A DNA stretch of 64,000 nucleotides, from NCBI GenBank assembly GCA_017510335.1, contig JAFWNM010000037.1, forward strand, positions 25,915 through 89,914. The letters run 5' to 3'. Below, one piece after another: positions 1-64,000 of this stretch. A program made the translations under genes and the position numbers. Each line of letters starts with the position of its first letter. The first letter of the stretch is position 1. The notes under the pieces are model-generated. The model had not been told where the DNA came from and made no database searches. It saw only the letters and a list, made by a program, of their open reading frames with translations. Origin of the DNA: Paracoccaceae bacterium. Its GTDB lineage: Bacteria > Pseudomonadota > Alphaproteobacteria > Rhodobacterales > Rhodobacteraceae.

Positions 1-1035
1 CGGGTTGCCGTCCGGCGTGTAGCAGATGGGGCCATTATAGTCGTCCTTCAGGCCCACAGTTTCCGAACTGGGAATCCGGTGGATCATGGACATGTATTCT
101 TCTTCAATCCGGTCCAGATCCAGCGGGAACAGATCGGCGCGGAAGGATTGGGGCACGTCATATTCAAAACACGCGGGCGCATTTCGTTCATAGGGGCCAA
201 GTATCCAGCCGCCGCGTTCTTCGCGGACATACCATTTTGCATCCGCATCGCGCAAAACGGGGTGTTCGGGGTGGTTTTTGCGGTATTCCACCAGCATCGG
301 GTCGGGTTCGGTGACGATATACTGGTGTTCCACGGGAATGGCCGGAATTTTTATGCCCAACAGGCGCGCGGTGCGCTGGGCATGGTTGCCGGTCGCGGTG
401 ACGACATGTTCGGCCGTGATTTCAAACTGCTCGTCAGACGGGACCAGATTGCCGCCCTTTTCCACCATCCGCGTGCAGGACACCACCCATTCGGAACCCG
501 TCCAGCGGTAGCCGTCCACCTGCACGCGCCGCACAATTTCCGCCCCGAACTGGCGCGCGCCCTTGGCCATGGCCTGCGTCACATCGGCGGGGTTTATGTA
601 GCCGTCTGTCGGGTGATAGATCGCGCCTTGCAAATCTTCGGTGCGCACCAGCGGCCAGCGGTCCTTGATCTGGGCAGGGGTCATCCATTCATAGGGAATG
701 CCCACCGATTCCGCCGTGGTCGCATAGACCATATATTCATCCATGCGCGCCTGTGTTTGTGCCATGCGCAGGTTGCCCACGACATAGAACCCCGCATTCA
801 GGCCGGTCTCTGCCTCCAGCTGTTTATAGAATTTTACACTGTAGTCATGAATATGGCTGGTCGCGTAGCCCATGTTGAACAGCGGCAGCAGCCCCGCCGC
901 ATGCCATGTGGAACCTGATGTCAATTCATCGCGTTCCAGCAGCATCGTCTCCCAGCCTGCCTTGGCCAGATGATACGCGATGGACGCGCCCACTGCGCCG
1001 CCGCCCACAACAAGCGATTTGACATGAGTTTTCAT
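1..1035 (-). CDS. FAD-dependent oxidoreductase, sarcosine/dimethylglycine dehydrogenase type (partial)
   Basis: The first 345 residues of a flavoprotein run off the left edge of the window; the start codon is at 1035. The N-terminus carries a Rossmann FAD motif (VVGGGAVGASIAYHLAKAG) followed by the LLERDELTSGSTWHAAG segment typical of the DAO/sarcosine and dimethylglycine dehydrogenase family. Further on is a GNHAQRTARLLG segment, and the visible part ends at YNGPICYTPDGNP, a conserved spot just before the FAO_M and aminomethyltransferase (GcvT-like) domains of the long members. Those C-terminal domains would lie outside the window, so whether they exist cannot be seen. By family knowledge the enzyme would demethylate an N-methylated glycine derivative. 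It is divergent from panC with 176 bases between them. The exact substrate is not assignable. Confidence 0.85.
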   Translation of the reverse strand, partial: MKTHVKSLVVGGGAVGASIAYHLAKAGWETMLLERDELTSGSTWHAAGLLPLFNMGYATSHIHDYSVKFYKQLEAETGLNAGFYVVGNLRMAQTQARMDEYMVYATTAESVGIPYEWMTPAQIKDRWPLVRTEDLQGAIYHPTDGYINPADVTQAMAKGARQFGAEIVRRVQVDGYRWTGSEWVVSCTRMVEKGGNLVPSDEQFEITAEHVVTATGNHAQRTARLLGIKIPAIPVEHQYIVTEPDPMLVEYRKNHPEHPVLRDADAKWYVREERGGWILGPYERNAPACFEYDVPQSFRADLFPLDLDRIEEEYMSMIHRIPSSETVGLKDDYNGPICYTPDGNP

Positions 1036-1211
1036 TGCCGGCCTCCGCGCAAGGATGATTTGCGCCTAGATTGCAAATCCTGCGCGGTCATGGGCAAGCC
1101 CCGCCGACATGCAAGGGCGGAAAAACGACGCCTTGCCCAAAAGCTGCGGCATCTTGCGTGCCTGTCCGCAACCGCCTAAGAAATTGGCAGGTTTTCAACG
1201 AAAGGCCCTGC

Positions 1212-2081
1212 ATGCATATCTGCCGCACCAAAGCTGCAATCCGCGCCACGGTCCAAGACTGGCGCAGCACCGGCGCGCCTGTGGTTCTGGTGCCCACGAT
1301 GGGGTTCTTGCATGACGGGCACCTGTCGCTGATGCGGCGCGCGCGCGAACGGGCGGGCATGCAGGGGCGGGTCGTCGCCACAATTTTCGTCAATCCCACG
1401 CAATTCGGCCCCGGCGAGGATCTGGACAGCTACCCCCGCGATGAAGCGCGCGATTTCGACCTGCTGCGCAATGTGGGTGTTGATGCGGTTTTTGCCCCCG
1501 ACGCGCGCGAAATCTATGATCCGCAGGCGCAAACCATCGTGGAAACCACAGAACTGGCGCGCATGCTAATCGGCAAGCTGCGGCCCGGTCATTTTCGCGG
1601 CGTGGCCACGATTGTGGCCAAATTGTTCAACATCATCCGCCCCGATGCGGCCGTGTTCGGCGAAAAGGACTATCAGCAACTGGCCGTGATACGAACCATG
1701 GTGCGCGATCTGGACATGGATATCGACATCATCGGCGCGCCAATACTGCGCGAACCGGACGGGCTGGCCATGTCGTCGCGCAATGTCCGGCTGGCCACAG
1801 AAGACCGCACAGCCGCCCCTGTTCTGGCCCGTGCCCTGGATGAGGCCGAAACCATGGCCCCCACCGGCATCACCGCATCGCGCCTGCGCTCGCATGTGCG
1901 CGCCACGCTGGAACGCGAACCGCGTGCGCAGGTCCAGTCCGTCGATATTCGTGACGCTGCATCGCTGGACAGTATTTCCGGCCCCCTGACGCGGCCAGCC
2001 GTGATATTGCTGGCCGTCAAATTCGGCACGGTTTTCCTGATTGATAACCGCGTCGTCCACCCCGCGAAGGAGACAACATGA
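1212..2081 (+). CDS. panC: Pantothenate synthetase (pantoate--beta-alanine ligase)
   Basis: This cytosolic enzyme condenses pantoate with beta-alanine using ATP, the last step of pantothenate synthesis. The product is 289 residues, near the usual 280-290. Visible signatures are [14 protein letters not shown] near residue 30 (the HxGH nucleotide-binding motif), [18 protein letters not shown] near 63, [14 protein letters not shown] and [10 protein letters not shown] in the middle, and the KMSKS-like [10 protein letters not shown] near 185. The start at 1212 is chosen because GAAAGG lies just upstream and homology begins at once; a longer frame reaching back to 1071 has no family support. Its last four bases overlap the start of panB (ATGA), so the two are translationally coupled. 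Confidence 0.95.
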
Positions 2082-2887
2082 GCATCACCGCACCGATCCG
2101 CCGCATGACTGTGCCACAAATCCGCGCCAGAAAAGGCGGCGATCCGATTGTGTCGCTGACATCCTATCACGCGCATACCGCGGCCATTGTGGACAAATAC
2201 GCCGATTTCATTCTGGTGGGTGACAGTCTTGGCATGGTGATGCATGGCATGGACAGCACCATTGGCGTGCCGCTGGATTTGATGATCATGCATGGCCGTG
2301 CCGTTGTGCGCGGCACCAAGCGCGCGCTGGTGGTGGTGGACATGCCCTTTGGCACCTATGAAGAAAGCCCCAATGTGGCCTTTCGAAATGCCGCCAAGAT
2401 CATGAAGGAAACCGGCTGTGGCGCGGTCAAGCTGGAAGGCGGCGCGCGTATGGCCGAAACCATCCATTTCCTGACCGAACGCGGCATTCCGGTCATGGCG
2501 CATATCGGGCTGACCCCGCAATCCAGCCATGTCATGGGCGGGTTCAAGACGCAGGGCCGCAATGAGGACACATGGGCCGCCCATATCAATGACGCGGTCG
2601 CCGTCGCCGAGGCAGGCGCATTCGCGATGGTGGTCGAAGGGGTGGTCGAACCGCTGGCCGACAAGATTACCGCCGCAGTGGATATTCCCACAATCGGCAT
2701 CGGTGCATCGGCGCAATGCGACGGGCAAATTCTGGTTCTGGAAGATATGCTTGGCCTGAACCCATGGGTGCCCAAATTCGTCAAGAAATACGGCGATCTT
2801 GGCCCCGCTATTGAACAGGCCGTATCCGACTACGCTGACGAAGTGAAATCGCGCAGCTTTCCGGGCGAAGACAACATCTATCGCTGA
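2078..2887 (+). CDS. panB: 3-methyl-2-oxobutanoate hydroxymethyltransferase (ketopantoate hydroxymethyltransferase)
   Basis: PanB transfers a hydroxymethyl group from methylenetetrahydrofolate to alpha-ketoisovalerate, the first committed step to pantothenate. The 269-residue product is full length. It shows [29 protein letters not shown]-type sequence near residues 25-52 with the metal-binding Asp, VKLEGG near 117, HIGLTPQS near 140 and the catalytic-Glu region [10 protein letters not shown] near 188, then [21 protein letters not shown]. It follows panC with a four-base overlap, forming a panC-panB unit (in many bacteria the order is panB-panC). Confidence 0.96.
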
Positions 2888-2959
2888 ATGCGCAGCTTTC
2901 GGGTCGCGGTCATGCGCCCCGAAAGCCAGACTTTGCCCGACACGCAGAAAGGGCGCAGG

Positions 2960-3877
2960 ATGGATGACCAAAACAACTCTGAGCAGGGCTATCATTACCG
3001 GGTGATGGAACGCGCGATTGCCCTGATTGACGCACCGGGCGGGCGCACGCGCCCGCTGGAAGACCTGGCGCGCGACATGGGCATGAGTGCGGCGCATTTT
3101 CAACGCCTGTTCAGCCAATGGGTGGGGGTGTCGCCAAAGCGCTATCAGCAATACCTGACATTGGGGCATGCACGCGCGCTTATGGATGCGCGCTTTACCA
3201 CACTGGGGGCCGCGCTGGAACTGGGCCTGTCGGGGTCCGCGCGGTTGCATGACCTGTTTATCCGCTGGGAAGCCATGTCGCCGGGGGAATATGCGCGCAA
3301 GGGCGCGGGGCTGGTCATACGCTATGGCTGGTTCGACACGCCGTTCGGGCAGGCGCTGGCCATGGCCACACCAAAGGGGCTGTGCGGGCTGGCATTCACG
3401 GATGCGGGCGCGCAAGCACAGACCCTCGCCGACATGACACGGCGCTGGCCGCTGGCAGATTACATCCATGACGCCGCCGCCCCTGCCCCGCATATTACCG
3501 CTGTCTTCGGCCAGAAGGGCGACGGGCATCTGCACCTGATCGGCACACCCTTTCAGATAAAGGTCTGGGAAGCACTGCTGCATATTCCGCCGGGCCATGT
3601 CAGCAGTTACAGTGAAATTGCGCGCCGTGTCTGTTCGTCAAAGGCCGCGCGCGCCGTGGGCAGTGCGGTCGGGCGCAACCCGTTGGGATTCGTCATTCCC
3701 TGCCATCGGTGCTTGCAGGGGAACGGCGCGTTGGGCGGCTATCATTGGGGGCTGGCCAGAAAGCGCGCGATGCTGGCGCGCGAAGCCGCGCGCCATGATG
3801 CGGGCACGCCCCCCGCCCCTGCCCATGACGAACACAATTCCGTTGACTGCGGAACTAACACTGACGCTGTGCGTTAA
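2960..3877 (+). CDS. Ada-like AraC HTH / O6-methylguanine-DNA methyltransferase
   Basis: A two-domain protein of 305 residues. Residues about 15-100 form an AraC-type helix-turn-helix region (ARDMGMSAAHFQRLFSQWVGVSPKRYQQY). Residues about 120-285 form the methylguanine-DNA methyltransferase domain, with the suicide-Cys motif PCHRC, the GTPFQIKVWEALLHIPPG helix and SSKAARAVGSAVGRNP. The N-terminal zinc/methylphosphotriester domain of classical Ada is absent, so it repairs O6-alkylguanine but should not sense phosphotriesters the way E. coli Ada does. The start at 2960 has AAAGGG six bases upstream; the frame stays open back to 2888 without homology. It follows panB by 72 bases. A trailing tail of about 25 residues is low complexity. 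Confidence 0.88.
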   Translation: MDDQNNSEQGYHYRVMERAIALIDAPGGRTRPLEDLARDMGMSAAHFQRLFSQWVGVSPKRYQQYLTLGHARALMDARFTTLGAALELGLSGSARLHDLFIRWEAMSPGEYARKGAGLVIRYGWFDTPFGQALAMATPKGLCGLAFTDAGAQAQTLADMTRRWPLADYIHDAAAPAPHITAVFGQKGDGHLHLIGTPFQIKVWEALLHIPPGHVSSYSEIARRVCSSKAARAVGSAVGRNPLGFVIPCHRCLQGNGALGGYHWGLARKRAMLAREAARHDAGTPPAPAHDEHNSVDCGTNTDAVR

Positions 3878-3925
3878 GGGGATGTATAAAACGCAAATAA
3901 TCGTCTGACGTCTGAAAGGTGTATC

Positions 3926-4573
3926 ATGAAACTGTCTGCAACTGCACTTCCGCTGGCCGCCGCTGCATTGGCGCTTGCAGCCTGCGCACCTGACCCTAAC
4001 AACATGCAAAACCGCACCATGACCGGCGCCCTGACGGGGGCTGCGGTGGGTGGTGTCATAGGTGCCGCAACTGGCGACGGTGGCGGGCGACGCGCGGCGG
4101 CAGGTGCCCTGATTGGCGGGGCGACAGGTGCCTTGGTCGGCCAGCAACTGGACCGGCAGGCCGCCGAACTGCGCCGCCAGCTTGGCAGTGATGTCAGCAT
4201 CCGCAACACCGGGCAGGAACTGATCCTGACCTTGCCGCAGGACGTGCTTTTTGCAACTGACAGCGCGACGTTGCGCCCGGATCTGCAACAGGATTTGCGC
4301 ATCATTGCCCAGAACCTTGTGAACTATCCGCGCAGCGATGTGGTTGTCGTGGGCCATACCGACAATGTTGGTGCGGCTTCCTATAACCAAGGGCTGTCCG
4401 AACGCCGTGCGGCGTCTGTGGCGCAGGTGTTGCGCAGCGCGGGCGTGGCATCCAACCGCATTCAGACAATCGGGCGCGGCCTGACGCAGCCTGTGGCCGA
4501 CAACAGTTCGGCTGCGGGACGCCAGCAAAACCGCCGCGTCGAAATTTTCATTCGTCCGCATCAACCTGCATAA
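3926..4573 (+). CDS. OmpA-family outer-membrane lipoprotein with glycine-zipper domain
   Basis: A 215-residue lipoprotein. The first 20 residues are a lipoprotein signal peptide with the lipobox LAAC (Cys 20). Residues about 33-75 are a glycine-zipper segment (ALTGAAVGGVIGAATGDGGG and a second similar stretch). Residues about 95-210 are an OmpA/MotB peptidoglycan-binding domain with VVGHTDNVGAASYNQGLSERRA and a closing GRQQNRRVEIFI. This is the YiaD/Pal-like architecture, which anchors the outer membrane to peptidoglycan. AAAGGT lies upstream of the ATG. A strong intrinsic terminator follows at once, so the gene is probably a single-gene unit. Confidence 0.9.
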   Translation: MKLSATALPLAAAALALAACAPDPNNMQNRTMTGALTGAAVGGVIGAATGDGGGRRAAAGALIGGATGALVGQQLDRQAAELRRQLGSDVSIRNTGQELILTLPQDVLFATDSATLRPDLQQDLRIIAQNLVNYPRSDVVVVGHTDNVGAASYNQGLSERRAASVAQVLRSAGVASNRIQTIGRGLTQPVADNSSAAGRQQNRRVEIFIRPHQPA

Positions 4574-4590
4574 GCGGGCGATGGCGGAAC

Positions 4591-4622
4591 AAAAAGGGCC
4601 AGCCAGTCTGGCCCTTTTTTTA
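4591..4622 (+). terminator. Intrinsic terminator after the OmpA-like lipoprotein
   Basis: A perfect GC-rich stem (GGGCCAG paired with CTGGCCC, loop CCAGT) is flanked by an A run on the left and a T run on the right, the shape of a rho-independent terminator that can also work on the other strand. Confidence 0.9.
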
Positions 4623-4715
4623 TTGCGCGCCAAGGGTGGCGATCCTATTCAGTGAAGGTAGTCACGCGCGCCGGATCTGCCCCGCCCGGTCCGGTCCCTC
4701 GCCGCAGGAGGCGCA

Positions 4716-5483
4716 ATGCCGTTTCAACGTATTCAACCAGAAAAACTGTCGCATAGCGTGGAGCGCCAGATTGAATTGCTGTTGCTGCGCGGCATCCTGT
4801 GGCCCGGCGAACGCCTGCCATCAGAACGCGACCTGGCCGAGAAACTGGGCGTATCGCGCCCGTCACTGCGCGACGCGCTGGCCAAGCTGCAAGGGCGCGG
4901 ACTGCTGACCACACGCGCTGGCGCGGGCGTTTATGTAGAACAATTGCTGGATTCCGCGTTTTCCGACACGTTGGTTCAACTGTTCGCGGCACATGACGAA
5001 GCGCTGTTTGATTACATCAGCTTTCGCCGCGATCTGGAAGGCATGTCTGCAGAACGCGCCGCGCGCCATGGGTCCGACACGGATTTGCAGATTATCGACA
5101 CCATATTCAGAAAGATGGAAGCCGCGCACCAGAAACGCGACCCAAGCGAGGAAGCGCAACTTGATGCGGAATTCCACCTGTCCATTGTCGAAGCGTCCCA
5201 CAACATCATCATGCTGCACATGATGCGCGCCATGTTCAATTTGTTGCATGAGGGGGTGTTCTATAACCGCCAGATCATCTTCCGCAAACCCGCATTGCGC
5301 GATGATCTGCTAAACCAGCACAAACAGATAAATGACGCCCTGCAAGCCCGCGATGCCCCGCGCGCCAAACAGGCCGCCGAAGCCCATCTGAACTTCGTAG
5401 AACAAATCATGACAGACATGAAGCGCAGCCAGAAGAACGAGCAAATCGCCCGATTGCGGTTTGAACATGCGCAAACCAGATAG
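4716..5483 (+). CDS. GntR-family regulator, FadR/PdhR subfamily (FCD domain)
   Basis: A 255-residue transcription factor. Residues about 8-75 are the winged HTH (PGERLPSERDLAEKLGVSRP), and residues about 95-235 the all-helical FCD effector domain with the usual metal/acid-binding residues (DAEFHLSIVEASHN, HKQINDALQARD). The pattern is closest by eye to the PdhR/LldR group, which sense pyruvate or lactate, but the effector is not provable here. An excellent ribosome site (GCAGGAGG) precedes the start. It stands alone, facing the ATP synthase operon tail to tail, with a shared terminator between them. Confidence 0.88.
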   Translation: MPFQRIQPEKLSHSVERQIELLLLRGILWPGERLPSERDLAEKLGVSRPSLRDALAKLQGRGLLTTRAGAGVYVEQLLDSAFSDTLVQLFAAHDEALFDYISFRRDLEGMSAERAARHGSDTDLQIIDTIFRKMEAAHQKRDPSEEAQLDAEFHLSIVEASHNIIMLHMMRAMFNLLHEGVFYNRQIIFRKPALRDDLLNQHKQINDALQARDAPRAKQAAEAHLNFVEQIMTDMKRSQKNEQIARLRFEHAQTR

Positions 5484-5497
5484 CGCGCTTGCTGCAC

Positions 5498-5528
5498 AAA
5501 AAAACCCGGCACCAAGGCCGGGTTTTTT
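5498..5528. terminator. Bidirectional terminator between the GntR gene and atpF
   Basis: A stem AACCCGGC / GCCGGGTT with an A run on one side and a T run on the other lies between two converging genes and can end transcription from both strands. Confidence 0.88.
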
Positions 5529-5550
5529 AATTTCGTGTCACGCCAAAAAT

Positions 5551-6114
5551 TTAGTGCAGCCGGTCGTTGACTGTCTGAATGGCGTTCTGGATCAGGGCAT
5601 TGCTGCGCTCTGCATCCATTTTCTTGGCAATCAGGTCACCAGCCGCCGCGATCGAAATCGCTGTGGCTTGATCCCGGACATCGCGTATTGCCGCAGCTTC
5701 CGCCGAAGCGATCTGATCTTCTGCCGCTTTCAGACGACGTGTGATCGAGGCTGCGATTTCGGCCTTGGCGTTGTCTGCCGCGATCTGGGCATCCGCCTTG
5801 GCTTTTTCAACAATGCGCGCAGCCTGATCGTTCACTTCTGCACGCTTCCTTTCGAAGGACGCATGCAGTTCCAGCGCTTCCTCGCGCAGGCGGCGGGCAT
5901 CTTCAAGTTCAGCCTTGATGGTCTGTCCACGCTGGTCCAACAAACCAGTGATTTTCGCGGGAACCTTGAAATAGACCAAGATACCCACAAAAATGATGAA
6001 GGCCATCAGCACAATCAGATCGGTGTTATACAACGAAAAGAAGGGCTTGCCCTCGACCGCAGCAAAAGCAGGGCTGGCCAGCGCGATGGTGGCCAATGAA
6101 AGACGCAGCATCAT
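5551..6114 (-). CDS. atpF: F0F1 ATP synthase subunit b
   Basis: A 187-residue peripheral-stalk subunit. It has a short N-terminal signal-like segment, one membrane span at about residues 30-50 (TDLIVLMAFIIFVGILVYF), and then a long charged coiled coil rich in Ala, Glu and Arg that holds the F1 head. It is the last gene of the F0 operon and overlaps subunit b' by four bases. The pair of a b and a b' gene is the arrangement of phototrophic bacteria and their relatives. The gene ends just before the shared terminator at 5498. Confidence 0.95.
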   Translation of the reverse strand: MMLRLSLATIALASPAFAAVEGKPFFSLYNTDLIVLMAFIIFVGILVYFKVPAKITGLLDQRGQTIKAELEDARRLREEALELHASFERKRAEVNDQAARIVEKAKADAQIAADNAKAEIAASITRRLKAAEDQIASAEAAAIRDVRDQATAISIAAAGDLIAKKMDAERSNALIQNAIQTVNDRLH

Positions 6115-6632
6115 GCAGCCCCCCCTTTCAAACGCGCGGACACAGCCGCAGTAACACTGCGCGCATCTGCCTTCACGTCAAATGCAGACAGAATTTCCTT
6201 CGTAACATCGCCGGAAACTTCTGTGACCATCGCCAGTGCATTGTCCCGAATCTCTGCGATGTGGCGCTCGGATTCTGCAGACCGTGCTGCAATTTCGGCG
6301 TTTGCCTTGGCAAGCTGCACGTCCAGTTCTGCCTGCATTTCTGCTTTTGCAGCCTCGACAATACGGTTTGCTTCGGTGCGCGCGTCGGCAAGTGCCTGAT
6401 TATAGGCTGCCTCGGCCTCTTGGGCCTTCAGCTTGAAATCTTCGGCTGCGGCAATGTCACTGGTAATCGTGCCGCGACGGTCTGCCAGAACGGCAGCAAT
6501 ACGCGGCAGGGCCACGCGCGACATGATAAAATAGAGCACCACCATTGTGACCACGAGCCAGAATATCTGGTTCGAGAAGGTGGTTAGGTCCAGTTGGGGC
6601 ATTCCCGGCCCCGAAGTGGCAGCGTCTGCCAT
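6111..6632 (-). CDS. atpF': F0F1 ATP synthase subunit b'
   Basis: A 173-residue second stalk subunit, with one membrane span at about residues 22-43 (QIFWLVVTMVVLYFIMS), the conserved VALPRIAAVLADRRGTI turn, and then an Ala/Glu-rich coiled coil. It differs in sequence from the b subunit encoded next to it, as expected for a b/b' heterodimer. It lies between atpE (73 bases upstream) and atpF (four-base overlap). Confidence 0.94.
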   Translation of the reverse strand: MADAATSGPGMPQLDLTTFSNQIFWLVVTMVVLYFIMSRVALPRIAAVLADRRGTITSDIAAAEDFKLKAQEAEAAYNQALADARTEANRIVEAAKAEMQAELDVQLAKANAEIAARSAESERHIAEIRDNALAMVTEVSGDVTKEILSAFDVKADARSVTAAVSARLKGGAA

Positions 6633-6705
6633 GTCGTCCCCCTAAGCCCTGAATTGACCGAAGGGGCCACATGGCCCCCCCGGAGGAGTAACTATCGGGG
6701 TCAGA

Positions 6706-6942
6706 TCAGACAGCGAACATCAGCAGCAGAGCAACGAGGAACGAGAAGATCCCCAGCGCTTCTGCGAATGCGATGCCGATGAACAGCATGGCGGTCTGGC
6801 CAGCAGCTGCCGAAGGGTTGCGCAGGGCACCCGACAGGAAGTTGCCTGCAATGTTGCCCACACCGATTGCCGCGCCGCCCATACCGATGGCGGTCAGACC
6901 AACACCGATGTATTTGCCCATTTCTGCGATATCGCCTTCCAT
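6706..6942 (-). CDS. atpE: F0F1 ATP synthase subunit c
   Basis: A 78-residue proteolipid of the rotor ring. Two membrane helices are joined by a polar loop ([12 protein letters not shown]). The first helix carries the glycine-rich packing motif ([16 protein letters not shown]) and the second the proton-carrying carboxylate in [13 protein letters not shown]. Length and loop are typical of alphaproteobacteria. GGAGAG lies ahead of the ATG. Confidence 0.97.
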
Positions 6943-7005
6943 GTCGTCTCTCCTTGAGTTTTGGAATTGGCTGGATTGGTATTCGACCCCTGCGCCCCGC
7001 GCGTC

Positions 7006-7749
7006 TTAGTGCGACGGATGCAATGCGTCACGAAGATAGACGCAGGTCAGAATGGTGAAAACATACGCCTGGATTACGGCCACCAGAAGTTCCAGCGCAT
7101 ACAGCGCCGTCACGGCCAGCACAGGCACAAAGAAGATGGCACCAAGCGCGCTGGCAAAGCCTGCAAACACCTTGGCCACAGCGTGGCCTGCCATCATCGC
7201 ACCGGCCAGACGAATGGAATGGCTGATGGGACGTGCGAAATACGAAATAAGTTCGATCAGCGCCAACACCGGACGCAGCGCCAGCGGGGCTGAACTTACC
7301 CAGAACAAGCCCAGAAATTTGGTGCCGTTCAGGATGAAACCCAGCGCTGTAACCGACAAAAACACCGTCAGTGCCAGCACAGCCGTAACCGCAATATGCG
7401 ATGTGGTGGTGAAGGCAAACGGGATCAGGCCCAGAAGGTTGGCAAACAATACGAACATGAACAGCGTGAACACATGCGGGAAAAAGCGCACAGCGTCATG
7501 ACCGGCCACATCTTCGACCATCTTGTAGATGAAACCATAGGCCATTTCGGCAGCGGATTGGCCGCGCGACGGAATGATAGCCCGCTTGCGTGCGCCCAGA
7601 ACCATCAGCGCTGTTGCCGCCAGAACCGTCAGTGCCATCCAAAGCGTGACATTGGTTGGCGTATACCAAGCAATATCGCCACCGAACAGCGCCTTAACCT
7701 CGAACTGGTCCATTGGCCTGATTGAGAGGCCACCATTTTCATCCGCCAC
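7006..7749 (-). CDS. atpB: F0F1 ATP synthase subunit a
   Basis: The proton-channel subunit, about 247 residues with five to six membrane spans. The essential Arg lies in [14 protein letters not shown], and the last helix reads [25 protein letters not shown] chose the GTG at 7749 rather than the ATG at 7782. It sits inside the last bases of atpI (GTGGCGGATGA), has GGGG upstream, and gives an N-terminus (VADENGG...PMDQF) that resembles known Rhodobacter sequences from memory. The longer start would bury 44 bases in atpI. Confidence 0.95.
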
Positions 7750-8113
7750 TGGTCTTGTCCCCTTTTTCCGCACCCGTATCATATGGGGCAGTGTTTTCCG
7801 CCTGCGCCTGCAACGCGTGCGCCGAACGCATCATGGTCTTCACGCCGGCCGCAAAGCCCAGCAATGTAAAGAACACCAGCAAGAAGGGTCGGGTGTCCAA
7901 AAGAACATCCAGCCCGTAGCCAATGCCTGCACCGATGCCAAGCCCTGACACCAGTTCGATCACCATACGCCAGCCCACCTGGGCCATTGAATGGTGATCC
8001 TGTTTCGCCCTTGGCGGGTTTATCGCGGCCTTCGCCCTCGCGATCCGATCTTCAAGGGCCTTCAGCCGCTCCAATTCGTCACGCTGGTCCAAGCCTGCCA
8101 CCTCCGGCTGCAA
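7739..8113 (-). CDS. atpI: ATP synthase accessory protein AtpI
   Basis: A 124-residue protein with a charged N-terminal half ([20 protein letters not shown]), then two membrane hairpins ([22 protein letters not shown] and [17 protein letters not shown]). This is the AtpI family, which in other bacteria assists c-ring assembly and has been linked to Mg2+ transport. It is the first gene of the F0 operon and overlaps the atpB start. The hydrophilic tail after residue 95 is variable. A later start inside the N-terminal helix cannot be excluded. Confidence 0.85.
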
Positions 8114-8260
8114 GTTGGGCGGAAATTAGGCAGGCACGCGCACAGAGTCAAGCATCTAAAGCACGCCACATGCCGCCACAACTATCTGATAATAATACAT
8201 AAAAATTATTCACCCCAAGATCGCAATGTCACGCGGGTGGATTTCGCGCCAAATGCCATA

Positions 8261-8278
8261 TTCAACCATTCAGTTGAC
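8261..8278 (+). promoter_or_regulatory. Putative ArsR-family operator
   Basis: An inverted repeat TCAAC (8262-8266) and GTTGA (8273-8277) separated by six bases sits 31 bases before the ArsR start. The form TTCAACcattcaGTTGA matches the operators commonly seen ahead of autoregulated ArsR/SmtB genes. Autoregulation is inferred from position. Confidence 0.5.
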
Positions 8279-8308
8279 CTTTTGCCGTTAGCGCGTGACA
8301 AGGCAGAT

Positions 8309-8659
8309 ATGACACACGCCCCTGCCCCATCGCTTGATCAGGTTTTCATGGCCCTCGCGGACCCGACACGACGGGCCATTCTGGCCATGCTGCTGGAAGA
8401 TGACATGGCGGTGACCGATGTGGCGGACCCGTTCGACATGTCGCTTGCGGCCATTTCCAAGCATCTGGGCATATTGGCAATGGCAGGGCTTATCAGTCAG
8501 GAAAAGCGCGGGCGGGTCAAATGGTGCAAGCTGGAACCAGACGCCCTGCGAGAAGCCAGTATCTGGATGCAGGCATTCGGCCAGTTTGAAGCGGTCAATC
8601 TGGACGCGTTTGAACGGTTTCTGGCGCAAGAGTTGCAAACCCCACCGCCCGAGGCATAG
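8309..8659 (+). CDS. ArsR-family transcriptional regulator
   Basis: A 116-residue winged-helix protein. Residues about 10-85 hold the ArsR fold (ADPTRRAILAMLLEDDMAVTDVADPF, recognition helix DMSLAAISKHLGILAMAGLI, wing EKRGRVKWCKLEP). It lacks the CxCxxC metal motif of the arsenic and cadmium sensors, and has only one Cys, in the wing. It is therefore more like the group that controls SRPBCC/AHSA1 or transporter genes. No partner gene follows: the next 300 bases hold a dispersed repeat. The short start at 8309 is preferred because an upstream frame would run across the operator. Confidence 0.85.
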   Translation: MTHAPAPSLDQVFMALADPTRRAILAMLLEDDMAVTDVADPFDMSLAAISKHLGILAMAGLISQEKRGRVKWCKLEPDALREASIWMQAFGQFEAVNLDAFERFLAQELQTPPPEA

Positions 8660-8708
8660 GCGCCACGCGGCACTTCGGCACAGTATGCGTCATCAGGTAG
8701 CCCAAAGC

Positions 8709-8926
8709 GGCCTCAAGGGGACGTTCGAGCTTGGATCAAGCCCGCACCAGCGGCGGGCCGGGGTCTGCCGGTCCCACATTTTAGGGGCGCAGTTTATGCA
8801 GGCGGCATACTCCTGAGTTCAAAGGCTTGGCGTGGAACTGGCGAAATCGGCAGGCCGCGGGACGGCCCGCCGATGGTGCGGCGGCCTGCGGCCTTTGCTC
8901 CGCACCTTGGGTGACTGCTTCAGGCC
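8709..8926 (+). repeat. Dispersed structured intergenic repeat, copy 1
   Basis: One of three ~220-bp copies in the window (also 19675 and 31506). It begins GGCCTCAAGGGGAC and ends CTTCAGGCC, so the ends are imperfect inverted repeats. Inside are a GCCCGC...GCGGGC-type hairpin and the core GGCCGCGGGACGGCCCGCC, which together with its flanks folds into a long hairpin. It fills the gap between the ArsR gene and the Anbu operon. Nothing else is seen between 8660 and 8958. Confidence 0.85.
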
Positions 8927-8958
8927 AAAACCGCCTTATGCCGCCTTGTTACACGATC

Positions 8959-9681
8959 TTATGCAATCTGTGCGAAGGCATCGCGCAGTGCTTGCGACCA
9001 CGCTGCCGACATTGCCGCGAAATCTTCGTCATTGGCTTCGATGCGGCGCTGTTCGCTGACGCGCAGATCGTTGGCTTCGATCAGCGCAAGGTCCAGCGGC
9101 ATGCCCACACTAAGGTTCGACCGCAACGTGGAATCCATCGATAGCAAAACCGCCTTGCGCGCTTCTTCCAGCGGGGTGTCGACGGTGATAACACGGTCCA
9201 GAATGGGCTTGCCGTATTTATGCTCGCCGATCTGCAGATAGGGCGTGTCATCTGTGGCTTCAATGAAATTGCCTTCGGGATAGATCAGAAACAGGCGCAT
9301 GCGCCCGCCCTTGCGCTGGCCTGCCACAATCATGGATGCAGTCGCCGCCTGCGTCATCCGGTCCATGCGGGCCTTTGTTTCTGCCGTCACCCGTGACAGC
9401 ATTTCGCCGGTAATGGTGGCCACGTCCAGCATGCTTTCTGCCAGCATGATGGATGTGGCAGGCGTGGCATCTTCATCGTCGACCGCTTCATTCAGGCGCG
9501 CAAGCGTGGTTTGCGTGACCGACAGATTGCCTGCCGTCATCATGACGATCACACGCTCACCGGGTTGCTCAAACGTGAACATCTTCCGGTAAACCGATAT
9601 ATTGTCCAGACCCGCATTGGTGCGCGTGTCGGACAATAGAACCAAACCTGCCTTCAGCAACAGCCCTACGCAGTATGTCAT
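8959..9681 (-). CDS. Anbu proteasome-type peptidase
   Basis: A 240-residue Ntn-hydrolase of the Anbu (ancestral beta subunit) family, related to proteasome beta subunits and HslV. The sequence starts MTYCVGL, so removal of Met exposes Thr as the nucleophile. It continues with the typical LLLKAGLVLLSDTRTNAGLD, then RVIVMMTAGNLSVTQ and a C-terminal NDLRVSEQRRIEANDEDF. The operon partners (transglutaminase, alpha-E and ATP-grasp proteins upstream on the same strand) are the standard Anbu neighbourhood, which supports the call strongly. Its substrate is unknown; the partners suggest a peptide or amide made and broken inside the cell. Confidence 0.92.
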   Translation of the reverse strand: MTYCVGLLLKAGLVLLSDTRTNAGLDNISVYRKMFTFEQPGERVIVMMTAGNLSVTQTTLARLNEAVDDEDATPATSIMLAESMLDVATITGEMLSRVTAETKARMDRMTQAATASMIVAGQRKGGRMRLFLIYPEGNFIEATDDTPYLQIGEHKYGKPILDRVITVDTPLEEARKAVLLSMDSTLRSNLSVGMPLDLALIEANDLRVSEQRRIEANDEDFAAMSAAWSQALRDAFAQIA

Positions 9682-9746
9682 CGCGCCTTTCCCTGCAAAC
9701 CCGTCAACCCGCCAGTGTTAGCGCTGTGCCCAAGGCACTGCAAGGC

Positions 9747-10565
9747 TCATTGCTGCTGCGCTTCGATAACCACGGTGACATCAAGGGCCTCGGCAGCACC
9801 GCCCAGAACCAGCCCGCGCAACGGGGCGGCATCCTGCGCGTCCAACCCGGACCCAAGCCGGATATACTGGTCATTGGGGCAGCATTTGTTCGACGCATCA
9901 AACCCGACCCAGCCAAGGCCATCAACAAAAATCTCGGCCCAGGCGTGGCTGGCTTCATGCGCGCCCCCGTCTTCCGTGGCATTCAGGTAACCGCTGACAT
10001 AGCGTGCTGGCAGATCGGCCAGATGCGCGCAGGCAATCAATACCTGCGTGTGGTCCTGACACACACCTGCGCCTTCATTCATCGCCTCGGCGGCGGTGGT
10101 ATGGGCGTGGGTGGCACCGGGGCGATAGGGCAGCGCGTCCGACACGGCGGCAGCTAACAGATGTGCGCGCTCCAGTGCGGTGGCCGAACCGGCCTCGCGC
10201 AAGGTTTCTTGCACAAGATCCACAATCGCGCGGTTGGGTTCAGTGCGCACAGTGTTGCGCATATAGGCACGCGGTGGCACACGTTCGCGGTGGCCACGCA
10301 AAACGCCAGCGGTGTCAATGGTTTCGATTGTGCCTCGAACAGTCACTTCAATATGCTCCACCCGTTTGCGCAGGGAAACAGTCTGGATGTAATCCCCCGC
10401 CCCGTCGCGGAACGCTTCGCCCATCACAGCATCGGGCACGTCAACCGACCAGTCGATCACCTTCTGGCTGTCGCATTTGGCCGGGATCAGGCGCAGGCTT
10501 TGGATGATGCCGGCCACAGGATTTGCGAATTCATAGCGGGTCTTGTGGAAAACCGTCAGAATCAT
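9747..10565 (-). CDS. Transglutaminase-like protein of the Anbu operon
   Basis: A 272-residue protein with the Bact_transglu_N beta domain (residues 1-90, MILTVFHKTRYEFANPVAGI) and a transglutaminase-like core. The Cys of the catalytic triad is in EGAGVCQDHTQVL, the His in ASHAWAEIFV, and the Asp in GWVGFDASNKCCP. By family it would cleave or form amide bonds rather than crosslink proteins. It overlaps the alpha-E gene upstream by four bases and lies 65 bases ahead of the Anbu gene. Confidence 0.9.
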   Translation of the reverse strand: MILTVFHKTRYEFANPVAGIIQSLRLIPAKCDSQKVIDWSVDVPDAVMGEAFRDGAGDYIQTVSLRKRVEHIEVTVRGTIETIDTAGVLRGHRERVPPRAYMRNTVRTEPNRAIVDLVQETLREAGSATALERAHLLAAAVSDALPYRPGATHAHTTAAEAMNEGAGVCQDHTQVLIACAHLADLPARYVSGYLNATEDGGAHEASHAWAEIFVDGLGWVGFDASNKCCPNDQYIRLGSGLDAQDAAPLRGLVLGGAAEALDVTVVIEAQQQ

Positions 10566-11515
10566 CGCGCTTCCCCTGTCAGATACTGGTCATGGATGGA
10601 TTGCGCCAACACGGCGTTTTCATTGATCATGCGTGTCAGGAATTCGTGCAACCCTTCGTCGAACACATCGTCAATGCGCGCTTCGGCCAATTCACCCAGA
10701 AGCGCACGCGCGGATTCCTGTGCCGGCGTGGACCGGCCATAAACACGCGCCAGCTGGTCCAGATGTTCATTCGCTTCCGCATAACATGACAGCAAGGATC
10801 GCGGAAATTTCGGGTTCAGCAACAGGAAATGCGCAATCTGCACCGAACTTAGTTCGCCACCATAGGCCCAGTTATAGGCCCGGTGCGCGGACAAAGCCCG
10901 CAGAAGCGTGGTCCATTGATAATTGTCCAGCCCCGACCCCACATAGGCCACGGATGGCAACAGCACATAATATTTCACGTCCAGCAGGCGCGCAGTATTG
11001 TCGGCACGTTCCACCGCATAGCCCAGATTCATGAAACTGTAGCCGTCAATGCGCAACTGCGTGGATTCAATCGCGCCGCGGATCAGGGAACTGGTGCGGA
11101 TTGTCCAGTCAGTCAGATCGGGGATGGACAGTTTGGACCGTTCCAGCCGCTGCATGGCCATCAGTTCCTGATAGCTGGTATTGATGGCGTCCCACACCTG
11201 AGAGGTCAGCGCAGTGCGCACAATGCGCGCGTTTTCACGCGCAGAACGAATGCAACTGGCAACTGAGGAAGGGTTTTCCATGTCGAAGAACAGGAAACTT
11301 TCGACATTGCGCTGGACAATCTCGCCGTATTTGTCGGTGAAGGATTGCAACACCCCCTTGCTTTGCAAGATGGCACCCCATTCATTGCGATACCCCCCGC
11401 CCGCATTGGGCAAAAGCGCATTGCGAAAGCCCATATCCATCAGGCGGGCGGTGGTTTCGGACCGTTCCAGAAAACGGGTCATCCAGAACAGATTGGCGGC
11501 TGTGCGGCTTAACAT
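10562..11515 (-). CDS. Alpha-E domain protein of the Anbu operon
   Basis: A 317-residue, almost wholly helical protein (family DUF403, alpha-E). The N-terminus MLSRTAANLFWMTRFLERSE and the later MNLGYAVERADNTARLLDVKY are family signatures. No catalytic residues are known for the family. It always travels with a circularly permuted ATP-grasp enzyme, as here, and the two may form a peptide-synthesising pair. It is one base away from that gene and overlaps the transglutaminase start. Confidence 0.9.
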   Translation of the reverse strand: MLSRTAANLFWMTRFLERSETTARLMDMGFRNALLPNAGGGYRNEWGAILQSKGVLQSFTDKYGEIVQRNVESFLFFDMENPSSVASCIRSARENARIVRTALTSQVWDAINTSYQELMAMQRLERSKLSIPDLTDWTIRTSSLIRGAIESTQLRIDGYSFMNLGYAVERADNTARLLDVKYYVLLPSVAYVGSGLDNYQWTTLLRALSAHRAYNWAYGGELSSVQIAHFLLLNPKFPRSLLSCYAEANEHLDQLARVYGRSTPAQESARALLGELAEARIDDVFDEGLHEFLTRMINENAVLAQSIHDQYLTGEAR

Positions 11516-11516
11516 G

Positions 11517-12935
11517 TCATTCCTCTGCGATAACCCATGTATCCTTGACGCCGCCGCCCTGACTGGAATTCACCACCAGCGACCCATTGGTAAGGGCAAC
11601 ACGCGTCAATGCGCCGGGCACCAGTTCGACATCCCGTCCAACAAGGCAATAGGGCCGCAAGTCCACATGACGCGGCGCAATGCCTTCATCAACGAAAGTC
11701 GGGCAGGTTGACAGCGCCAATGTGGGTTGGGCGATGTAATTCGACGGGTTGGCCGCCACTTTTGCCGCGAATGTGTCTATTGTCGCGCGATCAGATGCAG
11801 GGCCGACCAGCATGCCGTACCCGCCCGATCCATGCACTTCCTTGACCACCAGTTCGGATATGTTTTCCAGCACATATTTCAAATCATCGGATTTGGCGCA
11901 TTGCCATGTCGGCACATTGTCCAGAAGCGGTGTTTCCCCCAGATAGAAGCGCACCATTTCAGGCACATAGGTATAGATGGCCTTGTCATCGGCCACACCG
12001 GCACCGGGCGCGGAACAGATTGTCACCCCCCCCGAACGATACACATTCATCAGACCGGGAACACCCAGCGTGGAATCAGGGCGGAAACACAGCGGGTCCA
12101 GAAAGGCATCATCAATGCGCCGATAGATGACATCCACCTTGCGCGGCCCTTCTGTGGTGCGCATCCAGCAAAAATCGCCATCGACAAACAGATCCTGCCC
12201 TTCCACCAGTTCAATGCCCATCAGGTCGGCCAGAAAGGAATGTTCATAATAGGCCGAATTGTAATGCCCCGGTGTCAACAACACCACACACGGGTCGCGC
12301 TCGCATTTTGCGGGTGCCACGGACGCCAATGTGCGCTTCAGCAGCCGCGCATAGCCGTCCACAGGGGCCACGCGGTTTTCCTGAAACAAATGCGGGAACA
12401 TGCGCATCATGACTTCGCGGTTTTCCAGCATGTAGGACACGCCCGACGGGGTGCGGCAATTGTCTTCCAGCACATAGAATTGTTCGGCCCCTGTGCGCAC
12501 CAGATCAATGCCCACGATATGGCTGAACACCCCCAAAGGCGGCCGGAACCCTGCCACGGCAATTTCATAGGCGTCATTGCGATACACCAGATCGGCGGGA
12601 ATAAGCCCTGCGCGAATAATCTCGCCACGGTCATACACATCGGACAAAAACGCATTCAGGGCGCGCGCACGTTGTTTGATGCCCCGTTCCAGCCTGCGCC
12701 ATTCATGTGCGGTGAAAACACGCGGAAACATGTCAAACGGGATCAACCTATCAGGGTCGCCCCCTTCGCCATACACTGCAAATGTAATGCCATAGCGCCG
12801 AAACAGATCCTCGGCCTCGGCCTGTTTCAGGGCACGGAACTCGGCGGGCATGTTCTGATACCAGCCTTCCAGCATTTGATAAGGGGCGCGCAACCCGTCG
12901 GACGCATACATCTCGTTGAAAAAATTGGCCGCCAT
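11517..12935 (-). CDS. Circularly permuted type-2 ATP-grasp protein
   Basis: A 472-residue ATP-grasp ligase-like enzyme (CP_ATPgrasp_2 family). Visible signatures are the FPRVFTAHEWRRLERGIKQR region, GVDL-like HIVGIDLVRTGAEQFYVLEDN near 155, the LLTPGHYNSAYYEHSFLA block near 230, and LVVKEVHGSGGYGMLVGP near 360. It probably joins an amine to a carboxylate with ATP. It is the first gene of the four-gene Anbu operon. Upstream lies the TAXI transporter operon on the same strand, 118 bases away. Confidence 0.9.
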   Translation of the reverse strand: MAANFFNEMYASDGLRAPYQMLEGWYQNMPAEFRALKQAEAEDLFRRYGITFAVYGEGGDPDRLIPFDMFPRVFTAHEWRRLERGIKQRARALNAFLSDVYDRGEIIRAGLIPADLVYRNDAYEIAVAGFRPPLGVFSHIVGIDLVRTGAEQFYVLEDNCRTPSGVSYMLENREVMMRMFPHLFQENRVAPVDGYARLLKRTLASVAPAKCERDPCVVLLTPGHYNSAYYEHSFLADLMGIELVEGQDLFVDGDFCWMRTTEGPRKVDVIYRRIDDAFLDPLCFRPDSTLGVPGLMNVYRSGGVTICSAPGAGVADDKAIYTYVPEMVRFYLGETPLLDNVPTWQCAKSDDLKYVLENISELVVKEVHGSGGYGMLVGPASDRATIDTFAAKVAANPSNYIAQPTLALSTCPTFVDEGIAPRHVDLRPYCLVGRDVELVPGALTRVALTNGSLVVNSSQGGGVKDTWVIAEE

Positions 12936-13053
12936 TGCGCAGAAACTCCGTTATTTTCAGACATCAAAACAGGTCTGTATAGAAAGTAAAGACCACCAGA
13001 AGTCAGTGCCCAAATTATAGGCATGCAGGCGGGCACCACGCTGTGCAACGCTG

Positions 13054-15156
13054 TCAAGCCATGCCTTCGCGCGCCTGTCGGGCATTCAGCCAGTTCAGTG
13101 TCAGCACCACCAGCAACACCCCCGCCCCCATCAGTTCCACCGTGAAGGACGGCCAGAACAGCGCGACCACCGCAGGCACCGCCACCAAACGCGAGGCCAC
13201 GTCCATACGCGCGAACAAATACCCCTCAATCGCGGCAGCAAACGCCACCAGCCCCAGAATGGCGGTAAACCCTGTCCACAGCACATGCAGCAGTGGCCCA
13301 CCATAGATGATTTCGGGATTGAACACCATGAACAGCGGAATCAGATACAGGCCCTTGGCGAATTTCCACGCCTGCATGCTGGTTTCCATGGGTTTTGCCC
13401 CCGCCACTGCCGCCCCTGCAAACCCCGCAAGCGCGACGGGGGGCGTCACATTGCTGTCCTGACTATACCAGAACACCACCAGATGCGCGATCAGCAGGGG
13501 AATGCCGAATTCATTATGCAGCGCAGGCCCCACCAGCACGATCAGCACGATATAGCTGGCCGTCACCGGCAGCCCCAGACCCAGCACCAGCGACGCAATC
13601 AGCACCAGCCCCAGCGCCAGCACGATATTGCCGCCCGACAGCGCCACCATCATGGAACTGAATTTCAGCCCCAGCCCCGTCAGCCCCACAACCCCCACGA
13701 TAATGCCAGCCACCGCACAGGCAATGGACACTGCCACCGCATTGCGCGCGCCCAGTTCAAGCGACTCGAATATCATGCGCAGCCCGCGCAGAATGGACGC
13801 TTGCACCCGCTGGGATGTGACTGGCCCATCGGCCCAGACCGACCACGCCCCGCGCAGCCCCGCCACGCCGACAACCGACAAAATGGCCCAAAACCCCACC
13901 CGCATGGGCGAGATGTTGTTGACCAGAAGCACTACCAGCAGCACCAGCGGCACGATGAACTGCCACCCCGCCTTCAGCACATGGCGCACAATGGGCAATT
14001 CAGCGGCGGACAGCCCCTTCATGCCCTGTTTCATCGCCACGATATGCACGAACAGATAAACCGTGCCCAAGTAAAGGATCGCCGGAAAGATCGACACCAG
14101 CACAATGTCGATATAGGGCACTTGCGTGTATTCCGAAATCAGGAACGCGCCCGCGCCCATCAGCGGCGGGGTGATCTGCCCGCCGGTGGAGGCTGCCGCT
14201 TCAATCCCGCCCGCCTGCTTGGGCTTGTAGCCAAGGCGTTTCATCAGCGGAATGGTGAAGGCCCCCGTGGTCACCACATTTGCAATCGCTGACCCCGAAA
14301 TCGACCCCATGCCGGCGCTGGCAATCACTGCCGCCTTCGCAGGGCCGCCCGGTTTGCGCCCCGTCGCAGCAAAGGCCAGATCGATGAAGAACTTGCCCGC
14401 GCCGGTCTTTTCCAGAAACGCCCCGAACAGCACGAACATGAACACGAATGTCGCAGCCACCCCCAAAGGCAGGCCGAATATGCCTTCCTGCCCCAGATAT
14501 AGCTGGCCCACCAGCCGGTCCACGCTGGCGCCGCGATGCGACAGAATGCCCGGCATCCATTCACCCACCTGCGGCAAGGCCCCGCGCGGGCCTGCCAGCG
14601 CATAGATGATGGCCAGCGCGCCAATGATGGTCATGCCCAACCCCACCGCGCGGCGGCTGGCTTCCAGCACGGCAATAATGCAGATGATGCCCACGGCAAT
14701 ATCCGTGCCCGTCCACCACCCGGCGCGCGCGATGATGTCATCCAGATACCAGATGATATAAAACCCGCTTAGAAACGCCGCTGTCAGAAACCCTGCATCA
14801 ATGATCCAGCCAAGAGGACCGCGCGGGCGCGTCTGCCCGAAGGCGGGGAAAACAAGGAATGCCAGAAACAGCACAAAGCCCAGATGCGCAGTGCGTTGGT
14901 AAAACAGGCCCAGCGGCTGGATACCTGCGGTGTATAGCTGGAACAGCGACAGCATGACCGCCACCGCCGTGATTACCCACAGCACCGGGCGCGGTTGCAT
15001 CGCGTCCGCAGATCGCAGGTTTGACGGAATAACCCCGCCATCCACCTGATCGGGGTTTATGCTGTCAGTGATGCTTTTGGTTGATGCCATCGGGGCCGCC
15101 CTGTCACTTTTTTCGTTTGGCGCTACCGGCAAGGCCGTATCGGCCCGCCGGGACAT
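13054..15156 (-). CDS. Fused TRAP transporter permease (TAXI-associated, 4TM + 12TM)
   Basis: A 700-residue permease that merges the small (DctQ) and large (DctM) TRAP membrane subunits, as usual for TAXI-type systems. After a hydrophilic N-terminal stretch of about 55 residues there are roughly sixteen membrane segments. DctM signatures are seen in GSISGSAIANVVTTGAFTIP, EAAASTGGQITPPLMGAGAF and LGLGLPVTASYIVLIVLVGP. Uptake is driven by an ion gradient together with the periplasmic protein encoded upstream. A start at the Met corresponding to 15090 is also possible, since the first 20 residues look unconserved. Neighbours are DUF1850 and the TAXI binding protein in one operon. Confidence 0.9.
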   Translation of the reverse strand: MSRRADTALPVAPNEKSDRAAPMASTKSITDSINPDQVDGGVIPSNLRSADAMQPRPVLWVITAVAVMLSLFQLYTAGIQPLGLFYQRTAHLGFVLFLAFLVFPAFGQTRPRGPLGWIIDAGFLTAAFLSGFYIIWYLDDIIARAGWWTGTDIAVGIICIIAVLEASRRAVGLGMTIIGALAIIYALAGPRGALPQVGEWMPGILSHRGASVDRLVGQLYLGQEGIFGLPLGVAATFVFMFVLFGAFLEKTGAGKFFIDLAFAATGRKPGGPAKAAVIASAGMGSISGSAIANVVTTGAFTIPLMKRLGYKPKQAGGIEAAASTGGQITPPLMGAGAFLISEYTQVPYIDIVLVSIFPAILYLGTVYLFVHIVAMKQGMKGLSAAELPIVRHVLKAGWQFIVPLVLLVVLLVNNISPMRVGFWAILSVVGVAGLRGAWSVWADGPVTSQRVQASILRGLRMIFESLELGARNAVAVSIACAVAGIIVGVVGLTGLGLKFSSMMVALSGGNIVLALGLVLIASLVLGLGLPVTASYIVLIVLVGPALHNEFGIPLLIAHLVVFWYSQDSNVTPPVALAGFAGAAVAGAKPMETSMQAWKFAKGLYLIPLFMVFNPEIIYGGPLLHVLWTGFTAILGLVAFAAAIEGYLFARMDVASRLVAVPAVVALFWPSFTVELMGAGVLLVVLTLNWLNARQAREGMA

Positions 15157-15209
15157 GCGCTGTCAAATGGTTGGTGAACGGCGCGCCATGTGCGGCCCTG
15201 CGCCATTCA

Positions 15210-15683
15210 TCAGGGTGTCAAGTTCAACTGCAACCGGACGCGTGCCCCGCGGTCCACATGGTCCAATAACGCCAGATCATGATCTGCGGTGGTCAGTCTG
15301 TGGCCAACATGGCCGGATCCCGCGCGCAAGGTCAGGCCGTTATCTGGCAAGGCTTCGTCAATTCCCATGATCCAGTAGCCCCCGCCCTGCGCAGATACCA
15401 GCATGCCACGCCCTGCCACCTCGCCCAGACCTGCGGCAAAATCATGCAGGAAACTGCGTGTCAGGGTCAGGGTGCCGGACCGGTTTTCAAAACAATCGGC
15501 CACAGCCCCCCCCGTCACGGAATGCGCCCAGCGCAAACAGATTTCCGCACCCGCCGACATGGGCAGTTGTGCCAGAACCGCGCCGCCCGCGTCTTGCAGT
15601 TGCAACGTGGCGGGGTCGGCGCAGGCCAAGCCCGGCACAAACAGGGCGGCAAAACACAACCGCCCCGTTGCCCGGCCCGTCAC
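15210..15683 (-). CDS. DUF1850 protein linked to TAXI TRAP systems
   Basis: A 157-residue protein with an N-terminal signal peptide ending near ACA (residues 1-22) and the DUF1850 signature ICLRWAHSVTGGAVADCFENRSGTL. The family is found almost only between a TAXI binding protein and the fused permease, exactly its place here, so an accessory role in transport is likely. It overlaps the binding-protein stop by four bases. Confidence 0.82.
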   Translation of the reverse strand: MTGRATGRLCFAALFVPGLACADPATLQLQDAGGAVLAQLPMSAGAEICLRWAHSVTGGAVADCFENRSGTLTLTRSFLHDFAAGLGEVAGRGMLVSAQGGGYWIMGIDEALPDNGLTLRAGSGHVGHRLTTADHDLALLDHVDRGARVRLQLNLTP

Positions 15684-16639
15684 GGGCGCTGGTGGTCCTG
15701 CGGTGTCGCGCCCATTTCTTCCAGATAGCGCAGCGCGCCGGGGTGGAAGGGGATGGGCGTCGAATCAACACTGAAGTCAACTGTCGTGTCATTCGCGGCA
15801 GGGTGAATGGCGATCAGTTCTTCAACATTTTCATACATCGCCTTGGTGATGTTATAGGCCAGTTCCTCATCCATATCCGCGTGAACAATCAGCACATTGG
15901 GCGTGGAAATGGTCAAAACCGGCTCTGCCATCCCCTCATACAACCCTTCGCGCAGGGTATAGGGGGCAAATGTCGGTTCCGCCGCGATGGAGGCGGCAAT
16001 TTCATCTGTGCTCAGCGCGACCAGACTGATGGCCCGCGTGGTGGCAAGGTTCATGATGGAACTGGTGGGCGGTCCCACACTCCAGAACCCGGCCGCAATG
16101 TCCCCATCGCGCAGCGCATCTGCGGTTTCATTGAAGTTCAGGCGCTGGGGGTCGAAATCATCATAGGTTATGCCATTGGCCGCCAGCAGGGTTTGCGCGC
16201 TGACTTCGGTGCCCGACCCCGGCGCGCCAACAGACACACGCTTGCCGCGCAGGTCTTCAAGGCTGGTGATCCCGCTATCGGCCAGTGTGACAAGCTGAAC
16301 GGCATTGGGATAAATCGACGCAATGGCGCGCAATTCATCGACCTGACGCCCTTCAAATGCGCCTTCGCCGTGGAATGCCTGATACACCGTGTCGGCCAGC
16401 GCCAGCGCCAGATCGGAATCAAAACGCGACACCAGCGCCACGTTTTCCACCGATGCGCCGGTTACTTCCGCACTGGCGGATGCGCCATCCACATGGCGGT
16501 TGATCACTTCGGCCAGGCCCCCGCCATAGGGAAAGTAAACCCCGCCGGTGCCGCCGGTGGCAATGGACAGTTCCTGCGCCTGTATGGGCGCAGCCATAAG
16601 CACCGTTGCCGCAGCAATGGCTGCAAATCTGTAAGTCAT
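15680..16639 (-). CDS. TAXI-family TRAP transporter solute-binding protein
   Basis: A 319-residue periplasmic binding protein. The signal peptide runs to about residue 22 (AAPIQAQ), followed by the TAXI hallmark LSIATGGTGGVYFPYGGGLA and later SLEDLRGKRVSVGAPGSGTE. Substrates of this family include glutamate and related acids, but cannot be read from sequence. The start at 16639 is chosen because GGGAGG lies eight bases upstream; the frame is open seven codons further. It is the first gene of the operon with DUF1850 and the fused permease. Confidence 0.9.
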   Translation of the reverse strand: MTYRFAAIAAATVLMAAPIQAQELSIATGGTGGVYFPYGGGLAEVINRHVDGASASAEVTGASVENVALVSRFDSDLALALADTVYQAFHGEGAFEGRQVDELRAIASIYPNAVQLVTLADSGITSLEDLRGKRVSVGAPGSGTEVSAQTLLAANGITYDDFDPQRLNFNETADALRDGDIAAGFWSVGPPTSSIMNLATTRAISLVALSTDEIAASIAAEPTFAPYTLREGLYEGMAEPVLTISTPNVLIVHADMDEELAYNITKAMYENVEELIAIHPAANDTTVDFSVDSTPIPFHPGALRYLEEMGATPQDHQRP

Positions 16640-16754
16640 GTGTATCCTCCCAAGGATCATTGTTTTTGTTTTTTTCAGATCGCACGCGATCCATGGGAAA
16701 GACTAGCGGCGCATTTCGTATCGCGCAAGCATTGTAGGGCCGTGTTGCGCAGGG

Positions 16755-17351
16755 TCACCCCGTGAAAACCACCGGCACAAGCGATGCCACCAGCAACGCC
16801 GCCATGGAATAGTTGAACAGCCGTAGCCAGCGGGGGCGTTGCAGCAACCGCCGCACCCCCAGTCCAAGGCCCGTCCAGATAACCGTTGATGTCCAGCCGA
16901 CACATAAAAACCCCGCAGCGACCCACGCCACAGCCCCCCAATCCTGCGTTGGCGCATAAATCGACACGGCCCCAAGCGAGATGACCCATGCCTTCGGGTT
17001 GACCCATTGGAACGCGGCGGCCTGCAGGAATGTCAGCGGGTTGCCCTTCGCGCCCGCCCCATCGGGGGGCGCAGCATGGGCAATTTTCCACGCCAGCCAC
17101 AGCATATAGACCACGGACACCACCTTCAGCGCCAGTTGCGCGGGCGGGTAGCTGATGAAAATGCCCATCAACCCCACGCCCACCAGAAACACCATTCCCG
17201 CATGGCCAAGTGCAATGCCCGCCATATGCGGCAGCGACCGGCGGAACCCGAAATTCACCCCCGAGGCCAGCAGCATGACATTATTTGGCCCCGGTGTGGC
17301 CGACGTGACAAACGCGAAGGCAAGCAGCGCAAGGAAAACGTCTGGTGTCAT
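16755..17351 (-). CDS. LysE/RhtB-family amino-acid exporter
   Basis: A 198-residue inner-membrane protein with about six membrane spans. The family motif is FVTSATPGPNNVMLLASGVNFG near residue 14, and FQWVNPKAWVISLGAVS lies near the middle. Members export amino acids, homoserine lactones or similar compounds. The start at 17351 puts the first membrane span right at the N-terminus, as is usual; an upstream extension to 17495 has no family support. It stands alone, divergent from the ParA gene, with 214 bases between them in which I see no other gene. Confidence 0.88.
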   Translation of the reverse strand: MTPDVFLALLAFAFVTSATPGPNNVMLLASGVNFGFRRSLPHMAGIALGHAGMVFLVGVGLMGIFISYPPAQLALKVVSVVYMLWLAWKIAHAAPPDGAGAKGNPLTFLQAAAFQWVNPKAWVISLGAVSIYAPTQDWGAVAWVAAGFLCVGWTSTVIWTGLGLGVRRLLQRPRWLRLFNYSMAALLVASLVPVVFTG

Positions 17352-17565
17352 TGTTCTTGGTGTCCTTGTGCGCGCGAAAACCGCGGCGGGGTTGGGAAAA
17401 CGGGGCAGCGCATGCGCAAGCCCCCCCCATACTGACAACATGGGCGGGAATTCAACCGCCTGTGTGGGTATACCTCGCCACCCACGGGCAAACACGCCGC
17501 AGGTTTTTACGCGTGCATCCGGTCGGAAAACCCGCTATGCTGCAGCGCAGCAAAAGGGGTGAACC

Positions 17566-18210
17566 ATGCCAAAAGGGAAAGTCATCACAGTGGCGCAGCA
17601 AAAAGGCGGGTCTGGCAAGACCACGCTTGCCGTCAATCTGGGGGCCATGCTGCAGCGCGCGGGCCATAAGGTGGCATTTCTGGACACGGACCCCCAAGGG
17701 TCATTGGGGCGCTGGTTCATGACCCGCCATCAGGCCGGACGCAGCGACGGGCTGGAATTTTCCACCGCCTCTGCATGGGGTGTGGGCTATGAGGTGGGCA
17801 AACTGCGCGACATCGCAGAATTCGTCATCATCGACACGCCCCCCAAGGCCGATGCAGACCTGCGCCCAGCGCTGCGAGAGGCCGATCTGGTGGTGGTGCC
17901 TGTAGCGTCCAGCCATGTGGACCTGTGGGCCACCGAAGGGGTGCTGGACCTTGCACGGCGCGAAGGGCGTGATGTGCTGGTCGTGCTGAACCGCGCGCGC
18001 GCTGGCACCCGGCTGGGCACCGAAATTGCCGAAGCGGCTGGCGCATTGGACGCGGCCCTTGCCCATACCCAGATCGCCAATCGCGTGGCCTATGCTGAAA
18101 CGCTGGGTCAGGGCATGGCCGGGCATGAGGGCGCGCGCAACCCCGCCATCCGCGCGGAACTGGACGCGCTGCTTGCCGAAATACTGGACCGGCTGCAACA
18201 GCAAGACTAA
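17566..18210 (+). CDS. ParA-family ATPase (orphan)
   Basis: A 214-residue P-loop ATPase of the ParA/MinD superfamily. The deviant Walker A is [16 protein letters not shown] (residues 12-27, with both Lys), Walker A' is [10 protein letters not shown], and Walker B is [10 protein letters not shown]. No parB, centromere-like repeats or replication gene lie next to it; aroA follows. Orphan ParA proteins of this length often position protein complexes or plasmid-like cargo. The usual order with a DUF partner is not seen, so the cargo is unknown. Confidence 0.88.
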
Positions 18211-18286
18211 GCACACCGCTTGCCCATGGACGGGGCACGGCGCTTGCGCTATCAGCGACGCGTATTCCGTCAAGAAAGGTGCGCGC

Positions 18287-19636
18287 ATGTCCGGCCACGG
18301 CCCCGCAATTCCAATGACCGCCCGCAAATCCGCGCCATTGCGCGGTGTGGCGCAAATTCCCGGTGACAAGTCCATTTCCCACCGCGCGCTGATCCTTGGC
18401 GCGCTGTCGGTGGGTGAAACCCATGTGACGGGGCTGCTGGAAGGACAGGATGTGCTGGACACCGCGCGCGCCATGCGCGCCTTCGGGGCCGAGGTCATTC
18501 AGAACGGACCGGGCGACTGGACCGTGCATGGCGTGGGCGTGGGCGGTTTCCGCGAACCCGATAGCGTCATCGATTGCGGCAATTCCGGCACCGGCGTGCG
18601 GCTGATCATGGGGGCGATGGCCACCACTTCCATCACCGCCACCTTCACCGGCGATGCCAGCCTGAACAAACGCCCCATGGGGCGCGTGACCGACCCGCTG
18701 GCGCTGTTTGGCGCGCAGTCCGTCGGGCGCAGCGGCGGGCGCTTGCCGATGACCGTCACGGGCGCGCAAGACCCCGTGCCAGTGCGCTACCGCGTGCCCA
18801 TGCCGTCGGCGCAGGTCAAGTCAGCGGTGTTGTTGGCGGGGCTGAACGCGCCGGGACAGACTGTGGTTATCGAAGCCGAGCCAACCCGCGACCATTCCGA
18901 ACGCATGCTGCGCGGCTTCGGTGCCGAAATCACGGTTCAGGATACAGATGAAGGCCGCGTCATCACCCTGACCGGCCAGCCGGAATTGCGGGGCCAGTCC
19001 GTGGCCGTTCCGCGCGACCCCAGTTCCGCCGCCTTCCCGGTTTGCGCCGCGCTGATGGTGCAGAATTCCGACATTCTGGTGCCGGGTGTCAGCCAAAACC
19101 CCACAAGAAACGGCATTTTCACAACATTGCAGGAAATGGGGGCCGATCTGGTCATGGAAAACCCCCGCGTTGAAGGCGGTGAACCCGTGGCCGATTTGCG
19201 CGTGCGGTTTTCCACGCTGAAAGGGGTTGATGTGCCCCCCGAACGCGCCGCGAGCATGATTGACGAATACCCCATCCTGTCAGCACTTGCAGCCACGGCA
19301 GACGGGGTAACCACGATGCGCGGCGTCAAGGAATTGCGCGTCAAGGAATCCGACCGACTGGATGCCATGGCGCGCGGTCTGGAAGCCTGCGGTGTGCGTG
19401 TGAGTGAGACAGAAGACAGCCTGACTGTATATGGCATGGGCGCGGGTGGCGTTCCGGGCGGCGCCACTGTCCAGACCCATCTGGACCACCGCATTGCCAT
19501 GGCGTTTCTGTGCCTTGGGCTTGTTACGCAAAAGCCGGTGACAATTGATGATGCGTCCCCCATCGCCACATCCTTCCCCGCGTTCGAGGGGTTGATGGCC
19601 GATCTGGGCGCGCAAATCACGCGCGACAATTCCTGA
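18287..19636 (+). CDS. aroA: 3-phosphoshikimate 1-carboxyvinyltransferase (EPSP synthase)
   Basis: The sixth step of the shikimate pathway: transfer of enolpyruvyl from PEP to shikimate 3-phosphate. The 449-residue product carries [20 protein letters not shown] near residue 28, [15 protein letters not shown] near 100, [17 protein letters not shown] near 170 and [17 protein letters not shown] near 350. The alanine at the [12 protein letters not shown] position resembles class II enzymes of the Agrobacterium CP4 type, which are less sensitive to glyphosate; this is a sequence resemblance only. The start at 18287 has AAAGG nine bases upstream. A dispersed repeat follows. Confidence 0.95.
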
Positions 19637-19674
19637 CACCAGTTCAGTGGCCGCTAAAACGGCTGAATGAAACT

Positions 19675-19895
19675 GGCCTGAAGGGGATGTTGGCACTTGG
19701 CTGAAGCCCGCGCACTCGGCGGGCCGGGGGCTGCCGGTCCGGCGGTATAGGGGACGCCCTTTTTCCAGGCGGCATAGTCCTGCCTTCAAAAGCATGAGCT
19801 GCGCGTGGGTCATCGGCAGGCCGCGGGACGGCCCGCCAAGTGTGCGGCGGCCTGCGGCCTTGATTGCGCACTGGGGCATTTCCCCCAACGTCCGA
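19675..19895 (+). repeat. Dispersed structured intergenic repeat, copy 2
   Basis: It starts GGCCTGAAGGGGATGTTGGC and carries the same core GGCCGCGGGACGGCCCGCC as copies 1 and 3. The right end (GGGGCATTTCCCCCAACGTCC) is diverged and lacks the final TTCAGGCC. It occupies most of the 345-base gap between aroA and glnA; the rest is the glnA terminator. Confidence 0.85.
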
Positions 19896-19934
19896 AAAAG
19901 ACCACAGTCAGCAGTTCCAAGCATTTCCCAAAAC

Positions 19935-19963
19935 AAAAAAGCCCCCGCGCAAGCGGGGGCTTT
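19935..19963 (-). terminator. Intrinsic terminator of glnA
   Basis: Read on the minus strand, a GCCCCCGC / GCGGGGGC stem is followed by six T residues, 20 bases past the glnA stop. Confidence 0.9.
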
Positions 19964-19981
19964 AAGTGCCAATTCAGCGGA

Positions 19982-21388
19982 TCAGCAGCTGTAATACATC
20001 GCATATTCGATGGGGTGGGGTGTGTGCTCATAGGCATACACTTCTTCCCATTTCAGATCGATATAGGCGATGATCTGGTCCTTGGTGAACACATCACCGG
20101 CCAGCAGGAAGTCATGATCCGCAGCAAGGTTCTCCAGTGCTTCACGCAGGCTTGCGCAAACGGTGGGGATGCCTTCCAACTCTTCGGGCGGCAGATCATA
20201 CAGGTCCTTGTCAGATGCGGGGCCGGGATCGATCTTGTTCTTGATACCGTCAAGACCGGCCATCAGCAGCGCCGCAAATGCCAGATAAGGGTTTGCAGAC
20301 GGGTCGGGGAAGCGGGCTTCCACGCGCTTGGCCTTGGGGCTTTCGGTCCATGGAATGCGAATGCAGCCCGACCGGTTGCGTGCGGAATATGCGCGCAGAA
20401 CAGGTGCTTCAAACCCGGGGATCAGCCGCTTGTAGCTGTTGGTTGTGGGGTTGGTAAACGCATTCAGCGTCTTGGCATGTTTCAGAATGCCGCCAATGAA
20501 CCACAGCGCTTCTTGGCTAAGGTCAGCGTATTTATCGCCTGCAAACAGTGGCTTGCCATCTTTCCAGATGGACATGTTCACATGCATGCCGGTGCCGTTG
20601 TCACCTTTGACAGGTTTCGGCATGAAGGTTGCCGTTTTGCCATAGGCGTCAGCGACGTTGCGCACGACATATTTGTATTTCATGATCTCGTCAGCTTGCT
20701 TGGTCAGCGACCCGAAGATCAGGCCAAGTTCATGCTGTGCGGATGCAACTTCGGTATGGTGCTTGTCGACCTTCATGCCCATGTCTTTCATGGTGGTCAA
20801 CATTTCAGAACGCATGTCCTGATTGGCATCCATCGGGTTCATCGCGAAATAGTGACCCTTGACGCCCGGACGGTGGCCGGTATTGCCAGTGTCATAGTCG
20901 GTGTCGGAATTCCACGCGGCTTCTTCGGCATCCACCTCGAAGCTGACCTTGTTGATCTTGTCGCTGAATTTCACGCTGTCGAAAACGAAGAATTCCGCTT
21001 CCGGGCCGAAATAGGCCGCATCACCAATGCCCGACGATTTCAGATAGGCTTCGGCCTTCTCGGCGGTGCCGCGCGGGTCGCGCTCATAGGCTTCGTTGGT
21101 GTCGGGTTCGACGATAGACGCATGAATGGCCAGCGTCTTTTCAGCATAGAACGGATCGACGTAAACACTGTCCAGATCGAAGACCAGTTTCATGTCCGAT
21201 GCTTCAATGCCCTTCCAGCCCGGCACGGAAGACCCGTCGAACATGAAGCCTTCTTCAAGGAAATCCTCGTCAACCAGATCGCCTACGATGGTCACATGCA
21301 GCATGCGCCCGCGCGGATCTGTGAAGCGGATATCAAGATAGGCGATATCTTCGTCTTTCATAAGCTTGAGAACGTCAGCAGAACTCAT
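19982..21388 (-). CDS. glnA: Glutamine synthetase, type I
   Basis: This enzyme makes glutamine from glutamate, ammonia and ATP and works as a dodecamer. The 468-residue product is full length. It carries MFDGSSVPGWKGIEASDM near residue 48, the metal-ligand stretch FGPEAEFFVFD near 127, the KPVKGDNGTGMHVNMS block near 258, RSGCIRIP near 340, and the adenylylation-site Tyr in SDKDLYDLPPEE near 398. Control by adenylylation is therefore expected. It lies 60 bases downstream of glnB in a glnB-glnA operon, as in other alphaproteobacteria. Confidence 0.97.
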   Translation of the reverse strand: MSSADVLKLMKDEDIAYLDIRFTDPRGRMLHVTIVGDLVDEDFLEEGFMFDGSSVPGWKGIEASDMKLVFDLDSVYVDPFYAEKTLAIHASIVEPDTNEAYERDPRGTAEKAEAYLKSSGIGDAAYFGPEAEFFVFDSVKFSDKINKVSFEVDAEEAAWNSDTDYDTGNTGHRPGVKGHYFAMNPMDANQDMRSEMLTTMKDMGMKVDKHHTEVASAQHELGLIFGSLTKQADEIMKYKYVVRNVADAYGKTATFMPKPVKGDNGTGMHVNMSIWKDGKPLFAGDKYADLSQEALWFIGGILKHAKTLNAFTNPTTNSYKRLIPGFEAPVLRAYSARNRSGCIRIPWTESPKAKRVEARFPDPSANPYLAFAALLMAGLDGIKNKIDPGPASDKDLYDLPPEELEGIPTVCASLREALENLAADHDFLLAGDVFTKDQIIAYIDLKWEEVYAYEHTPHPIEYAMYYSC

Positions 21389-21448
21389 GTCTTTTTCCTT
21401 TTCTTTGGGAATTCGGTCCAGGGCAGCGCCCCGGTAAATTGCATCAGG

Positions 21449-21838
<390 letters not shown>

Positions 21839-21910
21839 TCATGTTCAGACCTTCCTCACAATCTGATAGACTGCAACTTGGAAGGAACAAAACACCCAAT
21901 CAACACCTCG

Positions 21911-21945
21911 GCACAAATAATAGTCAATACGCATATTTTTTGTGC
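21911..21945. promoter_or_regulatory. Inverted repeat in the glnB-nnr divergent promoter region
   Basis: GCACAAA (21911-21917) and TTTGTGC (21939-21945) are perfect 7-base arms around a 21-base AT-rich centre, within an AT-rich stretch between two divergent genes. It could be a nitrogen-control operator for glnB, or a chance repeat. The sequence does not match an NtrC site closely enough to name it. Confidence 0.4.
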
Positions 21946-21971
21946 AATTTATGAAAAGTAGGTTCGCAAAA

Positions 21972-23519
21972 ATGGTCGAAATACTGACATCCGCCCAAAT
22001 GCGCGCCATTGAACGCGCCGCTATCGATTCTGCTGCGGTGACTGGACTGGAATTGATGGAGCATGCGGGCCAGAAGGTCGTCCAGGCCCTGCAGGAGCGT
22101 TGGAATATCCAGCGCGACTCCTACTGTACTGCCCTAATTTTGTGCGGTCCGGGCAATAACGGGGGCGACGGGTTTGTGGTGGCGCGGCTGCTGGCCGAAT
22201 GCGGCTGGCGCGTGACCGTCTGCCTGTACGGGGATGCGGACGCCCTGCCCCGGGATGCACGCCACAACCATGACAGATGGGCGCGACTGGGCGCGGTTCA
22301 TGCGCTGACAGCGGCGGTGGCGGACCTGCTGCCCCCTGATGCTTTCATCATTGACGCGCTGTTTGGCACCGGGCTGACGCGTGCGTTGCCCGAACCACTT
22401 GTTACAGCGCTTGCGCCACTGGCCCAGCGGCCCGCACAGGGACGGGTGGCGGTCGATGCGCCCAGCGGCCTGTGTCTGGATAGCGGGCGCGCGTTGGGAT
22501 ATGTGTTTGCCGCAGATCTGACCGTGACATTCCACCGCGCCAAGATCGGGCATTATCTGGCGCAAGGGCCGGAATATTGTGGCGCGCTTGCCATTGCCGA
22601 TATCGGGTTGGCACAAAACAGTGGCGGCCCGGACCAGACAGACCTGTTGACCGGCAGCCTTGCGGGGGGCTTGGGCAAACGGGCAACAGGGCATAAATAC
22701 ACGCATGGGCACGCGCTTGTTCTGGCGGGGGGACCGGCCAAGGGGGGGGCGGCCCGCCTTGCGGCACGCGCGGCGTTGCGCATTGGCGCAGGCGTGGTGA
22801 CACTGGCCTGCCCGCCTGCCGCCCTGCAGGAAAACGCCTGCCGTCTGGATGCAGTGATGCTGCGCGCCGTGCGCGACCAGGGCGCGGTGACGCAGCTTTT
22901 GCAAGATACGCGCGTGAATGCGCTGTGCCTTGGTCCGGGCGGGGGCGTATCACCGCGCGAGGCCGGCATATTGCGCGCGGCCCTTGCTGCAGGCAGGCCC
23001 GTTGTCCTGGACGCGGATGCACTGACCTTGCTGGCGCAGGGCGCAGCGGGGTTTGACGCGCTTGGCCCGCAGATGGTCCTGACCCCGCATGCAGGCGAAT
23101 TTGCGCGGCTGTTTCCTGATATCGCGGCGAAACTGCATGCCACACCGACACGCGGTCCGGCCTATTCCAAACGCGACGCAACACGCGATGCCGCCCTGCG
23201 CGCCGGATGCGTGGTGCTGTTCAAAGGGCCAGACACCATAATCGCCGCGCCGGACGGGCGCTGTGCCCTGAACGGGGCGGCGTATGACCGCGCAGTGCCA
23301 TGGTTGGCCACTGCCGGATCAGGCGATGTGCTTGCGGGCATGATTGCGGGATTGCTGGCGCGCGGGTTTCCGGCCTTCGAGGCGGCCTGCGCGGCGGCAT
23401 GGCTGCATGTGGAAACCGCGCTGCATTTCGGCGCTGGCCTGATTGCCGAAGATTTGCCCGAAACACTGCCGCAAGTGCTGAACAAGGTGACGGTGAAACC
23501 GCGCGGGAATGCGCCATAA
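21972..23519 (+). CDS. nnr: Bifunctional NAD(P)H-hydrate epimerase / ADP-dependent dehydratase
   Basis: A 515-residue metabolite-repair enzyme. The N-terminal half (residues about 1-215) is the YjeF_N epimerase domain with GLELMEHAGQKV, LCGPGNNGGDGFVVARLL and FIIDALFGTGLTR. The C-terminal half (about 225-505) is the ribokinase-like dehydratase domain with HALVLAGGPAKGGAARLAARAA, LGPGGG, VLTPHAGEF and the catalytic GSGDVLAGMIAGLLARG. It restores damaged NADH and NADPH hydrates. I chose the ATG at 21972 (MVEILTSAQMRAIE), the typical family start; earlier ATGs at 21942 and 21951 would place the start inside the inverted repeat region. Confidence 0.93.
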   Translation: MVEILTSAQMRAIERAAIDSAAVTGLELMEHAGQKVVQALQERWNIQRDSYCTALILCGPGNNGGDGFVVARLLAECGWRVTVCLYGDADALPRDARHNHDRWARLGAVHALTAAVADLLPPDAFIIDALFGTGLTRALPEPLVTALAPLAQRPAQGRVAVDAPSGLCLDSGRALGYVFAADLTVTFHRAKIGHYLAQGPEYCGALAIADIGLAQNSGGPDQTDLLTGSLAGGLGKRATGHKYTHGHALVLAGGPAKGGAARLAARAALRIGAGVVTLACPPAALQENACRLDAVMLRAVRDQGAVTQLLQDTRVNALCLGPGGGVSPREAGILRAALAAGRPVVLDADALTLLAQGAAGFDALGPQMVLTPHAGEFARLFPDIAAKLHATPTRGPAYSKRDATRDAALRAGCVVLFKGPDTIIAAPDGRCALNGAAYDRAVPWLATAGSGDVLAGMIAGLLARGFPAFEAACAAAWLHVETALHFGAGLIAEDLPETLPQVLNKVTVKPRGNAP

Positions 23520-23611
23520 AGCCGTCAGACATGCAGGCCTGTCCGCGTGCACTGGCCGTAATGCGGTTTCCCCGTCCTTGTCGGGCGCGTTTCCGCGTCA
23601 TCCCCCCCCTG

Positions 23612-24721
23612 TCAGTCTGGCGCGCGATCAGTGCTGTGCTGTCGCAAGGTGCCCACATCTTCGGGGGCTGTCGCAACGGATTTCAGAACCGCATGACAGG
23701 TCTGGCCGGGGGCAAGACCCAGGATTGTGGCAGATCGTCGTGTGATGCGCGCAGTCAACGTGTCATCCCCGAACGCCAGCGTGACCAGCGCACCGGGACC
23801 ATTGCCCAGATGAATGTCGCGAATCGTTCCAGCAAGAATGTTCAGCGCTGACAAGCCTTGTGGCCGGTCGCGCGACAAGATCACGTCATGCGCGGCAATG
23901 CGCAGGCGGATCGCCGCACCGGGCGCGCCATCCAGCCGGGGCAGCCACAATGCACCGGCCGCAGTGGCAAGTTCGGTCAGCCCATCGTCATGATGGGCAA
24001 CAACGCGCGCGCGGATAACAGATGCAGCGCCGCGCGCGCCCACGGCACCCACATCGCCAAGCACCTGCGCGGCGGGGCCGATGGCCGCCACCTTGCCCCC
24101 CTTCAGGGCGACCACTGTGGTGGCCAGTCGTGCAACTTCCGCTGGGGAATGGCTGACATAGACGATGGGCACTGACACCTCGTCGCGCAATCGTTCAAAA
24201 TAGGGCAGGATTTCAGCCTTGCGCCCCTCGTCCAGCGCGGCCAATGGTTCGTCTGCCAAAATAAGTTTCGGCGCGGCCAGCAGGGCGCGGCCAATGGCCA
24301 CGCGCTGCTTCTCGCCACCTGAAAGTGCGCCGGGGCGGCGGTCCAGCAGGTGACCAATGCCCAGCATATCCACCACATGCGCCATAGGTTCACTGCGCGC
24401 ATAACGCGGCGCGAACCAGCGCCCATAGGCAAGATTCTGGCGCACACTAAGATGCGGGAACAACCGCCCTTCCTGAAAGATATAGCCCAACCTGCGCCGG
24501 TGCGGGGGCAGGAACCGGCGCGCTTGCGTATCCATCAGCACCCAGTCCCCCGCCGCAATGCGCCCGCTATCGGGGCGCAAAAGCCCTGCCACAGCATTGA
24601 TCAAGGTGGTTTTGCCCGAACCGGACGGGCCAAACAGCACTGTCACACCCGGCGGCGCGTCAAAGTTGACGTCCAGCGCGAACCCCTTGAACCTGTGCTG
24701 AATGGCGATTGAAAGTGTCAT
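23612..24721 (-). CDS. modC: Molybdate ABC transporter ATP-binding protein
   Basis: A 369-residue ABC ATPase. It has Walker A GPSGSGKTT near residue 31, the Q-loop IFQEGRLFPHLSVRQNL, signature LSGGEKQR, Walker B LILADEPLAALD and switch His in VSHSPAE. Residues about 290-355 form a TOBE/Mop domain (GTIRDIHLGNGPGALVTLAFGDDT) that binds molybdate and allows feedback. The ATG at 24721 overlaps the modB stop (ATGA). It is the third gene of a modABC operon. A C-terminal extension of about 15 residues is unremarkable. Confidence 0.94.
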   Translation of the reverse strand: MTLSIAIQHRFKGFALDVNFDAPPGVTVLFGPSGSGKTTLINAVAGLLRPDSGRIAAGDWVLMDTQARRFLPPHRRRLGYIFQEGRLFPHLSVRQNLAYGRWFAPRYARSEPMAHVVDMLGIGHLLDRRPGALSGGEKQRVAIGRALLAAPKLILADEPLAALDEGRKAEILPYFERLRDEVSVPIVYVSHSPAEVARLATTVVALKGGKVAAIGPAAQVLGDVGAVGARGAASVIRARVVAHHDDGLTELATAAGALWLPRLDGAPGAAIRLRIAAHDVILSRDRPQGLSALNILAGTIRDIHLGNGPGALVTLAFGDDTLTARITRRSATILGLAPGQTCHAVLKSVATAPEDVGTLRQHSTDRAPD

Positions 24722-25428
24722 GATCCGGCCACCCGCCGCGCCACCCGCCGCGCCAGAACTTCTGACACCACAAGTGCGGTCATCGCAATGACAACGGCAA
24801 TTATGACAAGACGGCTTGCTGCGCTTTCGCCGCCGGGCACCTGCAAGAACGCATATATTGCCGAAGGGATTGTCTGTGTCTGGCCGGGAATATTGGACAC
24901 GAAAGTGATTGTCGCGCCAAATTCGCCTATGGCCTTGGCGAAGGCCAGAATGGCCCCCGCAATAATACCGGACAGGATCAGCGGTAGCGTGACAGTGGCA
25001 AATACCCACAGTTTCGATGCGCCCAGCGTGCTGGCGGCTGCTTCAAGTTTGGGGTCCACGGCCTCAATCGCCAGCCGGATGGCGCGGACCATCAGCGGAC
25101 AGGCCATGATCGCTGCGGCCACGGCGGCCCCGGTCCAGCGAAACGACAGCACAATGCCGAACCATTGGTCCAGAAACTGCCCCACGGCCCCGCGACGCCC
25201 GAACACCATCAGCAACAGATACCCCGTCACCACAGGCGGCAGGATCAGCGGCAGATGCACAAGACCGTTCAAAACCTGCTTGCCCCAGAAGTCCCATCGC
25301 GCCAGCGCATAAGCCACCAGAACCCCCAGCGGCAGGCTGCAGATTGTCGCCCAGAAGGACACGCGCAGCGACAGCCGCACGGCCTGCCATTCGGCGGGGC
25401 CAAGCCAGTTTGCCCACTCGCCCCCCAT
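24718..25428 (-). CDS. modB: Molybdate ABC transporter permease
   Basis: A 236-residue inner-membrane permease with five to six spans. The EAA loop, AAASTLGASKLWVFATVTLPL, which docks onto ModC, lies near residue 130. IGEFGATITFVSNIPGQTQTIP is the conserved ModB segment. Its start overlaps the modA stop by one base (TGATG) and its stop overlaps the modC start, so all three subunits are coupled. Confidence 0.95.
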   Translation of the reverse strand: MGGEWANWLGPAEWQAVRLSLRVSFWATICSLPLGVLVAYALARWDFWGKQVLNGLVHLPLILPPVVTGYLLLMVFGRRGAVGQFLDQWFGIVLSFRWTGAAVAAAIMACPLMVRAIRLAIEAVDPKLEAAASTLGASKLWVFATVTLPLILSGIIAGAILAFAKAIGEFGATITFVSNIPGQTQTIPSAIYAFLQVPGGESAASRLVIIAVVIAMTALVVSEVLARRVARRVAGS

Positions 25429-26207
25429 CAGTGCAAAACGCTGAAACCGAACTGTGCCCAGATGGTGCGGGCGGTGCCGGATGTCAGGTAATCATGGAAC
25501 GCTTGCGCGGCAGCGCTTGTCGATTGCGCGGTAATTGCAGCGGGATAAGTGATTGGCGCATGGCTGTCGGCTGGAAAAGTGCCGATGACAGTGACATTGT
25601 CGGTCACCGCCGCATCTGTCGCATAGACAATGCCCAAGGGTGCCTCTGCGCGCGCAACGAAGGAAAGCGCGGTGCGCACATTGTCGGATTGCGCCACCAG
25701 CGGGGCCACGCTGTCCCAAAGCCCCAGCGATGCCAGCGCTTGCCTGCCGTAAATGCCTGCGGGCACCGCATCAACCAGCGCCATGGACAGCCGCCCATCG
25801 CCCAGCAGGCCCACCATGTCCAGCGTGGCATCAAGCGTGACGGGTGCCACATCGCGGCCATGCGCGACAAGCACAAGCGTATTGCCAAGTATATCCGCGC
25901 GCGTGCCGCTACGCAGGTCGCCGGAATGTTCAAGTGCATCCATCCAGTCCACGCTGGACAGGATCACCACATCAGCGGGGGCGCCATGTTGAATCTGGCG
26001 TGCAAGTGCAGAAGACCCGGCATAGGACATTACGGCCGTATACCCGGTTTCCAGCGTCCAGGCCGCGGCAACACGGTCAAGGGCGTTGGTCAGGCTTGCG
26101 GCTGCAAATACCGTGACATCATCTGCCACAGCGCGCGCGGGCACGGCGACGGCTGCCAAAGCCGCAATCACCATGGCGGCCATCTGGCAGGTCACGACAG
26201 TCCGCAT
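25428..26207 (-). CDS. modA: Molybdate-binding periplasmic protein
   Basis: A 259-residue binding protein with a signal peptide ending at about AVPARAVA (residues 20-28), then VTVFAAASLTNALDRVA, the ModA hallmark whose Ser residues contact the oxyanion, and SYAGSSALARQIQHGAPADVVILSS. The start at 26207 has AGGAAG upstream. It is the first gene of modABC. The leader between 26208 and 26405 is AT-rich in part (TAACG and GCGATG elements), but I could not identify a clear ModE palindrome or molybdenum-cofactor riboswitch. Confidence 0.94.
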   Translation of the reverse strand: MRTVVTCQMAAMVIAALAAVAVPARAVADDVTVFAAASLTNALDRVAAAWTLETGYTAVMSYAGSSALARQIQHGAPADVVILSSVDWMDALEHSGDLRSGTRADILGNTLVLVAHGRDVAPVTLDATLDMVGLLGDGRLSMALVDAVPAGIYGRQALASLGLWDSVAPLVAQSDNVRTALSFVARAEAPLGIVYATDAAVTDNVTVIGTFPADSHAPITYPAAITAQSTSAAAQAFHDYLTSGTARTIWAQFGFSVLH

Positions 26208-26405
26208 AAGCTTCTTCCTGATGATATGTTTGACAAAACACATCGCACAGGCATCGCTTTTACAGCAAGCGTTATTTTTGTTCGGGTATCTGCCTGCGCG
26301 CGGCCACAGGTCTGCACGGCTTACAATGTGTGCCCGCCGCAGCGGCTTTGCGCCAGAAAGCAAGGCCGCACCACGCCAAACCCCGTCCCGTGTTCCCCAC
26401 CACGG

Positions 26406-27608
26406 TCACGCCAGCGCGCCGGCCCGCGACAGCACCGCAATTGCGCCGCGCAGTTCGGCCAGCCCGACATGACGCCCGACAAGCGGGTAGCCCGGTTGCC
26501 CGCCACGACTGCGATCGTCGGTCATGTGCAGGCCGTGATCAGGGCGGAAGGGGATATTGTCATCGGAACGCCCCAAAGCGCGGCGGCGCGCTTCTTGTTG
26601 CAACACCGCGCCAAGAAGCGCCACCATGTCCACATCGCCATCCAGATGGCCGCTTTCATAAAAGGAAACCGGCCATCCGCGCCCTTCGCGGCGCACATTG
26701 CGCAAATGCAGGAAATGCACACGATCGCCCAACCGCGCCATCATGCCCGGCAGATCGTTGTCAGGGCGCGCGCCCAGCGACCCCGAACACAGCGTTACCC
26801 CGTTGGCTGGCAGATCGACCGCATCCAGAATGGCGGCATAATCTGCCTCGGTGGACATGACACGCGGCAACCCGAGCAGCGGAAAGGGCGGGTCGTCAGG
26901 ATGACAGCACAGACGCAAGCCCAGTTCTTGCGCGACAGGCGCCACCTGTTCCAGAAAATCGACCAGATGCGCGCGCAAGCGTTGCGCATCTATGCCGCGA
27001 TATAGCGACAGACAGTCCCGCACACCGTCCACTGTCAGCGCTTCGGCCGCACCCGGCAGGCCATAACCGACAGTGCGCGCCAGTTCGCTGCGGCGCGCAT
27101 CTGGCATGTCGGTGAAACGCGCCTGCGCGGCCTGCATCAGTTCTGGCGCGAAGTCTGCATCAGGCCGGCGCAGGATGAACAGATCATAGGCCGCAAAATC
27201 AACCAGATCGAACCGCATGCAACTGGACCCGTCGGCCAGCGCGTAATCGATATGCGTGCGCGTCCAGTCCAAGACTGGCATGAAATTGTAGCAAATCACC
27301 TTCAACCCGGCATCGGCAAGGTGATGCAGGCTTTGAATCCAGTTCGCAATATGGGCACGCCAGTCACCAGTCTGGCGCTTGATATCTTCGGATACCGGCA
27401 AACTTTCGACCACACCCCAATGCAGCCCCGTGGGGCCCCCCTCCGGCCCGGCAATCAGCGCCTGGCGGGCCGCGATCTGCGCCCTTGGCCACACGTCCCC
27501 GGTGGGAATGTGATGCAGCGCCGAAACAATCGCCTTCGCACCTGTCTGGCGCACGGCCTCCAGCCTTACCGGGTCTTGTGGCCCGAACCAACGCCAGCCT
27601 TCCTGCAT
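26406..27608 (-). CDS. uxuA: Mannonate dehydratase
   Basis: UxuA dehydrates D-mannonate to 2-keto-3-deoxygluconate in hexuronate catabolism. The 400-residue product starts MQEGWRWFGPQDPV, with KAIVSALHHIPTGDVWP next, CYNFMPVLDWTRT near 107, a metal-site region LCCHPDDPPFPLLGLPR near 235, CSGSLGARPDND near 282, and VHFLHLRNVRRE and FYESGHLDGDVDM later. It is divergent from a GntR regulator and TRAP transporter, with 136 bases between. The context suggests one sugar-acid locus: uptake by TRAP, then dehydration. It is not followed by kdgK or uxuB in this window. Confidence 0.93.
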   Translation of the reverse strand: MQEGWRWFGPQDPVRLEAVRQTGAKAIVSALHHIPTGDVWPRAQIAARQALIAGPEGGPTGLHWGVVESLPVSEDIKRQTGDWRAHIANWIQSLHHLADAGLKVICYNFMPVLDWTRTHIDYALADGSSCMRFDLVDFAAYDLFILRRPDADFAPELMQAAQARFTDMPDARRSELARTVGYGLPGAAEALTVDGVRDCLSLYRGIDAQRLRAHLVDFLEQVAPVAQELGLRLCCHPDDPPFPLLGLPRVMSTEADYAAILDAVDLPANGVTLCSGSLGARPDNDLPGMMARLGDRVHFLHLRNVRREGRGWPVSFYESGHLDGDVDMVALLGAVLQQEARRRALGRSDDNIPFRPDHGLHMTDDRSRGGQPGYPLVGRHVGLAELRGAIAVLSRAGALA

Positions 27609-27692
27609 TCCATCCTCCTGCCTGTGTGAACGTCGCGCGCAAGGGTGCAGGCAAGCACATCGCAATCGCGGCCACAATCGCCCAAATCAAAA

Positions 27693-27724
27693 CTGTTGAC
27701 TAGTATGGTAGATAATGCCAACAG
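27693..27724. promoter_or_regulatory. Putative GntR operator between uxuA and its regulator
   Basis: CTGTTG (27693-27698) and CAACAG (27719-27724) are inverted around the AT-rich ACTAGTATGGTAGATAATG, which contains a TGGTAGA element like those bound by FCD-type GntR proteins. It lies 21 bases before the regulator start, so autoregulation and control of both divergent units are plausible. Confidence 0.4.
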
Positions 27725-27744
27725 TGGCAACAGGGAGTTTTCAC

Positions 27745-28470
27745 ATGCCGCCACTTGGACCAAGGCCAGACACACTTTTGGAAACCCAGCCATTGGGCAG
27801 CCAATTGCTGATGATCCTGCGCGGAAGAATCATCCGGGGCGAATTGCTGCCCGGAACGCGCCTGTCCGAAGCCGGGTTGGCCGCAGAACTGGGTGTCAGC
27901 CGCCAACCCATCCGCGAAGCATTCATAAAGCTGGCCGATGAAGGGCTGTTGGAAATCCGCCCCCAGCGCGCAACAATCGTGCCGAAGATATCCACCCAGA
28001 TGGTGGAAGACGCGCGCTTCGTGCGCGAAGCCATCGAGGCAGATGTGATTCGCCTTGCCGCGCGCGATTTCGATGCCGGACGCATCACGCAGCTGGATGA
28101 TTTGCTTGTGGCACAGAACCGCGCCTCGGATGTGCAGGGGTTTATCGAACTGGATGACCGGTTCCACCGCCTGCTGGCCGAAGGTGTCGGGCGCGTCCAC
28201 GCCTGGACCGTGATCGAAGCCCTGAAGGCACAGCTGGACAGGGTGCGCTACCTGAGTTTGCAGCAGTTCCCCAAGGCAAAGCTGGTCGAGCAGCATGCCG
28301 CCGTGGTGGACGCCATCCGCGCCCGCGACCCCAACGCCGCCGAAACGGCGATGCGCCAGCATCTGCGCGAAATCATCAGCGACCTGCCGAAAATCGCGTC
28401 CGAACGCGCAGAATTTTTCGACACAAAAACCCACGCGTCAATAGGCGCGCCAACAGCGACAGGAGGATAG
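27745..28470 (+). CDS. GntR-family regulator with FCD domain
   Basis: A 241-residue regulator. The winged HTH lies at residues about 18-80 (RGELLPGTRLSEAGLAAELG, then VSRQPIREAFIKLADEGLLE), and the FCD ligand domain at about 90-220 (FIELDDRFHRLLAEGVG, EQHAAVVDAIRARDPNAAE). The start at 27745 has CAGGGAG upstream; an ATG ten codons earlier lies inside the putative operator. One base separates it from the TRAP binding-protein gene. It probably controls the sugar-acid TRAP genes and uxuA, with a hexuronate-derived acid as effector; this is inferred from position. Confidence 0.88.
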   Translation: MPPLGPRPDTLLETQPLGSQLLMILRGRIIRGELLPGTRLSEAGLAAELGVSRQPIREAFIKLADEGLLEIRPQRATIVPKISTQMVEDARFVREAIEADVIRLAARDFDAGRITQLDDLLVAQNRASDVQGFIELDDRFHRLLAEGVGRVHAWTVIEALKAQLDRVRYLSLQQFPKAKLVEQHAAVVDAIRARDPNAAETAMRQHLREIISDLPKIASERAEFFDTKTHASIGAPTATGG

Positions 28471-28471
28471 T

Positions 28472-29464
28472 ATGTTGGACTTTGCCTGGACTGGAAAGAT
28501 GACCACAGCCACGCTTGCAGCCGGCGTTGCCCTTTGGGGGACAACGGCGCCTGGTCAGGATTTCACACTGAATATCAACACTGCATTATCCACATCAGAC
28601 CCGCTTTATGCAGGATTGGAGGCCCTGCAGGAAAACATCGCGCAAGCGTCCGGCGGGCGTATGGAAATCGTGCTTTACCCGAATTCGCAGCTTGGCCCGG
28701 ATGAAGATGTGCTGGAACAGGCACGGGCTGGCGCACCTGTGGCGGTGGTTGTGGATGGCGGGCGACTGGCTGTGTGGCAGCCCGAATTCGGTGTGCTTGG
28801 GGCACCCTATCTGGCATCGGGCTATGACGGCATCCGCAAGGTTGTCACATCCGATATGTTCGAAGGCTGGGTGCAGGCCTTGGCCGACAATGCCGATTTG
28901 CAGGTGCTAAGCTTCAACTGGTGGCAGGGCGAGCGGCACATGCTGACGCAGCGCCCCATCGCCACCCCAGCCGATCTGGCAGGGATTCGCGTGCGCACCC
29001 CCGGCGCGCCCGTCTGGACCGGCACTGTCACGGCCATGGGGGCCACGCCCACCCCCCTGCCTTGGGGCGAGGTGTATTCCGCGCTGTCGGCCAATGTCAT
29101 CGATGGGGCCGAGGCACAGTTTCCCGCCATTCTGGGCGCAAACCTGCACGAGGTGGTGAGCCATATCACCAAGACATCGCATATCAACCTGATCACGGGC
29201 CTTGTGACATCCGGCCCCTGGTTCGCCAGCCTGCCAGAGGATTTGCAAGCTATCCTGCGCGAGGAATCTTTGCGCGCTGGCGATATCGCATCCTACGGAA
29301 CCCGCGATTCCCTGGAGGAGATCGAGGCCGCGCTGGTCGCAGCAGGTGTCAGCGTGGACGAAGTGGACCTGACCCCGTTTCAGGACGCGACCGCGGTTGT
29401 CTATGACAACCTTGGATACGGCGAATTGCGCGATGTGCTGCGCGACATGGCTGCCGCAGACTGA
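28472..29464 (+). CDS. DctP-type TRAP solute-binding protein (sugar-acid locus)
   Basis: A 330-residue periplasmic receptor. The signal peptide is at residues 1-28, and the mature part starts QDFTLNINTALSTSDPLYAG. The DctP signature is in IRVRTPGAPVWTGTVTAMGATPTPLPWGE (the Arg that binds the substrate carboxylate, then the WGE motif), followed by NVIDGAEAQFPAILGANLHEVV. The ribosome site AGGAGG is excellent. It lies next to mannonate dehydratase and a GntR regulator, so a uronate or aldonate substrate is likely. Confidence 0.9.
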   Translation: MLDFAWTGKMTTATLAAGVALWGTTAPGQDFTLNINTALSTSDPLYAGLEALQENIAQASGGRMEIVLYPNSQLGPDEDVLEQARAGAPVAVVVDGGRLAVWQPEFGVLGAPYLASGYDGIRKVVTSDMFEGWVQALADNADLQVLSFNWWQGERHMLTQRPIATPADLAGIRVRTPGAPVWTGTVTAMGATPTPLPWGEVYSALSANVIDGAEAQFPAILGANLHEVVSHITKTSHINLITGLVTSGPWFASLPEDLQAILREESLRAGDIASYGTRDSLEEIEAALVAAGVSVDEVDLTPFQDATAVVYDNLGYGELRDVLRDMAAAD

Positions 29465-29659
29465 CACCCGTTGCATGGGCACGCGAAGCGGGTTTGCCGC
29501 CTGAACCGGGCGGCAAACCCCAAAACAGCAGGGCCGGCACGCGGAAGGGTGATCCGCGCAGCCGCCGCGCGCCCCGGGCGCGAAGCTGTTGACCATGGGG
29601 GCCACATAAAGCCCCCATCGCGGCGTCATATCTGTTCAAGAAAAAAAAGGGGGGGGCGC

Positions 29660-30157
29660 ATGCCGGAATTTTACAACAAGGCCGAATTCGCGGTCGGCAT
29701 GACGATTCTGGCCGCGATAACCGGGCTGGTTTTCAGTGCGGCAGTGATGCGTTTTTTCGGCAAACCCCTGATCTGGTCCGTTGACCTTGCGCAGCTGTTG
29801 TTCATATGGCTGTGCTTTCTGGGGGCCACGCGCGCCTTGCGCAAACGCGGGCATCTGGGAATTGATCTTCTGGTGCGCTATCTGCCCCACCGCCCGCGCC
29901 TGTGGCTGGAAACGGCTATTGCCGTTGTGTCGCTGGTTTTCCTTGGGGCGCTGATTTTCTATGGCATCCGCCTGACAATGGCCAATCTTGCGCGTCAGTT
30001 CGGCGACAGCGGGCTAAGTTATGCATGGGTGACAGGGGCTGTGCCTTTTGGGTCGGCCATGCTGGCCGTATCGCTTCTGGCCAATCTGAACGAAGCGTGG
30101 CGAACCCCCGGCAGCCTGATCTTCACACGCACGCCAAAGGAAGCCCCCACAACATGA
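29660..30157 (+). CDS. TRAP transporter small permease (DctQ type)
   Basis: A 165-residue four-span membrane protein with the DctQ signature LAQLLFIWLCFLGATRALRKRGHLGIDLL. The start at 29660 follows an unusual run of nine A and seven G residues (29641-29656 region) that holds the ribosome site. The 195 bases between the binding-protein gene and this one contain a GCGGCAAACC-type hairpin area that may attenuate the membrane genes relative to the abundant receptor. It overlaps the large permease by four bases. Confidence 0.88.
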   Translation: MPEFYNKAEFAVGMTILAAITGLVFSAAVMRFFGKPLIWSVDLAQLLFIWLCFLGATRALRKRGHLGIDLLVRYLPHRPRLWLETAIAVVSLVFLGALIFYGIRLTMANLARQFGDSGLSYAWVTGAVPFGSAMLAVSLLANLNEAWRTPGSLIFTRTPKEAPTT

Positions 30158-31434
30158 CCCCGATCGCGCTTGTATTTCTGGTCTTGATGCTGATCGGTGC
30201 CCCGGTGGCATTGGCCATTGGCATGGCAGGATTCACGTTTTTCCTGAATTCCCCGATTATGCCCATGTCCATCGGGGTGCAGAAGATTGCCGCAGTCAGC
30301 CAAAGCTTTCCACTGCTGGCGGTGCCGTTTTTCGTACTGGCGGGGCATTTGATGAATGCAAGCGACATTACCGAACGGTTGTTCCGCTTCGCGCGCATTT
30401 CCGTCAGCTGGATGAGTGGCGGGCTGGCGCAAGTGTCCATCCTGCTGTCAACGCTGATGGGCGGGGTCAGTGGCTCGGCTGTTGCCGATGCCGCCATGCA
30501 AAGCCGCGTTGTCGGCCCGCAAATGCTGGCGCAGGGATATGGGCGTGGCTATACAGCAGCGGTAATTGCGCTAAGTTCGCTGATCACTGCGACGATCCCC
30601 CCTTCTATCGGATTGATCCTGTATGGGTTCGTCGGGCAGGTGTCCATTGGCAGGCTGTTCATGGCCGGCATTGTGCCGGGGCTGTTGATGATGGCCTTGA
30701 TGATGTGTGCCGCAGCCCTTGTCGCGCGCCGTCGCGGGTATGGCGCCGCCCCTGCCGAGGCCACAGGCGCACGCGCCCTTGCCCGCGCGGCATGGGATGC
30801 GAAATGGGCGCTGCTGTTTCCGGTGCTGTTGATGCTGGCCATCCGTGGCGGGGTTTTCACCCCGTCCGAGGTAGGGGCTTTTGCCGTGGTTTATGCAATT
30901 GCCATCGGCACGCTGGGCCACCGGGTGCTGACATGGGAAAAGCTCAAGCGCGCCTTTGGCGATGCGTTATCGGATATCGGAATGATCATGCTGATCATCC
31001 TGATGTCGGGGATGCTGGGCTTTGCCATCATTTTCTTGCGATTGCCGCAAGAAGTGTCGGGTTTCTTGCTGAACGGGCTTTCGAACCCTGTCGCGGTCAT
31101 CACGGTGGTTTTGCTTGGATTGTTCATCGCGGGGCTGATCATCGAAAGCACGATTCTGGTTTTGTTGCTCACACCGATCCTTGTGCCTGTCGTCCAAAGC
31201 GTGGGTGTGGACCCTGTGCATTTCGGCATTCTTATGATGACGATTGTTACGCTGGGATCGATGACGCCCCCGGTCGGGGTTGCGATGTATACGGTCTGTT
31301 CGCTGCTGAACACCCCGCTGGAAGATTACATACGCGACAGCCTGCCCTTTCTGGCCTGTGTTCTTGTGCTGATCATCATTCTTGTGGCCTTTCCGGGGCT
31401 GGTCCTGTTCCTGCCGAACCTGATGTTCGGCTGA
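30154..31434 (+). CDS. TRAP transporter large permease (DctM type)
   Basis: A 426-residue, roughly 12-span carrier, intact. Family signatures are LLAVPFFVLAGHLMNASDIT, STLMGGVSGSAVADAAMQSR, ATIPPSIGLILYGFVG and SMTPPVGVAMYTVCSLL. It couples solute import to a sodium or proton gradient together with the two genes before it. It is a useful intact comparison for the interrupted DctM gene at 37859/47294. A dispersed repeat follows the stop by 70 bases. Confidence 0.93.
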   Translation: MTPIALVFLVLMLIGAPVALAIGMAGFTFFLNSPIMPMSIGVQKIAAVSQSFPLLAVPFFVLAGHLMNASDITERLFRFARISVSWMSGGLAQVSILLSTLMGGVSGSAVADAAMQSRVVGPQMLAQGYGRGYTAAVIALSSLITATIPPSIGLILYGFVGQVSIGRLFMAGIVPGLLMMALMMCAAALVARRRGYGAAPAEATGARALARAAWDAKWALLFPVLLMLAIRGGVFTPSEVGAFAVVYAIAIGTLGHRVLTWEKLKRAFGDALSDIGMIMLIILMSGMLGFAIIFLRLPQEVSGFLLNGLSNPVAVITVVLLGLFIAGLIIESTILVLLLTPILVPVVQSVGVDPVHFGILMMTIVTLGSMTPPVGVAMYTVCSLLNTPLEDYIRDSLPFLACVLVLIIILVAFPGLVLFLPNLMFG

Positions 31435-31505
31435 CAGCCGCAGGCCCAAAGGGACCGGCGCCGGTTTCATATTTGCACACGCGTATCGGGCTTTTGGCAA
31501 TGTCG

Positions 31506-31734
31506 GGCCTGAAAGGGACTATCGCACTTGGCTTGAGTCCGCGCACTCGGCGGGCCGGGGTCTGCCGATCCGGCGTTATAGGGGAAGCGCTTTATCCAGG
31601 CGGTATAATCCTGGCTTCAAAGGCTTGGCACAGCTTCAGGTCATCGGCAGGCCGCGGGACGGCCCGCCGATGGTGCGGCGGCCTGCGGCCTTGATTCCGC
31701 ACCGGGGCATTCCGCCAGACGTCCCCTTCAGGCC
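31506..31734 (+). repeat. Dispersed structured intergenic repeat, copy 3
   Basis: The most complete copy, with near-perfect terminal inverted repeats: it starts GGCCTGAAAGGGAC and ends GTCCCCTTCAGGCC. The internal CATCGGC...GCCGATG hairpin encloses the GGCCGCGGGACGGCC core shared by all three copies. It occupies the 347-base gap between the TRAP permease and the converging epimerase gene; nothing else is seen there. Confidence 0.88.
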
Positions 31735-31781
31735 CAAATGCGCCCCCTCAGGCACAGGTTTCACCCCAACCGCATCAGGCA

Positions 31782-32672
31782 TCAGCGCCCCAGAACATCC
31801 CGCCAGTCATGTTGCGGATTGAACCCCAACAGCGCTTTTGCCTTGGCGTTGGAATAGAATGTCTCCTGCTCGTCCATCTGGCGCGTCAAGGGCACATCCG
31901 CATAATATTCGGCAATCAGATCCGATGTGCTGGTCGCCACAGAATGGGTGTCATTTGACACATTGAAAACCTGATATCCCAGCCCGTCAACTTGCACGCA
32001 CCGCTCCACCATATGCCCCAGATCGCGCGCGTCGATATAGGCAAAGAAATTGCGCCGCCGAAGCGACGGGTTTTGCATATAGTCGGGGAATTGCGCGGCG
32101 TAGTCTTCCGGCTCGATCACGTTATTGATGCGCAAACCGTAGATATCTGCACCACTTCTGCGCTGGAAACACTGCGCTGTCGCTTCGTTGACCACCTTGG
32201 ACATGGCATAGCTGTCTTCAGGAACAGTGGGGTGGTTTTCATCCAGCGGCAGGTAGTCGGGCTTGCGTTCGCCATCCGCAAAGCACACGCCATAAGTCGT
32301 TTCCGAGGATGCGAACACGATCTTGCACACGCCAAGCTTCAACGCGGCATCAATGACATTATAGGTGCCCAGCGTATTCACGCGGAAACATTCATTATCG
32401 CTTTTCAACAAGATACGCGGGACGGCTGCGAAATGGACGACAGCATCGAAACGAGGCACACCTGTGCCCGGGTCCAGTTCGTCAAACCCGGCATAGCTGG
32501 ACATGACGTCAAACATCTGCCCCGCATCGGTAATATCGGCAATGCGGTTATCCACACCCGCCAGCGCCAGCGGCGCAAGATCCACGTTCAGCACGCGGTG
32601 GCCCTGTTGCAGCAAATAGGCTATTGCGTGGCGCCCTGCCTTGCCAGCACCCCCAGTGAACAGAATACGCAT
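31782..32672 (-). CDS. NAD-dependent epimerase/dehydratase (extended SDR)
   Basis: A 296-residue extended short-chain dehydrogenase. It has the nucleotide motif FTGGAGKAGRHAIAYLL at the N-terminus, AVVHFAAVPR near 78, active-site SSET, and Y-x-x-x-K in SYAMSKVVNE near 155. Sugar-nucleotide or sugar-acid epimerases and uronate dehydrogenases share this fold, and the substrate is not readable. It is the last gene of a minus-strand unit with a Gfo/Idh/MocA oxidoreductase and a GntR/UTRA regulator, and probably acts on the same sugar as the divergent operon. Confidence 0.85.
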   Translation of the reverse strand: MRILFTGGAGKAGRHAIAYLLQQGHRVLNVDLAPLALAGVDNRIADITDAGQMFDVMSSYAGFDELDPGTGVPRFDAVVHFAAVPRILLKSDNECFRVNTLGTYNVIDAALKLGVCKIVFASSETTYGVCFADGERKPDYLPLDENHPTVPEDSYAMSKVVNEATAQCFQRRSGADIYGLRINNVIEPEDYAAQFPDYMQNPSLRRRNFFAYIDARDLGHMVERCVQVDGLGYQVFNVSNDTHSVATSTSDLIAEYYADVPLTRQMDEQETFYSNAKAKALLGFNPQHDWRDVLGR

Positions 32673-32696
32673 GGCCGCTTCCTTCTTATGTGACTG

Positions 32697-33827
32697 TCAC
32701 GCAGTGTCAGGTGCCGGGGCGCTGGTGTCAATGCGTCCGTCAGCGTGCAGCCGCACAGCCTGCCCTGTCAGCGCGGAATGCTGCGCGGCCAACCCCATCT
32801 GGACGGCCCACAGACCATCCGACAAGGTGACATCGACCTTGCCGCGCCCGCGCACCACATCGGCAAAGCGGGCATGCTGGTAGAAGGTTGATCCATTGTG
32901 GTCCCCTGCTTCCAGAAGCGCGGGGTCAACGGGAACAGCCATCTGGCGTGGTCCTTTGGGGCTGCGCGGGCTGACGATCAGCTGCGGGACGGGCGGCGCC
33001 CCCAGATGCGGCGGCCAGAACCGCCCCGGACCGGGCACAAGGCATTCGATGCGTGCATCGGGACCGACGGCAGTGATCTCTTCCTGGTAGCGCGCCCCTT
33101 CCGCGAACATGCACAATTCCAACATTGCCCGCGCGCCACGCGCAAAATCCACAATCACATAGGCATTGTCCCAAATGTCTGGCTGCACGCCGTCATAGCG
33201 TTCCTCCAGATGGTTCACATCCTGCCCGCCCGACGCCATGATGCGAACCGGGTTATCATTCATAATCAACCGCATAAGGTCAAAAAAGTGACAGCATTTT
33301 TCAACCAGCGTGCCGCCGGTGTTGCGGTTGAAGCGATTCCAGTCGCCAATTTTCGGCAGAAAGGGAAAGCGGTGTTCGCGGATGCTGAGCATCTTTATAC
33401 CGCCAGTCACCTGTTGGGCCTGTTGCACAAATTCTGCAACAGGCGGCATATAGCGGTATTCCATCGCAACCCAAAGCGGCGCGCCATAGTCCAGCGCCAG
33501 CAACGTGTCGAAATGCGCAGGGTCCGTGAAGACAGGCTTTTCCACCAGCAGCGGCAGCGGGCGGTTGGCCGCGATCTGCGCCATCTGGGTGACGTGCAGG
33601 TGGTTCGGGCTGGCGATCAGCAGCGCATCCAGCGTGTCCGTGGCAAGCAGGCTGTCGATTGTGTCGTGAAACTGCGCCATGGGGGCCAGTGCCTGCGCTT
33701 GCGCGCGCATGCCCGCGTCGGGTTCAAAAATCGCGGCGACCTGTGCCCCGTCGATCAGGGCGATATTGCGCAAGTGTTCCTGCCCCATCATGCCGCAGCC
33801 GATGATGCCGTATCGTATTTTTTCCAA
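32697..33827 (-). CDS. Gfo/Idh/MocA-family oxidoreductase
   Basis: A 376-residue NAD(P)-dependent dehydrogenase. The Rossmann motif is YGIIGCGMMGQEHLRNIALI (residues 4-24), the EKP motif is LLVEKPVFTDPAHF near 97, and the substrate-domain His/Asp region is EKCCHFFDLMRLIMND near 172. Family members oxidise sugars, inositols or their acids. It sits between the epimerase and the UTRA regulator in one unit, 24 and 11 bases from each, and opposite the monooxygenase operon. Confidence 0.9.
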   Translation of the reverse strand: MEKIRYGIIGCGMMGQEHLRNIALIDGAQVAAIFEPDAGMRAQAQALAPMAQFHDTIDSLLATDTLDALLIASPNHLHVTQMAQIAANRPLPLLVEKPVFTDPAHFDTLLALDYGAPLWVAMEYRYMPPVAEFVQQAQQVTGGIKMLSIREHRFPFLPKIGDWNRFNRNTGGTLVEKCCHFFDLMRLIMNDNPVRIMASGGQDVNHLEERYDGVQPDIWDNAYVIVDFARGARAMLELCMFAEGARYQEEITAVGPDARIECLVPGPGRFWPPHLGAPPVPQLIVSPRSPKGPRQMAVPVDPALLEAGDHNGSTFYQHARFADVVRGRGKVDVTLSDGLWAVQMGLAAQHSALTGQAVRLHADGRIDTSAPAPDTA

Positions 33828-33838
33828 CGCAGATGTCC

Positions 33839-34540
33839 TTATTTCAGTCTGACAGTGTAGCGAACGCGCACCGGGTCATACCATGTCCAGGACGCTTCAA
33901 CGGGTGTGCCCTGGTGGCTGTGGCTGATGCGGGTGATCATGGGCAGGGGCGTGCCCGGCGGGTGGGGGAATTCCGCAGGCGCCCAGTCGGGAACCGGCCC
34001 TTGGCCCACGCTGTCCACTGCACGCGCGATGCGCAGGTTCAACCGCGTGCGGTAGAAATAATACAACGATTCTGACAATTCCGGCACTGACAGCGTGGCG
34101 GCCTGACCTGCATCAAGCCAAATCTCCTCGACTGCGGCGACGATACCGGACAGGAAGCGCAACCGCCGGATACGGTGACCATGACTGTGGGGGCCGAAAT
34201 CAGGCAATGCAGGGTCTTTGGGCAAGCGGTCAACCGACAGCACGCGCGCCTTGGGCAACCCGCCCCCGCAGGCCAGTTCCAGCCGCAAGAACGCATAGAC
34301 CGAGTCTGTCTCGGCCCGCGCGCGGATGTAATTGCCAGACCCCTGCACGCGTTCCAGAAGGTGTTTTTCCTGCAACGCCGCAAGCGCCTTGCGCAGGGTG
34401 CCCACGGAAATTCCATGCGCGGCCGCCATATGGCGTTCGGGGGGCAGACGTTCCCCATCGACCAGCCGGCCCGCAGCAATATCGCGGATCAGAAGTTCTG
34501 CTATCTGCATGTGAAGCGGCAGTGATCCAGTATCAGACAT
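33839..34540 (-). CDS. GntR-family regulator with UTRA domain (HutC type)
   Basis: A 233-residue regulator. The winged HTH lies at residues about 7-70 (GERLPPERHMAAAHGISVGTLRKALAAL), and the UTRA ligand domain at about 90-230 (VAAVEEIWLDAGQAATL, VEASWTWYDPVRVRY). UTRA proteins usually sense sugar phosphates or related small molecules. It is divergent from the flavin monooxygenase operon and heads the Gfo/Idh-epimerase unit, so it probably controls both through the AT-rich intergenic stretch at 34562-34598. Confidence 0.88.
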   Translation of the reverse strand: MSDTGSLPLHMQIAELLIRDIAAGRLVDGERLPPERHMAAAHGISVGTLRKALAALQEKHLLERVQGSGNYIRARAETDSVYAFLRLELACGGGLPKARVLSVDRLPKDPALPDFGPHSHGHRIRRLRFLSGIVAAVEEIWLDAGQAATLSVPELSESLYYFYRTRLNLRIARAVDSVGQGPVPDWAPAEFPHPPGTPLPMITRISHSHQGTPVEASWTWYDPVRVRYTVRLK

Positions 34541-34561
34541 AGCCCCCCCCTCTGGCCGCTG

Positions 34562-34598
34562 AAAATAAAATTGATACTCTATTGATTTACTATTTTCG
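34562..34598. promoter_or_regulatory. AT-rich divergent promoter/operator region
   Basis: A 37-base AT-rich island in high-GC surroundings. Short runs AAAAT and ATTTT face each other around TTGATACTCTATTGATTTAC, which contains TTGATA and TTGATT elements usable as -35 hexamers. It lies between the UTRA regulator and the monooxygenase operon and is the likely regulator target. No exact consensus is claimed. Confidence 0.35.
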
Positions 34599-34642
34599 AC
34601 CTGCTAGCAAGTCCAAAAGATACATGTGGGATGGAGATTTTC

Positions 34643-35800
34643 ATGAGCATCGTGCCCGTCACTTCGGCCGATCTGGATGGCGCAGAGGTAAGCTGGTTCG
34701 CGGCGCTGTGTTCGGATGATTACGAATTCCTGGGCGTGCCGGACGGGCGCTTGCGGTCAAGCTGGGCGCATTGTTCCAGCATTGTCAAAACGGCCGAACG
34801 CAACGGGTTTCGCAACATCTTGTGCCCGTCCAGTTTTCAGGTCGGACAGGACACGCTGTCTTTCGTGGCGGGCTGCGCGCCCATCACCGAACATATCAAT
34901 TTTCTGGCCGCAATCCGCTGCGGGGAAATGCAGCCTGTCATGCTGGCGCGCACTGTGGCGACACTGGATCATATGTTGCAGGGGCGTTTGACCCTGAATG
35001 TCATTTCGTCGGATTTCCCCGGCGAAGTTGCCGAAAGTGCGTATCGCTACAAGCGCAGCCATGAAGTGGTCGAAATCCTGCGGCAGGCATGGACACGCGA
35101 GCATATTGAGTATTCCGGCGAGATTTATCAGATCAGCAAGTTGAATGCCGATCCTGCGCGCCCCTATCAGCAATACGGCGGTCCGCTTTTGTATTTTGGC
35201 GGCTATTCCCCCGATGCGCTGGAACTGTGCGGGGCGCATTGCGATGTCTACCTGATGTGGCCCGAACCCAAAGAGGTTCTTGCCCAGCGCATGCGCGATG
35301 TTCACGCCCGCGCACAGGCCCATGGCCGCACGCTGGATTACGGGCTGCGCGTGCATGTCATCGTGCGCGACACCGAGGCCGAGGCGCGGGATTATGCCGA
35401 ACATATCGCCAGCAAGCTGGATGACGAATACGGCAAGCTGATCCGCGAGCGCGCGCATGACAGCATCAGCCTGGGTGTGGCGCATCAGGCCCGCGCGCGC
35501 GAACTGGCCGACAAGTTCGGCTACGCGGAACCCAACCTGTGGACAGGCGTGGGGCGCGCGCGGTCCGGCTGCGGTGCCGCGCTGGTGGGGTCGGTGGATC
35601 AGGTCCTGAGCAAGCTGGAAGACTACCGCGCCATGGGCATCCGCGCCTTCATCCTGTCAGGATACCCCCATCATGACGAAGCCGACATTTTCGGCCAGAA
35701 GGTTATGCCGCATCTGAAAACCGTGTCACTGCCGCATGAATATGGCCGCGTGCCCGCCCAGACCCCTGCAACCCCCCTTGGAACCGGAGAGCGTCGCTGA
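34643..35800 (+). CDS. LLM-class flavin-dependent monooxygenase, alkanesulfonate monooxygenase-like
   Basis: A 385-residue TIM-barrel flavoenzyme of the luciferase-like family, close in length and motifs to SsuD (about 380). Visible are a hydrophobic strand ending in CPSSFQ, TEHINFLAAIRCGEMQP, ARTVATLDHMLQGRLTLNVI and GPLLYFGGYSPDAL. It uses reduced FMN and oxygen, typically to cleave a C-S bond and release sulfite. The flavin reductase encoded two genes later supplies FMNH2. With the aldo-keto reductase between them, this trio matches the composition of sulfoquinovose monooxygenase operons. The start at 34643 has GGAG seven bases upstream; an ATG four codons earlier is possible. Confidence 0.85.
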   Translation: MSIVPVTSADLDGAEVSWFAALCSDDYEFLGVPDGRLRSSWAHCSSIVKTAERNGFRNILCPSSFQVGQDTLSFVAGCAPITEHINFLAAIRCGEMQPVMLARTVATLDHMLQGRLTLNVISSDFPGEVAESAYRYKRSHEVVEILRQAWTREHIEYSGEIYQISKLNADPARPYQQYGGPLLYFGGYSPDALELCGAHCDVYLMWPEPKEVLAQRMRDVHARAQAHGRTLDYGLRVHVIVRDTEAEARDYAEHIASKLDDEYGKLIRERAHDSISLGVAHQARARELADKFGYAEPNLWTGVGRARSGCGAALVGSVDQVLSKLEDYRAMGIRAFILSGYPHHDEADIFGQKVMPHLKTVSLPHEYGRVPAQTPATPLGTGERR

Positions 35801-36693
35801 TGGAAAAAATAGCGCTGACCCCTGATCTGGCCCTGTCGCGGCTGGTCTATGGAATGTGGCGTCTGGGGGATGATGCCGACACCAGCCCCGCCCATGTTCA
35901 GGCCAAGGTTGAAGCCTGCCTGCAGCAGGGCATAACCACGATGGATCAGGCCGATATTTACGGCGGCTATACAGCTGAAGCAATTTTTGGCGCCGCGCTG
36001 CGCCAAGCCCCGCATTTGCGTGACCAGATCCAGATTGTCACCAAATGCGACATCATAGCCCCTGCAGGCCGGCATTCCGGCGCACGGGTAAAATATTATG
36101 ACACCAGCGCCGCGCATATTTCCGCGTCAGTTGAGGCCAGCTTGCGCGACATGGCCACGGACCATATCGATGTGTTGTTGATCCATCGTCCTGATCCGCT
36201 GATGAACCCCGACGAAACCGGCGCGGAACTGGACCGGCTGGTGACCAGTGGCAAGGTCCGCGCGGTCGGTGTGTCGAATTTCCGGCCCTTCGACATGGAC
36301 TTGCTGCAATCGCGCATGTCCACACGTTTGGTCACCAACCAGATTGAAATCAGTCTGATGGCACATGACGCGCTGACAAACGGGGACCTGGCCTATCTGC
36401 ATCAGCACAAGATCGCGCCCATGGCCTGGAGTCCCCTGGCAGGGGGCGCGTTGCAAACCGCTGCCCCTGACGAGTTGCGCGCGCGGCTGGAAGCCTTGGG
36501 GGCAGAGGCAAATGCAGATTGGAGCGCGGTGGCCATTGCATGGCTGCTGCACCATCCGGCAGGCATTTTGCCGGTTCTGGGCACCAATAGCCTGGGGCGT
36601 ATTGCGCGTATATCGGACGCGCTGCGCGTTCCCATGGACCGCCAGACATGGTTCGAGCTGTATACGCTGGCGCGCGGGCAAGAGGTTGCATGA
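35800..36693 (+). CDS. Aldo-keto reductase (YdhF-like; candidate 6-oxo-sugar reductase)
   Basis: A 297-residue NADPH-dependent reductase with the AKR tetrad readable as Asp 49 (TTMDQADIYGGY), Tyr 54, Lys 82 (IVTKCDI) and His 129 (VLLIHRPDPLM). GVSNFRPFDMDLLQ and MAWSPLAGGAL are family markers. In the SMO route of sulfoquinovose breakdown, an AKR reduces 6-oxo-glucose to glucose after desulfonation, which would suit this gene's place between a monooxygenase and a flavin reductase. The assignment to that step is inferred. Start and stop codons overlap both neighbours by 1-4 bases. Confidence 0.88.
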   Translation: MEKIALTPDLALSRLVYGMWRLGDDADTSPAHVQAKVEACLQQGITTMDQADIYGGYTAEAIFGAALRQAPHLRDQIQIVTKCDIIAPAGRHSGARVKYYDTSAAHISASVEASLRDMATDHIDVLLIHRPDPLMNPDETGAELDRLVTSGKVRAVGVSNFRPFDMDLLQSRMSTRLVTNQIEISLMAHDALTNGDLAYLHQHKIAPMAWSPLAGGALQTAAPDELRARLEALGAEANADWSAVAIAWLLHHPAGILPVLGTNSLGRIARISDALRVPMDRQTWFELYTLARGQEVA

Positions 36694-37211
36694 TGGCCGA
36701 TGGCGCATTGATGCCCCCCAAGGAATTCGTGCCCGGACGCGATAGCACGCGCCCTTTTCGGGATGCCTTGGGCTGTTTTGCGACCGGGGTTACGCTTGTC
36801 ACAATCGCAGGCAAGGACGGCCCCATGGGGTTTGCCGCCAATAGTTTCGCCGCCGTGTCGCTGGACCCGCCGCTGGTGTTGTGGTCGCCCGCGAAGTCAT
36901 CGCGCCGCTTTGCGCAATATGTGGGCGCGCGCCATTACGCAATTCACGTCCTGCCCCGTGACGGGCAGGATTTGCTGGCGCGTTTTGCCCGCGACGGTGC
37001 GGGGTTTGACGGGTTGGCACACCGGCACAATGCCGAAAATGTGCCGGTGCTGGATCATGCGCTGGCGCGGTTCGATTGCGTTCAATACGCCACGCATGAC
37101 GGCGGGGACCATGTCATCATCGTAGGAAAAGTGCTGCGGGCGGCGCATCGGGGGGGTGCGCCGCTTGTGTTCAGCCAGGGGGGCTACGGCACTTTCGGCC
37201 CGTTAGACTGA
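36690..37211 (+). CDS. Flavin reductase (FMN-binding split-barrel)
   Basis: A 173-residue flavin reductase-like protein with RDALGCFATGVTLVTI, GFAANSFAAVSLDPPLVLWSP, HYAIHVLP and DGGDHVIIVGKVL, the pattern of the two-component monooxygenase partners. It would reduce FMN with NAD(P)H for the LLM enzyme in the same operon. The start ATG at 36690 overlaps the aldo-keto reductase stop (ATGA). Confidence 0.9.
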   Translation: MMADGALMPPKEFVPGRDSTRPFRDALGCFATGVTLVTIAGKDGPMGFAANSFAAVSLDPPLVLWSPAKSSRRFAQYVGARHYAIHVLPRDGQDLLARFARDGAGFDGLAHRHNAENVPVLDHALARFDCVQYATHDGGDHVIIVGKVLRAAHRGGAPLVFSQGGYGTFGPLD

Positions 37212-37266
37212 CATAGTGACAGATGGCCTGACACTGACGGGCCAAGCAAAGGGAGGGGGGCGAAAC

Positions 37267-37857
37267 ATGCGCATGCTTATCGCGCTGTCAGAACTGCTGG
37301 CAGTGGTAAATTCGGCTACCCTGACCCTGGGGCGCTGGCTGGGGGCTGTGTGCATCCTGCTGATGGTGTGTTTCATTCTGACGCAAGTGTTTTGCCGCTA
37401 TGTGCTGGGCAGCGCCCTGCCCTGGCCAGAAGAAGCGTCGCGGTTTCTGATGCTGTGGTCTGCAGGGCTGATGATCGGCACGGCCTACCGGCGCGGTGGT
37501 TTCGTGGCAATCGAACTTCTGACAATTCTGCTGCCGCGGCTGCTGCGCCATGTGCTGACGCTGGTGCTGTTGTCATTGGCGATGATCATTTTGTGGAAGG
37601 CATGGCAGATTGGCCTGCGCGAAGTCACCGGCCTGGCGGGCCGGTTCGGCACTGACAGCCTGAATGTGCCCACAAGCCTTGATCTGTCCACATGGCGCAA
37701 GGTGCCCAAGGGCTGGCAGATGATGTCCATGCTGGTGGGAATTGGCGCATTGATGGCCGTGTCAGTGGAACTGATGCTGCGCGAAATCATCGCCCTTCTG
37801 GGGCGCGCTGACGATTTGCCGGAAATCACCGATCAGGTCACTTTGGGGGCGGAATGA
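37267..37857 (+). CDS. TRAP transporter small permease (DctQ type)
   Basis: A 196-residue four-span protein with DctQ features (TQVFCRYVLGSALPWPEEASRFLMLWSAGLMIGTAYRRGG). An insert of about 30 polar residues lies before the last span (GTDSLNVPTSLDLSTWRKVPKG), longer than in the other DctQ of this window. The start at 37267 has AAAGGGAGGGG upstream. One base separates it from the DctM gene, which is broken by the Mu-like element. Confidence 0.86.
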   Translation: MRMLIALSELLAVVNSATLTLGRWLGAVCILLMVCFILTQVFCRYVLGSALPWPEEASRFLMLWSAGLMIGTAYRRGGFVAIELLTILLPRLLRHVLTLVLLSLAMIILWKAWQIGLREVTGLAGRFGTDSLNVPTSLDLSTWRKVPKGWQMMSMLVGIGALMAVSVELMLREIIALLGRADDLPEITDQVTLGAE

Positions 37858-37858
37858 C

Positions 37859-38202
37859 ATGCTAAGCTTTTTTCTGCCGGTATTTCTTGTCTTTCTGTTT
37901 CTGGGCCTGCCTGTATTCTTCGCGCTTCTGGCCGCGCCGGGACTGCTGCTGTGGGCGGCGGGAATGGAACGCGATATCACGCTGCTATATCGCAATGTCT
38001 ATACCGGGATGGACAGTTTCCCGCTGATGGCGATACCGTTCTTCATGCTGGCGGGGGAATTGATGAACCGTTCCGGCATCACCTTGCGGCTGGTGGAATT
38101 TTCACAGGCGCTGGTCGGGCATCTGCGGGGCGGGCTGGCGCATGTCAATGTGTTGTCGTCCATGCTGTTTGCCGGGCTGTCGGGGTCTGCGGTGGCCGAT
38201 GT
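37859..38202 (+). pseudogene. TRAP transporter large permease (DctM), 5' part, interrupted by the Mu-like element
   Basis: The first 114 codons of a DctM carrier are intact, with signatures FPLMAIPFFMLAGELMNRSGIT and SSMLFAGLSGSAVADV. After GATGT at 38198-38202 the frame enters the mobile element and stops six codons later. The rest continues at 46349. Joining 37859-38202 to 46349-47294 gives 1290 bases in one frame, a 429-residue protein of normal DctM length. The permease is thus inactivated by a clean insertion rather than by decay. Confidence 0.93.
38198..38202 (+). repeat. Target-site duplication, left copy (GATGT)
   Basis: GATGT directly precedes the element. The right copy at 46344 reads AATGT, so four of five bases match. 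Five-base duplication is the Mu-family rule, and the frame of DctM is restored only when one copy is removed. Confidence 0.7.
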
Positions 38203-38218
38203 TGACGCGCGACTTATC

Positions 38219-38231
38219 GTTTGATACCGGA
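38219..38231 (+). repeat. Putative transposase-binding site, left end site 1
   Basis: GTTTGATACCGGA, 16 bases inside the left end. The match with site 2 extends three more bases (CGC). The third copy is inverted at the right end. Confidence 0.7.
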
Positions 38232-38252
38232 CGCGGCCCGATTTTACCTATG

Positions 38253-38265
38253 GTTTGATACCGGA
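38253..38265 (+). repeat. Putative transposase-binding site, left end site 2
   Basis: A second GTTTGATACCGGA in the same orientation, 34 bases after the first. The rest of the gap up to the repressor gene (38266-38442) shows no gene. Confidence 0.7.
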
Positions 38266-38442
38266 CGCACGGCAGATTGCGGCTAAGGTATTGTAATATT
38301 TTGGGAAGTGTCGGAGGCAGGAGGGGCCGCAATCGGCGGCTCCTCGTAGACGCGCGCAAGCCGTTGATTTTTCTTCACTTCCTGCCCGCGCAGGTGCGCT
38401 GATCGGAGATTGCGGCCACTTTGGCGAAGCGATTGACGAAAC

Positions 38443-38901
38443 TCAATCGCCGGACTTCTCACAGTCAAAAAATTCATCGTGCACGATCACGCTGAACACG
38501 CTCTGAACGCTGGAGAGTTGAAAGCTTTCTGTGGCGTCTTTCACCTTCTTTTCGACATCTTCTAACGCCTGTGGATATTCACGGTAGAAGAAGAAGGGTA
38601 AGTTCCACCCAAATTCTAGAAATGCGCGCTCGTTTTGAGTGACTGCGGACAAATTACGCATACAGCGCATCATCGCGAGCGAGAAAGCGGCAACTTCTTC
38701 GTCTGTTTTGAAATCTGGTGAAGGAATGCCCAAGCGTTCATTCTTCATCACTGCGCCGACGTAGCGGGTCGGCACAGAGCCACGGTTACGCCAAGCTGAA
38801 ATCGCAGTGCTCCCGATACCCAGCGCCTGAGCCAGTTCCTTATCAGAAGACGCGCGATACAGCGTCTTGAGGGCATCGATCTGTTCTTCGACGGTGTCCA
38901 T
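38443..38901 (-). CDS. Phage CI-like repressor of the Mu-like element
   Basis: A 152-residue protein with an N-terminal CI-type helix-turn-helix at residues about 12-45 (SSDKELAQALGIGSTAISAWRNRGSVP), as in the Phage_CI_repr family, then a helical C-terminal half without a visible peptidase site (no Ser-Lys pair can be named), so SOS cleavage is not evident. It is divergent from the early operon and separated from it by an operator-like palindrome over the early promoter, the position of Mu c. It probably keeps transposition silent. Confidence 0.82.
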   Translation of the reverse strand: MDTVEEQIDALKTLYRASSDKELAQALGIGSTAISAWRNRGSVPTRYVGAVMKNERLGIPSPDFKTDEEVAAFSLAMMRCMRNLSAVTQNERAFLEFGWNLPFFFYREYPQALEDVEKKVKDATESFQLSSVQSVFSVIVHDEFFDCEKSGD

Positions 38902-38910
38902 GTTTCCCCC

Positions 38911-38950
38911 TTGACGTTCACTTTGGCAATTTGTATGTTACAAAGTGAAC
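38911..38950 (+). promoter_or_regulatory. Early promoter with overlapping operator palindrome
   Basis: TTGACG (38911-38916) and TATGTT (38934-38939) are spaced 17 bases apart, a good sigma-70 promoter reading into ner-A-B. A perfect inverted repeat, GTTCACTTTG (38916-38925) and CAAAGTGAAC (38941-38950), covers it, so a protein bound to both arms would block the promoter. The repressor gene on the other side is the obvious candidate. Confidence 0.75.
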
Positions 38951-39003
38951 CACAGCATGAATATGTGATATCTGTGTGGAAATATGCGGGAAATCCCTCA
39001 AGA

Positions 39004-39204
39004 ATGCAATCACCGTCGCCGGAAATGCTCTGCCAAGTTCGATCAGACCTTGTAAGGCGCGGAACATCGCTCAAGGCGTTCTGCGAAGATCAAGGCTTTT
39101 CCCGCGTAGCGGTCACTCAGGCGCTAAGCGGAGCGCGCACCGGCCCGGCATATCGTACCCTACTCAGCCGCTTTATGACGTGTATGCAAGAGGCTGACAA
39201 ATGA
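39004..39204 (+). CDS. Ner-like small DNA-binding regulator
   Basis: A 66-residue protein with a single helix-turn-helix (SLKAFCEDQGFSRVAVTQALSGA near residues 22-44). Position, size and fold match Ner of Mu-like phages, which turns down early transcription after infection. The ATG at 39004 is preferred over earlier frames that would include promoter sequence; the ribosome site is weak (CGGG). It overlaps the start of transposase A by four bases. Confidence 0.72.
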   Translation: MQSPSPEMLCQVRSDLVRRGTSLKAFCEDQGFSRVAVTQALSGARTGPAYRTLLSRFMTCMQEADK

Positions 39205-41240
39205 CGTTGCCCCTTGTTTCGTCGGAGGAATTTGCGAGTGCGGCGAGCATCGGCTTGCGCGCCGCGCAACTTGCCCTTCGAAACGCCGCACAGGGCAAGC
39301 TGTGGCGCGGCGAACCCCTGCCCGTTGTGCCTCTTGAAGGCCAGCGGGGCGGGGCGGCGGGTTGCGCCTATGCGCTTGATCTATCGCAGTGTTCCCCTGC
39401 GTTTCTGGCGAAGTATCCGTTCCTGCGGGCACTGCGGGACGAAGCTGTCGCGCCCGCTCCGCGTGTGCCGGTTGGCGTTCTGGAACCGTGGCGGGTCAAG
39501 GAACAACATCGGCGGCGCGACATCCTGCGCCCTGCCATGGGCACCGCGCCGAAGTCGCGGGAACGGGGCAAGGTGCTGCGGGACATCGCGGCGGCGCATG
39601 GGGTGGCGTTCAAGACGCTGCAACGCTGGCTTCTGGACTATGACAACAAGGGGCTTGCGGGTTTGCTGCCCAAGCCGAACGGCAACCCCGGCAAGCGCCG
39701 CGTTCTGGTCACGCGGGCATGGGATCGCGGGATCGATCTGGACGATGACCAGAAGCGCGATGTTGCCGACTTGATCGCCAAGCGCGGGCGCAGCATGGCG
39801 GCGAACGACGGCACGCCGGATCGCAAAATCATTGAGCTGTGCGAAAATGTCTTGCGCGATGAATGCCTTGCGCGGGGATCGAAGATGCACCCGCGCGTTC
39901 TGGCGTCGGTCTGCAAGCTGAACACAAAATGGTGCGCCGGGATCGATACCGACCAGGCGCGGCTCGACTATCTGCGCAAGAACGATCACAAGGTGTGGCA
40001 GGACAAATGCGTCAACCGCGTCCGGCGCGCGCTGCATCATCAACCCATGGGCCTGCTGATCGGCGATGTTCACTATGTGGACATGCTGGTCACGGAAGCC
40101 ATGCACTCGGGCCGATCCGACCTGATCCACGCGGGCGCGGCGGCACAGAGTGCGGGCCGCGAAACAATTCGGGTGCGGCTGATCGCATGGATGGACGCGG
40201 CAAGCCTGTTTGCATGGGTGACGCCGGTCTTCCTAGCGAAGGGTCAGGGCATCACGCAAGCGGATGTGGCGCAGTCGCTGGCACAGGTCGCGTTTTGCCC
40301 GCACGGGGGCATCCCGAACGAATTCTACCTGGACAACGGAGGGGAGTATAAAGCCCTGCCGGATAGCATGACACAGCTTGCGAACCTTGCTGACATGGAA
40401 TTCGGCATGACGCTGGCGAAGCCCTATTCGCCCACGTCGAAGGGGGATATCGAAGGCTTTTTCAACATCCTTGAAGGCATCTTGAAGGGTCTTCCCGGCT
40501 GGATCGGCGGGGACCGGACGAACAAGAAGTCGGAGAACAAGGGAAAGGTGGTGCAGCCCTACACCAAGGGCATTGCGGCGCTGGAAGCCGATATCGCATC
40601 AGCGGTCATGATCTATAACGACCGTCGCCAGAGCGGGCGGCTCAAGGGTCTGTCGCCGCTCGACATGCTGAACCGCAAGATCAAGGAAACCGGGTTCGAA
40701 GCCCGCGTGCCCAGCGAAGAAGCGTTCGACCTGATTTTCAGCCGGTCTGAGCGGCGCACCATCCGTCAGAACGCCATTCACTATGACAAGCGGCAGTGGC
40801 ACACGCCCGCGCTTGATGATCTGCCGATGGGCGAAGAAGTCGAAATCCGCGTGCCGCTGCGCAAGGGTGCCGATCGCATCTTCGTGCGCCGGGGCAAGAC
40901 GGATCTTGGCTGGGCCGAACCCATGCGGGTGTTTGAGCACGGCGACCGTGACGGCGCGCGCTACCAGGCGCAGCTTGAGAAGGGGCGCAACGCTGCGGTG
41001 GACCGGATCGCCGCGACCATCGATCCGAACGTGTCCACCTTCGAATACCAGAAGGCGGCAGTGCGCCGCACCGCGCCGGATGCGAACCCGCCGCAGTCCT
41101 GGACAACCGGCATCGACAAGACCCGCGACCGCGCGACCGTCGCCGAGATCGAGGCGGACGAGGACGCGGCGCGGCGGGCAGAAATCAATGAGATACTTCG
41201 GGGCTATGGTGCTGAAGTCGAGCGAAGGGCCGATGGGTGA
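39201..41240 (+). CDS. Mu-type transposase A (DDE recombinase)
   Basis: A 679-residue transposase of the MuA family (Mu A is 663). The N-terminal half carries DNA-binding HTH segments (about residues 105-160, KVLRDIAAAHGVAFKTLQRW). The integrase-like core follows, with candidate catalytic Asp 289 (LLIGDVHYVD), Asp 378 (FYLDNGGEYKA) and Glu 418 (SKGDIEGFF). The Mu-transposase C-terminal beta-barrel region lies at about 520-590 (LDDLPMGEEVEIRVPLRK). All core residues are present, so the enzyme may be active. The C-terminal tail (DRATVAEIEADEDAARRAE) would contact ATPase B by analogy with MuA. Confidence 0.93.
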   Translation: MTLPLVSSEEFASAASIGLRAAQLALRNAAQGKLWRGEPLPVVPLEGQRGGAAGCAYALDLSQCSPAFLAKYPFLRALRDEAVAPAPRVPVGVLEPWRVKEQHRRRDILRPAMGTAPKSRERGKVLRDIAAAHGVAFKTLQRWLLDYDNKGLAGLLPKPNGNPGKRRVLVTRAWDRGIDLDDDQKRDVADLIAKRGRSMAANDGTPDRKIIELCENVLRDECLARGSKMHPRVLASVCKLNTKWCAGIDTDQARLDYLRKNDHKVWQDKCVNRVRRALHHQPMGLLIGDVHYVDMLVTEAMHSGRSDLIHAGAAAQSAGRETIRVRLIAWMDAASLFAWVTPVFLAKGQGITQADVAQSLAQVAFCPHGGIPNEFYLDNGGEYKALPDSMTQLANLADMEFGMTLAKPYSPTSKGDIEGFFNILEGILKGLPGWIGGDRTNKKSENKGKVVQPYTKGIAALEADIASAVMIYNDRRQSGRLKGLSPLDMLNRKIKETGFEARVPSEEAFDLIFSRSERRTIRQNAIHYDKRQWHTPALDDLPMGEEVEIRVPLRKGADRIFVRRGKTDLGWAEPMRVFEHGDRDGARYQAQLEKGRNAAVDRIAATIDPNVSTFEYQKAAVRRTAPDANPPQSWTTGIDKTRDRATVAEIEADEDAARRAEINEILRGYGAEVERRADG

Positions 41241-41298
41241 GGACGTGCAATCAACGCCCACCGGCCCTTCAAATTGCAACCCTGTCAGAGGATTAGAA

Positions 41299-42078
41299 AT
41301 GACAGAGCTACCACACATTCCTACCATCGAAACTGCCGTGTGCGCAACAATGCGCGGCGTGATCGGTGACGTGCTCGACGGCGCGGGACTTGCCGTCATG
41401 CGCGGGCCGGTCGGCATCGGCAAAAGTTATGCCCTGCGCCAGGTCATCGGCGAGTTTGAAGAGGACGGCGCTAGGGTCACATACCTTGCCGCAACGGGCG
41501 CGGTGCAGGGCAAGATTGCCGAGTTCCTGCGGGCACTTCACGGGCGCGAAGGTTTGTCCAGCGCCGAAGGTCTCGAACTGGCATTCGACATGCTGGCGGG
41601 CTATCCGTTCCGGTCTTATGGCCCGCGTGCGGCGCTGATTGTGGACGAAGCCCAAGACCTTGCCGCGCCGATCATCGCCCAGCTTCGCGGGCTTTGGGAT
41701 CGCGGCGAACTGGCCCGGCTTGGCGACCCATGGTGCCCCGCCTTTGGGCTTGTCATGGTAGGGAACGACCAGTTCCTTGGTAACGGCACCCGGCAGGACC
41801 GGGTGAACCTGAAGCCCTTGTGGGACCGCATGACGCACAACATCCGGTTGCCGCGGCCCAGCAAGGAGGAACACGCGGCGTTCGCCCGAGCGCTTTTTCC
41901 GGCCGATGACGCGGACAAGATGCGCGCCATTGTTCAAGCGTTCGGCGAAGACCAGGGGAGCCTGCGCGCGGCGCACAAGGCCGCACGGCAGGCATACATT
42001 CGCGCCGGCCAGAAGGGGCAGGACGTAAACGCGGATCACTTAGCATTCGTAATCCGCATGATGGGAGGGGGCAAGTAA
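41299..42078 (+). CDS. Mu-type transposition ATPase B
   Basis: A 259-residue AAA+ ATPase. Walker A is MRGPVGIGKSYALRQ (near residues 35-48) and Walker B is AALIVDEAQDL (111-121), with a sensor region GLVMVGNDQFLG. It would select target DNA and activate transposase A. The ATG at 41299 has AGAGG seven bases upstream; an alternative ATG at 41233 overlaps the A gene. The stop overlaps the next start by one base (TAATG). Confidence 0.9.
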   Translation: MTELPHIPTIETAVCATMRGVIGDVLDGAGLAVMRGPVGIGKSYALRQVIGEFEEDGARVTYLAATGAVQGKIAEFLRALHGREGLSSAEGLELAFDMLAGYPFRSYGPRAALIVDEAQDLAAPIIAQLRGLWDRGELARLGDPWCPAFGLVMVGNDQFLGNGTRQDRVNLKPLWDRMTHNIRLPRPSKEEHAAFARALFPADDADKMRAIVQAFGEDQGSLRAAHKAARQAYIRAGQKGQDVNADHLAFVIRMMGGGK

Positions 42079-42386
42079 TGAAGACGGTTTATGTGAACCT
42101 GAAGGAAGGTGAAGCGGTTCTTGTGATTGATGGGACGCCTGTCGAATTCTCGGAACTCAAGCGGGCTATGGCCGATCTGGAAGCTATGCTTGAAGCGCAA
42201 GGGGATGCGCGCGCCTTGGCCGCGTTCCGGGCTATCGGCGAAATGATCGCCCGCGCCCGCCCGGTCATCTATGAGCCGCCCAACCCTGACAGCCCTGAAG
42301 AGCAACGGCGCAAGAACACCGAACGGGCGAACGCGGGCTTGCTGCGCGCATTCGGTCCCAAGCCGAACGGGGAGTTTGACGCATGA
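42078..42386 (+). CDS. Hypothetical protein of the Mu-like early region
   Basis: 102 residues, not recognised. The N-terminus forms beta strands (KTVYVNLKEGEAVLVIDGTPVEF), followed by a long helix (SELKRAMADLEAMLEAQGDARALAAFRAIGEM) and a charged disordered tail. It is coupled to gene B by one base and to the next gene by four bases, so it is expressed with them. In Mu, the region between B and gemA holds similar small accessory genes. Confidence 0.65.
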   Translation: MKTVYVNLKEGEAVLVIDGTPVEFSELKRAMADLEAMLEAQGDARALAAFRAIGEMIARARPVIYEPPNPDSPEEQRRKNTERANAGLLRAFGPKPNGEFDA

Positions 42387-42769
42387 GCCAGATCGAGACG
42401 GATCACGAGTTCAAGACGCGCATGGCGGCTGAAGGGCGAGCAATCTACGTTCCGGGCAAGACCGATGAACAGATCGCGGCAGAGCAAGAGCGCAAGGCCG
42501 CGCCCAAGCCGGTGACGCTGCACCTGTCTGAAAACGACCTGACGGGCATCATGCAGGCTTTGCCGCAAACCTTCGATCTTGTCAGCGACTTGGCGCGCGC
42601 CTGCGAATATCTGGGCGGTTCCGGGCTTGCGGATGACGTTGCATCCGACCTCGCCCCGGTCCTGCGGCTGTTTGCGCGTGCCTGCCAAGCGGCAGAAGCG
42701 CAGGAACTGGAAAGCCTGTTCAAACTGGAAACCCAGCTGCGCGATGCGGTTGCAGAGGAAGGAGCCTGA
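42383..42769 (+). CDS. Hypothetical protein of the Mu-like early region
   Basis: 128 residues, not recognised, predicted mostly helical, with a charged N-terminal part (KTDEQIAAEQERKAAPKP) and a C-terminal helical bundle (LARACEYLGGSGLADDVASDL). Spacing by a four-base overlap and one intervening base ties it to its neighbours in the early operon. Confidence 0.62.
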   Translation: MSQIETDHEFKTRMAAEGRAIYVPGKTDEQIAAEQERKAAPKPVTLHLSENDLTGIMQALPQTFDLVSDLARACEYLGGSGLADDVASDLAPVLRLFARACQAAEAQELESLFKLETQLRDAVAEEGA

Positions 42770-42770
42770 C

Positions 42771-43181
42771 ATGCCGTTGAGCAAAAGACAAACCCGCCTG
42801 ATCCATGTGGCCAAGACCAAGCTCGGGATCGAAGACGGTCTGTATCGATCCATTCTGGCCAACCTGTGCGGCGTGACCAGTTCGATCGAACTTGATCAGG
42901 CGGGGTTCGAGTTGCTGATGGGATTTTTTGAATGGCGTGGGTTCAAGCCCATGACGCGCAACGGGGCGAACTACGGCCCGCGCCCCGGCATGGCCAGCTA
43001 TGCGCAGCTTGAACTGATCCGGGCGCTTTGGTTCGAATACAGTCAAGGCCGCGCGGGTGAGGGTGAGTTGAACAAATGGCTTGAACGCTGTTTCAAACTG
43101 ACCAGCCTGCGGTTTCTGGACAAGGCCACGGCCCCCAAGGTCATCACGGCGCTGAAAGCCATGAAAACCCGCGCGGCCTGA
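42771..43181 (+). CDS. gemA: GemA-like protein (DUF1018, Mu Gp16 family)
   Basis: A 136-residue protein matching the GemA/Gp16 family: KRQTRLIHVAKTKLGIEDGLYRSILANLCGVTSS at the start, a FFEWRGFKP block, RPGMASYAQLELIRALWFE, and the C-terminal SLRFLDKATAPKVITAL. In Mu, GemA alters host DNA topology and gene expression during the early phase. It closes the early gene run; 247 bases then separate it from the Mor-like gene. Confidence 0.85.
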   Translation: MPLSKRQTRLIHVAKTKLGIEDGLYRSILANLCGVTSSIELDQAGFELLMGFFEWRGFKPMTRNGANYGPRPGMASYAQLELIRALWFEYSQGRAGEGELNKWLERCFKLTSLRFLDKATAPKVITALKAMKTRAA

Positions 43182-43378
43182 TCTGGCCAGCAGGGCATGA
43201 AACCGGGGCGCGGCGCTGGCCGCGCCCCTTTCTTTTGGCTTCGCCCGTCCTGCCCCCTTTAATGGGTGTTTAACGGCGCGATTTCAGCCAAGGGGCAACC
43301 CTCATTCACAGCTTGCGCCGCGAAATGGCTTTCTGCTACGGTTCTGGGGTGCATGGTTTCGGGGAAAATACCCGACCC

Positions 43379-43428
43379 TTGACAGGTGTCTAGGTTGGAC
43401 AAGTGACAAGGCTGACTAAGGTCAGACC
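43379..43428 (+). promoter_or_regulatory. Possible middle promoter ahead of the Mor-like gene
   Basis: The 247-base gap 43182-43428 has no gene. It contains TTGACA (43379-43384) followed by TGTC-taggttg-GACA, a short inverted repeat, and a ribosome site TAAGGT near 43418. No clear -10 hexamer is spaced correctly, which would fit an activated promoter, but the signal is weak. Confidence 0.3.
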
Positions 43429-43872
43429 ATGACCAGCGAACACCTTTCAGATTTGCCCTATCCGACCTGCGCGCAATGCACGGGTATTGGAGTATATGCC
43501 GGTCCGAAGTGGCAGAACGACCTTGAAGACGATCTTGGATTTGACGTTCTGAAAGCCCTGATCTTGGCGCACGGCGGGCGCGAATTGCACGTCAAGCACA
43601 CGCCCGAACCCGCGACCGATGCGCTTGGACAAGCGAAAGTTTGGATGTCGGAACGGTTTGGCGCGGGCAAGATTATTGTTCACTTTGGCCCCTTGGCCCG
43701 AAAGAACCGCGTGGCATGGCTGATCTACACCATGCTGCGCGACGGGGCGTCTTTGGCACAGATCGCAGAGGCGGCAAACACCACAATCCGAACAGTCGGG
43801 CGTCACAAGAAGCGCCTGCAAGACATGGGCGCGCTTCCCGCGCCTGCCCCTTCAAACACCCGGAGAACCTGA
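43429..43872 (+). CDS. Mor-like transcription activator
   Basis: A 147-residue protein similar in layout to the Mor family: a central helical/strand region (AKVWMSERFGAGKIIVHFGPLARKN) and a C-terminal HTH (LRDGASLAQIAEAANTTIRTVGRHKKRLQDMG). Two N-terminal Cys (CAQC, residues 12-15) are unusual. In Mu, Mor turns on middle and hence late genes; here it stands just before the head genes, four bases from the start of T. Confidence 0.7.
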   Translation: MTSEHLSDLPYPTCAQCTGIGVYAGPKWQNDLEDDLGFDVLKALILAHGGRELHVKHTPEPATDALGQAKVWMSERFGAGKIIVHFGPLARKNRVAWLIYTMLRDGASLAQIAEAANTTIRTVGRHKKRLQDMGALPAPAPSNTRRT

Positions 43873-43875
43873 GCA

Positions 43876-44808
43876 ATGATTATCAACGCAGCCACCCTTG
43901 ACGCCATATTCAAAGGCTTCAAGACCCTCTACACAACGGCGGTTCTGCAAGCCCCGTCGCAGGCCCCTGAAGTGTCAATGACCGTGACCAGCGCCGCGCG
44001 CGATGAAACCTATAACTGGCTTGGCCAGTTTCCCCAGATGCGCGAATGGATTGGCGACGAACGTGTGATCCGCAAACTTGAAGCGCATGGCTTCACCATC
44101 ACGAACCGCAAGTTCGAAAGCACAATTTCGGTCAGCCGCGACGATATTTCCGATGATCGCCTTGGCGTCTTCGCGCCCATGATCCAGAGCATGGGCTATG
44201 AGGCTGCAATCCATCCCGATCATGTGGTGTTCGGTCTGCTGGCCGCTGGCTTCAATACCCTGTGCTATGATGGTCAGAACTTCTTCGACACAGAACACCC
44301 GGTGCGCGATGAAGACGGCCCCGTCACCATTGACGGTGACAAATACCGGCTTGTCAGCAACATGGATGTTCCTGAAGAAAACCCCGGCCCTGCATGGTTC
44401 CTGCTGGACACGTCGCGCCCGATCAAGCCGATCATCTGGCAGGAACGCGAGAAATACGAGTTTCAGAGCGTCACAAGCCCAAGTGACCACTCTGTCTTCA
44501 TGACGGACAAGTATCTCTATGGCGTGCGCGCCCGCGTGAATGCCGGTTTCGGCCTGTGGCAGATGGCCTATGCCAGCCGCGCGCCGCTGAACAAGGCGAA
44601 CTATGAAGCCGCGCGCACGGCCATGCAGCGCCAAGTCTTCGACAAGGGCCGCCCGCTGGGCATCAAGCCCACGGTTCTTGTCGTGCCCCCGGAACTGGAA
44701 GGCGCGGCCATGCGGCTATTGAACACCGAACATGTGGACGGTGGCAATTCGAACGAATGGAAAGGCACGGCGAAACCGCTTGTCACGCCCTTCCTGACTG
44801 CGGCCTGA
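43876..44808 (+). CDS. Mu-like major head subunit (gpT family)
   Basis: A 310-residue capsid protein of the Mu gpT family. It is recognisable from MIINAATLDAIFKGFKT at the start, TYNWLGQFPQMREWIGD, ESTISVSRDDISDDRLGVFAPM, VVFGLLAAGFNTLCYDGQNFF and the C-terminal PTVLVVPPELEGAAMRLLN. It is full length (Mu gpT is 305). In Mu, T lies after I; here it lies before it. With no portal or tail genes nearby, any particle it forms would need outside help. Confidence 0.9.
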   Translation: MIINAATLDAIFKGFKTLYTTAVLQAPSQAPEVSMTVTSAARDETYNWLGQFPQMREWIGDERVIRKLEAHGFTITNRKFESTISVSRDDISDDRLGVFAPMIQSMGYEAAIHPDHVVFGLLAAGFNTLCYDGQNFFDTEHPVRDEDGPVTIDGDKYRLVSNMDVPEENPGPAWFLLDTSRPIKPIIWQEREKYEFQSVTSPSDHSVFMTDKYLYGVRARVNAGFGLWQMAYASRAPLNKANYEAARTAMQRQVFDKGRPLGIKPTVLVVPPELEGAAMRLLNTEHVDGGNSNEWKGTAKPLVTPFLTAA

Positions 44809-44810
44809 TC

Positions 44811-45737
44811 ATGACCCTTGTTCACGCCACATGCAGCGAATTGCCGGGGGGAACTGTGCCTGACACGGTGCAGCTACTGCCCCCCGGCAGCTTCAAGGCC
44901 CGCGATGGCCGCGCCTTCCGGATCGATAATCCGCAAGCGCTGATCGCGCGCTTCAGGGCCGACGCGGTGGACAAGCCGATTGACTACGAGCATCAAGAGG
45001 ATGACCCGGCGCGGCGCGGTAATGGGCCTGTCCCGGCTGCGGGCTGGATCAAGTCGATCCTGTTCGATGCGCGCCAAGGCGTCTTGGCGCATGTGGAGTG
45101 GACGGCCCGTGCGCGCGAGTTGATTGCCAACCGTGAATACCGCTTCCTGTCGCCCGTGTTCCTGCATGATGCGAATGGACGGATCACCAAGCTTATGGGC
45201 GCGTCCCTTGTCCATAGGCCAGCCCTACACATCAAGGCACTTGCCAGCGAACAGGAGCACCCCATGCCCGACAACCCGAACCCCTTTGCCCGGATCGCCA
45301 AGGCGCTTGATCTGCCCGAAGACGCGACCGAAGACGCCATTATTGCCGCTCTGGGCGAACGCCTTGCCACGGCTTCAGAAGTCACGCCCGACCCGGCGAA
45401 GTTCGTGCCGATTGAGGCCGTGCGCGAATTGATGGCCGAACGTGTCACCAGCAAGGCCACGAACTCGGAAACCCAAGCCCGCGCCCGCGTGCAGGACGCC
45501 ATGCGCGAAGGCCACATCACCCCGGCGATGCAGGATTGGGCGGTTGCCCTGTGCAGGCAAGACCCGGAAAGCTTTGAAAGCTTCGTCCAGTCCAGCGCCG
45601 CCCCTTTCGGTCACCTGTTCAAAGGCCCCAGTGCCAACCGCGCCATACCCGCGCACGGTGCAACGGCTGGCAGCGTCGAAGAACAGGCCATCTGCGCGCA
45701 ACTGGGGATCGATCCGGGCGAATTGGCAAAGGGCTGA
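44811..45737 (+). CDS. Mu-like I protein (head protease/scaffold)
   Basis: A 308-residue protein of the Mu gpI family, whose N-terminal half is the maturation protease (VQLLPPGSFKARDGRAF, DYEHQEDDPARRGNGPVPAAGWIKSI, YRFLSPVFLHDANGRITKLMGASLVHRPAL) and whose C-terminal half acts as scaffold. HRPAL, then an internal Met (near residue 150) preceded by GAGCACCC, may allow internal initiation of a separate scaffold, as Mu Z arises from I. The start at 44811 lies two bases after the T stop. Confidence 0.88.
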   Translation: MTLVHATCSELPGGTVPDTVQLLPPGSFKARDGRAFRIDNPQALIARFRADAVDKPIDYEHQEDDPARRGNGPVPAAGWIKSILFDARQGVLAHVEWTARARELIANREYRFLSPVFLHDANGRITKLMGASLVHRPALHIKALASEQEHPMPDNPNPFARIAKALDLPEDATEDAIIAALGERLATASEVTPDPAKFVPIEAVRELMAERVTSKATNSETQARARVQDAMREGHITPAMQDWAVALCRQDPESFESFVQSSAAPFGHLFKGPSANRAIPAHGATAGSVEEQAICAQLGIDPGELAKG

Positions 45738-45741
45738 TCCG

Positions 45742-45855
45742 ATGAGGAACACCGGCCAGAGCGTCGGGCACGCCCGCGCCGGTTTACTGGCCCCGGACGG
45801 TGAAATCGGGGCCAGCAAGGCGGGGGCGTGGCTGCGCGCTCCCGCCTACACCTGA
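45742..45855 (+). CDS. Small frame of the Mu-like element
   Basis: A 37-residue frame (starting MRNTGQSVGHARAGLLAPDG) four bases after the I gene and 12 before the next gene. No family is recognised. Support is position and compact spacing only; GGGC upstream is a poor ribosome site. Confidence 0.3.
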   Translation: MRNTGQSVGHARAGLLAPDGEIGASKAGAWLRAPAYT

Positions 45856-45867
45856 AAGGAAGGCACG

Positions 45868-46257
45868 ATGGCAGAACACGACACGCCCAAAGATGCAGAG
45901 CGGATCGCAACCGCCCAAGGTATCCTTGCCATGTGCCGGGAAGTCAGGGCGGATGTTGCGCGGATCGAACAGGAAACCGAAGCGCTTCTGACAAGTCTTG
46001 AAGCTGGCCATGAAACCCCTGTTGAAGCCCCCGTTCAACGCCCTGTTCAACCGTCGCAGCACTTGCGCGAACACCGGCCCGGACGGCCCAAGAAGCTGGC
46101 CGCTGACCCTGAATTGCGCGCCTTCGTGGAAGCCCGCTTCAACCGGATGACCTTCGAACAGATCGCCGATGAAGTCGCCCAAAACTTCCCGCCAGAACGG
46201 CGCGTTGCCAAGTCTGCTATTCACGCATGGTGGCACGCTCACTATAAGCGGAAATAA
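45868..46257 (+). CDS. HTH protein at the end of the Mu-like element (DUF3486-like?)
   Basis: A 129-residue protein. The N-terminal half is a charged helix, the middle a Pro-rich linker (PVEAPVQRPVQPSQH), and the C-terminal 55 residues a DNA-binding-like unit starting RPGRPKKLAADPELRAFV and including FEQIADEVAQNF and VAKSAIHAWWHAHYKRK. The closing SAIHAW resembles the SALHRY segment of Mu gp27-like small terminase proteins (DUF3486), but the match is short. GAAAGGAAGG is a good ribosome site. It ends 38 bases before the right-end binding site. Confidence 0.6.
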   Translation: MAEHDTPKDAERIATAQGILAMCREVRADVARIEQETEALLTSLEAGHETPVEAPVQRPVQPSQHLREHRPGRPKKLAADPELRAFVEARFNRMTFEQIADEVAQNFPPERRVAKSAIHAWWHAHYKRK

Positions 46258-46295
46258 CAAACCGATCCGGGGTAGGCTCCGGACCCCCGTCCACT

Positions 46296-46308
46296 TCCGG
46301 TATCAAAC
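46296..46308 (-). repeat. Putative transposase-binding site, right end
   Basis: TCCGGTATCAAAC on the plus strand is the exact inverse complement of the two left-end sites, 35 bases inside the right end. A degenerate second site (CGTTTTAATACTG on the minus strand) lies nearer the terminus. Confidence 0.7.
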
Positions 46309-46343
46309 CCTAAGTAACAGTATTAAAACGTAGGTTACAGCAC

Positions 46344-46348
46344 AATGT
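46344..46348 (+). repeat. Target-site duplication, right copy (AATGT)
   Basis: This copy reads AATGT against GATGT at the left. Either the first base mutated or the right end of the element is one base longer than given. Confidence 0.6.
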
Positions 46349-47294
46349 GTCCGCGCTTGGGTCCATGCTGATACCTGCAATGGAAAAGAACGGCTACAAA
46401 AAACGCTTCGCTGCGGCCATCACGGCGGCCAGTTCCATCATCGGGCCGATCATTCCGCCATCGGGGATCATGATCATCTATGCCTATGTCATGGGCGAAA
46501 GCGTGGCGGCGCTGTTTCTGGCAGGGATTGTGCCGGGTATTCTGATGGCGGGCGGGTTGATGGTGGCTGTCTGGCTGATGGCCGACAAATATGAACTGCC
46601 TGCCGCCACGCAGCGCGCCAGTTGGGGCGAACGCGGCACGGCATCGGTCAAGGCATTCTGGCCACTGATGACACCCGTAATCATTCTGGGCGGTATTCTG
46701 GGCGGTGTCATGACCCCGACCGAGGCCGCGGCGGTGGCGGTCGGATATGCGTTCGTGGTGGCGCTGTTCATCATGCGCACCCTGAAACTGCGCGATGTGC
46801 CTGATGTGCTGATCCGGTCTGGCATTACATCGGCGGTGGTGCTGCTGCTGGTGGGGGCTGCGATGGCCTTCAAGACCGTCGCGGCGCTGGCGCGCACGCC
46901 TGAACAGATGGCGGGCATCATTCTGGCCCTGTCCGACAACCCGCTGGTGTTGCTGTTCCTGATCAACATGTTGCTGTTTCTTGTCGGCATGTTTCTGGAT
47001 GCCGGCCCCGCGATTATCATTCTTGGACCAATCCTTGGGCCGATCTTCGTGGAGCTGGGCGTTGATCCGGTGCATTTCGCCATCATCATGGCCGTCAACC
47101 TGACAGTGGGGTTGCTGACCCCGCCCATGGGACTGGTGCTGTTTGTCACGTCCTCTGTGTCGGGGTTGCGGGTGGAAACCCTGTCAAAAGCGATCCTGCC
47201 GTTTCTGGCGGTCCAGATCACAGTGATATTCCTGCTGACCTATATTCCCGCGCTGACGCTGACAGTGCCGCGTTTGTTCGGGTTTGTTCAATGA
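46349..47294 (+). pseudogene. TRAP transporter large permease (DctM), 3' part
   Basis: The remaining 315 codons of the DctM carrier split by the Mu-like element: SALGSMLIPAMEKNGYKKRF, SIIGPIIPPSGIMIIYAY, GGILGGVMTPTEAAAVAVGY, LGPILGPIFVELGVDPVHFA and TVGLLTPPMGLVLFVTS are DctM signatures. No frameshift or stop has built up, so the insertion looks young. A GTG at 46347 could in principle start a truncated protein, but it has no ribosome site. Confidence 0.92.
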
Positions 47295-47323
47295 TCTTCA
47301 AACATCCAAGGGAGGATACCATT

Positions 47324-48382
47324 ATGTTGAAGACGACACTGAAATCCCTGTTGCTGGCAACCATGCTGACGGCCCCCGTCAGCATGGCCTTCGCACAGGA
47401 AATCACCTTGCGGGCCACCGCCACCTCGAACGAAGATGACGAGGATTATGACGGTCTGGTGGTGTTCAAGAACTTTGTCGAGACAGCGTCAAACGGGGAC
47501 ATCGCCGTGGATCTGTTCATCGGCACCCAGTTGTGCACGCGCGGCGATGAATGCCTTGCCGGGGTGGCCGAAGGATCGATCGATATTTTCGTGTCCACAT
47601 CGGGCGGGGCAGCGGGCCTGTTTCCCTATATTCAGGTGCTGGACCTGCCCTATCTGATGAGTGATGACCGCGTGGCCGAACATGTGCTGTCGGGAGATTT
47701 CGTGCGTGAATTGCGCGATCTGGCGCTGGCCGACAGTGACGGGCTTATCCGCTTGATGTCAGTGGGCAACACCGGCGGCTGGCGCAGTTATGCCAACACC
47801 CAAAAGCGCATTGAAACCCCTGCCGATCTGGCGGGAATGAAAATGCGCACTGTGCCTGCCGACCTGCCGCAGACACTGGCGACAGCACTTGGCGCGTCCC
47901 CCACACCCATTGCATGGCCGGAACTGTTCACCTCGCTTCAGACAGGCGTTGTCGAGGGCACGGCCAACGGGATTACCGACATCATGAACATGCGCTTCCC
48001 CGATGCCGGCCTGAAATACCTGACGCTGGACAATCACAGCTATATGGGCGCATTCTGGTGGATGACGAATGACAGGTTCATGTCCATGTCGGACGAACAC
48101 AAGCGCATCGTGCTTGACGGGTTCGCAGCCCTGCAACAGGCAACATTCGCCAGCCCCAAGCGCAAGGAAATCGCTGCATACGAGGCATTTCGCGCCGCTG
48201 GCGGGGAAATCTACGTTCCCACCGATGAACAGCGCGCCGCGTTTCGTGATGCAGCCGACCCGGCATTTGACTGGTTCCGTGCCAATGTCCCGCATGGGCC
48301 GGAAGTGCTGGACAGCTTCATGGCCCATGCTGCCACTGCAGAAGAAGCCATCGAAAACGCACGTCAGGCTGATATGAACTGA
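47324..48382 (+). CDS. DctP-type TRAP solute-binding protein
   Basis: A 352-residue periplasmic receptor with a clear signal peptide (LLLATMLTAPVSMAFAQ). DctP features are LAGMKMRTVPADLPQTLATALGASPTPIAWPE (substrate Arg and WPE) and LQTGVVEGTANGITDIMNMRFPD. It has an unusual polar insertion near the start of the mature chain (TSNEDDEDYDG) and a Cys pair (QLCTRGDECLAG) that may form a disulfide. The start at 47324 has GGGAGG upstream; an ATG at 47291 overlapping the permease stop is less likely. It is last in the TRAP unit, downstream of the insertion. Confidence 0.9.
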   Translation: MLKTTLKSLLLATMLTAPVSMAFAQEITLRATATSNEDDEDYDGLVVFKNFVETASNGDIAVDLFIGTQLCTRGDECLAGVAEGSIDIFVSTSGGAAGLFPYIQVLDLPYLMSDDRVAEHVLSGDFVRELRDLALADSDGLIRLMSVGNTGGWRSYANTQKRIETPADLAGMKMRTVPADLPQTLATALGASPTPIAWPELFTSLQTGVVEGTANGITDIMNMRFPDAGLKYLTLDNHSYMGAFWWMTNDRFMSMSDEHKRIVLDGFAALQQATFASPKRKEIAAYEAFRAAGGEIYVPTDEQRAAFRDAADPAFDWFRANVPHGPEVLDSFMAHAATAEEAIENARQADMN

Positions 48383-48409
48383 CCTGCGGCCTTATTCGCA
48401 CAGAACAAG

Positions 48410-48436
48410 ATGCCCGGCCCCATGCCGGGCATTTTT
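48410..48436 (+). terminator. Intrinsic terminator after the TRAP binding protein
   Basis: ATGCCCGGC and GCCGGGCAT form a perfect 9-base stem followed by T residues, 27 bases past the stop. Confidence 0.88.
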
Positions 48437-48499
48437 CTGGGGTTGTGATACGGCGGGTGCCTGTGCGAAATCCGACCTCCAGCGGGGCCAAGAGGGACC

Positions 48500-49534
48500 A
48501 TGATCAAACACTTCACCTTGCGTGGCCATGCCGGCAACCTTGCCCCCGGTGCGCTTCTTAGTGCAACAATTGCTGCGGCGGCGGCATTTCTTGGTGCCCA
48601 TTACGCAGCACCCGTCATGCTGTTTGCGCTGCTGCTGGGTATGGCGTTCAACTTCCTTCACGAACAGGGACCATGCCGCGCGGGCGTTGAATTTGCATCA
48701 AAGGGGCTGCTGCGGCTGGGCGTGGGCCTGTTGGGCATTCGCATTGTTCTGGAAGATCTGGCCCAGATCGGGCTGGTTGGTGCGGGGGTGCTGGTCGGGT
48801 TGATTGTCACCACCATCGGGGTGGGGTTCCTTGCTGCACCGCTGCTGCGTTGCCGGTGGCGTTTCGCGCTGCTGACGGGGGGGGCTGTGGCCATCTGCGG
48901 GGCGTCTGCGGCGCTGGCGATTGCTGCAGTTCTGCCCGCTGATGACAGAATGGAACGCGACACGCTGTTCACGGTCATGGCGGTTACGGCGCTGTCGACC
49001 ATCGCAATGGTGGTCTATCCTTTGCTGTTCGGATATCTGGGGTTTTCGGACATTCAACAAGGCTTCCTTATCGGGGCCACCATTCATGATGTGGCCCAGG
49101 TTGTCGGCGCAGGGTTTTCCGTATCTGACGAAGCGGGCAACACGGCCACGATTGTCAAACTGTTCCGCGTGGCAATGCTGCCTGTTGTGCTGATTGCCAT
49201 TGTCATTGCCTTGCGGCTGGCGGGGGGCGGGCAACAGGCGGGGCACGGGGCGGGCCATGGGGCGGGGAAAATCCCGCTTTTGCCGTGGTTCATGCTGTTG
49301 TTTCTGGCGCTTGTGCTGCTGGGGTCGGTGGTGGACCTGCCACCCATCCTGGTGGCGAAGGTCGATCTGGTGTCGCGCATATGCCTGATCACCGCAATTG
49401 CGGCGCTTGGGATCAAGACATCGCTTCGGGCCTTGTCCGCAGTGGGGGGCGGGCATATGGCCATTATCGTGCTTGAAACCATGGCACTTCTGGGCATTGC
49501 GACATTTGCACTTTATCTGCTGCAGCCCGTTTAA
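48500..49534 (+). CDS. yeiH: YeiH-family putative sulfate exporter
   Basis: A 344-residue inner-membrane protein with about ten spans, of the YeiH/UPF0324 family. Visible are LLRLGVGLLGIRIVLEDLAQIG, GAVAICGASAALAIAAVLPA, FLIGATIHDVAQVVGAGFSVS and IAALGIKTSLRALSAVGG. Family members are annotated as sulfate exporters on limited evidence. Its place right after a putative desulfonating operon fits disposal of sulfite or sulfate released from the substrate. A terminator separates it from the TRAP genes, so it may have its own promoter. A GGGAC site lies ahead of the ATG. Confidence 0.85.
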   Translation: MIKHFTLRGHAGNLAPGALLSATIAAAAAFLGAHYAAPVMLFALLLGMAFNFLHEQGPCRAGVEFASKGLLRLGVGLLGIRIVLEDLAQIGLVGAGVLVGLIVTTIGVGFLAAPLLRCRWRFALLTGGAVAICGASAALAIAAVLPADDRMERDTLFTVMAVTALSTIAMVVYPLLFGYLGFSDIQQGFLIGATIHDVAQVVGAGFSVSDEAGNTATIVKLFRVAMLPVVLIAIVIALRLAGGGQQAGHGAGHGAGKIPLLPWFMLLFLALVLLGSVVDLPPILVAKVDLVSRICLITAIAALGIKTSLRALSAVGGGHMAIIVLETMALLGIATFALYLLQPV

Positions 49535-49611
49535 GGTGCCGGACGGGTATCCGGCATTCCAGCACATGCTTGTCAGGTAGGCGGCCGCGCCCCGCCGGGG
49601 GGGGCACGCAC

Positions 49612-50361
49612 TTATTTCAAGCGGGCGAACAGCACCTTGCCCATGATGCGCATCATAATTTGCGGGAAAAGCGCCCCTGCCACAGCGGCCAGCTTTGCGC
49701 CAGGGCCGGGCAACAGCACAAACCGCCCATGCGGTAGCTCAAGGATCTGGCGGGCGACACGCGCGGGGTCAATACGCCGGTCCGCTCGCGCGCCTTCGGG
49801 GGCATGGCGCGCGGCATGGGGGGTGTCCATCGGGCCGGGGCAGACAAGCTGCACACTTATGTTTCCGGACTTGCGCAACGGCTTGCGCAACGCGCGTGCA
49901 AGGCTGGCCAAACCGTCCTTGCTGGCTGCGTAGCTGGCCGCCCCAGGATAGCCGGTAAATACCGACAGCGAGGAGATAAGCACCAACCGCCCCCCCGGGG
50001 CCAGAAGCCCCGCGTGCAACAGCATATGCACCAACCGCAGCGGGCCAAGCAGATTGACGCGCGCAACAGACAGATGCGTGGCAAGGGGTATTCCCTCAAA
50101 GCGGCCGGTCGCGTTGATCCCGGCATTCAGGATAACAAGGTCAAATGGCCCTTTCTTCTGCAGCGTTTCGGACAGTGCTGCCCAAGGCGCCGCCTCTTGG
50201 TCGGCCATGTCATGAAAAACCCAGTCCAGCTTGCCATCACCGGCATCCGGCGCAGGGTCAATATCCAGCACACATACCGGCGCAAGGCCCCGTTCAACGC
50301 ACAGGTCGACCAAAGCCTTGCCCAACCCGCTGCTGCCACCCGTTATAAGAACCCGCCCCAT
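49612..50361 (-). CDS. Short-chain dehydrogenase/reductase
   Basis: A 249-residue classical SDR: VLITGGSSGLGKALVDL at the N-terminus, VILNAGIN near 86, catalytic Ser in LVLISSLSVF and Y-x-x-x-K in SYAASKDGLASLA near 155. The C-terminal 40 residues are hydrophobic (LAAVAGALFPQIMMRIMGKV) and may touch a membrane, as in lipid-acting SDRs. It overlaps the next SDR by one base (TGATG). The substrate is unknown. Confidence 0.87.
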   Translation of the reverse strand: MGRVLITGGSSGLGKALVDLCVERGLAPVCVLDIDPAPDAGDGKLDWVFHDMADQEAAPWAALSETLQKKGPFDLVILNAGINATGRFEGIPLATHLSVARVNLLGPLRLVHMLLHAGLLAPGGRLVLISSLSVFTGYPGAASYAASKDGLASLARALRKPLRKSGNISVQLVCPGPMDTPHAARHAPEGARADRRIDPARVARQILELPHGRFVLLPGPGAKLAAVAGALFPQIMMRIMGKVLFARLK

Positions 50362-51074
50362 CAGGTTGCCCCCCTGCGCAGCAACCGGGCCGGATGGAAC
50401 AGCACCCGCCCATAGGAAATAACCTGCCTGTCAGCACCTTTGCGGGCCAGTGCCGCATCCAGAACGCAGTGCGCCATTGCGCGCGGTGACAGAAACAACC
50501 TGTCGGCAAAATCCGGCTTGCGCCCTGCGCGCGCGGCCATTCCGGTGGCAATCGGGCCGGGGTGCAGGACACGCACGCAGGCACGCCCCCGCCATTCTTC
50601 GGCCAAGGCCCTGCCAAACCCGTCCAAGGCACCCTTGCTGGACGCATATACCGGCATTCCGGCGGCCCCTTTGCGCGCGACAGACCCGATCAGCGCAAGG
50701 GTGCCACCGTCCAGGGCGGGCGCAAGTCTGTGCGCCAGTATCATGTTCGCTTCCAGATTAAGGGCCAGAACATCGGACAGGGAGGTGGCAGTTTCCGCCA
50801 CCAGCGGGCGGAAATAGCCCGCAGCGGCATTCAGCAAGGCGCAGTCAATACGACCATGCGACTGGCCCAGCGCCCAGTCGGCGGCCTGTTGCGCCCCTTG
50901 TTGCGATGACAGGTCGCAGCAAAGATAAGGTATATCCGGAAAATCATCGGGCAGGTCCTGCACACCCCGCCGGCCCGTGCACATGACGCGATACCCCCTG
51001 CCCCACGCCAGACGCACCAGTTCCAGCCCCAGACCGGACCCGCCGCCCGTCACGAATATCAGCTTATCCTTCAA
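50361..51074 (-). CDS. Short-chain dehydrogenase/reductase
   Basis: A second SDR, 237 residues if a TTG at 51074 starts it: LKDKLIFVTGGGSGLGLELVRLA, LLNAAAGYF, Ser in LALIGSVARKG and Y-x-x-x-K in VYASSKGALDGFG. An ATG 45 codons earlier (51209) would overlap the divergent gene at 51239 and its promoter and adds unconserved sequence, whereas the TTG has GAAGG just upstream. It is coupled to the SDR downstream; the pair probably works in one pathway. Confidence 0.82.
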   Translation of the reverse strand: MKDKLIFVTGGGSGLGLELVRLAWGRGYRVMCTGRRGVQDLPDDFPDIPYLCCDLSSQQGAQQAADWALGQSHGRIDCALLNAAAGYFRPLVAETATSLSDVLALNLEANMILAHRLAPALDGGTLALIGSVARKGAAGMPVYASSKGALDGFGRALAEEWRGRACVRVLHPGPIATGMAARAGRKPDFADRLFLSPRAMAHCVLDAALARKGADRQVISYGRVLFHPARLLRRGAT

Positions 51075-51238
51075 GACCTTCGCCCCTGTTTCGCTGTGCT
51101 GTTTTGCAGATATAGCGTATTGGCCCCGCGACAAAAGAAAAGCGGCCGGCCCACCTGTCTTTTGTGAAACCCCGCAATGATCGCAATACTGTGAAGAAGG
51201 CTGTGTCACTTATGCCCTGCATCTTGCGTAATACACTT

Positions 51239-51937
51239 ATGATGGTCCAGATACGGAGGAAACCCATTACCCTTTCCCGCAGAGTCTTTCTTGCCGGCGC
51301 AACTGCAGGTGTTGCGTTGCATGGGGTCCACCCTGCAGCCGTGCAGGCATCAACAGTCAGTTTTGACTCAGACTGGGACCACCTGACGTTCCGGCGGCTT
51401 AGCCCCAACAGGTTTGAATTGCGCCCAAACCGTTTGACCGTCATATCAGATGGCACCTCGTCGATTCTGTATCGCATTCTGCCGCCGGAATTGCGCAACA
51501 CAACACAGGCACGCTGGACATGGCAGGTCGACGCGTCTGCACCCGCGTCGGACCTGTCACAGATTGGCAATGATGATCGCAATCTGGGGGTGTTCTTTGC
51601 CAGCATGCCCGCCGATCAGGCCGCGCGCGTGCGCGCGGGCACCAGCATTGCCACCTTGCTGCGCAACCGTTCGGTGTATGTGCTGATGTATACCTGGGGC
51701 GGCAACCAGCCCCCCGGCACGGTAGTTCCAAGCCCACATGCGCCAGACCGGCTGCGCAATCTGATCACGCGCAGGCCCGCGACGGGGCAGTTCACCGAAA
51801 ACGTCGATCTTGCGCGTGATTTTCCGCGGGTGTTCAACCGACCGCTGGAACAGGTTGTTGCGGTCGCTGTCTCCTCCAACAGTGAAAACACGCCTGCGCG
51901 CGTTGTCGCGCATGTCAGCGATTTCACCCTAAGCTAA
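51239..51937 (+). CDS. DUF3047 protein with Tat-type signal
   Basis: A 232-residue exported protein. A twin-arginine-like signal (LSRRVFLAGATAGVALHG, residues about 11-30) is followed by a beta-rich DUF3047 domain with ISDGTSSILYRILPPELRNT, ARWTWQVDASAPASDLSQIG, VYVLMYTWGGNQPPGTVVPSP and a C-terminal VAVSSNSENTPARVVAHVSD. Members are periplasmic proteins of unknown function. Adjacent ATG codons at 51239 and 51242 are both possible, and the frame also runs further upstream. No partner is evident; the receptor gene follows after 150 bases. Confidence 0.75.
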   Translation: MMVQIRRKPITLSRRVFLAGATAGVALHGVHPAAVQASTVSFDSDWDHLTFRRLSPNRFELRPNRLTVISDGTSSILYRILPPELRNTTQARWTWQVDASAPASDLSQIGNDDRNLGVFFASMPADQAARVRAGTSIATLLRNRSVYVLMYTWGGNQPPGTVVPSPHAPDRLRNLITRRPATGQFTENVDLARDFPRVFNRPLEQVVAVAVSSNSENTPARVVAHVSDFTLS

Positions 51938-51995
51938 CGCGCCCGCACCATGCGGACGGGCATGTTTGGGCCGGCCAACAGGGCGGCCCGCCTCA

Positions 51996-52013
51996 AACAT
52001 GCACTTGCATGTT
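51996..52013. promoter_or_regulatory. Perfect 18-base palindrome upstream of the TonB-dependent receptor
   Basis: AACATGCA and TGCATGTT around a CT centre (8-2-8), 75 bases before the receptor start and followed by an AT-rich stretch. Its shape (TGCA-nn-TGCA core) recalls Fur-superfamily boxes of alphaproteobacteria (Mur/Fur type), so metal control is a reasonable guess, but the regulator is not proven. Confidence 0.5.
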
Positions 52014-52087
52014 ATTTTCATCTTTCATAAAATCCGCCACAAGCCAGGTCCAAGCCCCAGCCATTTCCCGCACAGTTGGAGCTTGCC

Positions 52088-54088
52088 ATGACCCCCTTGC
52101 CACAAACCGGCCATCACCGGCCAAAACACTATCTTGCCGTTTTCTTCTGCACCTCGGCGCTGGCCATTGTCAGCGCGCAAACCGCCCCTGCGCAGCAATC
52201 GGGCGGTTTGCATCTGGGCCAGCTTGTGCTGGACCCTGCCTTCATGCGCGCGCAGGACCCCGACGGCAATGCCGCTGACCGCACAAACAGCCATTATGTG
52301 GCAGATGCCGAACTGGACCGCGCGCGCATGGGCAACTTGCGCACGCTGTTTTCGGGAATTGCGTCTGTGTCTGTGGGCGGCGGTATTCCCGTGGCGCAAA
52401 AGATTTTTGTAAACGGTGTGGATATGCTGAACCTTGGCGTAACGCTGGACGGCGTGTCACAAAACAACCGTATCTTCCATCATACATCGGCGAATGCCTT
52501 TGATCCCGGCCTGATGAAATCCGTCCGCGTGGATGCTGGTGCCGCCGCCGCAGATGCCGGACCCCATGCAATGGCGGGCGCGGTGGTCATGGAAACAGTA
52601 GATGCCGCAGATGTCTTGCTTGCGGGCCGCGCTGTCGGCGGCAACGCGCGCCTGTCCTATGCCAGCAACGGCCGAACGCCCAGTGGTTCGGTCACACTGG
52701 CTGCGCGTCATGGCGGGTTTGAAGGGCTGGGCTATCTGAAACGCGCCAAGGGCAGCGATTACCGCACGGGTGCGGGTGCCCCTGTGGCGGGCAGCGCCGC
52801 CGACCTGACATCTGGCCTGCTGAAATTCGCGTATCAAACCCCTGAGGGGCACCGTTTCGAACTGTCTGGCCTGCGCATGATGGATGACGCGCTGCGCCCG
52901 TTTCGTGCCAACATGATCGGGGTGGGGGCACCGCGTGAACCACGCCGCTATGATACAACCCGCGACACATTTTCGCTGTCATATGAAAACACGGCTGCAG
53001 ACGGGTTCTGGGACCCGCGCATCGTGCTGGGCCGATCTCGCGTGCGTGTTGGTGTCGATCAACCCTTGTCGCCAGCCTTGGGCACCAGTTGGGGCGACAG
53101 TTCCACCCTGTCGGCCAAGGTGGAAAACCGCATCCATCTGGGCGATCTGGGGACCGTCACGGCAGGTGTGGATTACTATGACCGCGCCAGCACCTACCGC
53201 GACACCGCCACCGCACCGCTGCGCGAAACCGCGCGCAACACCGGCGCCTATGCGCAAGCCCGGCTGGACCCGACACAAGCCCTGTCGCTGTCATTTGGCC
53301 TGCGCTTTGATCGTCAGGACGTCACCGGCGTGAACGGATGGCAAAGCAGCTTCAGCGGGTTTAGCGGGAACCTGTCGGCGGCCTATGCCCTTAGCGACGC
53401 GTTCAGCTTGCGGGCCGGGGCTTCGTCGGTGTTTGGCGGACTGTCGCTGGAGGACAACTTCATCTTCAATCCCGCATGGGATTACAGCGGCATGCGCGCG
53501 GCGCGGTCCACCAATTACACCATAGGCTTTGACTTCGAGGCCGACCAGTTCCGCCTTGATGGCGAGGTGTTTGTGACACGGATAGATAACGCCCGCGTCA
53601 GCGTATATGCGCAAAATGCACTGGGTGATGCGGAAAGTCGCGGGTTCAATCTGGGTCTGGGGTATGGATGGGACGGGGGGTATCTGCGCGCCAGCTATTC
53701 CCAAAGCAAGCTGAAGGTTGATGGTCAGGTATCCGACAGCTATTCCGCCCTTGATCTGGGCGCCCCCCTTGGGGGTGTCATGGCACTGGAGGCGCAGCAC
53801 CAGCCGCGCAACAGCGATTTTGCATTCGGGGGCAGTGTGCAGGCCGCGAAAGCCTACCAGACCGTTGCGGCCGGGTCAGACCGCGCCATCCCCGGTTATG
53901 TCGTGGCAAACCTGTTTGCCGAATATCATGCCCCCAATATCAAGGGGCTTGTCCTGCGCGCCGAGGTCAACAACCTGTTTGACACGCTGTATGCGGATCG
54001 TGCGACCTATGGTGCGGATTTCAACAGTGTGACGCCCTTCTATGAACCGGGACGCAGTTTCTCACTGACCACCGCCTTGCGGTTCTGA
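52088..54088 (+). CDS. TonB-dependent outer-membrane receptor
   Basis: A 666-residue receptor. The signal peptide runs to about residue 34 (SAQTAPAQ). A plug domain of about 130 residues follows (IFVNGVDMLNLGVTLDGVSQNNRIFHH...AMAGAVVMET), then a 22-strand-type barrel with many alternating aromatic strands. The C-terminus ends in Phe (LTTALRF), with NNLFDTLYADRATYG just before, both typical. The ligand cannot be named: siderophore, haem or metal chelate are all possible. No TonB, ABC or haem genes are next to it. The start at 52088 has GGAG upstream. Confidence 0.9.
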   Translation: MTPLPQTGHHRPKHYLAVFFCTSALAIVSAQTAPAQQSGGLHLGQLVLDPAFMRAQDPDGNAADRTNSHYVADAELDRARMGNLRTLFSGIASVSVGGGIPVAQKIFVNGVDMLNLGVTLDGVSQNNRIFHHTSANAFDPGLMKSVRVDAGAAAADAGPHAMAGAVVMETVDAADVLLAGRAVGGNARLSYASNGRTPSGSVTLAARHGGFEGLGYLKRAKGSDYRTGAGAPVAGSAADLTSGLLKFAYQTPEGHRFELSGLRMMDDALRPFRANMIGVGAPREPRRYDTTRDTFSLSYENTAADGFWDPRIVLGRSRVRVGVDQPLSPALGTSWGDSSTLSAKVENRIHLGDLGTVTAGVDYYDRASTYRDTATAPLRETARNTGAYAQARLDPTQALSLSFGLRFDRQDVTGVNGWQSSFSGFSGNLSAAYALSDAFSLRAGASSVFGGLSLEDNFIFNPAWDYSGMRAARSTNYTIGFDFEADQFRLDGEVFVTRIDNARVSVYAQNALGDAESRGFNLGLGYGWDGGYLRASYSQSKLKVDGQVSDSYSALDLGAPLGGVMALEAQHQPRNSDFAFGGSVQAAKAYQTVAAGSDRAIPGYVVANLFAEYHAPNIKGLVLRAEVNNLFDTLYADRATYGADFNSVTPFYEPGRSFSLTTALRF

Positions 54089-54094
54089 CGCGCA

Positions 54095-54126
54095 CCCCAT
54101 TGGCGCGCATGCCTGCGCCAATGGGG
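54095..54126 (+). terminator. Hairpin after the TonB-dependent receptor gene
   Basis: CCCCATTGGCGC and GCGCCAATGGGG form a perfect 12-base stem six bases past the stop. The usual T run is missing, so it may act with Rho or protect the 3' end. The remaining gap up to the rpmG terminator shows nothing else. Confidence 0.55.
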
Positions 54127-54278
54127 CATAAAGCCGGGGAATTCCGGCCCGAAGCAGTCATCCAAGGCGCGGAATTATGGCCGTAGGTGGTCCACGCTAT
54201 CGGCGTGCCGTCCCGCAACCTGCCAATGGCGTGGGCTGTATCCAGGCGCAAAAACCCGTGTGCGGTTCGATGCCTAAA

Positions 54279-54306
54279 GAAAAACCGCGCCCAAGGGCGC
54301 GGTTTT
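54279..54306 (-). terminator. Intrinsic terminator of rpmG
   Basis: On the minus strand, AACCGCGCC / GGCGCGGTT is followed by a T run, 24 bases past the rpmG stop. Confidence 0.85.
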
Positions 54307-54329
54307 CAGTCAACATAAAGCGGGCAGGA

Positions 54330-54497
54330 TTACTTGATCTTGCCTTCTTTGTATTCGACATGCTTGCGCACAACGGGGTCGTATTTGCGCGTTGTCATCT
54401 TCTCGGTCATGGTGCGGGCGTTTTTCTTGGTCACATAGAAATGCCCGGTCCCCGCGGTCGAGTTCAGACGGATCTTGATGGTGGTCGGCTTCGCCAT
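54330..54497 (-). CDS. rpmG: 50S ribosomal protein L33
   Basis: A 55-residue protein too short for routine length cut-offs. It begins [20 protein letters not shown], has [20 protein letters not shown], and ends [13 protein letters not shown], a complete L33. It lacks the CxxC zinc pairs, so it is the zinc-free type. AGGAGAG precedes the ATG. Confidence 0.96.
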
Positions 54498-54652
54498 TTT
54501 TTACTCTCCTGAACCGGGACACGCGCCATAACGGCCCTGCGCCCGTGAATTCTGAACCTGCCTTCTACAAGGCTTGCGCCCCGTGTCAACCGGATTCCCG
54601 CAATATTCCTGCCCACCCCCCACCGTTTTCAAGGGCAGGCCGGAAAATAATT

Positions 54653-55050
54653 GTGCGGATGGTCTGTAAGCCGGGTTCTGTTCAGGGGGCACATGCCCCC
54701 CTTGATGACCATTCATCTGCCCCTGCCCTTGCGGACAGGATCTAGCTGCCAACCCGGACTTCAGGCTGAAGCGGCCCTGCGAAGATATCCGTGACCGGAT
54801 CATACCCGCGTGAAGTCCCTATTCGGCATTGCTCCCGGTGGGGCTTGCCATGCCGGTCCGGTTGCCCGTCCCGCGGTGGGCTTTTACCCCACCGTTTCAC
54901 CCTTACCATGCATGCATGGCGGTCTGTTCTCTGTGGCGCTTTCCCTCGGGTTGCCCCGGCCGGGCGTTACCCGGCACCGTTGCTTCATGGAGCCCGGACT
55001 TTCCTCGCACAGGGGCAGGCCCCTGCACGCGGCCATCCGACCATCCGCAC
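54653..55050 (-). ncRNA. rnpB: RNase P RNA
   Basis: A class A RNase P RNA on the minus strand, about 398 bases. The ends GCGGATGGTC and GACCATCCGC pair to form helix P1. The universal GAGGAAAGTCCGGGCTCC block lies at about 54989-55006 and the complementary CCGGCTTACAGACC near 54661-54676; together they form the catalytic core with P4. It processes tRNA 5' ends with RnpA. Right after it, divergent, is surE. Open frames crossing it on the plus strand are not genes. Confidence 0.95.
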
Positions 55051-55184
55051 ATCTGCCACATAAGGAATATGGAACTGCGCTGCAACTGCTACAATCACGC
55101 AGGTATATAAATGGTTCAAGCTTCGCCCCTTGTCGCCTGCGCTGCCCTGTTCTAAGCAAGATACATACAGACCAAGGGGGTATT

Positions 55185-55970
55185 ATGCGCATTCTGGTAA
55201 CCAATGATGACGGGATCAATGCACCGGGATTGCAGGTTCTGGAACAGATCGCACATAACATCGCTGGCCCTGAGGGCGAAGTCTGGGTCGTGGCCCCCGC
55301 GTTCGAACAATCCGGCGTGGGCCATTGCATCAGCTACACCCACCCGATGATGATCGCAAAACTGGACAAGCGCCGCTATGCCGCCGAAGGGTCCCCTGCA
55401 GATTGCGTGCTGGCGGGCCTTTATGATGTGTTGCAGGGCGCGCGCCCCGATCTGGTTTTGTCGGGCATCAACCGTGGCAATAACGCCGCTGAAAATGTCA
55501 TGTATTCCGGCACTGTCGGCGGCGCGATGGAGGCCGCACTGCAGGGGCTGCCGGCAATTGCACTGTCGCAATATATGGGGCCGCTGTCCGAAGACCTGCC
55601 AACATTGTTCGACAGTGCCGTGGGGCATGGCCAGTCCGTCATTGAACGCCTGATCAAGGACGCGCCCTGGGATCAGGGGGATTACAGGCTGTTTTACAAT
55701 GTGAATTTCCCCCCTGTGGCAACGGCTGATGTAAAGGGCCTGCGCGTCACGCCCCAAGGCTACCGGCGTGACACGTTTTTCGGGGTGAAGCCGCATATCT
55801 CGCCATCGGGCCGGAAATTCCTGTGGGTGACCGGCGGGCCACAGCACCAGCCAACAGCGCCCGGCACGGATGCGGCTGTCAACCTTGAAGGGTATATTTC
55901 CGTAACCCCGATGCGCGCCGATCTGACGGCGCATGACGCCCTGAGCGATGTGAAAAAGGCACTTGAATGA
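55185..55970 (+). CDS. surE: 5'/3'-nucleotidase SurE
   Basis: A 261-residue survival protein and metal-dependent nucleotidase. It starts [15 protein letters not shown] with the Asp-Asp metal site. [17 protein letters not shown] follows, with the Ser ligand, then [10 protein letters not shown] and [21 protein letters not shown]. Length matches the family (about 250). The start at 55185 is preceded by AAGGGGG. It overlaps pcm by four bases; surE-pcm-nlpD is a widely conserved order. Confidence 0.96.
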
Positions 55971-56614
55971 CGCAAGGTGACGATCTGGCCGAACAGCGCA
56001 TGCGCTTCATCTATACCATCCGTTCGCGCGGGGTAACGGATGCGCGCGTGCTTTCGGCCATGGAACGGATCGACCGGCGCGCGTTTGTCACAGGCATTTT
56101 CAGCGACCGTGCCTATGAAGACATGCCATTGCCCATTGCCTGCGGTCAGACCATCAGCCAGCCGTCAGTGGTGGCGCTGATGACCGAAGCCTTGCAGGTC
56201 AGTCCGCGCGACAAGGTGCTGGAAGTGGGCACCGGGTCGGGCTATCAGGCCGCGATCCTGTCGCAACTGGCGCGGCGGGTGTATACAGTCGAACGCCACC
56301 GCACCCTTGCGAAAGCGGCACAACAGGTGTTCGATCAACTGGGACTGCCCAATATTACCAGCATGGTGTCTGACGGGTCTTATGGTTTGCCCGAACAGGC
56401 CCCGTTTGATCGCATCATCGTGACCGCAGCAGCAGAAGACCCGCCCGGCCCGCTCTTGGCGCAGTTGAAGATCGGGGGTATCATGGTGGTGCCGGTTGGC
56501 CAGTCGGACACAGTGCAAAGCCTGATCCGGGTTATCCGGCACGAAGACGGCTTGGAATATGAAGAAATGCGCGCAGTGCGTTTTGTGCCCCTTCTGGAAG
56601 GTTTGGGTCACTAG
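55967..56614 (+). CDS. pcm: Protein-L-isoaspartate O-methyltransferase
   Basis: A 215-residue protein-repair methyltransferase. Motif I is [19 protein letters not shown] (SAM binding). [20 protein letters not shown] holds the active-site Ser-Thr-type loop, and [25 protein letters not shown] closes the core. It methylates isoaspartyl residues formed by ageing. It lies between surE and the LysM/M23 lipoprotein in one transcription unit. Confidence 0.95.
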
Positions 56615-56689
56615 TTTGAAACAAGACAGCGGCAGCCGTGGCGCAGAACCACGCACGCCATTGCGCGACATAGCAGAGGTGACAGGACA

Positions 56690-57874
56690 ATGCATCTGAA
56701 ACGCCAGATGACACTACTCGGCAGTGCGGCCCTTCTGGCACTTGCGGGATGCGAAGGTTTTGATGCGGACCTGCGCAGTCCCACAAACGGGTTCACCACA
56801 TCAGATGCGGCGCGTCAGGCCACACCCCAGCGCCCGCGACCGGACGCGCGCGGTGTCATCTCCTATCCTGATTATCAGGTTGCCGTTGCACGCAGTGGCG
56901 ACACGGTCGCAACAGTCGCAAACCGTATCGGCATGTCCGACAGCGAACTTGCGCGCTTCAATGCGCTGACGCCCGAAACCAGACTGCGCTCGGGCGAAGT
57001 TCTGGCCCTGCCACGGGGTGCGGCAACATCAGGAAGCGCCCCGCGGGCGGGTGACATAGAAATATCCACACTGGCCGACACGGCCATCAGCCGCGCAGAA
57101 ACCGGCACGGCCCAACCCGCGCCCGCAGCCCCGCGCCCTGCCGCAACCACCCAACCCGCCGAAGCCCAACCGACCCGCCATGTGGTGCAGCGCGGCGAAA
57201 CTGCCTTTACCATTGCGCGGCTGTATAATGTCACCCCGCGCGCGCTGGCCGACTGGAACGGCCTTGATCCGGAAATGCGCGTGCGCGAAGGCCAGACATT
57301 GCTGGTCCCGGTGGGGCAGCAGCCGCAGCCCCAACAGCAGGCCGCAGCTGCGCCAGCGCCCGAACCTGTCACCCCGCCGGGCAGCGCAAGCCCTGCGCCC
57401 CCCCCGCCCAGTGCCTCCACGCCATTGCCGGCGGCTGTCCCTTCGGCCGAGCAGGCACAGGCCGCAGCTACAGCCGCAACGCCGCCCGCGCCCGACCTGT
57501 CGCAGGAACGCACCGAAGCCTCTAGGACCACGTTCGTGATGCCTGTTGACGGGCGCATCATCCGTGCGTATTCGCCCGGCCGCAATGAAGGCATTGGCAT
57601 TGCCGCAAGCGCGGGAACCAATGTTCGTGCTGCCGCCGCCGGAACAGTTGCCGCGATCACGCGCACCACAGGCAATGTCAATATCATGGTGATCCGCCAT
57701 GATGACGGGTTGCTGACCGTCTATGCAAATATTGACAGCCTGAATGTTGCCAAGGACGCGCGCGTGTCGCAGGGCCAGACCATCGGCAAAGTTGCAGCAG
57801 GCGATCCCAGCTTCTTGCATTTCGAAGTGCGGCGCGGTCAGGAAAGCGTGGACCCGATGCGTTTCCTGCAATAG
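56690..57874 (+). CDS. NlpD-like LysM / LytM (M23) lipoprotein
   Basis: A 394-residue envelope protein. The lipobox is LALAGC (Cys 21). Two LysM domains bind peptidoglycan, at about residues 63-107 (VARSGDTVATVANRIGMSDSEL) and 163-207 (VVQRGETAFTIARLYNVTPRAL), separated by Ala/Pro-rich linkers. A C-terminal M23/LytM domain occupies about 280-394. Its metal motif is broken: HxxxD is missing (YSPGRNEGIGI) and the closing HxH reads HFE. It is therefore probably not an enzyme but an activator of amidases, like E. coli NlpD, which occupies the same gene position after surE-pcm. Confidence 0.88.
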   Translation: MHLKRQMTLLGSAALLALAGCEGFDADLRSPTNGFTTSDAARQATPQRPRPDARGVISYPDYQVAVARSGDTVATVANRIGMSDSELARFNALTPETRLRSGEVLALPRGAATSGSAPRAGDIEISTLADTAISRAETGTAQPAPAAPRPAATTQPAEAQPTRHVVQRGETAFTIARLYNVTPRALADWNGLDPEMRVREGQTLLVPVGQQPQPQQQAAAAPAPEPVTPPGSASPAPPPPSASTPLPAAVPSAEQAQAAATAATPPAPDLSQERTEASRTTFVMPVDGRIIRAYSPGRNEGIGIAASAGTNVRAAAAGTVAAITRTTGNVNIMVIRHDDGLLTVYANIDSLNVAKDARVSQGQTIGKVAAGDPSFLHFEVRRGQESVDPMRFLQ

Positions 57875-58046
57875 GGCCTTGCACGCCCAGTCACACGGAA
57901 CGCGATACGCATGCGTGCCGGAAGTGACAGTGCGAAACAACAGGCGCGTGGCCCTTCGCCGCCGCGCGCAGGTTCCGTTTCAGGACGCAGAAAGCGGCGA
58001 TGCGCTTTTGAGCTTGTCGAAACTGCGAAATCAATAGGTTGGACGT

Positions 58047-59165
58047 TTAGCCCCTGAATTGCTGCATGAATTTCGCATCTATGCCGTCCTTCAGGCGCCA
58101 TAACCAGCGCCCTTCAAGGGGAAGCCCCCATTTGTCCGCCAGCGCTGTCTTGTCGCCAAGCGACACAAGCTTCAGATAATCGCGCTGCGGCTGATAGGCC
58201 CGCCAAGCCCCCCCACCTGTCGCCGCCCGCAAATTGGCCAGCAGAAAGGGCGCCTGCCGCACTGCGAAAACACCCGCTTTCGGGCGCGGCGCATGGGTCA
58301 TATGGGCGCAATCCCCCACCGCGAAAACCCGCTGGTCGGATAGCGCGCGCAAGTGGTGGTCCACCTTGATGAACCCGTTTTCAAGTTCAAGGCCAGTCCC
58401 ATTCAGCCAGTCCTGCGGGCGCGTTCCCGCGACCCCCACGACGAAAGACGCCCCTATGGTGCGCCCGTCCGCACAGTGCAGATGGTCCGCATCAATTGCT
58501 GTCACCTGGGTATGTTCCAAAACCTCGACCCCAAAGCGCGCAAGATGCGACAGCAGGCGCCTGCGGGCGAAGTGGCCGATATTTGGCAAGGCGCGTCCAC
58601 GGTCAATAATGCGCAACACAGGGGCATGCGCCTGCAACCTGAAGGCCATCGCCAAGGCCAGCTCCACACCGGCCACCCCTGCCCCAAGCACCACTACGTC
58701 AGGCCGCAGCGCGCCGTCTTCAACCTTGGTCAGCCAATCCTGCCAGCGTCGGGCATAGGCCCCCAACGGTTTGGCCGATACCGCATGCTCGGCATAGCCC
58801 GGCAACGCAGGCAAGTCCGAGGTGATCCCGATATCTACCGAAACAAGATCAAAGCGCATGTCATCAAATCCCGCCCCCCCGATGACGCCCGCCGCCCTGT
58901 CCAGCCTGTCCGCCTTGCCCGGAACCAACCTACCCCCCGCCTGCGTGCTCAGGTGCTCCAGATCAATATCCAGATCCTCGCGCGCGTAATGCCCCGCAAT
59001 GAAGCCCGGCAGCATTCCGGTATAGGGGGCCTTCGGTGAGGGTGTGATCAAGGAAATCGCGGTATTCTGCAGCGGTGCTTGCGCCAGCTGATGCAACAGC
59101 AGCGCATGCGTATGTCCGCCGCCGATCAGCACAAGCTCCCTGGGTTTGGGGTCATATCTGTTCAT
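58047..59165 (-). CDS. FAD/NAD(P) oxidoreductase of the SelD-linked type (stand-alone)
   Basis: A 372-residue flavoprotein: VLIGGGHTHALLLHQLA at the N-terminus, SPKAPYTGMLPGFIAGHY, a second Rossmann motif VVLGAGVAGVELALAMAF near 155, and FAVGDCAHM near 290 for FAD. The overall pattern is that of the pyridine nucleotide-disulfide family often fused to, or placed before, selenide water dikinase (SelD). The frame ends after FMQQFRG, exactly where such fusions continue into SelD, and no SelD sequence follows downstream. It may therefore be a shortened fusion or a natural stand-alone form. Confidence 0.8.
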   Translation of the reverse strand: MNRYDPKPRELVLIGGGHTHALLLHQLAQAPLQNTAISLITPSPKAPYTGMLPGFIAGHYAREDLDIDLEHLSTQAGGRLVPGKADRLDRAAGVIGGAGFDDMRFDLVSVDIGITSDLPALPGYAEHAVSAKPLGAYARRWQDWLTKVEDGALRPDVVVLGAGVAGVELALAMAFRLQAHAPVLRIIDRGRALPNIGHFARRRLLSHLARFGVEVLEHTQVTAIDADHLHCADGRTIGASFVVGVAGTRPQDWLNGTGLELENGFIKVDHHLRALSDQRVFAVGDCAHMTHAPRPKAGVFAVRQAPFLLANLRAATGGGAWRAYQPQRDYLKLVSLGDKTALADKWGLPLEGRWLWRLKDGIDAKFMQQFRG

Positions 59166-59308
59166 ATCGCTCCACCCATCAACACATTCAGATCACTGAT
59201 ATTCCCCCTGACCACCAGACACGAGGCAGAAGTGCGAAATATCCATCACAAGGATGCCATCAAGGCCTTGACGCTGATTCCGCACTGCTCTAAACGCATC
59301 TCCAGTTT

Positions 59309-59385
59309 GGCGGAGTAGCTCAGTTGGTTAGAGCAGCGGAATCATAATCCGCGTGTCGGGGGTTCAAGTCCCTCCTCCGCTACCA
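59309..59385 (+). tRNA. tRNA-Met (anticodon CAT)
   Basis: A 77-base cloverleaf: acceptor GGCGGAG / CTCCGCT with CCA encoded, D arm GCTC...GAGC, anticodon arm GCGGA-atCATaa-TCCGC, T arm GGGGG-TTCAAGT-CCCTC. The sequence looks like elongator tRNA-Met of alphaproteobacteria rather than the initiator (no CGGG anticodon stem). An Ile tRNA with lysidine-modified CAT is the alternative. A phage-type integrase gene follows 205 bases downstream, so its 3' end is the likely attachment site of an island. Confidence 0.92.
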
Positions 59386-59590
59386 TTTATCCCTTCAAAA
59401 CAATAGCTTGCGCAGCTTCTGCCTCAACTTCATGCGTAGCACAGTCGTTGCACATTTTTTCAGTCGCATTGCAGCGCTTTTGAGCTTAGAATCACAGTGT
59501 TGACCAGTGTTTTCAATCGCTTTGTCGACCATAGAGAACGCGCATTTTGTCACAAAACACCTATTCTGAAAGGCATTCTGATCACGCCGC

Positions 59591-61213
59591 ATGCCTCAGC
59601 TTAGCCCAAATACTGTCACCGTGCTCGATGGTGATGTGCGCCTTGTAAAACGCAAGAACAGCAGAGCATGGCAGGCTGCTTTCAAGATCGATGGCAGGTG
59701 GGTGCGGATCAGCACCAAATGCAGGCAACTCGACGATGCTAGAAGCAAGGCACGTGAACTGTATTTAGAATACAAGATGCGCCAGAAAAACGGACTGCCA
59801 GTTGTCAGCAAACGCTTTGCCGACGTGGCAAGACTGGTGATTGCGGATATGGAACAGCAGCTGGAAGCTGGCGTGGGCAAGAAAAGCTGGCGCGACTACA
59901 AGATCGTACTGGAAAAGTACTTCATCCCCTATTTCGGCGAGACCTTCGTCACGTCCATCAAATACGAGGAATTGCAGAAATTCTCTAAATGGCGTGAAGA
60001 GAAGATAGGCCATGCGCCCAAAGCTTCAACGCTGAACACGCATAACTCTGCGCTGAACCGTGTGTTTGATGAAGCTGTTGCACGCGGCTACATTAACCGC
60101 ACCCATGTGCCTGTGCTGTTCAACAAAGGGCGTGACAGCCAGCGGCGACCAGACTTTCGGCGTGAAGAATATCGCAAAATGATCAACAATCTGCCTGCAT
60201 GGATAGACGCAGGGCGGGCGGGTAAGTCACGTGACATGCGCCATCTGCTACGCGACTATGTGCTGATCTTGGCCAATACCGGCATACGGCATGGCACAGA
60301 AACCGAAAACCTGCGCTGGAAGCATGTGCATCTTTTTGAGGAGGGCGGGTTTACCTTTTTGGAAATGTCAGTGCCGGGCAAGACGGGGCAGCGCGATCTT
60401 GTCTGTCGTGCCAGCACCATCAACTATCTCAAGCGCATCCAGAGCCGTTGTCCCGACATTGCTGACATGACCTTTGAAGATTTGATTCGTGCGCAGCTGG
60501 ATGTGCCTGTGTTTCGACTGCCGGATGGCACTGTCAGTAAGAATTTGCGTCAGACCTTCAAGTTGCTGATGAAACACACAGCGTTGCTTAAATGCCCGCG
60601 CACGGGACAGGATCGTACCTTGTATAGCTTGCGGCACACCTATGCCACGTTTGCGCTGCTGAATGATGGGATGGACGTGCACACGCTGGCAATACAGATG
60701 GGCACTTCAATTGGCATGATTGAGCGCCACTACAGCCACTTGACGCCACGACTACGCAAGGAAGTGCTGACAGGCAAACGCTATGAGCTGTCACCGGAAG
60801 AGTATAGGCGGTCACAGGGTATCAAGGGCATGGCTTTGGAGACGTCGCAATTGAATGCCGCAGTCGAAGCAGATGACGATGCTGATGAGCAGTTGCCCAA
60901 TGACCCCGAAGCTGACGTGGGTAGTTTCGAAACTGACGGGGTCGATAGCGGGGCCGAAGTCGAGGTGATTGAACCGGATGCGAGTACTTCAGCGCAGCAG
61001 ACTGCTGTGCCTGTTGAGACCGCAGCTGAGCGTGCGTTTGATCTGTTTGATGCTGGCAAGATTGGCGAAGCAGGGCTGATGGCAGCACTTGGAGTGTTAC
61101 ATGCGGACTATGTGCACACAGGAGCCATTGCTCACCGTGCGTTGGATGCAGTGGAAGCAGGGCGGCTCAGTGAGGCAGCGTTGACGCACGTGTTACGGCA
61201 TAACAGCACTTAG
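59591..61213 (+). CDS. Tyrosine recombinase (phage-type integrase) with C-terminal extension
   Basis: A 540-residue integrase. Residues about 1-60 form an Arm-type binding region, 75-175 the core-binding domain, and 190-390 the catalytic domain with Arg in NTGIRHGTETENL, His-x-x-Arg in LYSLRHTYATF and the nucleophile Tyr in MIERHYSHL. After residue 400 there is an acidic, Ala-rich tail of about 140 residues, ending in two copies of a 22-residue unit (ERAFDLFDAGKIGEAGLMAAL and HRALDAVEAGRLSEAALTHVL). Typical island integrases are about 400 residues, so the tail is extra. It likely integrates the island at the adjacent tRNA-Met. Confidence 0.92.
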   Translation: MPQLSPNTVTVLDGDVRLVKRKNSRAWQAAFKIDGRWVRISTKCRQLDDARSKARELYLEYKMRQKNGLPVVSKRFADVARLVIADMEQQLEAGVGKKSWRDYKIVLEKYFIPYFGETFVTSIKYEELQKFSKWREEKIGHAPKASTLNTHNSALNRVFDEAVARGYINRTHVPVLFNKGRDSQRRPDFRREEYRKMINNLPAWIDAGRAGKSRDMRHLLRDYVLILANTGIRHGTETENLRWKHVHLFEEGGFTFLEMSVPGKTGQRDLVCRASTINYLKRIQSRCPDIADMTFEDLIRAQLDVPVFRLPDGTVSKNLRQTFKLLMKHTALLKCPRTGQDRTLYSLRHTYATFALLNDGMDVHTLAIQMGTSIGMIERHYSHLTPRLRKEVLTGKRYELSPEEYRRSQGIKGMALETSQLNAAVEADDDADEQLPNDPEADVGSFETDGVDSGAEVEVIEPDASTSAQQTAVPVETAAERAFDLFDAGKIGEAGLMAALGVLHADYVHTGAIAHRALDAVEAGRLSEAALTHVLRHNST

Positions 61214-61256
61214 ATACCGTTCATACTTTCCTAACTAGGGCCCGCTCTGCATGAAT

Positions 61257-62339
61257 TCAGCCCCAAACCCTGGCTGAAGCTGCATCAAAGTAGTCAACTT
61301 TTAGAACGGGGTTCGCTTTTGGGCGTAATCCGACGATATTTTCAATATTAGCTCGAATTGCAACGTTAGTCTTGCTGTCAGGGTCGCCGAAAAGGCTGAC
61401 GAACAAGTGGGCGATCTTCCCTTGCCCAATCATGTTCAGAACGTGAGCATCATTCTTGGCGAATGAATGGCCATAGACGAAAAGCGCTGTGCCATCCCTC
61501 GACTTCGCTTGGCACACGCCAGCAAAACTCTTGAAATTGTGATGCAGATACGCGCTGTGCTGAATTTTTGTCAGCTTGCTCTTGCTGTCGCCTTCCGCCA
61601 CGAAGACAGGGAACAAGTTTTTCTCTAGCGCTTCATTCGCCTGATCGACCAGAGCCTTGCCGGTGTTTACCCACGTATATTTCTGAAGCTGATAGCCTGC
61701 GTCGAAAAGGTGAAGCGCCCCGTGCAGGTAATGGATGTTCTGGCCATGCGCGGCTCTTTCACCCTGCCATTCGACGTAAGGCGCATCATAATCCGCTTGA
61801 TCTTTTCGGAAACCATCATCGTGTTCCAACGCAATGTGCGCCAGTACATCTTCCTCTTTATGCATCAACGCCCAATAGAGCAGCAGGTCGTAATTCATCG
61901 TGTAAATTTTGCCGTTGGCTCCTGCGCCTACAAAGTTGGAAAGGAAGGTGCGACAAGCAATATAACGCTCATCTGCAATGTCGTTTGGTCGCGCCGGATG
62001 CCGACCCGCTACGGCTTGGATGAGGTCGGTTTTGAGCTTTTCGGCATCGGCCAAAAGCAGCCGTTTGGTCGACACAAATTTAGGTCGATAGACGCTCACA
62101 ATTGCGGCGGCGTGTTGCAGCGCACGAATGACCTCTTCGAAGTCCTGCGTGCCCATCGCCGCAAAAATAGCAGCAAGCTCATCGGACATGGTCTTCTTCG
62201 CCTCTTCGAAGAGGGACCCATAGTCAAAGATGTCCGGTTTGCAGGCAATGCTGAAGCCATTTCCAAGAAGTAGGTGCTTCTTGCAATAGTTTTCCGCCTT
62301 TCGGAAAGCCTGCTCGAAGGAAAGGAGCTTGATAATCAT
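61257..62339 (-). CDS. DUF4917 / SIR2-like protein
   Basis: A 360-residue protein of the DUF4917 type. Its motifs follow the SIR2-like NAD-binding pattern: LLLGNGFSIAC (residues 23-33), YTMNYDLLLYWAL (147-158), YLHGALHLF (204-212) and ALFVYGHSFAKNDAHVLNMI (285-304). SIR2-like domains in many bacterial defence proteins hydrolyse NAD on infection. The motifs suggest such a role here but activity is unproven. Its start overlaps the kinase stop by four bases (ATGA), so the two are coupled, and it lies in an island next to an integrase. Confidence 0.75.
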   Translation of the reverse strand: MIIKLLSFEQAFRKAENYCKKHLLLGNGFSIACKPDIFDYGSLFEEAKKTMSDELAAIFAAMGTQDFEEVIRALQHAAAIVSVYRPKFVSTKRLLLADAEKLKTDLIQAVAGRHPARPNDIADERYIACRTFLSNFVGAGANGKIYTMNYDLLLYWALMHKEEDVLAHIALEHDDGFRKDQADYDAPYVEWQGERAAHGQNIHYLHGALHLFDAGYQLQKYTWVNTGKALVDQANEALEKNLFPVFVAEGDSKSKLTKIQHSAYLHHNFKSFAGVCQAKSRDGTALFVYGHSFAKNDAHVLNMIGQGKIAHLFVSLFGDPDSKTNVAIRANIENIVGLRPKANPVLKVDYFDAASARVWG

Positions 62340-63415
62340 CCGATCTTCCCCTCGACAACCGCCTTCACGAAACTCATGACAAGCCGGTTTGCCTCAGCCT
62401 TGCCGAGGTTCCTTTTCGTAAACTGAGCGATGCGGGTTTCGCGACCTGACGCCCTGTTGGTCTTAAAAGCAGTAACGGAAGAGTTCGACCCGACCGCCAA
62501 CCTATGCTCAAACCGATAGGTGCAGCGCGCATCTTCACCGCACAACGTCCCCGTCTCGTCCACTGTCCAATGCCCTGAGAACGAGAGTCTTTCAAGCGCG
62601 CGCCTCATATCCAACGCTGACTGAAATCGTTTGGCGGGATCAGGGTTGATGGATGTCATGACCGCACGGCAAACCGCGCTCGGGATAAACGGCGGAAAGT
62701 CTGCACGGGTGATCAGCGATCCCTTTGCACTTGCGTCAGTATAGGCAGCGGCGCCAAGCGTGTTGAATTTTGCTTCAAGCGCACTGAGGCCCACCAGCAA
62801 ACGGTACAGCGTAAGGCCAGTCTGAAAAACATCGGTGCGAGCCTCTATTCCATTGCCTACCACTGTCTCTGGTGCGGCATGGAGTATATACCAACTCGAT
62901 GGCTGAACAGGTGCCCCGCTGACGGAAATCCCTACTATTCCATAGTCGGCGAGCTTCGCTTGTCCTTGCGGACCACGCAAAATGTTCTGTGGCTTCACGT
63001 CATTGTGGAAGAAGTTGTGAAGGTGCAGATGCTCCAACCCTTGTAACCTGTCGATGACAGTTCGTAGAGCGGTCGGCAATGACAGAAAGTTCCTTGGATT
63101 GGCGAGAGTTGTGATCGGTCCATCTGGAAAATAGTCCATCGCAATAACGACCGTACCGTCAGTCGTAACATCTGCCTGATGCACTCGTACAAGATTGTTG
63201 TGCGTGAAGGCATGTCCGACCTGAGCTTCACGTAGCCGCTGATCGATGCCAATCCCAGCATTCAGAAGCTTGATTGCATATTCATGGTTAACTGCCTGAT
63301 CTTGCGCCAGCCAGACCTCACCGAAAGAGCCGCGCCCAATAGGCCGCATCAGACGATACTTATTGTAGAAGGTGGTGCCGTTTGTGATAGGTAGGGCGAC
63401 AGGGGCTAAGTTCAT
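62336..63415 (-). CDS. Serine/threonine protein kinase (Hanks type) in the island
   Basis: A 359-residue cytosolic kinase, residues about 20-285 being the kinase domain. The glycine loop is IGRGSFGEVWLAQ (27-39), the lysine Lys 49 (YAIKLL), and the catalytic loop FFHNDVKPQNIL, where His-Asn-Asp replaces His-Arg-Asp (137-139). The metal motif reads DYG instead of DFG (157-159). All essential charged residues are kept, so it may be active. About 75 C-terminal residues form a separate unknown domain. The ATG at 63415 is chosen because it overlaps the upstream stop (ATGA); a second ATG seven codons earlier exists. Confidence 0.85.
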   Translation of the reverse strand: MNLAPVALPITNGTTFYNKYRLMRPIGRGSFGEVWLAQDQAVNHEYAIKLLNAGIGIDQRLREAQVGHAFTHNNLVRVHQADVTTDGTVVIAMDYFPDGPITTLANPRNFLSLPTALRTVIDRLQGLEHLHLHNFFHNDVKPQNILRGPQGQAKLADYGIVGISVSGAPVQPSSWYILHAAPETVVGNGIEARTDVFQTGLTLYRLLVGLSALEAKFNTLGAAAYTDASAKGSLITRADFPPFIPSAVCRAVMTSINPDPAKRFQSALDMRRALERLSFSGHWTVDETGTLCGEDARCTYRFEHRLAVGSNSSVTAFKTNRASGRETRIAQFTKRNLGKAEANRLVMSFVKAVVEGKIG

Positions 63416-64000
63416 GGGTTGCTCGCCCCCCACCATGCAGCAACAACAGCGTCCGCCATTTTGCTATCCCAATATCGTGTCGTCTGACCAACGCGTGCAA
63501 TGGCGTGGTCGCGAACTTGAGCGCTCCTCGTGCCGAGAGAAGCGTAAATCTTAGTAACGACTGGTTTGTTGTGCAGACCGCAATAGAGAAGTAGCGCAGC
63601 TTCCTGATACGATGCGATACGTTTCGCGTTGTTATCACCTTGCGTAAATTCACCCTACTTTATGACAACGCGGGCGATATCTCGGTGTGTGTGGAAAATA
63701 CGCTCAAACTCGCGATAGAGCCAAGTCACCTTTGCCGCGTCTTCGATGCAATCGGCCGGGAAGCGCAGGCGACTTTCCGTGTCTGCATTGAGTAGGACAA
63801 ACGGAGCTAATGCACCGTCTACAATTGCAAAACGCGGTGTCTTTGGATCGCTTCTAAAGCCTAGGCTCCAGACTTCGGTAACGGGGTCGTCCTAGTCAAG
63901 CGTTTTGTGCCATAGGTTTTCGCCCGCTGGACCGCGGATAGATTGACTGGATGCGGCCATATTGCAGGTCTGTGTCGCTTGCCTTTGTCTGAGATCACCC
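63412..64000 (-). pseudogene. RNase H-fold-like protein gene with two in-frame TAG codons (partial)
   Basis: One reading frame runs from the right edge of the window to a TGA at 63412-63414, broken only by TAG at 63892-63894 and TAG at 63655-63657. An ATG at 63960 could start it, or it may begin outside. The translation (VWSLGFRSDPKTPRFAIVDG near the first break; KRIASYQEAALLLYCGLH and DSKMADAVVAAWWG after the second) looks protein-like throughout and recalls RuvC/RNase H-type folds ending in an Asp-rich helix; I name no family. The final TGA overlaps the kinase start, which supports the frame. Nonsense mutation, or recoding of TAG, would both explain it. Confidence 0.6.

Follow-up and report, generated by a model that had tools for sequence, protein, structure and literature searches.

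The window analysed here, a 64,000-nt stretch of DNA, contains a complete Mu-type element of 8.1 kb that sits within a dctM transporter gene. We consider it likely that this element is a wild "mini-Mu", a naturally occurring phage satellite that moves by transposition, and that members of the compact lineage to which it belongs probably live as parasites of full-size phages. The element encodes a repressor, Ner, a transposase and a transposition ATPase, and it is bounded by its own ends and a target duplication.

Boundaries and Gene Content of the Element

An uninterrupted dctM gene is available in a relative (genome G003, locus L231). Its sequence aligns with the left flank up to ...GATGT and with the right flank from ATGT..., so that the element runs as TG...CA from 38203 to 46344 and is flanked by a duplication of 4 bp, ATGT, which becomes 5 bp if one mismatch is allowed. 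The preliminary description had placed the ends at 38203 and 46343; the left end stands, and the L231 comparison moves the right end one base further. The features are as follows.

38203..46344, + strand, whole element, TG...CA, 8142 bp
38198..38202, no strand, host dctM sequence GATGT at the left junction; target duplication with 4 exact bases (ATGT), by comparison with the uninterrupted gene in L231
46345..46348, no strand, host ATGT at the right junction, by comparison with L231
38219..38231, + strand, end motif GTTTGATACCGGA, left copy 1, putative transposase site (motif search)
38253..38265, + strand, end motif, left copy 2 (motif search)
46296..46308, - strand, end motif, right copy (motif search)
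38443..38901, - strand, c-type repressor, 152 aa (Phage_CI_repr PF07022, 7.9e-6)
39004..39204, + strand, Ner-like DNA-binding protein (Ner-type phrog_925, 1.8e-5)
39201..41240, + strand, transposase A, 679 aa (HTH_28, 1.8e-6; Mu-transpos_C, 0.0012; rve, 0.051)
41299..42078, + strand, transposition ATPase B (AAA_22, 5.3e-9; phrog_296, 1.7e-19); a longer frame starts at 41233
42078..42386, + strand, x1, 102 aa (64% relative in L210)
42383..42769, + strand, x2, 128 aa (relatives in L210, L212, L213 and L214)
42771..43181, + strand, GemA (PF06252, 7.7e-22)
43429..43872, + strand, Mor-like late activator, Mor/C (phrog_836, 1.4e-7)
43876..44808, + strand, T, major capsid protein, full length, 310 aa (gpT PF10124, 1.7e-121, whole profile covered)
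44811..45737, + strand, I, Mu-like head maturation protease (PF10123, 1.4e-66; phrog_328, 1.3e-79)
45264..45737, + strand, possible internal scaffold start (Mu Z-like) within I, ATG after AGGAG
45868..46257, + strand, x3, long helix and C-terminal helix-turn-helix, related to Mu-like small terminase (gp27)

The end motif occurs exactly three times, twice close to the left end and once, inverted, close to the right end. When up to two mismatches are allowed, 6 matches are found in the window where 0.90 would be expected, a number never reached in 100 shuffles. Motifs of this type are also carried by the ends of L019, L210 and L213. L210 is a complete relative of 7951 bp, again TG...CA, and is the one element of the eight scanned with a perfect 5-bp duplication, where the window element has 4 exact bases. 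Control of the window element by LexA was considered and rejected: words of the GAACN7GAAC type recur in the 64 kb (4 exact, 6 in total when looser forms are counted), and the word at 38494, which falls within c, was given no weight.

Family matches and end motifs bear out the earlier list of intact repressor, Ner, A, B, GemA, Mor-like, T and I genes between two ends in 8.1 kb. Its statement that tail, portal and lysis genes are missing also holds, as Pfam and PHROGs family searches found no portal, large terminase, tail or lysis gene in the element. The eleven genes fill 89% of the 8142 bp, which leaves no space for a portal or large terminase. A DDE transposase and ATPase B are present in c-ner-A-B order, with A recognized through a weak family match (HTH_28 above the cut-off, Mu-transpos_C at 0.0012 below it) and without a match among 50,697 phage records at 1e-5. 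For x1 and x2, no Pfam or PHROGs family scored above the cut-off. T is intact in sequence and in predicted fold; the predicted structure resembles the JBD30 and Mu capsid proteins end to end (Foldseek E 2.2e-32 and 5.1e-28). The scaffold-like start within I recurs in many compact elements.

The Last Gene Is a Small-Terminase Relative

The element had been described as being without any packaging gene, which the last gene contradicts: judged by sequence profiles, x3 is related to the small terminases that full-size Mu-like phages carry. Models of x3 were built from compact elements alone, with 15 or 19 rows, and searched against 26,463 reading frames, 69 of them of the small-terminase family. 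At E values up to 10, the single match of the 15-row model outside the compact clade was a small terminase, as were all six outside matches of the 19-row model, which gained its additional rows from an earlier search with a profile that included four small-terminase frames of full-size phages. Comparison of the x3 profile with that of the small terminase gave 92.8% (E 4.1e-7), whereas none of five control families exceeded 0.9%. The search in the reverse direction is weak (0.013 for L040, 0.3 for L215), and the position of the helix-turn-helix differs, being C-terminal in x3 and near the N-terminus in gp27. Comparison of the predicted x3 fold with the PDB returned 23 matches at E up to 10 and none at 0.001 or below, so the small-terminase reading stands on the profiles.

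A Compact Capsid Lineage

In a gpT tree of 170 rows, 37 rows without a portal or large terminase near T form one clade (SH-aLRT 98); they represent 36 distinct loci, the window element counted. The gpT trees were made by a quick method, with support by SH-aLRT only. Near T, these loci carry Mor (36), I (30), A (24), B (23) and GemA (24). Portal, TerL, gp30 and sheath genes are found near T in none of the 36, of which 21 have more than 6 kb of sequence on either side of T. Outside the clade, a portal or TerL is present in 86 of the 94 rows having more than 6.5 kb upstream of T, the rows without such a match being L055, L160, L162, L164, L180, L181, L186 and L227. A later class-wide sample added 11 loci, none in the compact clade; ten have a portal gene, and one is a 3.4 kb contig.

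The capsid gene of L033 is mosaic, combining the compact type with a full-size type. One tree, made with a mixture model, placed the portal-bearing rows L088 and L207 in the compact clade beside L033; when this mosaic was removed, 35 rows formed a single clade with support of 96 and 98 in two trees. No full-size phage with the compact type of T was seen in the loci sampled, and all T relatives in the phage and plasmid collections are below 60% identity. The T lineage of the window element is distinct, and every element in which it was found here lacks portal and motor genes.

A relative of x3 lies near T in 24 of the 36 compact loci by the 15-row model and in 29 by the 19-row model. Tape-measure genes occur in 13 of the 36 and tyrosine integrase genes in two (L036 and L051). 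Neither the tape-measure genes of these kin elements nor the small-terminase relative appears in the preliminary description. A 143-aa family, which we call "decor" as a guess at its role, has no Pfam match. The marker that we labelled "tube" carries the name head closure in PHROGs. In the open-licence literature, we recognized no paper as describing such elements.

Association with Possible Helper Phages

In two genomes, G000 and G304, a compact element occurs together with a full-size Mu-like prophage that has portal, TerL and sheath genes. In the order sample, Portal_Mu is found in 4 of 11 carriers versus 27 of 281 noncarriers (p 0.020). Leaving out the window's genome weakens this association (p 0.07), and discounting in addition the partial match in G215 weakens it further (p 0.22). 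No Mu-type portal is present in 26 of the 38 genomes that carry a compact element, so in many cases there is either no helper or one of a different type.

The window element lacks the set of portal, terminase, tail and lysis genes by which an autonomous Mu-like phage is recognized and, as expected of a phage satellite, is mobile and without genes needed for particles. Its capsid protein and small-terminase relative are candidates for capsid and packaging-specificity functions that would act on helper parts. Of the two origins first proposed, a reduced element selected to persist, for instance as a satellite, is the better supported; the use of a helper is supported indirectly, by the small-terminase relative, the modest co-occurrence and the one mosaic capsid gene.

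Alternative Explanations

The alternative that survives best, which we nevertheless regard as unlikely, is an interference device in which T, I and the tape-measure proteins would poison the assembly of Mu-like phages that enter the cell or already reside in it, shielding both host and element, with the element moving only by transposition within its genome. Capsid and tape-measure genes specify assembly nuclei and could mis-assemble with helper parts, and several copies within one genome point to spread inside genomes. However, the fully conserved protease, the frequent scaffold-like start and the small-terminase relative are more than poisoning requires, and presence across several orders implies transfer between cells.

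Internal deletion or decay of a Mu-like prophage, in which the middle and right part were lost and T and I are leftovers, was the other origin first proposed. Decayed members are known (an interrupted T in L063, a T fragment in L016 and several broken copies in G224), but the compact arrangement recurs in a clade of 36 distinct loci, which also contradicts the thought that this might be a unique case, and no full-size phage with this type of T was seen among the loci sampled. T precedes I in 28 of the 30 compact loci having I, whereas in the full-size loci sampled I was found in 10 of 11 and lies upstream of T in those 10; a simple deletion does not yield the compact order. Pairwise dN/dS is 0.02-0.28 for T (8 measurable pairs, with dS above 1 in five of the eight; the pair L214/L022 is saturated) and 0.19-0.29 for I (5 pairs). 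From these sequence comparisons, T and I are under purifying selection, the opposite of the lack of such selection named in the preliminary description as speaking against a persisting element. The relaxed selection and unique irregular deletions that mark defective prophages are not features of the compact lineage. Given the clade, the gene order and dN/dS, we reject this explanation as very improbable.

Still less probable is a self-sufficient shell transposon, which would have a capsid without a portal, its own exit route and no helper. The 26 carrier genomes without a Mu-type portal would suit it, but the 8.1 kb hold no lysis, motor, portal or tail gene, and the double-stranded DNA capsids of T's fold known to us are filled via a portal. 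An assembly artefact, in which repeat collapse or a chimera in a draft genome fused both ends of a longer phage, is rejected with hardly any reservation: the assembly of the window's genome is split into 43 contigs, and ends of related elements lie at three of the contig ends, but in other genomes the same layout stands within long contigs, flanked by host genes (L215, 3.6 Mb; L017 of genome G349, Roseobacter sp. HKCCD6576-2, 1.09 Mb; L213, 1.17 Mb), and the junctions agree with the empty site in L231. Further copies in the window's strain lie at contigs C11, C17 and C27.

Proposed Life Cycle and Implications

If the element is a transposing satellite, its cycle would be triggered when a full-size Mu-like phage becomes active in the same cell. 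The element would copy itself by transposition, and the Mor-like activator would switch on the T, I and x3 genes. Heads of the element's own would be formed by T and the protease/scaffold, x3 would direct the helper's large terminase to element DNA, and the helper's portal, motor, neck, tail and lysis functions would complete and release particles carrying the element. The portal of the helper would need to match a capsid not its own, a demand that to our knowledge no published system makes in this form.

A broader proposal is plausible, and we are slightly more doubtful than confident of it. The compact elements may be an old self-transposing satellite lineage that keeps the virion genes of form and specificity (capsid, protease/scaffold, often tape measure, small-terminase relative), is without the shared portal, motor, sheath and baseplate, and redesigns the helper particle from inside, with heads of reduced size and perhaps tails of defined length built on the helper's portals and motors. 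Its capsid lineage would have been long separate from those of full-size phages, would run through several orders and would mostly have been missed by virus finders.

Among the known satellites of tailed phages, some remodel the capsids of their helpers, and the cf-PICIs bring a whole head and packaging set. The satellite reading, if true, adds a third division of labor, in which Mu-type transposition is combined with an own capsid and small-terminase relative and with no portal or motor. A helper portal working in a foreign shell would provide a direct test of portal-capsid recognition, and small Mu-like "remnants" in alphaproteobacterial genomes would become candidates for live mobile elements.

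Comparison with Known Systems

The element resembles phage Mu and Mu-like phages in its c, ner, A, B, gemA, mor, T and I genes, in its TG...CA ends with repeated end motifs, in a target duplication (4 exact bases here, against the 5 bp expected of a Mu-like element), and, with Mu and JBD30, in the predicted capsid fold. It differs from Mu-like phages in its size (8.1 kb versus about 36-40 kb), in being without portal, TerL, gp30, sheath, tail and lysis genes, and in having T before I, a capsid in a separate clade and a transposase without a phage-record match.

Like cf-PICIs, it is small and mobile and encodes a capsid protein and a head protease of its own, and the use of helper tails is presumed. 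cf-PICIs integrate by a site-specific integrase, whereas the window element has A and B, and Mu-type transposition is the mode of mobility in 24 of the 36 compact loci. According to passages in PMC10690885, cf-PICIs encode a portal, connectors and both terminase subunits and need helper tails only. The compact loci, in contrast, have no portal or TerL (0 of 36).

PICIs/SaPIs and P4 remodel helper capsids with scaffold-type proteins and, unlike the element, bring no capsid protein. They integrate by site-specific recombinases. The same passages state that some SaPIs redirect helper packaging via their own small terminase and that PICIs and P4 alter capsid size (PMC10690885). A small-terminase route to helper packaging, as in some SaPIs, would be shared by the element. 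In the Pseudomonas pair AH14a/AH14b, AH14b is presented in part of PMC4936722 as P4-like, with an integrase and a primase and no structural genes. The likeness to that pair is of a small element mobilized by a larger prophage, mobilization being proposed in our case. Laboratory mini-Mu elements are short man-made Mu derivatives that are packaged with helper Mu and are without capsid genes; the compact lineage, unlike them, is natural and diverse and carries capsid genes.

A Complete Compact Element in dctM

A complete Mu-type element of 8142 bp, inserted in the TRAP-transporter gene dctM, occupies window positions 38203-46344. Its genes (c, ner, A, B, two small genes of unknown function, gemA, mor, T, I, and x3) cover 89% of that length, three exact copies of GTTTGATACCGGA mark its ends, and both junctions are fixed by the uninterrupted dctM of a related genome (L231). 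Family profile searches gave no sign of portal, large terminase (TerL), tail, or lysis genes in the element, and no room is left for them either. These searches, together with the gene coverage, confirm the preliminary description of a compact 8.1 kb Mu-like element that has transposition and capsid genes and lacks portal, tail, and lysis genes. The major capsid protein T matches the gpT profile over its full extent (1.7e-121). A structure search with its predicted model, whose mean pLDDT is 80.7 and in which residues 47-75 are modelled poorly, found similarity to the JBD30 and Mu phage capsid proteins along the length of T.

A Capsid Clade of Compact Elements

Many of the closest T relatives in named genomes (best 80 of 228 retained) sit within the same gene set, c-ner-A-B-gemA-mor-T-I-x3, flanked by chromosomal genes. 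The window's genome also contains a full-size Mu-like prophage, from which we derived marker profiles for portal (phrog_113), TerL, small terminase (phrog_426), sheath (phrog_23), and tape measure, with the labels checked; the portal profile was positive in 48 loci, yet in none of the closest T relatives among these best 80 of 228. A tree of 170 T sequences from genome and IMG/VR loci places the compact elements in one clade of 37 rows (SH-aLRT 98), which are 36 loci because L022 and L211, with contigs of equal length, are the same contig; L016, with a shortened T, fell under the length limit of this tree and was a member of the 29-row clade in the first tree. The compact arrangement recurs across the clade, contrary to the unique case that the preliminary description had named as a refutation. 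No clade row (0/37) has either gene, portal or TerL, at a distance of up to 12 kb from T; outside the clade, 86 of the 94 rows (out of 133) in which the sequence upstream of T exceeds 6.5 kb have one or the other. Near T in the 36 loci we found Mor in 36, I in 30 (T before I in 28 of these), A in 24, B in 23, and GemA in 24, as well as a tape measure in 11 by profile, or 13 with the Pfam matches of L047 and L135. Rarer genes are a tail-completion (gpG) type in 4 loci, a tyrosine integrase in 2, and a true Gp27 small terminase in 1. The profile search around T found portal, TerL, gp30, sheath, and the head-closure marker in 0/36 loci, 21 of which have more than 6 kb of sequence on each side of T.

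Two clade members have a tyrosine integrase in place of A and B:
L036 (Methylococcus), 2730-3785 and 4975-5409, tyrosine integrase and true Gp27 small terminase
L051 (Rhizobium), 15018-16052 and 4861-5475, tyrosine integrase and endolysin

Some compact elements have a single additional morphogenesis gene of neck/tail-completion type beside I (L215:10458-11081, L030:3251-3679), and in L042:34-14028 a mor-T-I-tape-measure module stands a short way downstream of apparent prophage tail genes, labelled by eye.

Among the best 80 of 598 IMG/VR matches, only L130 and L135 are clade members. In the order sample, gpT was present in 33 of 292 genomes, and 11 were judged carriers by context and score, 3 of them with decayed copies only (G224, G239, G301). 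A class-wide sample of 387 alphaproteobacterial genomes, drawn once the clade pattern had already been seen, yielded gpT in 10 genomes besides the window's own. None of the 11 loci in those 10 fell inside the clade (tree of 179; clade of 35 rows, support 98); 10 have a portal and, in the same 10, I before T, while the eleventh is on a 3.4 kb contig.

Compact elements stand beside SOS or replication genes strikingly often (6 of 21 loci with listed flanks, plus L135, as a raw count):
L024 and L047, neighbour lexA
L135, lexA a few kb away
L037, neighbour recA
L034 and L210, neighbour dnaE
L215, neighbour Y-family polymerase gene (IMS domain), GAACN7GAAC word 36 bp ahead of the gene start

Selection, Mobility, and Gene Exchange

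The preliminary description had considered intact T and I hard to explain by random decay, and pairwise Nei-Gojobori dN/dS bears this out, with all values for both genes well under 1: 0.022-0.277 for T (eight pairs, a ninth being saturated) and 0.189-0.293 for I (five pairs). Single pairs gave 0.346 for x3, 0.181 for mor, 0.278 for gemA, 0.101 for B, and 0.309 for A; dS exceeds 1 in many pairs, so that individual values are rough, and none comes near 1.

L210, complete at 7951 bp (TG...CA), has a perfect 5-bp repeat, the only exact one between TG and CA in eight scanned elements. In the window's genome, two contigs (C11:1-138 and C17:1-138) start with one and the same right end, 82% identical to that of the window element over 99 bp before diverging, and a third, C27, starts with a left end resembling that of L213; these copies (L095, L096, L244) are seen as ends at contig ends only, their insides being absent from the assembly. 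Two of the loci (L024 and L026) come from Rhizobium lemnae. Genome G224 holds at least four decayed copies (L218-L221), 89-98% identical to one another, with T broken. The window B (41299-42078) is 95% identical to that of a Phycocomes element (L029:7087-7866), versus 43% for A and about 57% for T, a sign that B was recently exchanged between elements.

x3 Is Related to Small Terminases

The preliminary description also held that the element has no packaging gene; this did not stand, as x3, overlooked there, is related to small terminases by profile comparison. The match of x3 itself to a small-terminase PHROG was sub-threshold (0.086). A model of 15 x3 proteins from compact elements matched one frame outside such elements, a small terminase (1.7e-4), and a 19-protein model matched six, all small terminases (best 1.4e-8), against a background of 26,463 frames, 69 of them from that family. 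Compared profile to profile, x3 and small terminases gave 92.8% (E 4.1e-7), versus at most 0.9% for each of A, B, Mor, GemA, and integrase. Several points weigh against the relationship: the similarity is confined to the helix-turn-helix part, some 50 residues placed at opposite ends of the two proteins, the reciprocal search was weak, and the predicted x3 fold, a long helix followed by a helix-turn-helix, had no significant match in the PDB. With moderate confidence, these profile relationships suggest that x3 is a DNA-binding packaging-specificity protein.

Putative Helper Phages and a Proposed Mechanism

Both the window's genome and G304 contain a full-size Mu-like prophage (portal, TerL, sheath) and a compact element. 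The Mu-type portal (Portal_Mu) occurs in 12 of 38 carrier genomes versus 0 of 14 controls. In the order sample it is above the cut-off in 31 of 292 genomes, namely 4 of 11 carriers versus 27 of 281 others (p 0.020; 0.072 minus the window's genome, and 0.22 minus G215, a partial match, too). Since 26 of the 38 carriers lack a Mu-type portal, carriers do not as a rule have a resident helper, and an infecting helper or one of another type would be needed. The capsid gene L033:6881-7768 of Rhizobium rhizogenes is a mosaic, compact in type over residues 1-215 and nearest to the portal-bearing L207 and L088 over its last 81 (216-296), which indicates that compact and full-size capsid genes have met in one cell.

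The window element combines an intact transposition set and ends, an intact capsid gene, and a conserved T-Mor pairing with a relative of small terminases, and has no portal or motor. As the most likely mechanism, we propose that an active helper in the cell would bring about Mor-driven late expression of the element's genes, that heads would be built of its gpT and shaped by the I product, and that x3 would guide the helper's large terminase, with portal, neck, tail, and lysis supplied by the helper. The heads could be smaller, or they could be normal headfuls with flanking host DNA, as laboratory mini-Mu is packed. The tape-measure genes of some related elements would be consistent with a function in determining particle dimensions.

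Comparison with Known Satellites

Our search of open-licence papers found no description of such compact Mu-type elements. The main text of a Rhodobacteraceae prophage survey does not use the word "satellite" (PMC8224337), and the types listed in the available text of a review are P4-like, PICI, cfPICI, PLE, PICMI, VEIME, and tycheposon, with no Mu-type one there (PMC11389934). As described in the introduction of PMC10690885, cf-PICIs carry a portal and both terminase subunits, whereas portal and TerL are absent from the window element, so that the cf-PICI definition excludes it.
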